A stretch of 32,295 nt of DNA, from NCBI GenBank assembly GCA_900313725.1, contig OMSK01000025.1, positions 1 through 32,295 on the forward strand, given 5' to 3'. The notes beneath the pieces are model-generated. The model was not told the origin of the DNA and did not search any database. It worked only from the letters and a program-made list of their open reading frames with translations. Source of the stretch: an uncultured Bacillota bacterium (GTDB taxonomy: Bacteria; Bacillota_I; Bacilli_A; RF39; UBA660). The first letter of the stretch is position 1. Every line of letters starts with the position of its first letter. Of the stretch, positions 1-32,295 are shown piece after piece. Made by a program: the position numbers and the translations under genes.

Positions 1-976
1 CTTTTATATTAATTAATGATGCATCTAAACATTTAAAATCAATATTATTAACATTATTTATTTCTTTATTTATAAAAGCATCTTCTACCGCATATTTATT
101 TATTTCAATACCATATACCTCTTTACAATATTTACTAACATAAATACCTATAGTACCAGTACCACAATATAAATCAAGTACTCTATCATTATTTGGTTCT
201 AGATATTCTAATACTTTATCATATAACCTTTTAGCTTGAACGGTATTAATTTGAAAAAAGGAATCAGGTGATATTTTAAATTTATAATCACCTATCATAT
301 CAAATATATATCCTTTACCATAGATAGTTTTATATTTTTTATTATAATAAATAATAATATTAGTAGTTATATCTTTTAATTTATCTATATAATATTTTTC
401 ATCTATATCATTACCTTTTATAACTATCATAGAATCGTCTAAATAACGAGAAGTTCTAACTACTATTTCATAAACATTAGATAAATCTAATTCTTTTAAA
501 TAACTAAGTATTTCATTAATCTTTTCATCAACTATTAAACATTTATCAATAGAAATAATCTCATTACTTTTTTTACCATAGTATCCGACTTTACATTTAA
601 TATGAAATGTAGCTTTATTTCTATAATTAATAACACCATTACCGACAATAGGTTTAATAACATTTACATTAATACTACTAAATTTTTTAATAATTTGTTT
701 TACTTTATCTTCTTTATACATTAATTCATCTTCATAACAAATATGTCTTAAATCACAACCACCACATTCTTTATAAAAAGGACAATTAGATTCTATTCTT
801 TTATTAGAAGTCTTGATATACTTTATAACATTACCTTCCATAAATTTTCTATTTTCATAGATTATATCTACATCAACTAATTCATTTGGTAAAGCATCAT
901 AAACAAAGATAGTTTTATTATCTATCTTTCCTATTCCTCTTCCTTGATGATCTAACCTATCAATTAAAACTTCCAT
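1..976 (-). CDS. rlmD: 23S rRNA (uracil-5-)-methyltransferase, RlmD/TrmA family (3' end outside window)
   Basis: This gene runs off the left edge; about 325 N-terminal codons are visible. RlmD-type enzymes use S-adenosylmethionine to methylate C5 of a uridine in 23S rRNA. Residues 1-50 read like a TRAM RNA-binding domain (FVYDALPNELV). An iron-sulfur cluster motif follows, with C65, C71, C74 and C80 in the arrangement CPFYKECGGCDLRHIC. Further on are the family motif SFFQIN and the SAM-binding loop DLYCGTGTIG followed by YGIEI. The start is the ATG at 976, preceded by GGTGAT three bases away. The gene diverges from the gerA-type operon. The catalytic Cys region lies beyond the window. RlmD versus another TrmA-family paralogue (RlmCD) cannot be settled from this part. 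Confidence 0.88.
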   Translation of the reverse strand, partial: MEVLIDRLDHQGRGIGKIDNKTIFVYDALPNELVDVDIIYENRKFMEGNVIKYIKTSNKRIESNCPFYKECGGCDLRHICYEDELMYKEDKVKQIIKKFSSINVNVIKPIVGNGVINYRNKATFHIKCKVGYYGKKSNEIISIDKCLIVDEKINEILSYLKELDLSNVYEIVVRTSRYLDDSMIVIKGNDIDEKYYIDKLKDITTNIIIYYNKKYKTIYGKGYIFDMIGDYKFKISPDSFFQINTVQAKRLYDKVLEYLEPNNDRVLDLYCGTGTIGIYVSKYCKEVYGIEINKYAVEDAFINKEINNVNNIDFKCLDASLINIK

Positions 977-984
977 TTAATCAC

Positions 985-1013
985 CAATATTATTATACCA
1001 AAAATACATATTA
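985..1013 (+). promoter_or_regulatory. Possible sigma-G promoter of the gerA-type operon
   Basis: On the plus strand, CAATA (985-989), a 17-base spacer and CATATTA (1007-1013) resemble the forespore sigma-G consensus (GNATR / CATACTA), with one mismatch in each box. GerA-type operons are normally forespore-expressed, which favours this reading. In such AT-rich sequence the match could be chance. Confidence 0.3.
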
Positions 1014-1020
1014 ATGTCAT
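992..1020 (-). promoter_or_regulatory. Sigma-A-type promoter of rlmD
   Basis: Reading the minus strand, ATGACA (1015-1020) lies 17 bases before TATAAT (992-997). The -10 is also extended by TGG. It sits 16 bases upstream of the rlmD start. Confidence 0.6.
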
Positions 1021-1050
1021 ATTTTGTTAATAATAAATTAGAGGGATATT

Positions 1051-2427
1051 ATGATAAGTAAAAATATAAATGAAAATATTAAATATATTAAAAATAAATT
1101 TGGTAATAGTAGTGATATAAAATATCGAACAATAAAAAATATAACTTATATATATTTAGAATCAGTATCTAGTGGTGAATTAATAAGTGAATACTTAATA
1201 AAAAGTATATTAAATAATAAAGAAATATATAATAGTAGTTTATCTATTTTAACTACTATGGAAGAAATACTATATAATTTATCTTCAGGTTTTACAATTG
1301 TATTTATTAAAAATAAAGTAATATCTATTGAAACAAAATCAATATTAGATAGAGGTATAAATGAATCAACAAGTGAAACTATTATTAGAGGACCTAAAGA
1401 TAGTTTTACTGAAAATCATCAAATAAATATTGGATTAATAAGAAAAAGAATTAAAGATCCAAATTTATGGTTTAAAGAATTTAAAATTGGAAAAAGAACT
1501 AAAACAAAAGTAACTATGGCTTATATAAATGATATAGCTCTAAAAGAAAATGTAAATATTATTGAAAAACAACTAAATAATATAAATATTGATGGAATAC
1601 TAGATAGTAGTTATATAAAAGAAATGTTAGATAATAGTATAACTTTTCCAGAAATAATGAGTACTGAAAGACCAGATTTAACATCTGGTGCTTTATTAGA
1701 AGGAAAAATAATTATATTAGTAGAAAATAGTCCATTTGTATTAATATTACCATCATTTTTAATTGATTTTATGCATAGTGCAGAAGACTATTTTGAATCA
1801 CCTATAAATATATCATTAACGCGTATTTTAAGATTAATTAGTTTTATATTAACTATTATTACCCCGGCTTTTTATATAGCAGTTACAACATGGAATCAAG
1901 AGATAATACCAAATGATTTATTGTTATCCTTATCAAAAGGAAGAACTGGTGTTCCTTTTCCAACAGCTTTAGAGTTAATCATGTTGATGACAACTTTTGA
2001 AATACTTAAAGAGGCAGATATTAGAATGCCAAATGCATCAGGTACATCAGTTAGTATAGTTGGTGCTTTAATATTAGGTGAAGCCGCTGTAAGTGCCGGA
2101 ATAGTCTCACCTATCGCAATTATTGTAGTAGCGTTTACATCAATATCCGGTCTAGTATTTACCGATATTGATTTTATAAATAGTATTAGATATTGGCGAT
2201 TTATATTTATCATATTTTCTATTATTTTAGGATTTATTGGAGTTGTTATAGCTTCACTTATTTTTTTAACTAAATTATGTAGTATGGAATATTTGAAAAC
2301 TCCATATACTATTCCTGCTAGTCCATTAATTAAAAATGGATTGAAGGATAGTTTTATAAGATTTAGAAGAAATAAAATAAATAAACGAACTTCTTATTTA
2401 ACAAATAATATTAAAAAAGGTGATTAA
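1051..2427 (+). CDS. Spore germination protein, GerAA family (germinant receptor A subunit)
   Basis: The A subunit of a GerA-type germinant receptor sits in the inner membrane of the dormant spore and takes part in nutrient sensing and ion release. The first ~225 residues are soluble and hydrophilic. The C-terminal half is a membrane domain with hydrophobic segments around 225-248, 253-280, 300-322, 327-370 and 382-412. The motif PFPTALELIMLMTTFEILKE followed by RMPNASG is typical of the family. At 458 residues it is slightly shorter than the usual ~480-500. AGAGGG lies a few bases before the ATG. Its TAA stop abuts the ATG of the next gene, so the three ger genes form one operon. Confidence 0.93.
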   Translation: MISKNINENIKYIKNKFGNSSDIKYRTIKNITYIYLESVSSGELISEYLIKSILNNKEIYNSSLSILTTMEEILYNLSSGFTIVFIKNKVISIETKSILDRGINESTSETIIRGPKDSFTENHQINIGLIRKRIKDPNLWFKEFKIGKRTKTKVTMAYINDIALKENVNIIEKQLNNINIDGILDSSYIKEMLDNSITFPEIMSTERPDLTSGALLEGKIIILVENSPFVLILPSFLIDFMHSAEDYFESPINISLTRILRLISFILTIITPAFYIAVTTWNQEIIPNDLLLSLSKGRTGVPFPTALELIMLMTTFEILKEADIRMPNASGTSVSIVGALILGEAAVSAGIVSPIAIIVVAFTSISGLVFTDIDFINSIRYWRFIFIIFSIILGFIGVVIASLIFLTKLCSMEYLKTPYTIPASPLIKNGLKDSFIRFRRNKINKRTSYLTNNIKKGD

Positions 2428-2964
2428 ATGAAAAAATTATTAATTATATTATTACTATTTACTGGGTGTAATTATAAAGAACTAAATAATATCGCAATTG
2501 TAACTGGTATATATATTGAATATAATAATCAATATAAAATTGATATTATGGTGTCTAAAAATAAAAATATAATTTATCATACAAAAGGTAAAACTATAAA
2601 TAAAGCACTAGATAATTTATCTATCCCTAAACAATTATATTTAGGTCATTTAAATATTGTAATTATTAATAAGAATGCTAATAAAAAAATGCAAGAAATA
2701 ACTAATTATTTTAATAATAACTATGAGGTTTCTAAAAATTTTTATATTATGATGAGTAACAATAATATACTTAAAATAATTGCAAAATTGGATCCTTTTC
2801 CTTTTAATAAAATAAGTCTTATAAAGATATCTGATAACCATTTAACCTATGATAAATATATCAAAAATAATTTAGAAAAAGGATATTCATATATTCCTAT
2901 TGTAGAATATAAAGATAATTATTTAACAACTAAAAAATCTATTCTAATTAGAGGTATAAAATGA
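2428..2964 (+). CDS. GerAC-like spore germination lipoprotein, N-terminal domain only
   Basis: This is the lipoprotein (C) subunit of the same receptor. A signal peptide ends in the lipobox LLFTGC with lipidated Cys14. It is followed by the family-like start NYKELNNIAIVTGI, which corresponds to the usual WDYREI..LAIVTGI. The protein is only 178 residues, whereas GerAC proteins are usually about 350-400. The C-terminal Ger(x)C domain is therefore absent. The reading frame is clean, the stop TGA overlaps the next ATG (ATGA), and no continuation of the family is visible in other frames. It is probably a genuinely short form, not a fresh frameshift. GGTGAT precedes the ATG by three bases. Confidence 0.8.
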   Translation: MKKLLIILLLFTGCNYKELNNIAIVTGIYIEYNNQYKIDIMVSKNKNIIYHTKGKTINKALDNLSIPKQLYLGHLNIVIINKNANKKMQEITNYFNNNYEVSKNFYIMMSNNNILKIIAKLDPFPFNKISLIKISDNHLTYDKYIKNNLEKGYSYIPIVEYKDNYLTTKKSILIRGIK

Positions 2965-3866
2965 AAAAGTGGAATAAAATAAACCCGCTACAATACGGAA
3001 TAGTAATAATATTTTTAATAAATTATAATACTTTAAATATGTCTAAAAATGGTTATTTAATACCTATAATAAATTTTATACTTGGTTTTATTCCTCTATT
3101 TATTTTTATTAAACTACTTAACTATAAGCCAGAATTAAATATATATGAAAAAATAGATCATGTATTTAATAAAATAGGATTTATTATTAATGTTTTTATT
3201 GGAATACTAATATATATATTAATTATTTCTACCTATAAAGAATTACTAGATTTTATTAAAATAAATTATTTATTTAATACAAATATATTGTTGATATCTA
3301 TAATTATTTCTATTTCTTTATTATATACGTGTTCTAAAAGCTTAAATGTATTATTTAGATTATCAACTTTGTTATTCTATATTGTTTTTATATTATTTAT
3401 AGTAAGTATTTTAGGATTGACTAATCAAATACATATTAATAATTTAAAAAATACTAGTAATATTAATTATGTATTTTATCCAATGTTATCCTTATTTTTA
3501 TTATTAATGATTCCTAAAAAAGAAATACTTAATAATAATAAATTAACTAAACATATTATATTTTTCTATATAGTGGGAAATGTTATAAAAATATTAATAA
3601 TATTATTTACTATTTTAGTATTAGGTATAGAATTAGCAAGTTTTTATAATTTTCCAGAATTTATGGTTCTAAATAAAATATCCACAACAGGATTCTTTCA
3701 ACGATCAGATGGAATAATTGGTATAAAATGGATTTATATAATTTTTATAACATTATGTATTTACTTTAATTATATTAAAAATCTTTACAAACATATAATT
3801 AACAAACACACAGATTTATTTATTAGTTTATTAATTATTATTACAAGTATAATTTGTAGTATATAA
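2961..3866 (+). CDS. GerAB-like spore germination permease (APC superfamily)
   Basis: The B subunit of GerA-type receptors is an amino-acid-transporter-like membrane protein thought to bind the germinant. The N-terminus (KINPLQYGIVIIFLINY) matches the family pattern of a short polar start entering the first helix. Most of the 301 residues are hydrophobic, with about eight to ten membrane segments. Family members are usually ~360 residues with ten helices, so this is a compact version. It overlaps the upstream lipoprotein gene by four bases (ATGA), indicating translational coupling. A strong hairpin terminator follows immediately. Confidence 0.8.
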   Translation: MKKWNKINPLQYGIVIIFLINYNTLNMSKNGYLIPIINFILGFIPLFIFIKLLNYKPELNIYEKIDHVFNKIGFIINVFIGILIYILIISTYKELLDFIKINYLFNTNILLISIIISISLLYTCSKSLNVLFRLSTLLFYIVFILFIVSILGLTNQIHINNLKNTSNINYVFYPMLSLFLLLMIPKKEILNNNKLTKHIIFFYIVGNVIKILIILFTILVLGIELASFYNFPEFMVLNKISTTGFFQRSDGIIGIKWIYIIFITLCIYFNYIKNLYKHIINKHTDLFISLLIIITSIICSI

Positions 3867-3893
3867 AAAAAATGAAATTATATTTCATTTTTT
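3867..3893. terminator. Bidirectional rho-independent terminator
   Basis: A perfect 12-bp stem (AAAAAATGAAAT / ATTTCATTTTTT) with a TAT loop is flanked by A- and T-runs. It lies between the convergent germination permease and the metallopeptidase genes and can serve both. Confidence 0.85.
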
Positions 3894-3899
3894 ATTTTA

Positions 3900-4829
3900 T
3901 TATTTAAAAAATATCATATCTGGTGAACCAAATGCACTACTTACTATTTCGTTTAAAACATCAGTTGATAAAATTATTATTTCTTCATTTGTTTCCATAT
4001 TAACTGCAGCATTATTATCAATAATTTCACCTACAAAATCATAAAATGAAATAGTCATTTGTGTTATAGCATCTTGATCATTTTCAAGTGCTTTTATTTT
4101 AATTCCTTCTGCAAATTTTTTTGTATAAGTACTTAATAAAAACTTTCTTGCTATTCTATGTGAATCAATAATATTTTGAAATATTTCTTTTTTATTAGAA
4201 TCTGATACTTTAAATTTATAAGCATTTATATAATCAATTGCGTTAATAAAATTAATTACATCTTCAACACTATTATATTGACATAATTCATTCGTTAATT
4301 CCTTTAAATTAGCGTTTAAATATAAACAAGACATCTTATCTTTTCCAACAATTAATTCCGTTAGATAAGCATAATTGACTTCAGCAGAATAAGCATGTTT
4401 TAAATCATCATCACCAAAATATCTTTCTCGTAATAATTGTGTATATCCTTCAGTTAATCCAATACCAATTATTAAATCATCATTCCATTGAGCAAATCCA
4501 CAAAAAACAGTATCATCTTTATAACATGAACTTGATAAATGGAATAATTCATGATATACAGCAGATTTAGCATTATCTTTTTCTAAATAAATTATATTAT
4601 TAACTGGATCATAACTATTTTGATGATTTTCATAACCACCATCTATAATAATATCTAAACTATTAATATTATTATACAAATTAGTTAAATCTTTATCACT
4701 AAAATTATTAATCATAACATCAACAAATTTAGCAATTTCCTTAGATAAGCATTTTTTATTATCATAATTAATGTCATTATATAATCTTTCTGATTTTTTA
4801 TTTGCTAATATCATATCATTATTATTCAT
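3900..4829 (-). CDS. Putative zinc metallopeptidase (HExxH), otherwise unrecognised
   Basis: I do not recognise the family. The protein (309 residues) has one clear metalloprotease signature, YHELFH (HExxH at about residues 93-97), followed 30 residues later by LTEGYTQLL. Its Glu is a plausible third zinc ligand, as in gluzincins. No signal peptide or membrane segment is seen, so it is probably cytoplasmic. The C-terminal half is helical, acidic and unassigned. The start is the ATG at 4829, preceded by GAGGTG; the GTG nine bases upstream is part of that Shine-Dalgarno sequence. It is a single-gene unit with its own promoter and a terminator shared with the ger operon. Substrate unknown. Confidence 0.7.
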   Translation of the reverse strand: MNNNDMILANKKSERLYNDINYDNKKCLSKEIAKFVDVMINNFSDKDLTNLYNNINSLDIIIDGGYENHQNSYDPVNNIIYLEKDNAKSAVYHELFHLSSSCYKDDTVFCGFAQWNDDLIIGIGLTEGYTQLLRERYFGDDDLKHAYSAEVNYAYLTELIVGKDKMSCLYLNANLKELTNELCQYNSVEDVINFINAIDYINAYKFKVSDSNKKEIFQNIIDSHRIARKFLLSTYTKKFAEGIKIKALENDQDAITQMTISFYDFVGEIIDNNAAVNMETNEEIIILSTDVLNEIVSSAFGSPDMIFFK

Positions 4830-4856
4830 ATATTTCACCTCAAAAAAAGTGGTTAT

Positions 4857-4885
4857 ATTATAGTTTAAATAATACTGAAAGTCAA
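4857..4885 (-). promoter_or_regulatory. Sigma-A-type promoter of the metallopeptidase gene
   Basis: On the minus strand TTGACT (4880-4885) is followed after 17 bases by TATAAT (4857-4862), close to perfect consensus, 28 bases upstream of the ATG. Confidence 0.75.
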
Positions 4886-4900
4886 TAAAAAATATTTAAA

Positions 4901-4926
4901 AAAAAATTAGATTTCTCTAATTTTTT
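4901..4926 (-). terminator. Rho-independent terminator of the tail-anchored protein gene
   Basis: A perfect 11-bp stem (AAAAAATTAGA / TCTAATTTTTT) with a four-base loop overlaps the stop codon of the upstream gene. On the minus strand it runs into a long T-tract. Confidence 0.8.
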
Positions 4927-5716
4927 ATTTTATTAAATAATATACTCCTATTATAATACCAACTGTTATTGCTAGTAATCCTACAAATAATAATATTCGT
5001 TTTAATAGTTTTTTATTTTTTCGTTCTTTAATATAATTTTCTGAATCTTCAAAATCATCTTTACTAAAGTTAAGACTAGATGTAAAAAATGATTGATCTA
5101 AATTAGAATCAGTTTTATTTTCTTGATATTTTCTAGCTTGTTCTAATAGCTGTTTAACAGTTTGACTACTTTCTAATTTTTCATCAGTACTTTCAAGATT
5201 AAACATATTAAGTCCTAATTCTTCGTCATTCATTTGATTTAACATACTTGTATTAGTAATAGTATTAATCAACTCTTTTAATTCATCATCTTCAAAATCT
5301 TTATATTTATCTTGTTTATTTAATTTTAAATCTTTTAAAATGTTATAATTAGTATTATCTAAGCTTCTTGGAGAATCTTCTACAGGTTGTTTTTCTTTTG
5401 CTTTATTTAATATATCTCTTATATCATAATTTTTTACTTCTTTTTCAACAAAATCTTTTGTAGTTTCTGTAACTACTTCTTCTTCATCATTAAATCCCTT
5501 GAATTCTCTTCTTTTTTTATAATTTTCTCTATTTTTAATAGTATTTTTTAATTTAGTGATATCTATTTCATTATTTTTATCAATGGTAGCAATTCCTTCA
5601 ATATTAGAATACTCTCCATCAGTATAAATATTATCATATAAATTAATATTTTTTTCACTTCTTTTTCTTACTTTAGAAGATTTATTATTATAATATTTCT
5701 CCATTCTGCTTACCAT
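4925..5716 (-). CDS. Hypothetical tail-anchored membrane protein
   Basis: No function recognised. The 263-residue protein is mostly charged and apparently disordered, rich in Lys, Glu, Asp and Asn. It has one C-terminal hydrophobic helix (about residues 240-262, FVGLLAITVGIIIGVYYLI) preceded by a very basic stretch (KERKNKKLLKR). That makes it a tail-anchored protein with its bulk in the cytoplasm. The N-terminal part has a motif (LYDNIYTDGEYSNI, then GIATIDKNNEID) that I associate with hypothetical proteins in related Bacilli; this is memory, not a search. The start at 5716 is preceded by AGGTGAT three bases away. A structural or envelope-associated role is possible but unsupported. Confidence 0.65.
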   Translation of the reverse strand: MVSRMEKYYNNKSSKVRKRSEKNINLYDNIYTDGEYSNIEGIATIDKNNEIDITKLKNTIKNRENYKKRREFKGFNDEEEVVTETTKDFVEKEVKNYDIRDILNKAKEKQPVEDSPRSLDNTNYNILKDLKLNKQDKYKDFEDDELKELINTITNTSMLNQMNDEELGLNMFNLESTDEKLESSQTVKQLLEQARKYQENKTDSNLDQSFFTSSLNFSKDDFEDSENYIKERKNKKLLKRILLFVGLLAITVGIIIGVYYLIK

Positions 5717-5768
5717 AGTATCACCTATTAATAATATAACATATTTTTTAATTTTTTTAAACCTTTAC

Positions 5769-5797
5769 TTGCATTTAATATGGATTTTTTTTATAAT
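5769..5797 (+). promoter_or_regulatory. Sigma-A-type promoter of the ferredoxin gene
   Basis: TTGCAT (5769-5774), a 17-base spacer and TATAAT (5792-5797), followed by the Shine-Dalgarno AGGAGG and the ATG at 5818. Confidence 0.75.
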
Positions 5798-5817
5798 TAT
5801 TATTAGGAGGATTAATT

Positions 5818-6054
5818 ATGGAAAGAATAAAAGTCGATAAAGATAAATGTATTGGATGCGGAGCATGTACTGCAATAGCTTCTGATGTATTCTCATTTAA
5901 TGATGAAGGATATGCCCAAACAGATCCAAATAATAATATTATAGATAATATGGAAGAAGAAGTTAAAAATGATTGTATGGATGCCCTAGAAGGATGTCCT
6001 GTAGACGCTATATATAAAGAAGAAGTAGAAGAAGAAAAAGAAGAAGAAAACTAG
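5818..6054 (+). CDS. Ferredoxin, single [4Fe-4S] cluster
   Basis: This is a small soluble electron carrier of 78 residues. Cluster ligands are visible as CIGCGAC (C11, C14, C17) plus the Cys of EGCPVDAI near residue 59, the pattern of monocluster ferredoxins of the Bacillus type. The last 12 or so residues are almost all Glu, Lys and Val (EEVEEEKEEEN), an acidic tail. The gene has its own near-consensus promoter and strong Shine-Dalgarno sequence and ends in a hairpin terminator shared with the convergent rluB, so it is monocistronic. Its redox partner cannot be inferred from the neighbours. Confidence 0.92.
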   Translation: MERIKVDKDKCIGCGACTAIASDVFSFNDEGYAQTDPNNNIIDNMEEEVKNDCMDALEGCPVDAIYKEEVEEEKEEEN

Positions 6055-6071
6055 TAATAATTACTAGTTTT
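6047..6071. terminator. Bidirectional terminator between ferredoxin and rluB
   Basis: An 11-bp inverted repeat (AAAACTAGTAA / TTACTAGTTTT) with loop TAA overlaps both stop codons. A T-run follows on the plus strand. Confidence 0.8.
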
Positions 6072-6780
6072 TTGCTTCGTTATATAGTTTTTTAACTTCC
6101 TTAGGATTAAGTATTCTATATTCACCTGAATTTAAATTACTTATATCTAAAAAGGCAATTTTTTCTCTTTTAAGTTTTAATACTTTGTATCCAATACTTT
6201 CAAACATTTTTTTAACTTGATGATTTCTTCCTTCGTGAATTGTTAGTTCTACAATTGATGTATCAGTTTTTTTATCATAATTCTTTATTCTAGCCTTACA
6301 TGGGCTAGTTTTTATATTATCTATTATTACTCCTCTTTGTAGCTTATTTATTTCTGCTTTACCTATTAATCCACCTATTTTTGCTATATATACTTTATTT
6401 ATATTAGATTTAGGATGCATTATTAAATTGGCAAGTTCCCCATCATTTGTTAAAATTAATGCTCCTGTTGTATCATAATCTAGTCTACCAACTGGATAAA
6501 TTCTTACATTGGAATCAATTAAATCTACTACAGTTTTTCTACCTTTATCATCAGATGAACTTGTAATAACACCTCTTGGTTTATTAAGCAAATAATATAC
6601 TTTGTTTTGATTTTTTAAAGCATGTCCTTCTACTTCAATAGTATCACTACTATCTACTTTTGTACCTAACTCATATATAGTATTACCATTTACTTTAACA
6701 AGCCCTTTTGATATTAATTCTTCTGCTTTTCTTCTAGAACAATATCCACTATTTGCGATTACTTTTTGAATTCTATCCAT
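6064..6780 (-). CDS. rluB: 23S rRNA pseudouridine synthase, RluB/RsuA family
   Basis: The enzyme isomerises a specific uridine of rRNA to pseudouridine. Residues 1-60 are an S4 RNA-binding domain (QKVIANSGYCSRRKAEELI, KVNG). The catalytic domain carries the family signature GRLDYDTTGALILTNDG with the catalytic Asp at residue 101, and the later motif HEGRNHQVKKMFE. At 238 residues the length is normal. The start at 6780 is preceded by AGGTGAT four bases away. RluB (23S U2605) is the usual Bacillota member; RsuA or RluE/F cannot be excluded from sequence reading. It is transcribed alone. Confidence 0.9.
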   Translation of the reverse strand: MDRIQKVIANSGYCSRRKAEELISKGLVKVNGNTIYELGTKVDSSDTIEVEGHALKNQNKVYYLLNKPRGVITSSSDDKGRKTVVDLIDSNVRIYPVGRLDYDTTGALILTNDGELANLIMHPKSNINKVYIAKIGGLIGKAEINKLQRGVIIDNIKTSPCKARIKNYDKKTDTSIVELTIHEGRNHQVKKMFESIGYKVLKLKREKIAFLDISNLNSGEYRILNPKEVKKLYNEAKN

Positions 6781-6796
6781 AATATCACCTGAAATA

Positions 6797-6825
6797 ATTA
6801 TAATGGTTTAAATATAAAAAAGCAA
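6797..6825 (-). promoter_or_regulatory. Sigma-A-type promoter of rluB
   Basis: Minus strand TTGCTT (6820-6825), 17-base spacer, TATAAT (6797-6802). The -35 box lies in the U-tract of the preceding lipoprotein terminator. Confidence 0.6.
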
Positions 6826-6830
6826 GAAAA

Positions 6831-6850
6831 AACATTTCCAAAGAAATGTT
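6831..6850 (-). terminator. Terminator of the small lipoprotein gene
   Basis: An 8-bp stem (AACATTTC / GAAATGTT) with a four-base loop overlaps the stop codon and runs into TTTTCTTGCTTTTTT on the minus strand. Confidence 0.75.
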
Positions 6851-7286
6851 ATTTACATTTGTATCCACTACTAACTCTGTCTTTTTTAGTTTTACTATAA
6901 CTTGCTTTTTTAGCTAAATCTAATTTTTTAAGATCAGCTTCTTTCATTTTTGGAACATCAGCAGTAATTACAATTTTAATAGTATCATCATCATCTTTAG
7001 TTTCAACTTTAACACCATCTATATTACTATATGATTTAAATTGTGATTCAATTGAAGTAACAAATAATGATTTATAACTTTTGTATTTTTCATCTAAAAC
7101 AACACTGAATTCAGCTTTATAACTTTTTACTGAATCACCATTAAATGTTATTTTTTCTGTTCCTTTCATTTCCATTCCACTTTGAGTTTCAGTTCTTGTA
7201 CATTCAAGTACTTTACTTTTCTTTCCACAACCAACTGTTAACCCTAAAGCGATAACTGCAGCAAATACAATTATACCTTTTTTCAT
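6849..7286 (-). CDS. Small lipoprotein of unknown function
   Basis: A signal peptide ends in the lipobox LTVGC with lipidated Cys20, so the protein is anchored to the outer face of the membrane. The mature part (~125 residues) is charged and probably beta-rich: an opening strand with Cys (LECTRTETQSG), KITFNGDSVKSYKAEF, then a lysine-rich C-terminus ending SSGYKCK. The two non-lipid Cys residues (LEC and YKC) could form a disulfide. The pattern recalls small YehR/DUF1307-like lipoproteins, but I cannot confirm that. GGAAGGAG precedes the ATG. It has its own promoter downstream of the VanZ-family gene and may also receive read-through from it. Confidence 0.75.
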   Translation of the reverse strand: MKKGIIVFAAVIALGLTVGCGKKSKVLECTRTETQSGMEMKGTEKITFNGDSVKSYKAEFSVVLDEKYKSYKSLFVTSIESQFKSYSNIDGVKVETKDDDDTIKIVITADVPKMKEADLKKLDLAKKASYSKTKKDRVSSGYKCK

Positions 7287-7307
7287 ACTTAACTCCTTCC
7301 ATATAAT

Positions 7308-7335
7308 ATTTTACCATATTATATTATATTGTCAA
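7308..7335 (-). promoter_or_regulatory. Promoter of the small lipoprotein gene
   Basis: Minus strand TTGACA (7330-7335), 16-base spacer, TAAAAT (7308-7313) with an extended TGG before the -10. Confidence 0.65.
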
Positions 7336-7340
7336 TATTA

Positions 7341-7775
7341 TTACTTATTACCAGTATTTTTTTTAAATAAAAATATTCCGATTAAACTTCCCATTGAATC
7401 ATTTATTACATCAAGCAATTCACCACTTCTTCCATCAACAAATATTTGATGTATTTCATCTGTACATGCATATCCTATACAAATAAATAAGCTTATTAAA
7501 AATGTATTTTTATACCCATATATTCTTATATAGTTATATACAAGCATCCCTAATATAAAATAGATTATAAAATGAGCAAATTTTCTAACTGGTTTAACAA
7601 ATTTATTTAATATTTCTTCATCACTATATTTTTTATTAGTTATTTCTTCAATTAATCTTACTGTTTTTAAAATAAATCCATCACTTAATTTTGTTGATTC
7701 AACAGCTTTTTGATTTGAAAACAGAAAAATTACAATCATCCATATAACAACTAATGATAATTTTATATACTTCAT
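7341..7775 (-). CDS. VanZ-family integral membrane protein
   Basis: VanZ-family proteins are small polytopic membrane proteins; the founding member gives low-level teicoplanin resistance, and most chromosomal members have no assigned role. The family core is clear: RKFAHFIIYFILG, then ACTDEIHQIFVDGRSGELLD, then DSMGSLIG. There are about four hydrophobic segments over 144 residues, the normal size. The start is preceded by AGGTGAT. The promoter is a perfect TTGACA-17-TATAAT, unusually strong for this window. Confidence 0.9.
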   Translation of the reverse strand: MKYIKLSLVVIWMIVIFLFSNQKAVESTKLSDGFILKTVRLIEEITNKKYSDEEILNKFVKPVRKFAHFIIYFILGMLVYNYIRIYGYKNTFLISLFICIGYACTDEIHQIFVDGRSGELLDVINDSMGSLIGIFLFKKNTGNK

Positions 7776-7790
7776 TTTATCACCTAGATA

Positions 7791-7819
7791 ATTATAAAAT
7801 AATTTACAAATATTGTCAA
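7791..7819 (-). promoter_or_regulatory. Perfect-consensus sigma-A promoter of the VanZ-family gene
   Basis: Minus strand TTGACA (7814-7819), exactly 17 bases, TATAAT (7791-7796), 15 bases before the ATG. Confidence 0.8.
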
Positions 7820-7868
7820 AATAATTATAAAAATATTAATTATGTATAACATAATAATGGTGATAACT

Positions 7869-8984
7869 ATGAAATATAAAATAGATAAATCATTAATTAT
7901 ACCAATTATTTTTTTTATAGTAATAAGTTTAATTAGTATTTATAGTTCACAATTACTGGATAAAAGTATTAACAATCTAGTATATAAACAAATAATGTGG
8001 TATTTTATAGGATTTGTTTTAATTATTGGTATTATGTTAATAAAAAATAAAAATATTTATAAATATATTTGGATATTATATATATTTGGTAATATTTTAT
8101 TAATTTTATTATTTATATTTGGTAAAGAAATAAATAACGCAAAATGCTGGTTTGATATACCAGGTATTGGTACATTTCAACCTAGTGAGTTTATGAAGAT
8201 TATTTTAATTATAATATTAGGTAATCAAATTGATAAATTTAACAATGAACACCCCATTCCAAGTTTAAAAGAAGAATTGATATTTTTAATTAAAATGGGA
8301 ATTATTGTATTAATACCAAGCATATTAACTTTTTTGGAACCTGATACTGGTGTTGTCTTAATATACTTATTAATAACTATAATAATGTTATTTATTGGTG
8401 GAATAAGATATAGATGGTTTATTATTTTATTTACAATTATAACTATAACAATATTATCAATAATAATTATATATAAAATTAATCAAGATTTATTTATTAA
8501 TATTTTTGGTTCATCATTTTTTTTAAGAATTGATAGATTACTTGATTGGCAAAATCAAAGTGGATATCAACTATCTAATGGCATTATTTCTATAGGAACA
8601 GCATCTTTTTTAGGACATGGATTAAATAATACTCCACTATATTTTCCAGAAGCACAAACTGATTTTATATTTGCTGTTTATTCAAGCAATTTTGGTTTAT
8701 TTGGATCAATATTATTATTAAGTTTAATATTATATTTTGATATTAAATTAATAAATATTGCTATTAAATCATCAAATAATATTAGTAAATATGTAATTGC
8801 AGGTATTGTAGGAATGCTTATATATCAACAATTTCAAAATATAGGTATGACTTATGGATTAGTACCTATAACAGGAATAACTTTACCATTTATTAGTTAT
8901 GGTGGGTCATCACTTCTTAGTTATATGATTATGTTAGGAATAATATTTAATATTTCTAATGATAATCAAAAAGAAATAAACTAG
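7869..8984 (+). CDS. RodA/FtsW/SpoVE (SEDS) family peptidoglycan glycosyltransferase
   Basis: SEDS proteins polymerise lipid II into glycan strands together with a class B penicillin-binding protein at the membrane. The 371-residue protein has about ten hydrophobic segments. Family motifs are present: NNAKCWFDIPGIGTFQPSEF near residues 95-115, the large periplasmic loop with YFPEAQTDFIFAVYSSNFG, and the C-terminal PFISYGGSSLLSYMIMLG. The FQPSEF and PEAQTDFIF forms look closer to RodA than to FtsW, but a sporulation SpoVE role is possible in a spore former. The start is the ATG at 7869, five bases after GGTGAT; an ATG 27 bases upstream lacks such a site. No partner PBP is adjacent. Confidence 0.9.
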   Translation: MKYKIDKSLIIPIIFFIVISLISIYSSQLLDKSINNLVYKQIMWYFIGFVLIIGIMLIKNKNIYKYIWILYIFGNILLILLFIFGKEINNAKCWFDIPGIGTFQPSEFMKIILIIILGNQIDKFNNEHPIPSLKEELIFLIKMGIIVLIPSILTFLEPDTGVVLIYLLITIIMLFIGGIRYRWFIILFTIITITILSIIIIYKINQDLFINIFGSSFFLRIDRLLDWQNQSGYQLSNGIISIGTASFLGHGLNNTPLYFPEAQTDFIFAVYSSNFGLFGSILLLSLILYFDIKLINIAIKSSNNISKYVIAGIVGMLIYQQFQNIGMTYGLVPITGITLPFISYGGSSLLSYMIMLGIIFNISNDNQKEIN

Positions 8985-9000
8985 TATATTTTACTAGTTT
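8978..9000. terminator. Inverted repeat between convergent SEDS and pilin genes
   Basis: A 9-bp stem (AAACTAGTA / TACTAGTTT) with a five-base loop overlaps both stop codons. T-tracts are short on both sides, so termination may be moderate. Confidence 0.55.
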
Positions 9001-9379
9001 AATTAGGAGTACAACTTTTATCATTTACTAATATATAATTAAATTGTCCATATTGATCTACTGTTACTTTAACATAATAGTTTAATGGTATTTCTTTATC
9101 TGTTTTTAAATCTTTAATTGGTTTAGATAATTTACCACTATCTACAAGTGTTTCTAGTTTAATACAATATACTGCATCATCTAAAGCTTGAAATGTTGCT
9201 TCATTTTCATTAACATATATATCAGCAGCATCATATATCATTTGTTTTGCAGTACTACTAATATCTTTTCTCTTATTATTAACACTATTTAAAATATTAG
9301 GAACTATAAGCAATGTTAGTACAGTAATTACTAATATTGTTGCGATTATTTCAATTAACGTAAAACCTTTTTTATTCAT
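8999..9379 (-). CDS. Type IV prepilin-like protein (ComGC-type N-terminus), orphan
   Basis: The N-terminus MNKKGFTLIEIIAT is a textbook class III prepilin signal: a short basic leader, cleavage after Gly5, methylated Phe, and Glu5 of the mature protein. A hydrophobic helix follows (about residues 10-30). The globular part (~95 residues) has two Cys (YCIKLE and KSCTPN) that could form a disulfide. Total 126 residues, typical for a minor pilin or pseudopilin. The ATG at 9379 follows AGGTGAT; longer upstream starts would put extra residues before the leader. No assembly ATPase, platform protein or prepilin peptidase gene is next to it, so it must rely on a machine encoded elsewhere. Confidence 0.85.
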   Translation of the reverse strand: MNKKGFTLIEIIATILVITVLTLLIVPNILNSVNNKRKDISSTAKQMIYDAADIYVNENEATFQALDDAVYCIKLETLVDSGKLSKPIKDLKTDKEIPLNYYVKVTVDQYGQFNYILVNDKSCTPN

Positions 9380-9398
9380 ATCATCACCTACTATAATA

Positions 9399-9427
9399 AT
9401 TATATATTTTTTTTTATAAAATTGCAA
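9399..9427 (-). promoter_or_regulatory. Sigma-A-type promoter of the orphan prepilin gene
   Basis: Minus strand TTGCAA (9422-9427), 17-base spacer containing a run of nine A, TATAAT (9399-9404). Confidence 0.65.
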
Positions 9428-9471
9428 TAAATAATTTGGTTTGCATATTGTTAACAAATGAAATAAAAAAA

Positions 9472-9488
9472 AAGCTATTATTCAGCTT
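9472..9488 (-). terminator. Terminator of the yceD-rpmF operon
   Basis: A short stem (AAGCT / AGCTT) with a seven-base loop overlaps the rpmF stop and is followed on the minus strand by nine T. The stem is only 5 bp. Confidence 0.5.
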
Positions 9489-9687
9489 CTTCTTTTTTAA
9501 TTACTTCTCTTCCCTTATAAGTTCCACATTCTTTACATACTCTGTGTGGTCTTACTGTAGCTCCACATTTAGGACAAGTAGATGTAGCGTTTTCACTAAT
9601 CTTATAATGAGTTCTACGCATTCTTTTAGTTGTTTTACTTGTTTTTCTAAATGGAACAGCAAATAATTGAATATCTAACTTTAACAT
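9478..9687 (-). CDS. rpmF: 50S ribosomal protein L32 with a Prp-type N-terminal extension
   Basis: L32 is a small zinc-ribbon protein of the large ribosomal subunit. The core [20 protein letters not shown] and the zinc knuckle CPKC...CKEC are unmistakable. Canonical L32 begins Met-Ala-Val-Pro. Here there is no start codon before the Ala (its preceding codon is TTT, Phe). The only credible start is the ATG at 9687, five bases after GAGGTG, which adds MLKLDIQLF. This closely resembles the MLKLNLQFF extension of Firmicute L27, which the protease Prp removes after Phe9. Cutting here at the same place would yield exactly the usual mature L32 N-terminus, AVP. It lies ten bases downstream of yceD, the conserved yceD-rpmF pair. 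Confidence 0.93.
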
Positions 9688-9696
9688 GTTAACACC

Positions 9697-10188
9697 TCAC
9701 TTTTCTTCAAATAATTGACTCAATTTTTGAAATTCAGGATTAATATTTCCTCTTGTCTCGTCAGTTATAAGTCTCCAGCCATCACCTTCAAGTTTAATAT
9801 TTTTGGCTTTTTCACTAACAACTTTCATGGGAATTTCCATTAATATATTTTCCCATATAATTGGGAAAATATCAATAGAATTTTCTATTTTTTTTGAATT
9901 TTCGTTAATTTCTTGCAACATTTCCTCTAAATTACCGCTTATTTTTACATTAAATGGATAATCAACAGGATCTAAAGTAATCGCACAAGGAAGAACCATA
10001 ATACCTTTAACATCCACATCAATAGTATATTCATTAATACTATCTTTAGAAATATTCCCATTTATTTTTACATTATTAAGTTCTATTAAATCTGTACCTT
10101 CTAATTCTTCTTTAGTAAAAGAATATGTTAAATCTATATTAATACTATCTTCAATATCACTTTTTAACTTTGTTATATCTATATCCAT
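9697..10188 (-). CDS. yceD: YceD family protein (DUF177), rRNA accumulation factor
   Basis: YceD/DUF177 proteins are encoded directly upstream of rpmF in most bacteria and are linked to 23S rRNA accumulation. The 163-residue protein fits: an N-terminal amphipathic start (MDIDITKLKSDI), the central motif GIMVLPCAITLDPVDYPF with the family Cys, and a C-terminal ending NPEFQKLSQLFEEK. The start is the ATG at 10188; the ATG at 10203 lies before the Shine-Dalgarno GGGAG and would include it in the coding region. The gene diverges from tmcAL and is co-transcribed with rpmF. Confidence 0.88.
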   Translation of the reverse strand: MDIDITKLKSDIEDSINIDLTYSFTKEELEGTDLIELNNVKINGNISKDSINEYTIDVDVKGIMVLPCAITLDPVDYPFNVKISGNLEEMLQEINENSKKIENSIDIFPIIWENILMEIPMKVVSEKAKNIKLEGDGWRLITDETRGNINPEFQKLSQLFEEK

Positions 10189-10206
10189 ATTAATCGCTCC
10201 CATAAA

Positions 10207-10235
10207 AGTATAACATATAATTCTTTTTATTTCAA
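10207..10235 (-). promoter_or_regulatory. Sigma-A-type promoter of yceD-rpmF
   Basis: Minus strand TTGAAA (10230-10235), 17-base spacer, TATACT (10207-10212). Confidence 0.65.
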
Positions 10236-10269
10236 ATTAAATGTGTTATTATATTTATAGGTGATATAT

Positions 10270-11415
10270 ATGAAGAGTGTTGGAATAATATGTGAATATA
10301 ATCCATTTCATAATGGACACATTTATCATTTAGACAAAGTGAAAGAATTATATCCAAATCATACAATAATTCTTGCGATGAGTGGTAACTTCACACAACG
10401 TGGTGATGTTAGTATTATTAATAAATGGGATAAGACTAAAATTGCTTTAAAATATGGAGTTGATATTGTTGTAGAAATACCTTATGTATTCGCAACTGAA
10501 AGTGCAGATAAATTCGCATATGCAGCTGTTAATTTATTAAATGAATTAGGTGTTGAAGCAATTGTATTTGGAAGTGAAACTAATAATGTAGAAAAATTAG
10601 AAGAACTTGCAAATATTCAACTATACGATAAAAAATATAATAAATTAGTTAAAGAATACATAGATGAAGGTATTAATTATCCAACTGCTTTATCTAAGGC
10701 ATTATTTGATATAACAGGTAAAAAAATAGATAAACCAAATGATATATTAGCTCTTTCATATATTAGAGAAATTAATAAACTAGAATCAGATATTAAACCT
10801 GTAAGTATTAAAAGAAATAATGATTATAATAGTTTAGAACTAAATGATGGTATGACCAGTGCTTCTTCTATTAGATATGCTTTATATAATAAAGAAAATA
10901 TAGAAAATTATATTCCTGAAGAAACTGAAGAATGTTTAGATAAACCTGTATTTAATGAAGATTATTTTTCACTTCTTAAATATAAAATACTTACTGAAGA
11001 AGATTTATCTATATATCAAACCGTAGATGAAGGAATAGAAAACAGATTAAAAAAATATATTGTTAATTCTAAAAATTTGGAAGAATTTATTTTAAAAATT
11101 AAAACAAAGAGATATACATATAACAAGTTAAATAGAATGTTTAATCATATAATGTGTAATTTTACTAAAGAAGAGGCAGAAAGATTAGATGAAGTAGAAT
11201 ACATTAGAATACTAGGTTTTTCATATAATGGACAAGATTATTTAAATAAAATTAAAAGAGAAATTGATTTACCTATTATTACTAGATTTACTAATGAATT
11301 TGAGATGCTTAATATAGAATACAGAGCAACATGCGTATATGCGACCGTAATGAATGAAAAAGATAAAATTAAACTTATTGAAAGTGAATATAAAAATCCA
11401 CCAATAATAAGATAA
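10270..11415 (+). CDS. tmcAL: tRNA(Met) cytidine acetate ligase TmcAL (YlbM)
   Basis: TmcAL uses acetate and ATP to make N4-acetylcytidine at the wobble position of elongator tRNA-Met. The N-terminus SVGIICEYNPFHNGHIYHL holds the nucleotidyltransferase-like HxGH motif. The family motifs MSGNFTQRGD and YIREINKL follow. At 381 residues it has the normal length (~390-400). The true start is the ATG at 10270, six bases after AGGTGA; the upstream GTG lies inside that ribosome-binding site. The C-terminus (EYKNPPIIR) is typical. It is divergent from yceD-rpmF, a common neighbourhood in Bacillota. Confidence 0.93.
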   Translation: MKSVGIICEYNPFHNGHIYHLDKVKELYPNHTIILAMSGNFTQRGDVSIINKWDKTKIALKYGVDIVVEIPYVFATESADKFAYAAVNLLNELGVEAIVFGSETNNVEKLEELANIQLYDKKYNKLVKEYIDEGINYPTALSKALFDITGKKIDKPNDILALSYIREINKLESDIKPVSIKRNNDYNSLELNDGMTSASSIRYALYNKENIENYIPEETEECLDKPVFNEDYFSLLKYKILTEEDLSIYQTVDEGIENRLKKYIVNSKNLEEFILKIKTKRYTYNKLNRMFNHIMCNFTKEEAERLDEVEYIRILGFSYNGQDYLNKIKREIDLPIITRFTNEFEMLNIEYRATCVYATVMNEKDKIKLIESEYKNPPIIR

Positions 11416-11429
11416 AAATAGTATTATAC

Positions 11430-11459
11430 AAAAAAAGTATGAAATATCATACTTTTTTT
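11430..11459. terminator. Bidirectional terminator between tmcAL and the surface protein gene
   Basis: A perfect 13-bp stem (AAAAAAAGTATGA / TCATACTTTTTTT) with loop AATA, flanked by A/T runs, separates convergent genes. Confidence 0.85.
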
Positions 11460-11460
11460 A

Positions 11461-13509
11461 TTATCTTACTACTACACGGAACGAAGAGTCGGTAGAATCA
11501 TAACCAGATGCATACATTGATGCAAAAACACCTGCTCGAGTACCACAATTGTTATTACAACCACGCGCAACAAATGGAGCAGTAGTTTTAATGAAACTAA
11601 ACATTTCTCCATACCAAGCACCAGTATTATCCGTCGTTATTCTTGTTTCATTCAATGCATGTCCATAGCAAGGATTTCCATTACATCCGTTCAATTCATC
11701 AATATTATTTCTATTACTTGGATTATCATATAAATTATATTTTTTTGCCTCTGGATAATCAATTCCAGTTGTTAATTCTATAATACTTGGATCTACACCA
11801 GAATCAAAAGTACAATTTGGACATCCAAACTTACCATTAAATCCTGAATTATAAATATTATGTTTTCCAGATAATGGTTTACCTTCAGAGTCTGCTCTTA
11901 CTGCCATCATATATTCCCAAGCTCCACCTGCCATATCAAATATACCCGATATATTTCCTGTTGTTCCTTGTGGATAATCAGTTGCCTTACCATATTCAAT
12001 TTGACAAGATGTAACAGAAGAAGTATTTTCTTTATCTTCATCACTTGCTCCACATCCAGTTTTATAATTTTTATTATTATTAATCCTAACTTTACCATTT
12101 AAACCGTATATAGAGTTTGTTAGGTATGCTACTGCTCCCCACTCATCATTTTTCATCATTGTTGAATTTGAAGATACAGTAACTGCTGTTTTATATTGTG
12201 TTGAAACTCTCATAGATCTAAGAGAAATTATTGTTGAATTAGAATTATCTGACATATATGGTTTTATTGTTGGAGATGAAACTGTTCCAGTTGTTTCAAA
12301 TTTACCTACCCAAAAACCATTTAATTCCTCTGTTCCATATGTGAATGCTGGATGTGTTAAATATTGTCCTATTGTTGTACTACTTGATTTAGATTTATTT
12401 TTATTTTCAAATACTATATCTATTGTTGATTCTGTAGTATTTGAAAATAATTTATATTTATATCTTGGAATCCATACATAATAAGCTTTTATTTTATTTT
12501 CTGGGATTGTATCTCCAGCATTATATGTAGTATTATCTACAAGTACAACTGCATTTGCCCATTTTTTATCCGTATATTTATACCATTCATCTTTGATATC
12601 TGCTTTAGTTACTGTTCCATTATTGTTTATTGTAACAGGTATCATATCTTTTTTAAGAACAGGATCTGCTCCATTTAATTTAGCTTCTTTATATTGCGTA
12701 TATATTATTTTCTTATCTACTGTTATAACTGGACGAATACCAGTATCATCATTTACTTGACGACTAACCATTCTACCATCTTGTATTACGCTCCAATTAG
12801 AATTTGTATTACTTGAAACAGGAGAACTTGTCCAATATCCACTTGAATTACTATCTGGATAATTGCATCCATAACTAGAACAATTAGTATAATCAAATAA
12901 CCATGCTAAGCTTTCTTGTTTTGCTTTTTGTTCAGCTGTTTGTGATGAATAGTGTGTAGTATCATTTGAACCAAAACTAAAATATTGACTAGATGTTGCT
13001 GATGAGCTATTCCATCCATCATTTCCTGTTATTTTAGCTATTTCATCCGCACTTATTAATCTTGGCTTTGACTTCCATTTTGAACCATATATTAAAGCAT
13101 CTAATTCTTCTTTAGCTTCTTTAGGTTCAAAATTAATTTCTGCAGAGTTATAATCAGTTTTATAAGTAGTATTATGATCAAGTATCAAATTAACTTTATT
13201 ACTATTAACAGAATCATTAAATGCATACCACTTCATACATCCAGTTCTTGTTTCATTTATACTATTTTCATCATCATAATCACTACATGTCTTATTTGTT
13301 ACGGGGTTATAATAGATAACTGTTCCATTCGGATAATAATCATTTTTTACCATTCCATTTATTTCATTTTTTACATCTTTTTTTAATCTATCTAATATTG
13401 ATTTTCTATTTGAAAGCAATGTTATAATACCTATTAATAAGAATAAGAAAACAATTAATAATGCATACATTAATGTAGATATTACAAATCCCTTATTATT
13501 TAGTTTCAT
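11461..13509 (-). CDS. Large surface protein: pilin-like anchor plus two lectin/sulfatase-modifying-factor-like modules
   Basis: The 682-residue protein begins with a prepilin-like leader and helix (MKLNNKGFVISTLMYALLI, to about residue 35) but lacks the canonical Glu5. Two extracellular modules follow. The first (about 110-270) contains GYWTSSP and ends DDTGIRPVITVDKK. The second (about 340-682) contains FWVGKFETTG, DMAGGAWEYM and ARGCNNNCGTRAG and ends SSFRVVVR. Both ends resemble the C-type-lectin/formylglycine-enzyme-like fold used for ligand binding in many gut-bacterial surface proteins. Several CxxC/CxxxC pairs suggest disulfides. The start at 13509 follows AGGGTG. The last ~120 bases are clearly GC-richer than the surroundings. 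Probably an adhesin or ligand-binding protein; the ligand is unknown. Confidence 0.75.
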   Translation of the reverse strand: MKLNNKGFVISTLMYALLIVFLFLLIGIITLLSNRKSILDRLKKDVKNEINGMVKNDYYPNGTVIYYNPVTNKTCSDYDDENSINETRTGCMKWYAFNDSVNSNKVNLILDHNTTYKTDYNSAEINFEPKEAKEELDALIYGSKWKSKPRLISADEIAKITGNDGWNSSSATSSQYFSFGSNDTTHYSSQTAEQKAKQESLAWLFDYTNCSSYGCNYPDSNSSGYWTSSPVSSNTNSNWSVIQDGRMVSRQVNDDTGIRPVITVDKKIIYTQYKEAKLNGADPVLKKDMIPVTINNNGTVTKADIKDEWYKYTDKKWANAVVLVDNTTYNAGDTIPENKIKAYYVWIPRYKYKLFSNTTESTIDIVFENKNKSKSSSTTIGQYLTHPAFTYGTEELNGFWVGKFETTGTVSSPTIKPYMSDNSNSTIISLRSMRVSTQYKTAVTVSSNSTMMKNDEWGAVAYLTNSIYGLNGKVRINNNKNYKTGCGASDEDKENTSSVTSCQIEYGKATDYPQGTTGNISGIFDMAGGAWEYMMAVRADSEGKPLSGKHNIYNSGFNGKFGCPNCTFDSGVDPSIIELTTGIDYPEAKKYNLYDNPSNRNNIDELNGCNGNPCYGHALNETRITTDNTGAWYGEMFSFIKTTAPFVARGCNNNCGTRAGVFASMYASGYDSTDSSFRVVVR

Positions 13510-13574
13510 AACAACACCCTTTTCTACTATTAACATTTTATAATAAATTAGAATAAAATGCAATAAGATAGAAA

Positions 13575-13598
13575 AAAGATAGAAAATTTTCTATCTTT
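13575..13598 (-). terminator. Terminator of the downstream SASP gene
   Basis: A perfect 24-base palindrome (AAAGATAGAAAA / TTTTCTATCTTT) followed by six T on the minus strand, just after the SASP stop codon. Confidence 0.8.
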
Positions 13599-13601
13599 AA
13601 A

Positions 13602-13787
13602 TTATCTTAAATTTGATTTTCCTAATTCAACTAGTCTTTTAGTCATTTCTCCACCTACAGAACCATTCATTCTTGAAGTAGTGTCTGCACCTAAAGATAC
13701 ACCTAATTCTCTAGCTATTTCGTATTTCATATTTGATAATACTTCTTTAGAATTTGGAGCTACCATTTTGCTTTTATTATTATTCAT
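13602..13787 (-). CDS. Small acid-soluble spore protein, alpha/beta type (SASP 1)
   Basis: Alpha/beta SASPs coat and protect spore DNA and are degraded by the protease GPR at germination. The 61-residue protein shows both family signatures: MKYEIARELGV, containing the GPR site (cut between Glu and Ile), and SRMNGSVGGEMTKRLVELG, the DNA-binding segment. The start is the ATG at 13787 with AAGGTGGTG upstream; the in-frame GTG at 13799 is inside that site. It is a close paralogue of the neighbouring SASP 2, and the first eight residues are nearly identical. Expected to be expressed in the forespore by sigma-G, but I could not define its promoter. Confidence 0.94.
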   Translation of the reverse strand: MNNNKSKMVAPNSKEVLSNMKYEIARELGVSLGADTTSRMNGSVGGEMTKRLVELGKSNLR

Positions 13788-13875
13788 TGTTTTCACCACC
13801 TTTTACTATTATTCTAACCACGTATCAAATAATAATAATAGGTAATTTTTGTTAATTAAGCAATTTAATAATAAA

Positions 13876-13893
13876 AGACAGTATTAACTGTCT
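13876..13893 (-). terminator. Terminator of SASP 2
   Basis: A 7-bp stem (AGACAGT / ACTGTCT) with loop ATTA, followed by TTTATTATT on the minus strand, overlapping the stop codon. Confidence 0.65.
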
Positions 13894-14092
13894 ATTTTGA
13901 TTGGTAACCACCCATTTGTCTTTCACCCATTTGTACTAATCTTTTAGTGATTTCACCACCAACAGATCCGTTAGCACGGCTAGTAGCATCTGGTCCTAAA
14001 TTAACACCTAATTCATTAGCTATTTCATATTTCATTCTTTCAGTAACTTCTCTTGAAGTAGGTGCTGTCATTTTACTTTTATTATTATTCAT
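13892..14092 (-). CDS. Small acid-soluble spore protein, alpha/beta type (SASP 2)
   Basis: A 66-residue alpha/beta SASP with the same layout as its neighbour: MNNNKSKM start, MKYEIANELGV with the GPR cleavage site, and SRANGSVGGEITKRLVQMG in the DNA-binding half. The tail ERQMGGYQSK is longer than in SASP 1. A strong AGGAGGTGA precedes the ATG. Each SASP has its own terminator, so the two are separately transcribed tandem duplicates. An upstream element (TGTATT, then CAATATA) vaguely resembles a sigma-G promoter, but the match is too weak to annotate. Confidence 0.95.
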   Translation of the reverse strand: MNNNKSKMTAPTSREVTERMKYEIANELGVNLGPDATSRANGSVGGEITKRLVQMGERQMGGYQSK

Positions 14093-14149
14093 TTAATTCA
14101 CCTCCTGTACATTTATATATTGTGTACATTTAGTAAATTAATACATTTT

Positions 14150-15319
14150 TTACAAATATTCTTCAAACTTATTTTGTTCTTTAAGTTCTATTGTTTCAAT
14201 ATTATCTATACATTTATCAATCAATTCTTGATAATTAAATCTATTTTCATATTCCATTGCTCTATTTAAATCTGGATTTATTACAGGATGTTTTGGTAAA
14301 AATATTGTACAACAATCTTCATATGGTAATATACTTGTTTCATATGTACCAATTTTTTCAGAAATATCAATTATTTCTAGCTTATCCATACAAGCAACAG
14401 GTCTAATTACCGGTAAATTGGTTACACTATTAATGGTGATCATACTAGTTAAAGTTTGACTTGCTACCTGGCCAATACTTTCACCATTTACTATTACTTT
14501 TAATTTATGTTTTTTGCATACTTGTTCAGCTATTCTATACATCATTCTTCTCATAATTGTTATTATATAACTATCTGGGCAATTCTTATAAATAGCTTCT
14601 TGTATTTCTGTGAATGGTACTATATTTACTTTTATATTTCCTGAATATTCATTAATAATGGAAGCAAGTTTAATTACTTTATTTTTAGCTTCAACACTAG
14701 TATGAGGAGGAGATTCAAAATAAAGACATTCTAAATCAACACCACGTTTTAAAGCTAAATACCCAGCAACTGGTGAATCTATTCCTCCACTAAGCATAAG
14801 TAAGGCTTTACCTTGAACACCTACTGGATATCCACCAATTCCTTCTATTTCATTTGTATAAATAAATGTTCCTTCTATTCTTATTTCAATATTAATCATT
14901 ACATCAGGATTATGAACATCTACTTTTAGATCAGTATTTTTTAAAACATGAGTTGCGATTATTCTATTAAAATCCATACTATGTATTTCAAAAGATTTAT
15001 CTGCTCTTTTAGTATTTACTTTAAATGTTTTATAATTATTATTTATTAATTCTAATACCTTAGCTTTAATATCATCAATATTAGTATTCACTTTATGAGC
15101 AACTACTATACCATGAATTCCAAATACTTTTTTTAATTTATCTACAACTTTTGTCTCATCATTACATTCAATATACATTCTTGATCTATCTTTAGTTATT
15201 TTATAGTCAATATTACCTAGTATATTTTTTATATTATTTTCAAGTAAATTAATAAACATTTTTCTATTTGCTTTTTTTGTTGTTAATTCACCATATTTAA
15301 TCATAATAAGCTTTTTCAT
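14150..15319 (-). CDS. thiI: tRNA 4-thiouridine synthase ThiI (no rhodanese domain)
   Basis: ThiI adenylates U8 of tRNA and transfers sulfur to make 4-thiouridine; it may also contribute sulfur for thiamine thiazole. Residues 1-60 form the ferredoxin-like domain, ~60-165 a THUMP RNA-binding domain. The PP-loop ATPase motif MLSGGIDSPVAGY lies at residues 175-187. At 389 residues it ends without the rhodanese domain of enterobacterial ThiI, as is usual in Bacillota. The start is the ATG at 15319 after GGTGAT. Bacillota thiI usually sits next to a cysteine desulfurase gene; none is seen here. A stand-alone rhodanese lies 1.7 kb upstream. Confidence 0.95.
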   Translation of the reverse strand: MKKLIMIKYGELTTKKANRKMFINLLENNIKNILGNIDYKITKDRSRMYIECNDETKVVDKLKKVFGIHGIVVAHKVNTNIDDIKAKVLELINNNYKTFKVNTKRADKSFEIHSMDFNRIIATHVLKNTDLKVDVHNPDVMINIEIRIEGTFIYTNEIEGIGGYPVGVQGKALLMLSGGIDSPVAGYLALKRGVDLECLYFESPPHTSVEAKNKVIKLASIINEYSGNIKVNIVPFTEIQEAIYKNCPDSYIITIMRRMMYRIAEQVCKKHKLKVIVNGESIGQVASQTLTSMITINSVTNLPVIRPVACMDKLEIIDISEKIGTYETSILPYEDCCTIFLPKHPVINPDLNRAMEYENRFNYQELIDKCIDNIETIELKEQNKFEEYL

Positions 15320-15455
15320 CAAAATCACCAAGTATATTATACTTTAAAAATAAAAAAAAGGAAACAATAATATTTGAAAATAAAAATAAAGCTTATATTA
15401 TTATTGTGTCTATAATATAATTATGATATAAAAAGTAATACTTGGAGGTAATACT

Positions 15456-15506
15456 ATGATATATAATGAAATTATAAAATCAGAAATTTCTAAAAAAAAA
15501 ACATAA
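15456..15506 (+). CDS. Possible 16-residue peptide in a tiny stand-alone transcription unit
   Basis: An ATG at 15456 is preceded by GGAGGT with six-base spacing, one of the best ribosome-binding sites in the window. It opens a 16-codon frame (MIYNEIIKSEISKKKT). An ideal hairpin terminator follows six bases after the stop. Upstream, TATAAT at 15411-15416 could be a -10 box, without a convincing -35. The peptide is polar and basic with no membrane helix, so it does not look like a type I toxin. It could be a leader peptide, a remnant, or a translated small RNA. No function claimed. Confidence 0.35.
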   Translation: MIYNEIIKSEISKKKT

Positions 15507-15511
15507 AAAAT

Positions 15512-15537
15512 AAAACTCAGAATATAATCTGAGTTTT
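15512..15537. terminator. Bidirectional terminator for the small plus-strand unit and tRNA-Leu
   Basis: A 10-bp stem (AAAACTCAGA / TCTGAGTTTT) with a six-base loop, T-run on the plus strand and TTTTATTTTTT on the minus strand. It lies 10 bases beyond the 3' end of the tRNA gene. Confidence 0.85.
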
Positions 15538-15547
15538 TTATTATCAA

Positions 15548-15633
15548 TGGTACCGGCCAAGGGACTTGAACCCTCACATCCTTACGGACAACAGATTTTG
15601 AGTCTGTCGCGTCTACCATTCCGCCAGGCCGGC
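15548..15633 (-). tRNA. tRNA-Leu (anticodon CAA)
   Basis: The minus strand folds as a class II tRNA: acceptor GCCGGCC pairing with GGCCGGT, anticodon stem ACAGA/TCTGT around the loop CTCAAAA (anticodon CAA, reading UUG), a long variable arm (TGTCCGTAAGGATGTG), the TpsiC loop GGTTCAAGTCC and an encoded 3' CCA. Length 86 bases. G1 faces U72, a wobble pair. The gene lies just downstream of scpB. Confidence 0.95.
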
Positions 15634-15643
15634 ATGTGAAATA

Positions 15644-15672
15644 ATTATATCAAAAAATATAATTATTATCAA
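15644..15672 (-). promoter_or_regulatory. Promoter of tRNA-Leu, overlapping the scpB stop
   Basis: Minus strand TTGATA (15667-15672), 17-base spacer, TATAAT (15644-15649). The -35 box includes bases of the scpB stop codon. Confidence 0.65.
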
Positions 15673-16226
15673 TCAGTTTCTTTATATTTTGAATTAAATA
15701 AATCAACCTCTTCATCCGATACTTCTACTTCTTCTAGTTTAGGTAATTCAGATATATTTGATAATCCAAAATAATCTAAAAATTTATTGGTTACTCCATA
15801 TAAAATAGGTCTTCCAGGAGCTTCACTTCTTCCTTTTTCTTCTATTAAATCTCTAGATACTAATTTTCTAATCATATGACTACTATTAATACCTCTTATT
15901 TCATCTACAGTTATACGTGTTACTGGCTCATTATAAGCAATAATCGCAAGTGTTTCTAATGCTGCTTGACTTAGTTCAGTTTCTTCTATTTCTACAAATT
16001 TTTCATAATATGTTCTATGTTCTTCTTTTGTAGTTAATTTTAAATTATTACCTAATATTTTTAAAGTAATACCTCTGCCTGGGTCAGAATAATCAACAGA
16101 TAATTCACCAACTAATTCTTTTAATTTATCATCATCTATTTCAAGTAGTTCTTTAATCTGATTTAATGAAATTCCTTCTTCTCCTACTACAAATAGTATT
16201 CCCTCTAATACCGCTTTTAAATTCAT
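15669..16226 (-). CDS. scpB: Segregation and condensation protein ScpB
   Basis: ScpB is the winged-helix (kite) subunit of the bacterial SMC condensin complex, acting in chromosome organisation with ScpA and SMC. The 185-residue protein shows the family motifs AVLEGILFVVGEEGIS at the start, LSQAALETLAIIAYNEPVTR in the middle and GRPILYGVTNKFLDYFGL near the end. Its Shine-Dalgarno AGAGGTGA is embedded in the last codons of scpA, only two bases separate the genes, and the two are surely co-translated. Confidence 0.96.
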   Translation of the reverse strand: MNLKAVLEGILFVVGEEGISLNQIKELLEIDDDKLKELVGELSVDYSDPGRGITLKILGNNLKLTTKEEHRTYYEKFVEIEETELSQAALETLAIIAYNEPVTRITVDEIRGINSSHMIRKLVSRDLIEEKGRSEAPGRPILYGVTNKFLDYFGLSNISELPKLEEVEVSDEEVDLFNSKYKETD

Positions 16227-16228
16227 TT

Positions 16229-16945
16229 TTATTCACCTCTTAATGACAAAGATATCTGTTCAAAATTATCTGATTGAACTATTTTTATTTCACCATGTCG
16301 AGCTAGTGATAATATTGATAAAAATGTTACTATTACATAATCTTTTTTATATACATCAAATAGTTCTTCAAAATTCATTTTTTTCTTCTTTTTTAATACA
16401 CTAATTATTTCAGTACTTCTTTGTCTAACAGAATATTCTTTTTTACTTATTTTTGTATTTAATGGTTTTTCTTCTTGTTTTCTAACTAAAAATTTAGAAA
16501 AAGCTTCCATTAATTTATTTAGATCAACATCTCCTAAATCTAATGGTTCATCTTCATTTCGATATTCATTTAAATTATCTTGTGGTTTTGTATAGTAGTT
16601 TTTTCTTTCTTCTTCTAATTTTTCAAATTCATTTGTTACTTCCTTATACATTTTATATTCAAGTAATCTATTTATTAATGTTTCTCTTGGATCTTCTATT
16701 TCTTCTTCCTCTTCTTCTTTTTTTGGTAATAATAGTGAGGATTTTATTTCTATTAATTCTGAAGCCATTATTAGGTATTCACTCGCTACATTTAAATTCA
16801 TTTCTTCTTGTTTTTCAATAAATAATAGATATTGTTTTGTTATTTCATCAATACTAATATTCATAATATCCATATCGTGTGTTTTAATTAAATGAAGTAA
16901 TAAATCCATTGGTCCTTCAAAATCATTAATTGTTACTTGATACAT
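16229..16945 (-). CDS. scpA: Segregation and condensation protein ScpA
   Basis: ScpA is the kleisin that bridges the SMC heads. The N-terminal kleisin helix FEGPMDLLLHLIKTHDMDI, the family motif EYLIMASELIEIKSSLLLP and the C-terminal winged-helix segment VIVTFLSILSLARHGEIKI are all present, with an acidic linker (KKEEEEEEIEDPRE) between. Length 238 residues is normal. AGAGGTGG precedes the ATG. First gene of the scpA-scpB operon. Confidence 0.96.
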   Translation of the reverse strand: MYQVTINDFEGPMDLLLHLIKTHDMDIMNISIDEITKQYLLFIEKQEEMNLNVASEYLIMASELIEIKSSLLLPKKEEEEEEIEDPRETLINRLLEYKMYKEVTNEFEKLEEERKNYYTKPQDNLNEYRNEDEPLDLGDVDLNKLMEAFSKFLVRKQEEKPLNTKISKKEYSVRQRSTEIISVLKKKKKMNFEELFDVYKKDYVIVTFLSILSLARHGEIKIVQSDNFEQISLSLRGE

Positions 16946-16960
16946 ATTACCACCTCTTTA

Positions 16961-16990
16961 ATTATATCATTTTTAACCCTTATTTTTCAA
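16961..16990 (-). promoter_or_regulatory. Promoter of scpA-scpB
   Basis: Minus strand TTGAAA (16985-16990), 18-base spacer, TATAAT (16961-16966). Confidence 0.6.
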
Positions 16991-17019
16991 TATATCAAAA
17001 GAAAAAAGATACTTATGTA

Positions 17020-17301
17020 TCAATTTTCCAATATCCATCTTTCATATCCTCCTACAACATTTGTTACATTAAATCCTCTTTTAATTAATATTTCACATGC
17101 TTTCATACTAGTTATTCCACTTCTACAATATATATAATACATTATATTTTTTCTTAGATATTTATCTGGTTCAATTATTAATTTTTCAAAAGGAATATTT
17201 ATAGCGTTAGGAATATGATTATTATTATAACTTTGATTACTTCTAATATCAATAATATTATTTTTATTTTGTAATTGCTTAACAGAAATACTTGGTATCA
17301 T
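17020..17301 (-). CDS. Stand-alone rhodanese-like domain protein
   Basis: Rhodanese domains carry sulfane sulfur on an active-site Cys. The 93-residue protein is one domain: IIDIRSNQSYNNNHIPNAINIP, then the active-site loop YYIYCRSGITS with Cys59, and a C-terminal VVGGYERW typical of the family. It is cytoplasmic with no signal peptide. The start is the ATG at 17301 after GGTGGTTG; the GTG at 17310 is part of that site. It could act as sulfur relay for ThiI encoded nearby, which lacks its own rhodanese domain, but that is inference from proximity. Confidence 0.88.
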   Translation of the reverse strand: MIPSISVKQLQNKNNIIDIRSNQSYNNNHIPNAINIPFEKLIIEPDKYLRKNIMYYIYCRSGITSMKACEILIKRGFNVTNVVGGYERWILEN

Positions 17302-17366
17302 ATCAACCACCCACTATATTATATGTAATAATTTTTTTATAATAAGTTAGATAGTTTAGAAAAGAA

Positions 17367-17385
17367 AAAACCTATAAAAGGTTTT
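17367..17385 (-). terminator. Terminator of the coupling-protein gene
   Basis: A 7-bp stem (AAAACCT / AGGTTTT) with a five-base loop overlaps the stop codon. T-rich tract on the minus strand. Confidence 0.7.
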
Positions 17386-19876
17386 ATTCATCTGAGAAGA
17401 AATCATCAAAGAATTGATCATCTGTTACATCATCGTAATCATCATAATCATCTTCGTCATCTACTGCACTATTTGAATCTACAACTATATCATCAGTAGT
17501 TTCTACTATATCATTTTCTGTATTTTGTTCAACAGTAGGAATATCAGATATAATTGGTTCTTCTTTTAATTCAGGTTGTACTAAATCTGGTTGCTTTTCT
17601 TCAACAATATTATTTACATCATCAATTATATCATCATTTAATTCTTTACTTTGATTATTAATAACTGGTGTTATAACTGGTTGAACAATTTTTGTTTCTT
17701 CTACTATTGGTTTTGTTTTTTCTATAGTTGATTCTATTTTTGATTTTTCTTCACTAATAATTGAAGCAGGTTTTTCCATAATTGTTTCACTAGTTTTATT
17801 AATATTTTGAATTGGTTTTAATTCAATTTTATTTGGTATTTCTTCTATTTTTGCTTCAACTGGTTTCTTTTCTAAGTTTACTACTACACCTGGAGTTTTA
17901 ATTGAGGTATCATCTTGAATATCCTTTTTATCAATAGTAACCTTACCAGATTTTTGTTTAGCAAGTTCTTCTTTTTCTTTTCTTTCTTCTTCTTCAAGTT
18001 CCGCAATTTTCGCATCAATTCTTTTAACTAAATCATCCATATTAAATCCTGGATTAGGTTTAGGTTCTCTTCTTCCAAACATACTTCCTGGATCAAATCC
18101 ACCTATTCCCATAGGAGGCATATCATTCTTAGAAGAGTTTCCATTTAACATATCATTTATTTTTTTCTCTCTTTGTGCTTCAACAAATGATTTTAAATCA
18201 AATAGTTTAACTTCTTGTTTTTGTCTTTCTGGATAATCAGCTTTTTCTTTTGACATACCCCATTCAATTTTATGATCATATTTTAATTTAGTTTTAAATG
18301 GGCGCATTCTTGATCTTAGAATTAAGGCTTCTTCTTCTTTTAGATTTTGTAAATCAGTTACTGTAACAAGTGGTCTTGAATCTGTTTTGTCATCTTTTTT
18401 AGATTTTACCTCACCACACATTTTACTTATCTCTTCTAGAGCAGCAAGTTCAGTACTTAACAAGTAAATTGTATTACTACAGTTACCTCTAATGGTTTCT
18501 GCTTTTTCTTTTCCATAAACATCATTTAATTGTGAAAAGTTTTGAATAATAAACGATAATCTAATATTTCTTGAACGAGCAGCTGAAACCATAGCATCAA
18601 CATCTGATAATGGTGGCATGTTTGCAAACTCATCCATTAAGAAATTTGTTCTATATTTTAATTTTCCGCCTGGATTTTCTTGAGCAACTCTAACTAATGT
18701 TTCATAACATTGTTTTAAGAAAATTGTAACAAGTGAATGATATGTTTTCTTTTCATCTTGTACAACAATAAATACAGCGGTTTTCTTTCTACCAATATCT
18801 TCCATATCAAAATCACTTCTTGATAACATTTCAGATAATGTATCACGTGATGAGAATAATTGTATTTTTTGATTAAATACTGATAGTATACTTCCTTTTG
18901 TTTCATTTGGAGCAGTTATAGTTGAATTAACTTTTATGCTTTCTGTTGAAGTTGGTGCTTTACCACTAAAATATTCTTTCATATAGTTAGTTCCACCAAG
19001 TCTTTGTTCTCCAACGCTTGCCATATAATTTATACTATTAATATTAACTTCTTCTTCTTTACCATCTTGAAATAATGCCCAAGCAAGACCAGCAAAGTAG
19101 TCAGCTGATGTATTACACCAGAATGGGTCTGCTTTACTACTTTCATCATATAGTATATTTTGTGCTAAATCTTCAAGTAATTCTATTGATTTATCAATAT
19201 TACCTTGTTGATATAATTTGTAAGGAACTGTAAAAGGATTCCAACAATTACCTTTTTCTGGATTACGAAAGTTAAGTATAATTATATTATATCCTCTTTT
19301 TTCTAGTTCCTTAGCAGTACCCTCATATAACTCACCTTTAGGGTCAGTTATAATCATTGATTCTCCTGCTTTAGCCATAACATTAATATAAGGGAATGAT
19401 AATCCTTGTGATTTACCTGATCCAGTAGAACCAATAATCATATTGTGATATGTATTTGTATCAACCCATACCTCTTTACCATTATTATATATAGGAATTC
19501 CACCGCTTTTTATATTATCATCTGTTGGTTTAATAACCATTATTCCATCAGCATGCTTCATTTCTTTATCTTTACACCATCTAGAATATCCTTTTTCCTC
19601 TTTTTTACCAACAGCTACACCTACACCTTTTTCTCTTTCAAAGAAATAAGATGAAACACTTGTAAACGCTATAATAATAACAACTAAATATAAAATAATA
19701 GCTAAAATAATATTTTCTGAACTAAATATCGGAATTGGATTTAAACCATGTACTGTTCCATCTTTTAGAATAGACATTGCATTTAATACTCCAATTGATA
19801 CTATATAAAAGCAAAAAATTGAAAATAATATAAACATTATAATATCTTTTGCTTCTGCTCTAAATTTAAGTTTCAT
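17384..19876 (-). CDS. virD4: VirD4/TraG-type type IV secretion coupling ATPase
   Basis: Coupling proteins are hexameric membrane ATPases that recruit substrate to a type IV secretion channel. Two membrane helices (about 11-34 and 56-78) are followed by Walker A GSTGSGKS (149-156), the family motif IITDPKGELYE (175-185), Walker B FLMDEFANMPPL (412-422) and the sensor-like QNFSQLNDVYG. From about residue 560 the sequence becomes a long low-complexity Lys/Glu/Pro/Ile tail ending in a very acidic stretch: 15 of the last 25 residues are Asp or Glu. The start at 19876 follows GGAGGT. The gene has its own promoter and is the last gene of the secretion island. No relaxase adjoins it. Confidence 0.93.
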   Translation of the reverse strand: MKLKFRAEAKDIIMFILFSIFCFYIVSIGVLNAMSILKDGTVHGLNPIPIFSSENIILAIILYLVVIIIAFTSVSSYFFEREKGVGVAVGKKEEKGYSRWCKDKEMKHADGIMVIKPTDDNIKSGGIPIYNNGKEVWVDTNTYHNMIIGSTGSGKSQGLSFPYINVMAKAGESMIITDPKGELYEGTAKELEKRGYNIIILNFRNPEKGNCWNPFTVPYKLYQQGNIDKSIELLEDLAQNILYDESSKADPFWCNTSADYFAGLAWALFQDGKEEEVNINSINYMASVGEQRLGGTNYMKEYFSGKAPTSTESIKVNSTITAPNETKGSILSVFNQKIQLFSSRDTLSEMLSRSDFDMEDIGRKKTAVFIVVQDEKKTYHSLVTIFLKQCYETLVRVAQENPGGKLKYRTNFLMDEFANMPPLSDVDAMVSAARSRNIRLSFIIQNFSQLNDVYGKEKAETIRGNCSNTIYLLSTELAALEEISKMCGEVKSKKDDKTDSRPLVTVTDLQNLKEEEALILRSRMRPFKTKLKYDHKIEWGMSKEKADYPERQKQEVKLFDLKSFVEAQREKKINDMLNGNSSKNDMPPMGIGGFDPGSMFGRREPKPNPGFNMDDLVKRIDAKIAELEEEERKEKEELAKQKSGKVTIDKKDIQDDTSIKTPGVVVNLEKKPVEAKIEEIPNKIELKPIQNINKTSETIMEKPASIISEEKSKIESTIEKTKPIVEETKIVQPVITPVINNQSKELNDDIIDDVNNIVEEKQPDLVQPELKEEPIISDIPTVEQNTENDIVETTDDIVVDSNSAVDDEDDYDDYDDVTDDQFFDDFFSDE

Positions 19877-19900
19877 AAGATACCTCCTAGGACTAAATAA

Positions 19901-19909
19901 ATTATACCA
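19901..19909 (-). promoter_or_regulatory. Extended -10 promoter of virD4
   Basis: Minus strand TGGTATAAT, an extended -10 element 24 bases before the ATG. The -35 region (TACTTA at 17 bases) is poor. It follows directly after the terminator of the preceding operon. Confidence 0.55.
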
Positions 19910-19944
19910 TAAAATTAATAAAATAAGTATATATAATGATAAAA

Positions 19945-19967
19945 AAAGATTACAATTTGTAATCTTT
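19945..19967 (-). terminator. Terminator of the T4SS operon
   Basis: A 10-bp stem (AAAGATTACA / TGTAATCTTT) with a three-base loop and seven T on the minus strand, just after the lipoprotein gene and before virD4. Confidence 0.8.
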
Positions 19968-19970
19968 ATA

Positions 19971-20696
19971 TTATATTTTATTTCTTTTAGCATTTAGTCC
20001 CATAGCATATATTATTACTACTACTACGGCACCTGCTAATCCTCCTAAAAAGATAAATAAATATATGAAGTTAATTGATGATTTTTTCTTCTTTTTTTCT
20101 TTTTTAGGTTCTTCATATTTGGTTTTATCTTTTTCTACTTTAAATTCAATAACTTTTTCCTCTGTATCTTTTGTAAGAATCCAAGTATAAGTATCATTAT
20201 CAACTTTATCTGCATTACTGCTTATAACTTTATTTTCAAATTTTATATTAATATTTATTTGATCAACAAATCCTTCATCAGCAATACCACTTAAATCATA
20301 GAATAAGCCAGATTGATTATACACCCCATTTGTTTTGAATGAATAATAATCATCTGTATCCTCAATATCAGCACCATTAAACATCATTCGAAAATATAAG
20401 AAACTAGTAAATTCACTAACACTTTTATTCTTACTTTTTAAAGTAACAACAACATTATCTGAATTATATTTTGCTGAAGAACTAAATTTATTTGTTTTCA
20501 ATATATCCTTATATGATTGTAGTGCACTTTCAGTTGATTCCTTTACTGTATATCCTGAATCTTCTATTGTTTTATTTGGAATAGTAAATTTAACATTTTC
20601 ATTTATTCTATTATCATACCTAAATGTTATGTTATAGTCTATTGTACAACCAGAAAAAAGTAAGAGAAAACAAATTGCAATAAATATTTTTTTCAT
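19971..20696 (-). CDS. Lipoprotein with C-terminal membrane anchor (LppM-like layout), T4SS operon
   Basis: The protein has an N-terminal lipobox (LLLFSGC, Cys17) and a C-terminal transmembrane helix (about 210-232) preceded by a Lys/Glu stretch (KYEEPKKEKKKKKSS) and followed by a short basic cytoplasmic end. The extracellular ~190 residues are therefore held at both ends. The opening IDYNITFRYDNRINENVKFT looks like the beta-rich start of LppM/DUF3153-type lipoproteins. The specific family is not certain. AAGGAGG precedes the ATG. It lies nine bases after the wall hydrolase gene and ends the operon, which suggests a surface or channel-assembly role in the secretion machine. Confidence 0.75.
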   Translation of the reverse strand: MKKIFIAICFLLLFSGCTIDYNITFRYDNRINENVKFTIPNKTIEDSGYTVKESTESALQSYKDILKTNKFSSSAKYNSDNVVVTLKSKNKSVSEFTSFLYFRMMFNGADIEDTDDYYSFKTNGVYNQSGLFYDLSGIADEGFVDQININIKFENKVISSNADKVDNDTYTWILTKDTEEKVIEFKVEKDKTKYEEPKKEKKKKKSSINFIYLFIFLGGLAGAVVVVIIYAMGLNAKRNKI

Positions 20697-20705
20697 ATTT
20701 CCTCC

Positions 20706-22952
20706 TTATTTTTTTGAATATGCGATTGCCATTACAAAGAAGTCAGAATCTGTATAATTTGCTTTTGATTGTTGTAAAATACTTGCTCTTTGGCTCTTAT
20801 ATATATTAAATATTTCATCTATTGTATGTAATCCAGTATTACTACTTCTTGACGGATCATTTAATTTTATTTTATTATCCTTCATACCTACAAGTGCTAC
20901 AAAATGATCTGGCACTAATAGTATTACTGATTTACCATTTTCTAAAGCATTTTTTATCTTAGTTTTCTTTTCTGAAATACTTAATGATGAATCTCTTGGG
21001 AATAATTGTTCTGCATTTAAATTATATTTACTTAATACCGAACTATTAACTAATGCTGCATCAGATACCGCTCCACCAGATGGATTATATGAATATTTAG
21101 ATACATAATCAACTACATTTGATGGATTAATGCTTTTATCATTGTTAATTCCAGAAGCTATCATTGCAAATGATGTATATCCACAACCAGAAGAAGAAAT
21201 AGTACTACTTGTTGAACATACTCCTTGTGTATAATCAGCACTATCACAAATCTTCTTATTTGCCCATCTCGAATCATATTGTGAATAATATGGGAAGGAT
21301 TCTATATTTGCAGCTTTTTTACATACTTTAGCATTATTAAATGGTGATGAATTTGTTATTATTTGCTTTAACACTGGTAATGGATCTATATATCCACTTG
21401 GTGTTTCCAAACCAAAATGTAAGTGAGGTCCAGTACTATTTCCGGTATTACCAGAATATCCTATTAATTGACCACCAGTTACTTTTTCACCAACTTTGGC
21501 TATAGGTTGTGACATATGATAGTATCTTGAGGTATAATCTACTGTTCCATCTCCATCTAAATCATGAGTGACTATAACAGCAAGTCCTCCAGTACCATAC
21601 CAACCAGAAAGAGTAACTGTTCCATCAAATATACTATATATTTCAGTTCCTGTTGATACAGGTATATCTACTCCTCTATGGAAACTTCCCCATCTTGGAC
21701 CAAATGGTGATGAAATAGGAATTTCTGTACCAGATATAGTTACAGGTAAAGATGCTTTACATGAACCACTTCCATTGCCTGAAGATGTACATGTTAATGT
21801 TGATACCTTCGCATTAGGATAAGTTTCTGCTAACATTTCTTGATATGTTTTACCTTGACGTGCTTGTGCATTCCAACGATCTTGTTCTATACTTGTATAA
21901 GTAGCATAATATATATTATTACTATCTGTAATAAGTACTTTATCTTTTATTTCTTCTACAGCTTGTCTTATATAACTTTCTTGGGCTAATGGTGGTTTTT
22001 TCCATGCTTTTGATGAATTATAACCTGAATGGACTGTTCTACCAGCTGTTCTTGAATCACTCCAACATCCTTTATCAGGATCACAATATACCTGATCGCT
22101 AGTACAGTTTCTTATATTAAGAATTTTTTGTCCGTTTTCTTCTGTTATTTTTAAACCTACAACATATCCCATTGCATCAGGTCTTCTTAATGCATAGCTT
22201 TTTGCAGCTATGGCTTCAGCTTTAATTCCTTCTGCAGGACCACCTTCATTTTCGGCATATGCTACACCTAAAACATATTTATCAAAATCAATAATATCCT
22301 CACCAGGTATTGGTGTATTACCACCACATTCTAATAATCTTACTTTTAAATTACTTATTTCTTCACCATTTAAAACATAGTTACATACACCTATTTGTTC
22401 GTTACCACTATCACCTGAGCCTGCATCATATGCAGCCCATAAAATTGGTATTAATAGAATCAATATTACTAATAATACTCCTGCCCAAAAGAAGGGAGCA
22501 GTTGCAGGGTTAAGTGCTAATGCTTTTATCACCGTTGTAAATCCTTTTGCCACTGCTTTACCTGCTTTTTTAGCAGTATCTTTAGTAGCATCCCCAGCTT
22601 TTTTTGTAACATTTTTTCCTGTTTTTTTTAATTTATCTAACGGATTTAACTTCGTATTCTGTTTTTCTACATTTTTATTATTTTCTAAATTATTTTCTTC
22701 ATTATTAGAAGAAGTTGAATTTCTTAATTCAACTTTTTTTCCTAATGTATTTGCGTTTCTTTGTTTTAATCTATTTGTGGCATTTTGATTATGATTAACA
22801 TTATTACGTTGTTGTCTAATTTGATCAGTCTTAGTTTTAATTTGATTTTTTAAAAATTCTTGCTTTAAATTTTTATTATTATTAAAGCTACTAGAATCAT
22901 AATTTTCTAATTCCACTAGTTCTTCTAATTTTTCATCAAATTCATTATTCAA
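20706..22952 (-). CDS. Triple cell-wall hydrolase: SpoIID-like + M23 peptidase + C39-like peptidase (T4SS VirB1 equivalent)
   Basis: A 748-residue membrane-anchored protein. A charged cytoplasmic N-terminus (1-150) with a Lys/Ala-rich amphipathic part leads to one helix (153-174). Outside are three enzyme domains. A SpoIID-like transglycosylase (about 222-380) contains YVLGVAYAENEG with candidate catalytic Glu234, then EAIAAKSYAL. An M23 zinc endopeptidase (about 412-525) has ligands H425 and D429 and the HLH pair at 510/512, with H479 also conserved. A C39-like papain-fold domain (about 553-745) has Cys590 (SSGCGYTSFAMI), His683 and Asp699. It presumably cuts a path through peptidoglycan for the secretion channel. 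GGTGGTGG precedes the start. It lies between VirB4 and the lipoprotein in the operon. Confidence 0.9.
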   Translation of the reverse strand: MNNEFDEKLEELVELENYDSSSFNNNKNLKQEFLKNQIKTKTDQIRQQRNNVNHNQNATNRLKQRNANTLGKKVELRNSTSSNNEENNLENNKNVEKQNTKLNPLDKLKKTGKNVTKKAGDATKDTAKKAGKAVAKGFTTVIKALALNPATAPFFWAGVLLVILILLIPILWAAYDAGSGDSGNEQIGVCNYVLNGEEISNLKVRLLECGGNTPIPGEDIIDFDKYVLGVAYAENEGGPAEGIKAEAIAAKSYALRRPDAMGYVVGLKITEENGQKILNIRNCTSDQVYCDPDKGCWSDSRTAGRTVHSGYNSSKAWKKPPLAQESYIRQAVEEIKDKVLITDSNNIYYATYTSIEQDRWNAQARQGKTYQEMLAETYPNAKVSTLTCTSSGNGSGSCKASLPVTISGTEIPISSPFGPRWGSFHRGVDIPVSTGTEIYSIFDGTVTLSGWYGTGGLAVIVTHDLDGDGTVDYTSRYYHMSQPIAKVGEKVTGGQLIGYSGNTGNSTGPHLHFGLETPSGYIDPLPVLKQIITNSSPFNNAKVCKKAANIESFPYYSQYDSRWANKKICDSADYTQGVCSTSSTISSSGCGYTSFAMIASGINNDKSINPSNVVDYVSKYSYNPSGGAVSDAALVNSSVLSKYNLNAEQLFPRDSSLSISEKKTKIKNALENGKSVILLVPDHFVALVGMKDNKIKLNDPSRSSNTGLHTIDEIFNIYKSQRASILQQSKANYTDSDFFVMAIAYSKK

Positions 22953-22972
22953 AATACCACCACCAGACTATT

Positions 22973-24760
22973 TTATAATCCTCCGCCACTTCCCATTGAA
23001 TCTAATTCTTGTTCAGTAGCAATTACTTCTATTTGCATTCTTCTACTACCACAGACAAATAATGCTTCACCTTGATTGTAGTGTTTAATGCTTTCTTTTT
23101 CATTATCATTTAAATCAATTAATTTTGATAAATCTTCAACAGCTTGTTTTTTAAGACCCATAACTAAGTAATAAGAAGCATTATCAAATATTGCCTTTCC
23201 TTGAGTTATAACATTTGGATCACTAAAATCACTAGGTTGTTGTGTAATTATTATTGTACCAGTATTATATTTTCTTGCACGTCTTTGAATTTGTGCTAAG
23301 AAATCTGCACCTAAAGTATTATTACCAGATAATAATACGTGTGCTTCATCAACTGCTAAAACAGTATCTATACGTCTATCTAATGTAAGTCCCCATGCAT
23401 ATTTTAATATATTAAAGAATAATGCATTTCTTATATTAGCATCAGCATTCATTAATTCTCTTATATTAAATACAATAAATTTACTACGTGGTTCAATTGT
23501 AGTATGACCATCAAAATAATATTTTAATTCTTTTGTAATTGGTCTTATTTTCATTTCTAAGATTTCCATAATATCTCTTTCATGAGTTTTTTCAGTCATA
23601 GATGCTAGTCTACCTCTAATAGTCGCATAAACATCTTTAAATGTTGGATAATCTCTTGAAGTAAATTTTGTAAAATCTGATTCAAAATTAATTCCAAATC
23701 TTCTATATGTTTCAGTTACTATTTCAGTAAATAGATTTAATACATCTTCAGTTATTGATGGATCATAGTATTTCATAAATGCTTTTATAGTTTGAAGAGT
23801 TCTTGTAAATACTGTATAACCAAGACCAGCTTGAGCTTCATCTTCATCAGCATCTAATACAACTTCAAGTGGATTTATCATTCCATAATCTCCACCTTTA
23901 CCTAAGTCAATAAAGTCTCCACCATATCTTCTAACCATACCTTCAGTTTCACCTTCAGGGTCAATTGCTACTAATTGACAACCATTTCTAATATGTGTTC
24001 TAAACATTATCTTTTCAGCAGTTGATTTACCTGAACCAGATGTACCTAGAATAATCATATTAGCGTTATTTCTATTATGTTCTTTTCTTATTTTATATAA
24101 GAATTGATTAAATAGAATTACACCACCTGAGAAATCAACACCTAATAATGTAGATAGTCCAGGATCTTTTATACTATCAAATATAAATGGATACATAGCT
24201 GCAATTGTAGGAGATGGTATTGGAATACCTATTCTACTTTCAATTTCTTGATCATCATATATTGGTAATATTGATTTAAATACATTTTCTTGTTCAAAAC
24301 GTAGAGGATATGCTCTCATTTGCATAGCTTCTAAGTAATTTCTTACTTGCATTTTTTTAGTATTTAATTCTTCTTCTGAATTAGCAGTTATCATAATATG
24401 CATTTGAAAATCAAATATTTTTGCTTGTGATGCTGCTAATTGAGAAATAAATACTTCTAATGATTCATAATCTTGTCTTATTTTTTCTTGATAAGTTAAA
24501 TCTTTTTCATTTTGATATCTTTCTTTTAAAGAAGCAACTTCTTTGTTTAACATTTTTCTAAGGATTGTAAATTCAACAGGAATATGTTTAATTACCACTT
24601 TAATACCAGACATACTTGTTAAATTAGATAAATACCCTGCTGTTACAATTCTAGGATAAGATATAACTGTTAAAATTGTTGCATACTTATCACTTATAAT
24701 AAAACTACTTGGTTTAAATTCAAGGCCTTTTGGAGCTATTTGTGATTTTATATTTGTCAT
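22973..24760 (-). CDS. virB4: VirB4-type type IV secretion ATPase
   Basis: VirB4 is the conserved energising ATPase at the cytoplasmic base of type IV secretion systems. Walker A ILGTSGSGKST spans residues 237-247; VAIDPEGE follows at about 264-271, and Walker B TVLAVDEAH lies around 466-474, with IITQQPSDF as the sensor region. Residues 1-210 are the domain preceding the ATPase (IAPKGLEF at the start). At 595 residues it is shorter than one-piece VirB4 proteins (~750-850); the missing N-terminal portion appears to be the separate 185-residue protein encoded immediately upstream. The two overlap by four bases (ATGA), with GGAGGTG upstream of this ATG. Confidence 0.94.
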   Translation of the reverse strand: MTNIKSQIAPKGLEFKPSSFIISDKYATILTVISYPRIVTAGYLSNLTSMSGIKVVIKHIPVEFTILRKMLNKEVASLKERYQNEKDLTYQEKIRQDYESLEVFISQLAASQAKIFDFQMHIMITANSEEELNTKKMQVRNYLEAMQMRAYPLRFEQENVFKSILPIYDDQEIESRIGIPIPSPTIAAMYPFIFDSIKDPGLSTLLGVDFSGGVILFNQFLYKIRKEHNRNNANMIILGTSGSGKSTAEKIMFRTHIRNGCQLVAIDPEGETEGMVRRYGGDFIDLGKGGDYGMINPLEVVLDADEDEAQAGLGYTVFTRTLQTIKAFMKYYDPSITEDVLNLFTEIVTETYRRFGINFESDFTKFTSRDYPTFKDVYATIRGRLASMTEKTHERDIMEILEMKIRPITKELKYYFDGHTTIEPRSKFIVFNIRELMNADANIRNALFFNILKYAWGLTLDRRIDTVLAVDEAHVLLSGNNTLGADFLAQIQRRARKYNTGTIIITQQPSDFSDPNVITQGKAIFDNASYYLVMGLKKQAVEDLSKLIDLNDNEKESIKHYNQGEALFVCGSRRMQIEVIATEQELDSMGSGGGL

Positions 24761-25314
24761 GCGAATACACCTCCAAAATTAGTAGTTTGTCCACCATTTA
24801 AGAAGTTATCAAGAATAACTCTTAAATCATCATTAGTTACTTGATGAGAGTTTAATCCTGCATTGGCAAACATAGTTATTAATTGTCTAAGTCTTTTATT
24901 TAAAACATCTACATCTTTATGTTTAAATAATATAAAGTACTCAGTATCAACAACATTATTATTAGTAAAAGTATTGGCTTTTTCAATATCTTCTATTATT
25001 AATTTTCTTACAACTGAATCATTTGTCTTAGCATATAATAATTGTAATTCAGATAAGAAAACATTTATATCTACAGGTCTATCTGCCGCAATAATCCAAA
25101 ATTCATAATCAATTACATTATAAACATTTTGAAGGTTTGCGATTATAGCATTTTGTGTAGAACTATCAGATATAAATATATTTCTTGGAACAATCTTTAA
25201 ACCAGTAACTTTTTCATTATTATCTAAAACAATCATTCCATTAGAAATATTTTTTATAGGAACATATTGTTCAGTATACTTACTTTTTACTTGTTTTTTC
25301 TTCTTTAAACTCAT
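24757..25314 (-). CDS. TraC-like N-terminal companion of VirB4
   Basis: This 185-residue soluble protein starts with a basic stretch, then YVPIKNISNGMIVLDNNEKV and LKIVPRNIFISDSS. That resembles the N-terminal domain of VirB4/TraC/TrsE proteins (PIKDI..GII....). It has no ATPase motif. Its end overlaps the VirB4 start by four bases, so the two are translationally coupled and probably assemble as one VirB4 unit of ~780 residues. The upstream end overlaps the VirB3/PrgI-like gene by 35 bases. Whether the split is ancestral to this VirB4 subtype or a local event cannot be decided by eye. Confidence 0.75.
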   Translation of the reverse strand: MSLKKKKQVKSKYTEQYVPIKNISNGMIVLDNNEKVTGLKIVPRNIFISDSSTQNAIIANLQNVYNVIDYEFWIIAADRPVDINVFLSELQLLYAKTNDSVVRKLIIEDIEKANTFTNNNVVDTEYFILFKHKDVDVLNKRLRQLITMFANAGLNSHQVTNDDLRVILDNFLNGGQTTNFGGVFA

Positions 25315-25624
25315 CTCTCACACACCAACCTTTCCAAATAAATCTTTGTCTTGTTGTAAAATAATCCCAAACCGACCTAATTAAGGTCATAACATTATGA
25401 TAGTTAGGAACAGGAAATACAAGAAATCCTGTTACTAACGCTGGAGCTACTATCATTACTATTCTTAACCAACTACCACCTGCTGGTAAAACAGTCATTA
25501 AGAATAATGTAATACCTACTCCTGTACCAAACATTATTAAATCAAACTTATTAAATAATCCAAAATATAGTATTGATTTTTTTGAATTGGCTGGAATTAA
25601 ATATGTTTTAGTATTTTCATCCAT
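25280..25624 (-). CDS. VirB3/PrgI-like type IV secretion membrane protein
   Basis: A 114-residue protein with two membrane helices (about 30-48 and 53-72) after a short polar N-terminus (YLIPANSKKSILYFGLFNKFD), and a basic cytoplasmic C-terminus (TTRQRFIWKGWCVRDEFKEE). This size, topology and position directly upstream of the VirB4 genes match the PrgI/TcpE/VirB3 group of Gram-positive systems, which docks VirB4 to the membrane. Sequence similarity is weak by eye; the assignment rests largely on layout. GGTGA precedes the ATG. Confidence 0.75.
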   Translation of the reverse strand: MDENTKTYLIPANSKKSILYFGLFNKFDLIMFGTGVGITLFLMTVLPAGGSWLRIVMIVAPALVTGFLVFPVPNYHNVMTLIRSVWDYFTTRQRFIWKGWCVRDEFKEEKTSKK

Positions 25625-25647
25625 TTAGCTTCACCCACTTTTTATTA

Positions 25648-28062
25648 TTATTTTTTTCTATTTTCAATATTTTGTCTAGCTTTGTCATAATCTTGTTGAG
25701 GAGCTGGATCAATTCGATAGAATCTTTCACGTTGAGCTTTTTCTTTCTTAATGGTATCAATATCTTTTTCGACTGCAGAAATTTCAGAACGTAATCCATC
25801 TTCATATGTTCTGTTTGAAGCATAAGTTTCAAGTGACTTGATAGATGATGCTTTACTATCTAGAGCACTTTGTACATCATTTAATTGTGTAACTTTATCA
25901 TTATATGCTTTTATTTTAGCATCTAATGTTTTCTTAAAGCTTTCTAAGCTCTTTTCAGCACCTTTTACATCTGAATCTGCACTTTCCATATTAGCTTTTG
26001 CTGTTGCCATTCTTGCGCTTTCAGTTTGTAAATGTTTATTTAAAGCATCTAAATCATTCCTAATTTTAGCATTTGCAGCTCTATCTTTTGGATTAGTAGC
26101 ATTTAATTCAGATTGTTTTTGGAAGATTTGTTCTTTAATACTATCTACATTTTTTTGACTTTGTTCATACATATCTTTTGCACTAACAAATGCTGCTCTT
26201 TTACCGTTAACAGTTGATAATGCAGAATTATATGAATTTTGTGCAGCATCCATGTCCGCTTTCAAAGTATTTACATCACCCTCAATTGTATTTTTTTGAG
26301 CGTTTAATGTACTTACTTCCCCATTTATTTGAACTTTTAAATCATCAACACTAAACTTAGTTATATCATAACCATTTGCCATTAAGTTTTGTGCTAACGC
26401 GGCAGTTCTATTTTCAGAAACATTTAAATCTGTTCTAAGACTATTTAATTGATCATATCCATCTTTTAATGAAGCTTTAGCCTCATCAACAGCTTCCTGA
26501 CCATGACCAACTTTGTTCATAAGCATTGTGGTTGGAGACATTCTTCTAAATTCATTACCTGTTAAATTTCGATATGCTTCATTCATACCTTTACCAACAG
26601 ACCATTTTTTATTTTGAAAACCAGCACTTGCTCCACTTAATGCCCCTAAAAATCTACCTAATTTTTTATTACCAACTTCAGAACCAGCTTTGGCACCTGA
26701 TATAGCACCACCTATACCACCAGTAACTAATCCTGTTGTTCTTCCAACTGCGTTAGCAATTGCTTCCCCACCTAAAGCATCCTTTTTTACTCTCTTAAAT
26801 GGATTAAGTTCAAGTCCACCTAATTTTAATCCAGGAATCATTTCTTCAATTAAGCTTGGCAATTTTTTAGCAAACATTAGTATACCAAATATTAAGAAAA
26901 TTTCCATCATCAATGATACATCTTGTACACCTTTACTATCAAGTCCATTACAAACAGCTGTTATAAGTAAAATTGCAAAGTTCAATACGATTATTCTTAT
27001 AAATAAACTTGCCCAAGTAGCACCCATTTTTTTTGCCCACTTGGTTAAATTATCAGAGCTTTTAGGATTAATAGAAGAAATAACAGGTATTGGAGCAATT
27101 AATTTTAAGAATAAAATTGTTAAACTACGAATTACTACATCAAAGCAAAAACTTATTGTTATTAAGATTGCAACAAATCCTGCAATTGTGGCAAATATAT
27201 AATTAAAATCAAACATATATGTATTGTTTCCATCTGTATTTACCATATTGTACATACCATGATACATAAAATCTTCGGCTGCATTTGGGCCTGGAACTAC
27301 AGATTTTAATGCTGTTTTATTATCAGCTCCGCTTATATACGTTAATTCGGTTCCCTCAATACTAGCGCCACAATAATTATATGACCTTAATTCAAGTTTA
27401 AACCCATAGGCTTTTAATTCTAAGCCACCATCATTAATAGCTTGTTGTTGACTAGCAAATTTAGCACTGTCATCAAGTTCCAATTCAGAATATGGTTGAA
27501 TAAATGGTCTTAAAAGTAATAAAGCTATATGGTCTCCTTTAGAAAAGGTATAAACATATGATCCTTCATTACATAATGAACTCATATGCACACCATAGCC
27601 ATAGACATCATCATCTATCTTTACTATTTCACCAGGTTCATTTGTCGCCACGAGTGACTCAATTACTCCTGAATCAAGTATATCTTTTTCAACCTCTTTA
27701 GCAACTTCAAAAACTGGGTTTATAAATACCAATATAATAATTGCTAAAAGAACCTTAACAATTATATTTTGAATTCCTTTTTTACCGTCAAAAGCTGATT
27801 CAGGATCAACTATAAAAGATAAAAAGGATAGTGTTAATCGAAATATCATAAATATGATCAAAATGCCAAATACTTTTTCAGCAATGGAATCAATAAAACC
27901 ATCCATTCCAAAATCAAAACGAGCAAGTTGATACATAGTATCAATTGACCAACTAAACAATTTATATAAAAACTTAATTATGCCTGCAAAAAAATCTCTG
28001 ATTGCGGCTTTGAAGCCTAATAAATCTGTTTCTTCTGCTTCTAACATATTAAATAAGCTCAT
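25648..28062 (-). CDS. VirB6/TrbL-like polytopic channel protein with long coiled-coil C-terminus
   Basis: VirB6-type proteins form the inner-membrane part of the secretion channel. The 804-residue protein has membrane segments at about 64-85, 100-118, 288-330, 350-372 and 383-400, with a large external loop (about 120-285) containing Cys164 and Cys231. A Gly/Ala-rich stretch (430-485) follows the last helix. From ~520 to ~790 there is a long helical, heptad-like cytoplasmic region rich in Ala, Lys, Asp and Gln. The last feature is unusual for VirB6 and could reach the ATPases. GAGGAGGT precedes the start. The gene sits between the exported VirB2-fusion protein and the VirB3-like gene. Confidence 0.8.
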   Translation of the reverse strand: MSLFNMLEAEETDLLGFKAAIRDFFAGIIKFLYKLFSWSIDTMYQLARFDFGMDGFIDSIAEKVFGILIIFMIFRLTLSFLSFIVDPESAFDGKKGIQNIIVKVLLAIIILVFINPVFEVAKEVEKDILDSGVIESLVATNEPGEIVKIDDDVYGYGVHMSSLCNEGSYVYTFSKGDHIALLLLRPFIQPYSELELDDSAKFASQQQAINDGGLELKAYGFKLELRSYNYCGASIEGTELTYISGADNKTALKSVVPGPNAAEDFMYHGMYNMVNTDGNNTYMFDFNYIFATIAGFVAILITISFCFDVVIRSLTILFLKLIAPIPVISSINPKSSDNLTKWAKKMGATWASLFIRIIVLNFAILLITAVCNGLDSKGVQDVSLMMEIFLIFGILMFAKKLPSLIEEMIPGLKLGGLELNPFKRVKKDALGGEAIANAVGRTTGLVTGGIGGAISGAKAGSEVGNKKLGRFLGALSGASAGFQNKKWSVGKGMNEAYRNLTGNEFRRMSPTTMLMNKVGHGQEAVDEAKASLKDGYDQLNSLRTDLNVSENRTAALAQNLMANGYDITKFSVDDLKVQINGEVSTLNAQKNTIEGDVNTLKADMDAAQNSYNSALSTVNGKRAAFVSAKDMYEQSQKNVDSIKEQIFQKQSELNATNPKDRAANAKIRNDLDALNKHLQTESARMATAKANMESADSDVKGAEKSLESFKKTLDAKIKAYNDKVTQLNDVQSALDSKASSIKSLETYASNRTYEDGLRSEISAVEKDIDTIKKEKAQRERFYRIDPAPQQDYDKARQNIENRKK

Positions 28063-28080
28063 ATTTTACCTCCTCGTTTT

Positions 28081-29208
28081 TCAATTCATTATTTTACAAA
28101 CAACCTCTGTCAAAGAAGTATCAATTATTCCTGCCATTCGTAATACAAGTTCTAAAATAACTGGAATTAGTACAAATAATATTCCTATTATAATTCTTTT
28201 TATAAATTTATTTTTTGCTTTTTCCATTTTATCGGAATCCCCAGAAAGAACAATTCCTAAAAAATCTATAACAGATAGAATTATTATTAGTGTAGGTACC
28301 AAAATTCTTAAAAGTGTATAAATTTTCTTTACCCATTCAAGTGTTTTTGTACCTTCTAATTTATCACAAGCATCGTTTATTTTTATTACTTGATTTTTAT
28401 CATGACTTACTACTGAAGTTTTTAATATACCTAATCGTCTTGATTCATCACCTCTAGCGTATAAACTAACAGCATATTGAGTAGAATTTCGATTAAGATA
28501 TAAAATTGTTGGACATGCATCAGGATTAACCAAATCTTTTTTTGAAAACTCTACACTTAGATTTCTATTTTCATAATCCCCAATTTTTTCAATTATTGAT
28601 AAATCATTTAAATTGATTGAAAAGTAATTATCTTTTGCTTTATTTTCCTTTGCATCATCATATGTTGCATATATACATTTTGTACCAGATTGCCCACTAC
28701 CACCACCTTGTTTTTCCTTATTGCAATCTGTACAAGATAATGCTAATGAACCACATCTTTCTAAACTATCATAGCAATATCTATTCATAAATTCATTTAC
28801 AGAAATATCAAGTGTATAATATTTATATGTAATTGAATTAGAAACATCATAACCACTATAATAATATAATTGAGTTGGGCAACTATCATTTAATTTAATA
28901 TCACTCAAATTTCCTATATATTTATAAGTATATCCTGCAAAATCATCAAGTCTTAATGCCGAATTTTCTACTGGAATACTTCTGTTATTTTTTTTATCAT
29001 AAATACTTAACTTTGTACTGCCAGAATCATTTGATAATTCAATTTGATAATTTTCTGTTTTATCTTCAAAGCCATCATTAAGAAAAGTTGAATTACCTAT
29101 TGAATTATATCTACATTGAATAGCCTCTACCTTTTCATTAATCATAAAAAAGCAGATAAATGCAAATACACTAATTATTAAAATTTTTATATTAAAAATT
29201 TTTTTCAT
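28081..29208 (-). CDS. Exported Cys-rich duplicated domain fused to a VirB2-like two-helix hairpin
   Basis: A signal peptide (about 1-29) exports a ~265-residue ectodomain that ends in two membrane helices (about 300-322 and 340-362). The ectodomain looks internally duplicated: two units each start with a Cys-x-Tyr-type strand (QCRYN, KCIYATY) and contain a D(S/A)CPT.LY motif (DSCPTQLYYYSGY, DACPTILYLNRNS), joined by a GGGSGQSG linker. The C-terminal hairpin (SGDSDKMEKAKNKFIKRIIIG) closely parallels the VirB2-like protein encoded just upstream. The start is the ATG at 29208 after GAGGTG. Likely a structural or surface-exposed component of the machine; the ectodomain is not recognised. Confidence 0.7.
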   Translation of the reverse strand: MKKIFNIKILIISVFAFICFFMINEKVEAIQCRYNSIGNSTFLNDGFEDKTENYQIELSNDSGSTKLSIYDKKNNRSIPVENSALRLDDFAGYTYKYIGNLSDIKLNDSCPTQLYYYSGYDVSNSITYKYYTLDISVNEFMNRYCYDSLERCGSLALSCTDCNKEKQGGGSGQSGTKCIYATYDDAKENKAKDNYFSINLNDLSIIEKIGDYENRNLSVEFSKKDLVNPDACPTILYLNRNSTQYAVSLYARGDESRRLGILKTSVVSHDKNQVIKINDACDKLEGTKTLEWVKKIYTLLRILVPTLIIILSVIDFLGIVLSGDSDKMEKAKNKFIKRIIIGILFVLIPVILELVLRMAGIIDTSLTEVVCKIMN

Positions 29209-29256
29209 ATTACACCTCATTTGTGAAAATATACCACATATATTATAACATAAAAA

Positions 29257-29287
29257 AAAACAATAGAAAAGTCTTTTCCATTGTTTT
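29257..29287 (-). terminator. Attenuator-like terminator after the VirB2-like pilin gene
   Basis: A ~14-bp stem with one mismatch (AAAACAAT.GAAAA / TTTT.ATTGTTTT), three-base loop, then a run of nine T on the minus strand, inside the operon. It should make the pilin transcript more abundant than the downstream genes. Confidence 0.65.
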
Positions 29288-29303
29288 AATATATTATTTT
29301 ATA

Positions 29304-29672
29304 TTATTTTGCTGGATCACATTTATCATTTATAAAACAATTAACACAAGAACTAACACTTGTTTTATTAATATTTGTTCCATCAGAATCTTGTGAAGCT
29401 AATCTTGAGAATACAAATTGAACTAAAGCAATTACAAAGAATACAACAACTGCATAGATAATTCTATGAATAAGTTTCTTTTGTGCTTCTTTCATTTCTT
29501 TTTCATCATTTGCCATAACAGCTTTTGATAAATCTAACATACCAAAAATAATTAAAATAATTGGAATAGCTATTTTTAAAATAGTTACAACCATTGAAAT
29601 AGTACCTGGTATAATATGATCTATCTCCATATTTCCACATTTTACAAGTTCTAATGTATTAACTAAATTCAT
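29304..29672 (-). CDS. VirB2-like type IV secretion pilin / two-helix membrane protein
   Basis: A 122-residue protein with two hydrophobic helices (about 23-45 and 67-88) separated by a charged loop (MANDEKEMKEAQKKLIHRI). This is the topology of VirB2/TrbC pilins and of the small hydrophobic proteins found in Gram-positive T4SS operons. There is no obvious cleavable signal peptide. The C-terminus has three Cys (SSCVNCFINDKC). The same hairpin is repeated at the end of the next protein. GAGGAGGG precedes the ATG, and the gene is first after a consensus promoter, fitting a highly expressed pilin. Confidence 0.75.
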   Translation of the reverse strand: MNLVNTLELVKCGNMEIDHIIPGTISMVVTILKIAIPIILIIFGMLDLSKAVMANDEKEMKEAQKKLIHRIIYAVVVFFVIALVQFVFSRLASQDSDGTNINKTSVSSCVNCFINDKCDPAK

Positions 29673-29704
29673 AATTAACCCTCCTCATCACGTCTAACAA
29701 TATA

Positions 29705-29733
29705 ATAATACTTTATTTTTAATAATTTGTCAA
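29705..29733 (-). promoter_or_regulatory. Sigma-A promoter of the T4SS operon
   Basis: Minus strand TTGACA (29728-29733), 17-base spacer, TATTAT (29705-29710), in the 92-base gap before the VirB2-like gene. No terminator is evident between this and the upstream Tad-like genes, so read-through is possible. Confidence 0.7.
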
Positions 29734-29764
29734 CATTTCTTATATTTTTTATATTTACTTTACA

Positions 29765-30736
29765 TTAGTTAACCTTCATAAATCCAAGTTTATGTAAAAA
29801 TTCCACTAATTCAGGATAATTATTAGCTCTATCATTAAGTGGTCCTATATTATAGAATATTTTAACTTTAGTCTCATATTCAAAATCAGATATATCTTTA
29901 TTATTTAATAAACTTTGATTTAATACAACTTTTTTACCTTGAATAGAAGTCAATAATCTAGGATTAATAACCATTAATCTATTAAGTTTTATTATTGAAG
30001 GTTCTATTAAGTATATAACATCATTACATAAACCAATAGCATTCTCACTATTATTAATATCTAATAAAATAATATTATTAGTTTTATTTTTATTTATAAC
30101 ATTTCCAATATTACTATTAGTAGCAGATATTAAACTTCTATCATCAAGAAATCTAAAATCAGATTTTTCTACCTCTATAGCTGCAACCTTATAATATTTT
30201 TCTAATTGTTTTTTAAGCATATATATTAATGTGGTTGAACCTGCTTGTTTTGTTATATTTTTAAATCCAATTACCTTACAGTCATCTGATTCAATGTATC
30301 TATCAACATAAACTGTATTAGATTGTGAATCATTTGTTTGATTAATAATCGGTTGTTCAATAACATGTAAATGTGCTACATCACGATAACTGTTTGGACT
30401 ATTATATAAGTACATTATTCCTTCTAAATTTGTAGTAAAATTATAAATACCAATTGAAATTAATTTAGACATAAATTCAGGTGATACTGTTTCAGATTCT
30501 TCATCAAGCACTAAAATGACTTTATTCATATCTAAAGCCAATGATAATTTTTGTATTGTCATTATATCAGTATAATTTTTAAGTGCTGTTATATCTAAAA
30601 TCATACGTTGAAAAAAGAAATTCTTAAAATTATTAATAATTTCTTCTACGTCAAATTCACCAGTCATTTCTTTTATTATTTCAATATTTAGATTTTCTAG
30701 CATCTGTGTTTTTTTGTTTGAAATAATTACATTCAC
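29765..30736 (-). CDS. TadZ/CpaE-like ATPase with degenerate P-loop
   Basis: TadZ/CpaE proteins are MinD-like ATPases with an N-terminal receiver-like domain that position Tad/Flp pilus machinery. The 323-residue protein fits this layout: an alpha/beta N-terminal half (about 1-115), a linker, then a C-terminal MinD-like domain from ~155. Its P-loop reads GFKNITKQAGSTTL where MinD/ParA have KGGVGKTT. The Thr pair is kept but the usual Gly-Lys before it is Gly-Ser. The earlier Lys (ITKQ) could serve as the deviant signature lysine. The start is the GTG at 30736 after AGGTGG. It lies between the pseudopilin genes and the T4SS operon. The family call rests on layout and context. Confidence 0.65.
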   Translation of the reverse strand: MNVIISNKKTQMLENLNIEIIKEMTGEFDVEEIINNFKNFFFQRMILDITALKNYTDIMTIQKLSLALDMNKVILVLDEESETVSPEFMSKLISIGIYNFTTNLEGIMYLYNSPNSYRDVAHLHVIEQPIINQTNDSQSNTVYVDRYIESDDCKVIGFKNITKQAGSTTLIYMLKKQLEKYYKVAAIEVEKSDFRFLDDRSLISATNSNIGNVINKNKTNNIILLDINNSENAIGLCNDVIYLIEPSIIKLNRLMVINPRLLTSIQGKKVVLNQSLLNNKDISDFEYETKVKIFYNIGPLNDRANNYPELVEFLHKLGFMKVN

Positions 30737-30751
30737 ACTGACCACCTTTTT

Positions 30752-31180
30752 CTAATTGCTTTTATTAAAATCATTAAAAGTATTTGTTTCCCCTCTTACT
30801 TCAAATTTAATAATATCACTTATTACAGGAAATTCAAATTTCATAAATGTAACAACCTTATAATAATTTTTACATTCATAAACACAGTAGTCGTAGCTAC
30901 TATTAATATTAATATATTTACATGTAGTAGGAATATTACTAACTCTATTACATTTATAATCATCTTTTCTAACGTTATATCCAATATCTTTCATATATGA
31001 ATCAACGCTTGCCTGTAAACTTGAATCCCATCCACCATATTCTTCTATTTCATTTACAATATAATTTTTTATTTTATATGATTTTGAATAGCTTATAGAT
31101 CCTACAAAAAATATCATTATAACAGCAATAATAGAAGTAATCATCATAGTTAAAAGGGCATTACCTGTAGCTTCTCTCAC
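30752..31180 (-). CDS. TadE/F-like pseudopilin 2
   Basis: A 142-residue protein with the short leader MREATG, a hydrophobic helix (ALLTMMITSIIAVIMIFFVG) and a ~110-residue exported domain with five Cys (YKCN, TTCK, YCVYEC and a preceding polar part). It has the same plan as the next upstream gene: helix, SYSKSYKIKNYIVNEIEEYGG, Cys-containing middle, then YYKVVTFMKFEFPVI. The start is a GTG four bases after AGGTGAT. Together with the Flp-like pilin and the TadZ-like gene this indicates minor pilins of a Tad-type system. The gene ends 15 bases before the TadZ-like start. Confidence 0.7.
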   Translation of the reverse strand: MREATGNALLTMMITSIIAVIMIFFVGSISYSKSYKIKNYIVNEIEEYGGWDSSLQASVDSYMKDIGYNVRKDDYKCNRVSNIPTTCKYININSSYDYCVYECKNYYKVVTFMKFEFPVISDIIKFEVRGETNTFNDFNKSN

Positions 31181-31191
31181 TTATATCACCT

Positions 31192-31596
31192 CTACTTGCT
31201 AAATTGATAAATTGGTTTAGTATATGTTTTTACTGGAATATTAAAAGTTTGATTAATAATTGGAATATTAAAATTCATATATGTTACTAATTTATATTTA
31301 ATCTTGTTATTACTTGTAGTTTCAGCATATACACAATAACTATAATTAGTGTCATTAAGATTACCTTGACTACACTTTTTTCCACTATTAACATATCCTA
31401 AACTAATCAATTTGTTAGATATTTCTTTTTTTGCAAGATTATTAAATCCTTCATATTTTTCAATACTATCTGAAATAGCATTATTTACTTTATAAGCTTT
31501 ATAATAATTTAAAGAGGCTACCAAAAAAGCAAAGGTAACCACTATAAATATAGCTATTATATTAATAGTAACTGAAAAACCTACTCCCTGCTTCAT
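31192..31596 (-). CDS. TadE/F-like pseudopilin 1
   Basis: A 134-residue paralogue of the following gene. Leader MKQGVG, helix FSVTINIIAIFIVVTFAFLV, then LNYYKAYKVNNAISDSIEKY, two Cys in the middle (KKCSQ, YCVYAE) and the shared ending pattern YKLVTYMNFNIPIIN. TadE/F-type pseudopilins initiate or tip Tad pili. AGGAGGT lies five bases before the ATG. The assignment rests on architecture and neighbours. Confidence 0.7.
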   Translation of the reverse strand: MKQGVGFSVTINIIAIFIVVTFAFLVASLNYYKAYKVNNAISDSIEKYEGFNNLAKKEISNKLISLGYVNSGKKCSQGNLNDTNYSYCVYAETTSNNKIKYKLVTYMNFNIPIINQTFNIPVKTYTKPIYQFSK

Positions 31597-31612
31597 AGTA
31601 ACCTCCTATATA

Positions 31613-31837
31613 TTATTTACATGATTCGTAGTTTACTGTACCTGTACAAGATCCACTTTCATCACAAGTAGCGTAACATGTTCCACCTTTCCATGATCCA
31701 CCACATGAAGTACATGCAGAACTATTTTTAGTGCTTCCCATCATGCTTCTAACAATAACAGTACCAACACCTAATACGATTGCGATTAATACTATTGTTA
31801 TAACTGTCATATTTGCTTCTCCAGCTGCTTCTTTCAT
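31613..31837 (-). CDS. Flp-like prepilin with Cys-rich C-terminus
   Basis: A 74-residue protein: leader MKEAAG, likely cut after Gly6, hydrophobic helix MTVITIVLIAIVLGVGTVIV, then a ~40-residue tail with six Cys (ACTSCGG, GGTCYATC, GSC, ESC) that could form three disulfides. Size and layout match Flp/TadE-group major pilins, although a Cys-rich tail is not standard for Flp. The start is the ATG at 31837 after GGGTGGTGAG; the longer reading would start upstream of the Shine-Dalgarno sequence. It is the first gene behind a near-perfect promoter, as expected for an abundant pilin. Confidence 0.75.
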   Translation of the reverse strand: MKEAAGEANMTVITIVLIAIVLGVGTVIVRSMMGSTKNSSACTSCGGSWKGGTCYATCDESGSCTGTVNYESCK

Positions 31838-31904
31838 TTTCTCACCACCCTTACTTATGAATAAAATCATAACTATCATCATATTTTTATATGATTACAT
31901 TTTT

Positions 31905-31933
31905 ATTATAACTCAAATATTTTTTTTTATCAA
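31905..31933 (-). promoter_or_regulatory. Sigma-A promoter of the Flp/Tad pilin operon
   Basis: Minus strand TTGATA (31928-31933), 17-base spacer starting with eight A, TATAAT (31905-31910), 68 bases before the pilin ATG. Confidence 0.75.
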
Positions 31934-31952
31934 TAGTATGTGTAAAGTAGTT

Positions 31953-32295
31953 TTACACGCTCATCATATTCATCATTGCAAACATTAAAAGTGCTAAGAT
32001 TCCACCACCTGTTGCAAATAACATGATCATTGTTTTCTTTTCCATTGCTTCCAAACGTGCTTTATATTTATCTTCACGCATTTTGTTTTGTAATGTAGAT
32101 ACGTTCTTTGAGAACATAACTAATTGTTCTTGTTTAGATTCTTGAGCACCTAAACTTAAACGATATAATAAACGCATCATTCTCATTGAATCTCTAACTG
32201 GATATTCCTTAGCAAAATCCATATAAGGATCAATACTAGAATCACCGGCTTCAATCTTTTCAATTAATTTTTTTAAACCTGGTTGAAATATCTCA
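31953..32295 (-). CDS. TadC-like type II secretion F-domain protein (5' end outside window)
   Basis: The frame is open to the right edge; 113 C-terminal codons are visible, and the ATG at 32222 is internal. The visible part includes FQPGLKKLIEKIEAGD, EYPVRDSMRMMRLLYRLSLGAQ, a long charged helix (NKMREDKYKARLEAMEKK) and a last membrane helix (IMLFATGGGILALLMFAMMN). This matches the C-terminal half of TadC/GspF-type inner-membrane platform proteins of Tad pili. A small inverted repeat (31940-31958, GTGTAAA/TTTACAC) follows the stop but lacks a T-tract. TadB and the TadA ATPase would be expected just beyond the window. Confidence 0.75.
   Translation of the reverse strand, partial: EIFQPGLKKLIEKIEAGDSSIDPYMDFAKEYPVRDSMRMMRLLYRLSLGAQESKQEQLVMFSKNVSTLQNKMREDKYKARLEAMEKKTMIMLFATGGGILALLMFAMMNMMSV

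Follow-up and report, generated by a model that had tools for sequence, protein, structure and literature searches.

Gene content of the locus

The window (the whole stretch of DNA analysed, 32,295 nucleotides from an uncultured member of RF39/UBA660) contains a block of Tad and type IV secretion system (T4SS) genes at 17384-32295, forming one minus-strand run (Table 1). The Tad-type run described in an earlier sequence-only reading (TadC end, Flp-like pilin, two pseudopilins, TadZ-like protein) was recovered completely and co-oriented, and its T4SS set (VirB2-, VirB6- and VirB3-like proteins, VirB4, wall hydrolase, lipoprotein and VirD4) was confirmed in the same orientation by profiles or position.

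Table 1. Genes of the Tad/T4SS block and the adjoining rhodanese gene
Product	Position	Strand	Remarks
TadC, C-terminal 113 residues	31953..32295	-	truncated at contig end; 90% identity to complete TadC of a relative (G001)
Flp-like pilin	31613..31882	-	start MKEAAGEANMTV conserved; Glu at +5 lacking
Pseudopilin A	31192..31596	-	TadE/F-like position; M[KR][EQ]xxG prefix followed by a single TM helix
Pseudopilin B	30752..31180	-	prefix M[KR][EQ]xxG as in pseudopilin A
TadZ	29765..30745	-	receiver-like N-domain and ParA/MinD-like domain
VirB2-like pilin	29304..29672	-	PF18895 E 0.0014, below cut-off
VirB2-like protein	28081..29220	-	signal peptide, variable beta-rich ectodomain, C-terminal T4SS_pilin domain; PF18895 E 8.7e-6, just below cut-off
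VirB6-like polytopic protein	25648..28062	-	C-terminus coiled-coil-like; weak TrbL/MMCAP2_0566 match
VirB3/PrgI-like protein	25280..25624	-	DUF5592 position; weak match to pZB18 DUF5592, E 3e-4
VirB4 N-terminal domain, separate protein	24757..25314	-	NF045975 E 7.9e-16
VirB4 ATPase	22973..24760	-	Walker A GTSGSGKS, DEAH; Mbov_0397 VirB4 model E 3.5e-104
Wall hydrolase	20706..22952	-	SpoIID, M23 (PF01551) and C39 domains
Lipoprotein	19971..20696	-	weak LppM-like match
VirD4 coupling protein	17384..19876	-	CD1115 family; acidic C-terminal tail
Rhodanese	17020..17310	-	Pfam match; conserved downstream neighbour

VirB4 was split into two adjacent open reading frames, each of which matched the Mbov_0397 VirB4 model in a profile search. 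VirD4 matched PF02534 (E 7e-59) and the NCBIfam CD1115 family above its cut-off. VirB3 and VirB6 were assigned by weak matches combined with position. The length and sequence of the wall hydrolase differed strongly from species to species. The AlphaFold2 model of the 379-aa VirB2-like protein was poor (pLDDT 56) and was used solely for the two-helix C-terminus; an internal repeat check of its ectodomain gave very short local matches only. No VirB8/TcpC-like protein was recognised by profile search, which was counted against the explanation preferred below. The joint presence of VirB4, VirD4, VirB6, VirB3 and a wall hydrolase points to a monoderm T4SS (MPF_FATA-like).

The start of VirD4 is probably 19876 and not 19993. 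Separate promotion of this gene, as proposed earlier, is plausible: the region contains a T-run hairpin as well as an extended -10 (TGGTATAAT, 19909-19901), but matches of this sort were no commoner than chance in such AT-rich sequence.

Tad genes and prepilin peptidase

The contig stops at 32295, so that TadA and TadB fall outside the window. Both were found at the corresponding place in relatives with longer contigs, where a large surface protein and a DUF5411 pilin-like protein precede CpaB-TadA-TadB-TadC in the continued block. Neither a relaxase nor, among the genes assigned there, an integrase was encountered in this continuation. TadA was not found in the genome of origin, which is 69% complete and whose contig terminates inside tadC. 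The only good T2SSE match in that genome (contig C28) was rejected as TadA, being of the PilB type and located beside type IV pilin-like genes.

In profile searches, the TadA ATPase of relatives scored 4e-33 for VirB11 and 3e-29 for TadA, both below cut-off; its occurrence with TadB and TadC is indicative of a Tad pilus. CpaB/RcpC matched PF16976 above cut-off in G001. The TadZ-like open reading frame gave no Pfam match, and its AlphaFold2 model (pLDDT 87) showed two domains, the second of which is ParA/MinD-like. Comparison with 3fkq, the TadZ structure of E. rectale, gave an E-value of 1.8e-4 at a low overall TM-score of 0.32. The VIA-align list for this model was filled by ParA-like domain matches; 3fkq was not listed, which does not exclude it.

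The pilin motifs of the block were non-canonical. The Flp-like pilin lacked Glu+5/Tyr+6, as MKEAAGEANMTV has Thr at +5 and Val at +6 if cleaved after Gly. The sequence-only reading had proposed a search for a prepilin peptidase next to the block; no TadV was found in the locus, and the sole A24 peptidase of each family genome was a full-length PilD-type protein on other contigs, adjoining a pilB-type gene in several genomes. Family genomes also carry a competence-like pil locus, distinct from the Tad block, that includes PilB and a prepilin peptidase. Both the pilin motifs and the lack of TadV in the locus were counted against the explanation preferred below.

Distribution, gene order and selection

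A VirB4 orthologue was present in 248 of 291 family genomes (85%) and in 142 of 150 genera; among good-quality genomes it was found in 180 of 206. TadA was detected in 239 of the 291 genomes. Lineages G027 and G033 lack the locus. Co-occurrence of VirB4 and TadA gave an odds ratio of 11.8 (p 3e-11), with draft genomes, linkage and shared ancestry acting as confounders; the 2x2 table was counted by hand from the two presence lists, and its totals match the tallies.

Of 24 determinable genera, 18 had the Tad and T4SS genes side by side. In the other six the two blocks lay apart, both being kept, a separation that was counted against the explanation preferred below. In the single-contig genome G244 the distance was approximately 620 kb. 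At split loci the Tad genes were accompanied by VirB2-like pilins (L077, L079) or by VirB2-like pilins and VirD4 (L074). Where enough flanking sequence was available, TadZ was located upstream in 54/56 and VirD4 downstream in 64/64 loci. VirB2-like arrays of one to six genes were found in relatives, with at least two genes in 54/57 loci. Rhodanese, scpA and scpB, reported earlier to follow VirD4, were all Pfam-confirmed in the window; rhodanese (52/64 loci) and RmuC (45/64) proved to be conserved neighbours, but the scpA/scpB pairing was found in 0/64 loci.

All resident VirB4 proteins formed one clade in the tree (100/100). In Mantel tests against Ffh distances, r was 0.74 for VirB4 and 0.76 for VirD4 (both p 0.0005); for TadA no significant correlation was obtained (r 0.35, p 0.11, n=11 genomes), which was also counted against the preferred explanation. 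The dN/dS values were 0.09-0.27 for VirB4, VirD4, TadA-C and TadZ, whereas pseudopilins, VirB6 and hydrolase ranged from 0.42 to 1.17; the Walker A and acidic motifs were retained. The motors are under purifying selection, and the exposed parts change fast. Near-universal presence in the family, distances congruent with the housekeeping protein Ffh and conserved gene order agree with the proposed resident chromosomal machine. A sporadic occurrence at varied sites was not observed, the VirB4 orthologue being present in 248 of the 291 genomes, and order and neighbours being conserved in the loci compared. These data support the view that the block is an inherited chromosomal gene set of this uncultured small-genome gut family, descending with the genome.

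Relaxase and integrase genes

The locus had been read as relaxase-less, and no relaxase of the four kinds tested was found near the resident block. PF03432 matches occurred only in a minority of family genomes, never inside the resident block; most of them accompanied second VirB4/VirD4 copies with 25-38% identity. A relaxase together with an integrase beside the block, named in the sequence-only reading as a refuting case, was not encountered among the genes assigned. A search of 25 family genomes gave no MobA/MobL or Rep_trans, and the MobP2 query matched only two ICE-type loci (G007 and G029). The identified genes of the window include no integrase and no replication gene. Neither a substrate or effector family nor an origin of transfer was recognised for the block, which was counted against the explanation preferred below.

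Comparison with known systems

Conjugative plasmids of the pLS20 type from B. subtilis (L173), E. faecium (pZB18, L174) and P. bifermentans (L175) resemble the block in that a single operon encodes a CpaF/VirB11 ATPase, a TadC-like membrane protein, VirD4 of the CD1115 family, VirB6 (pLS20_p028), VirB3 (DUF5592), a split VirB4 and a wall hydrolase. The family profiles of TadA, TadC, VirB4 and VirD4 matched all three plasmids, the VirB6 profile matched L173 and L175, and the N-terminal part of VirB4 matched L173 only. Loci L174 and L175 begin with an adhesin-type surface protein. Unlike the family block, these plasmids carry a MOBP/MobP2 relaxase and a hydrolase of the lytic transglycosylase/C40 instead of the SpoIID/M23/C39 type, and no CpaB, Flp-like pilin or TadZ was recognised in them. 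The combination of Tad and T4SS genes is not unique, as CpaF/VirB11 and TadC-like proteins are also linked to a T4SS on conjugative plasmids of Bacillota. On a 198-kb plasmid of Priestia koreensis (L176), an Ig-like surface protein, DUF5411, SAF/CpaB, CpaF, TadB, TadC and a pseudopilin-like protein follow the order of the family, with a VirD4-like gene nearby. In contrast to the chromosomal family block, this plasmid is typed MOBP, and the stretch searched gave no VirB4/VirB6 profile match and no TadZ.

The family VirB4 was closest to the model of the mycoplasma ICE T4SS (Mbov_0397/Mbov_0395 families), and a VirB6 match of the MMCAP2_0566 type was obtained as well; that VirB4 model represents one long protein, whereas the family VirB4 is split. 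Mycoplasma ICEs are not known to contain Tad genes. They differ from the family block in being mobile with a DDE transposase (PMC6030558). The T4SS of Patescibacteria is likewise chromosomal, widespread in a reduced-genome lineage and mostly without relaxase, with highly variable VirB2-like arrays, and its cells also bear type IV pili; its coupling protein is mostly encoded far from virB4, whereas the two genes are close together in the family block, and Tad is not mentioned in the paper (PMC12102498). The family block can be regarded as a Bacillota parallel to this system. TadA, TadB, TadC, CpaB, TadZ, Flp-like and TadE-like proteins are shared with Gram-positive Tad/Flp pili (PMC3244431), from which the block differs by the lack of TadV in the locus, by pilins without E+5/Y+6 and by the T4SS joined in layout. 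No description of this locus in RF39/UBA660 was found in the literature covered, which was mostly open-access and did not include preprints.

Proposed function and alternative explanations

The block is probably a conjugation-type monoderm T4SS that was domesticated in the chromosome and retained, together with an almost complete Tad apparatus, as a single machine, most likely for contact-dependent translocation. The plasmid precedent carries a relaxase, and the family block would therefore be a domesticated, relaxase-free and enlarged version of it. A T4SS of the stock of pLS20-type plasmids and mycoplasma ICEs would have been fixed in the chromosome of the family ancestor, the relaxase being lost or never brought in. 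TadA with TadB/TadC would build a Flp-type fibre or a pseudopilus, with CpaB aligning the structure and TadZ determining its site; its tip, probably the large surface protein, would grip a neighbouring cell. The SpoIID/M23/C39 protein would open the wall, VirB2-like pilins with VirB6, VirB3 and VirB4 may form the channel, and VirD4 would supply it with substrate. Cooperation of pilus and T4SS is suggested by linkage and co-occurrence. Among possible uses, protein delivery into neighbouring cells is tentatively placed first, because VirD4 is retained and no relaxase is present; DNA exchange ranks second, with lower probability, and mere attachment is last and unlikely.

In an alternative explanation based on DNA exchange, which is possible but rather unlikely, Tad fibres would gather cells and the T4SS would move chromosomal DNA, much as Ups/Ced does in Sulfolobales or as in the chromosomal transfer linked to mycoplasma ICEs. 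The affinity of VirB4 to the mycoplasma ICE model is in line with this, as these ICEs are tied to unconventional chromosomal transfer (PMC6030558), and in archaea the type IV pilus Ups is paired with Ced, an importer of the conjugation type (PMC9905601, PMC11868833). Against it, the locus holds no relaxase or other strand-processing gene, and the competence-like pil locus could handle DNA uptake. Moreover, VirD4 is not expected to be necessary for import.

Two independent machines sharing a transcription unit by chance are improbable. The six genera with separate sites and the genome G244 would fit this assumption; however, the T4SS operon of pLS20-type plasmids already includes CpaF and a TadC-like protein, Tad and T4SS co-occur across genera, and at some of the split loci genes for VirB2-like pilins or VirD4 have stayed beside the Tad genes. 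Least probable by far is a stranded ICE, once mobile, that lost relaxase and integrase and is still moved by helpers or decaying. Homology with ICE and plasmid T4SSs and the co-residence of ICE-type loci in some family genomes speak for it, but a decaying element would be broken and sporadic, and this explanation is largely refuted by the family-wide presence, identity following housekeeping distance, purifying selection on the motors, and conserved order and neighbours.

Compared with these alternatives, the domesticated machine is preferred. The lack of a relaxase for self-transfer, together with family-wide inheritance, suggests that an apparatus for plasmid transfer became a permanent cell-contact tool. 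More speculative, and doubtful at present, is the further assumption that Tad fibre and T4SS channel belong to a single organelle, with TadA taking the place of VirB11, and serve lineage-wide attachment to and macromolecule exchange with other gut cells as a second, independent T4SS dependence of the Patescibacteria type.

To our knowledge, resident T4SSs of monoderm bacteria have rarely been described, the best known being those of Patescibacteria; the T4SS of Saccharibacteria is reportedly necessary for growth on the host bacterium. The family studied here would provide a second lineage for asking what resident T4SSs carry, as the block is free of relaxase, contains VirB2-like arrays and Tad genes, and is present in most of a large family. 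The Tad-like proteins beside VirB11 in Gram-positive plasmids, at present annotated as hypothetical, may be worth studying, and the family block suggests a route from a plasmid transfer operon to a permanent cell structure.

Gene content of the block

All Tad and T4SS genes named in the sequence-only reading were recovered on the minus strand of the block by profile matches and translations. Two proteins make up the split VirB4, an N-terminal one of 185 aa and an ATPase of 595 aa, and each matches the Mbov_0397 VirB4 model. The window genome is a 69% complete draft of 1.15 Mb in 105 contigs, and the window (contig 37) stops inside tadC. In relatives the block runs on upstream with TadB, TadA, CpaB, a pilin-like protein (DUF5411) and a large surface protein, so that the Tad motor genes absent from the window should lie immediately past position 32295. 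VirB2-like genes were identified with an iterated profile that started from proteins of this kind. At least two lie between TadZ and VirB6 in 54 of 57 family loci; their homology to VirB2 is putative, since the two window proteins score below the Pfam model cut-off.

Features of the window and of related loci
Feature	Position	Description
Tad-T4SS block	window 17384-32295	minus strand
GerA-like genes	window 1051-2964	by reading of translations
152-aa protein	window 8999-9457	classical type IV pilin start (NKKGFTLIEIIATILVITVL); outside Tad block
700-aa protein	window 11461-13563	type IV prepilin-like start (NKGFVISTLMYALLIVF), DUF6273 match, long C-terminal region
alpha/beta SASP gene	window 13602-13799	
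alpha/beta SASP gene	window 13892-14092	
tRNA-Leu (caa)	window 15548-15633	beside scpB
Tad-T4SS run, G041 (another family of the class)	L073:1415-13862	thioester-domain-like surface protein, two pilin-like proteins, TadA, TadB-like, TadC, VirB6, VirB3-like, VirB4; ArdC-like gene downstream (by reading)
T4SS genes, G037	L087:397-13253 and L088	thioester/SpaA surface protein, TadA, two membrane proteins, VirB6, VirB4, M23-type hydrolase; weak relaxase match and VirD4 farther along
Tad cluster, G037	L090:447-8449	includes prepilin peptidase; adjoins WXG100-like and EsaA-like 1046-aa proteins, type VII secretion-like by reading

The 700-aa protein is a candidate adhesin or large minor pilin. The SASP and GerA-like genes suggest that the bacterium, with its reduced genome (about 1.2 Mb), sporulates.

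Distribution and inheritance

Close VirB4 relatives were encoded at 80 named loci, all from uncultured Bacillota assembled from metagenomes, under the labels Bacilli, Bacillales, Tenericutes, Mollicutes, Mycoplasmatota, Erysipelotrichaceae, Firmicutes and, once, Clostridium sp.; Ca. Coprosoma is among them. They and the window genome presumably belong to GTDB order RF39, family UBA660 (genome size about 0.5-1.8 Mb).

The proposal of a resident chromosomal machine without relaxase was supported. VirB4 orthologues (65-92% identity in most family members) occur in 248 of 291 family genomes and TadA in 239; outside the family, in 23 sampled genomes of the same class, no VirB4 match exceeded 32% identity. 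Pairwise distances of Ffh correlate with those of VirB4 (r 0.74) and VirD4 (r 0.76). TadA distances correlate with those of VirB4 (r 0.69); their correlation with Ffh fell short of significance (11 genomes). The resident VirB4 proteins group in a single clade with full support, and the ICE-type second copies from some of the same genomes fall outside it. A relaxase-family match lies in the cluster of several ICE-type loci (G007, G012, G023, G029), two of the four below the Pfam cut-off yet matched by a MobP2 query; these matches serve as an internal control that the search works, and the same searches gave no relaxase match at the resident locus. The tRNA-Leu (caa) gene is a possible integration site; no integrase was seen near it. 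The L073 run looks like a mobile Tad-T4SS element.

Gene order

Among the 80 loci, TadZ lies upstream in 54 of the 56 with 8.5 kb of upstream sequence, and VirD4 downstream in all 64 with 6.5 kb downstream, in a sample that, being picked by VirB4 similarity, over-represents the near part of the family. Of the neighbours read beyond VirD4, rhodanese recurs (52/64) and scpA does not (0/64); RmuC follows in 45/64. Co-occurrence of the Tad and T4SS blocks side by side, measured as TadA versus VirB4 position, held in 18 of 24 determinable family genomes and failed in six. In some split cases the Tad genes retain VirB2-like pilins, alone or with VirD4 (L074, L077, L079). VirB4 and TadA co-occur strongly (both in 221 genomes, neither in 25, one without the other in 26 and 18), a strength inflated by draft genomes, linkage and shared ancestry. 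TadA, VirB4 and VirD4 orthologues are missing together in G027 and G033.

Comparison with known systems

Conjugative plasmids of Bacillus, Enterococcus and Paraclostridium share VirD4, VirB6, VirB3 and split VirB4 with the family block, and in them CpaF/VirB11 adjoins a TadC-profile protein (E 1.6e-12, 1.3e-6 and 4.9e-11, respectively); they carry a relaxase, whereas the resident block does not. The pLS20 conjugation operon includes an adhesin gene (PMC8092201), and virB11 and virD4 are present on this plasmid (PMC11730352). A Priestia koreensis plasmid has the fuller Tad gene order of the family. Bacillota plasmids already combine Tad-like with T4SS genes, so this union extends beyond the family; what is new in the family is its relaxase-free, vertically kept, enlarged form. 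Gram-positive T4SSs lack VirB2 except in Patescibacteria, according to a 2025 review (PMC12857230). Patescibacterial T4SSs, which are chromosomal, mostly without relaxase and equipped with variable VirB2-like arrays (PMC12102498), parallel the family block in these traits.

Evolutionary rates and proposed working

Within the genus, dN/dS was 0.09-0.27 for VirB4, VirD4, TadA, TadB, TadC and TadZ, and 0.27-0.32 for VirB3, but pseudopilins reached 0.42-0.68, VirB6 0.63-0.93 and the hydrolase 0.69-1.17; the values are rough because synonymous sites are far diverged, and VirB6 and the hydrolase include poorly aligned or exchanged domains. Block parts, inheritance, relaxase absence and selection are regarded as established. 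A Tad-type fibre would mediate attachment, the SpoIID/M23/C39 protein would open the wall, VirB2, VirB3, VirB4 and VirB6 would make up the channel, and VirD4 would supply its substrate. As the putative substrate, protein is tentatively favoured over DNA because VirD4 is retained and relaxases are missing. Conserved motors and changing exposed parts would suit a machine whose surface tracks partners, phages or immunity.
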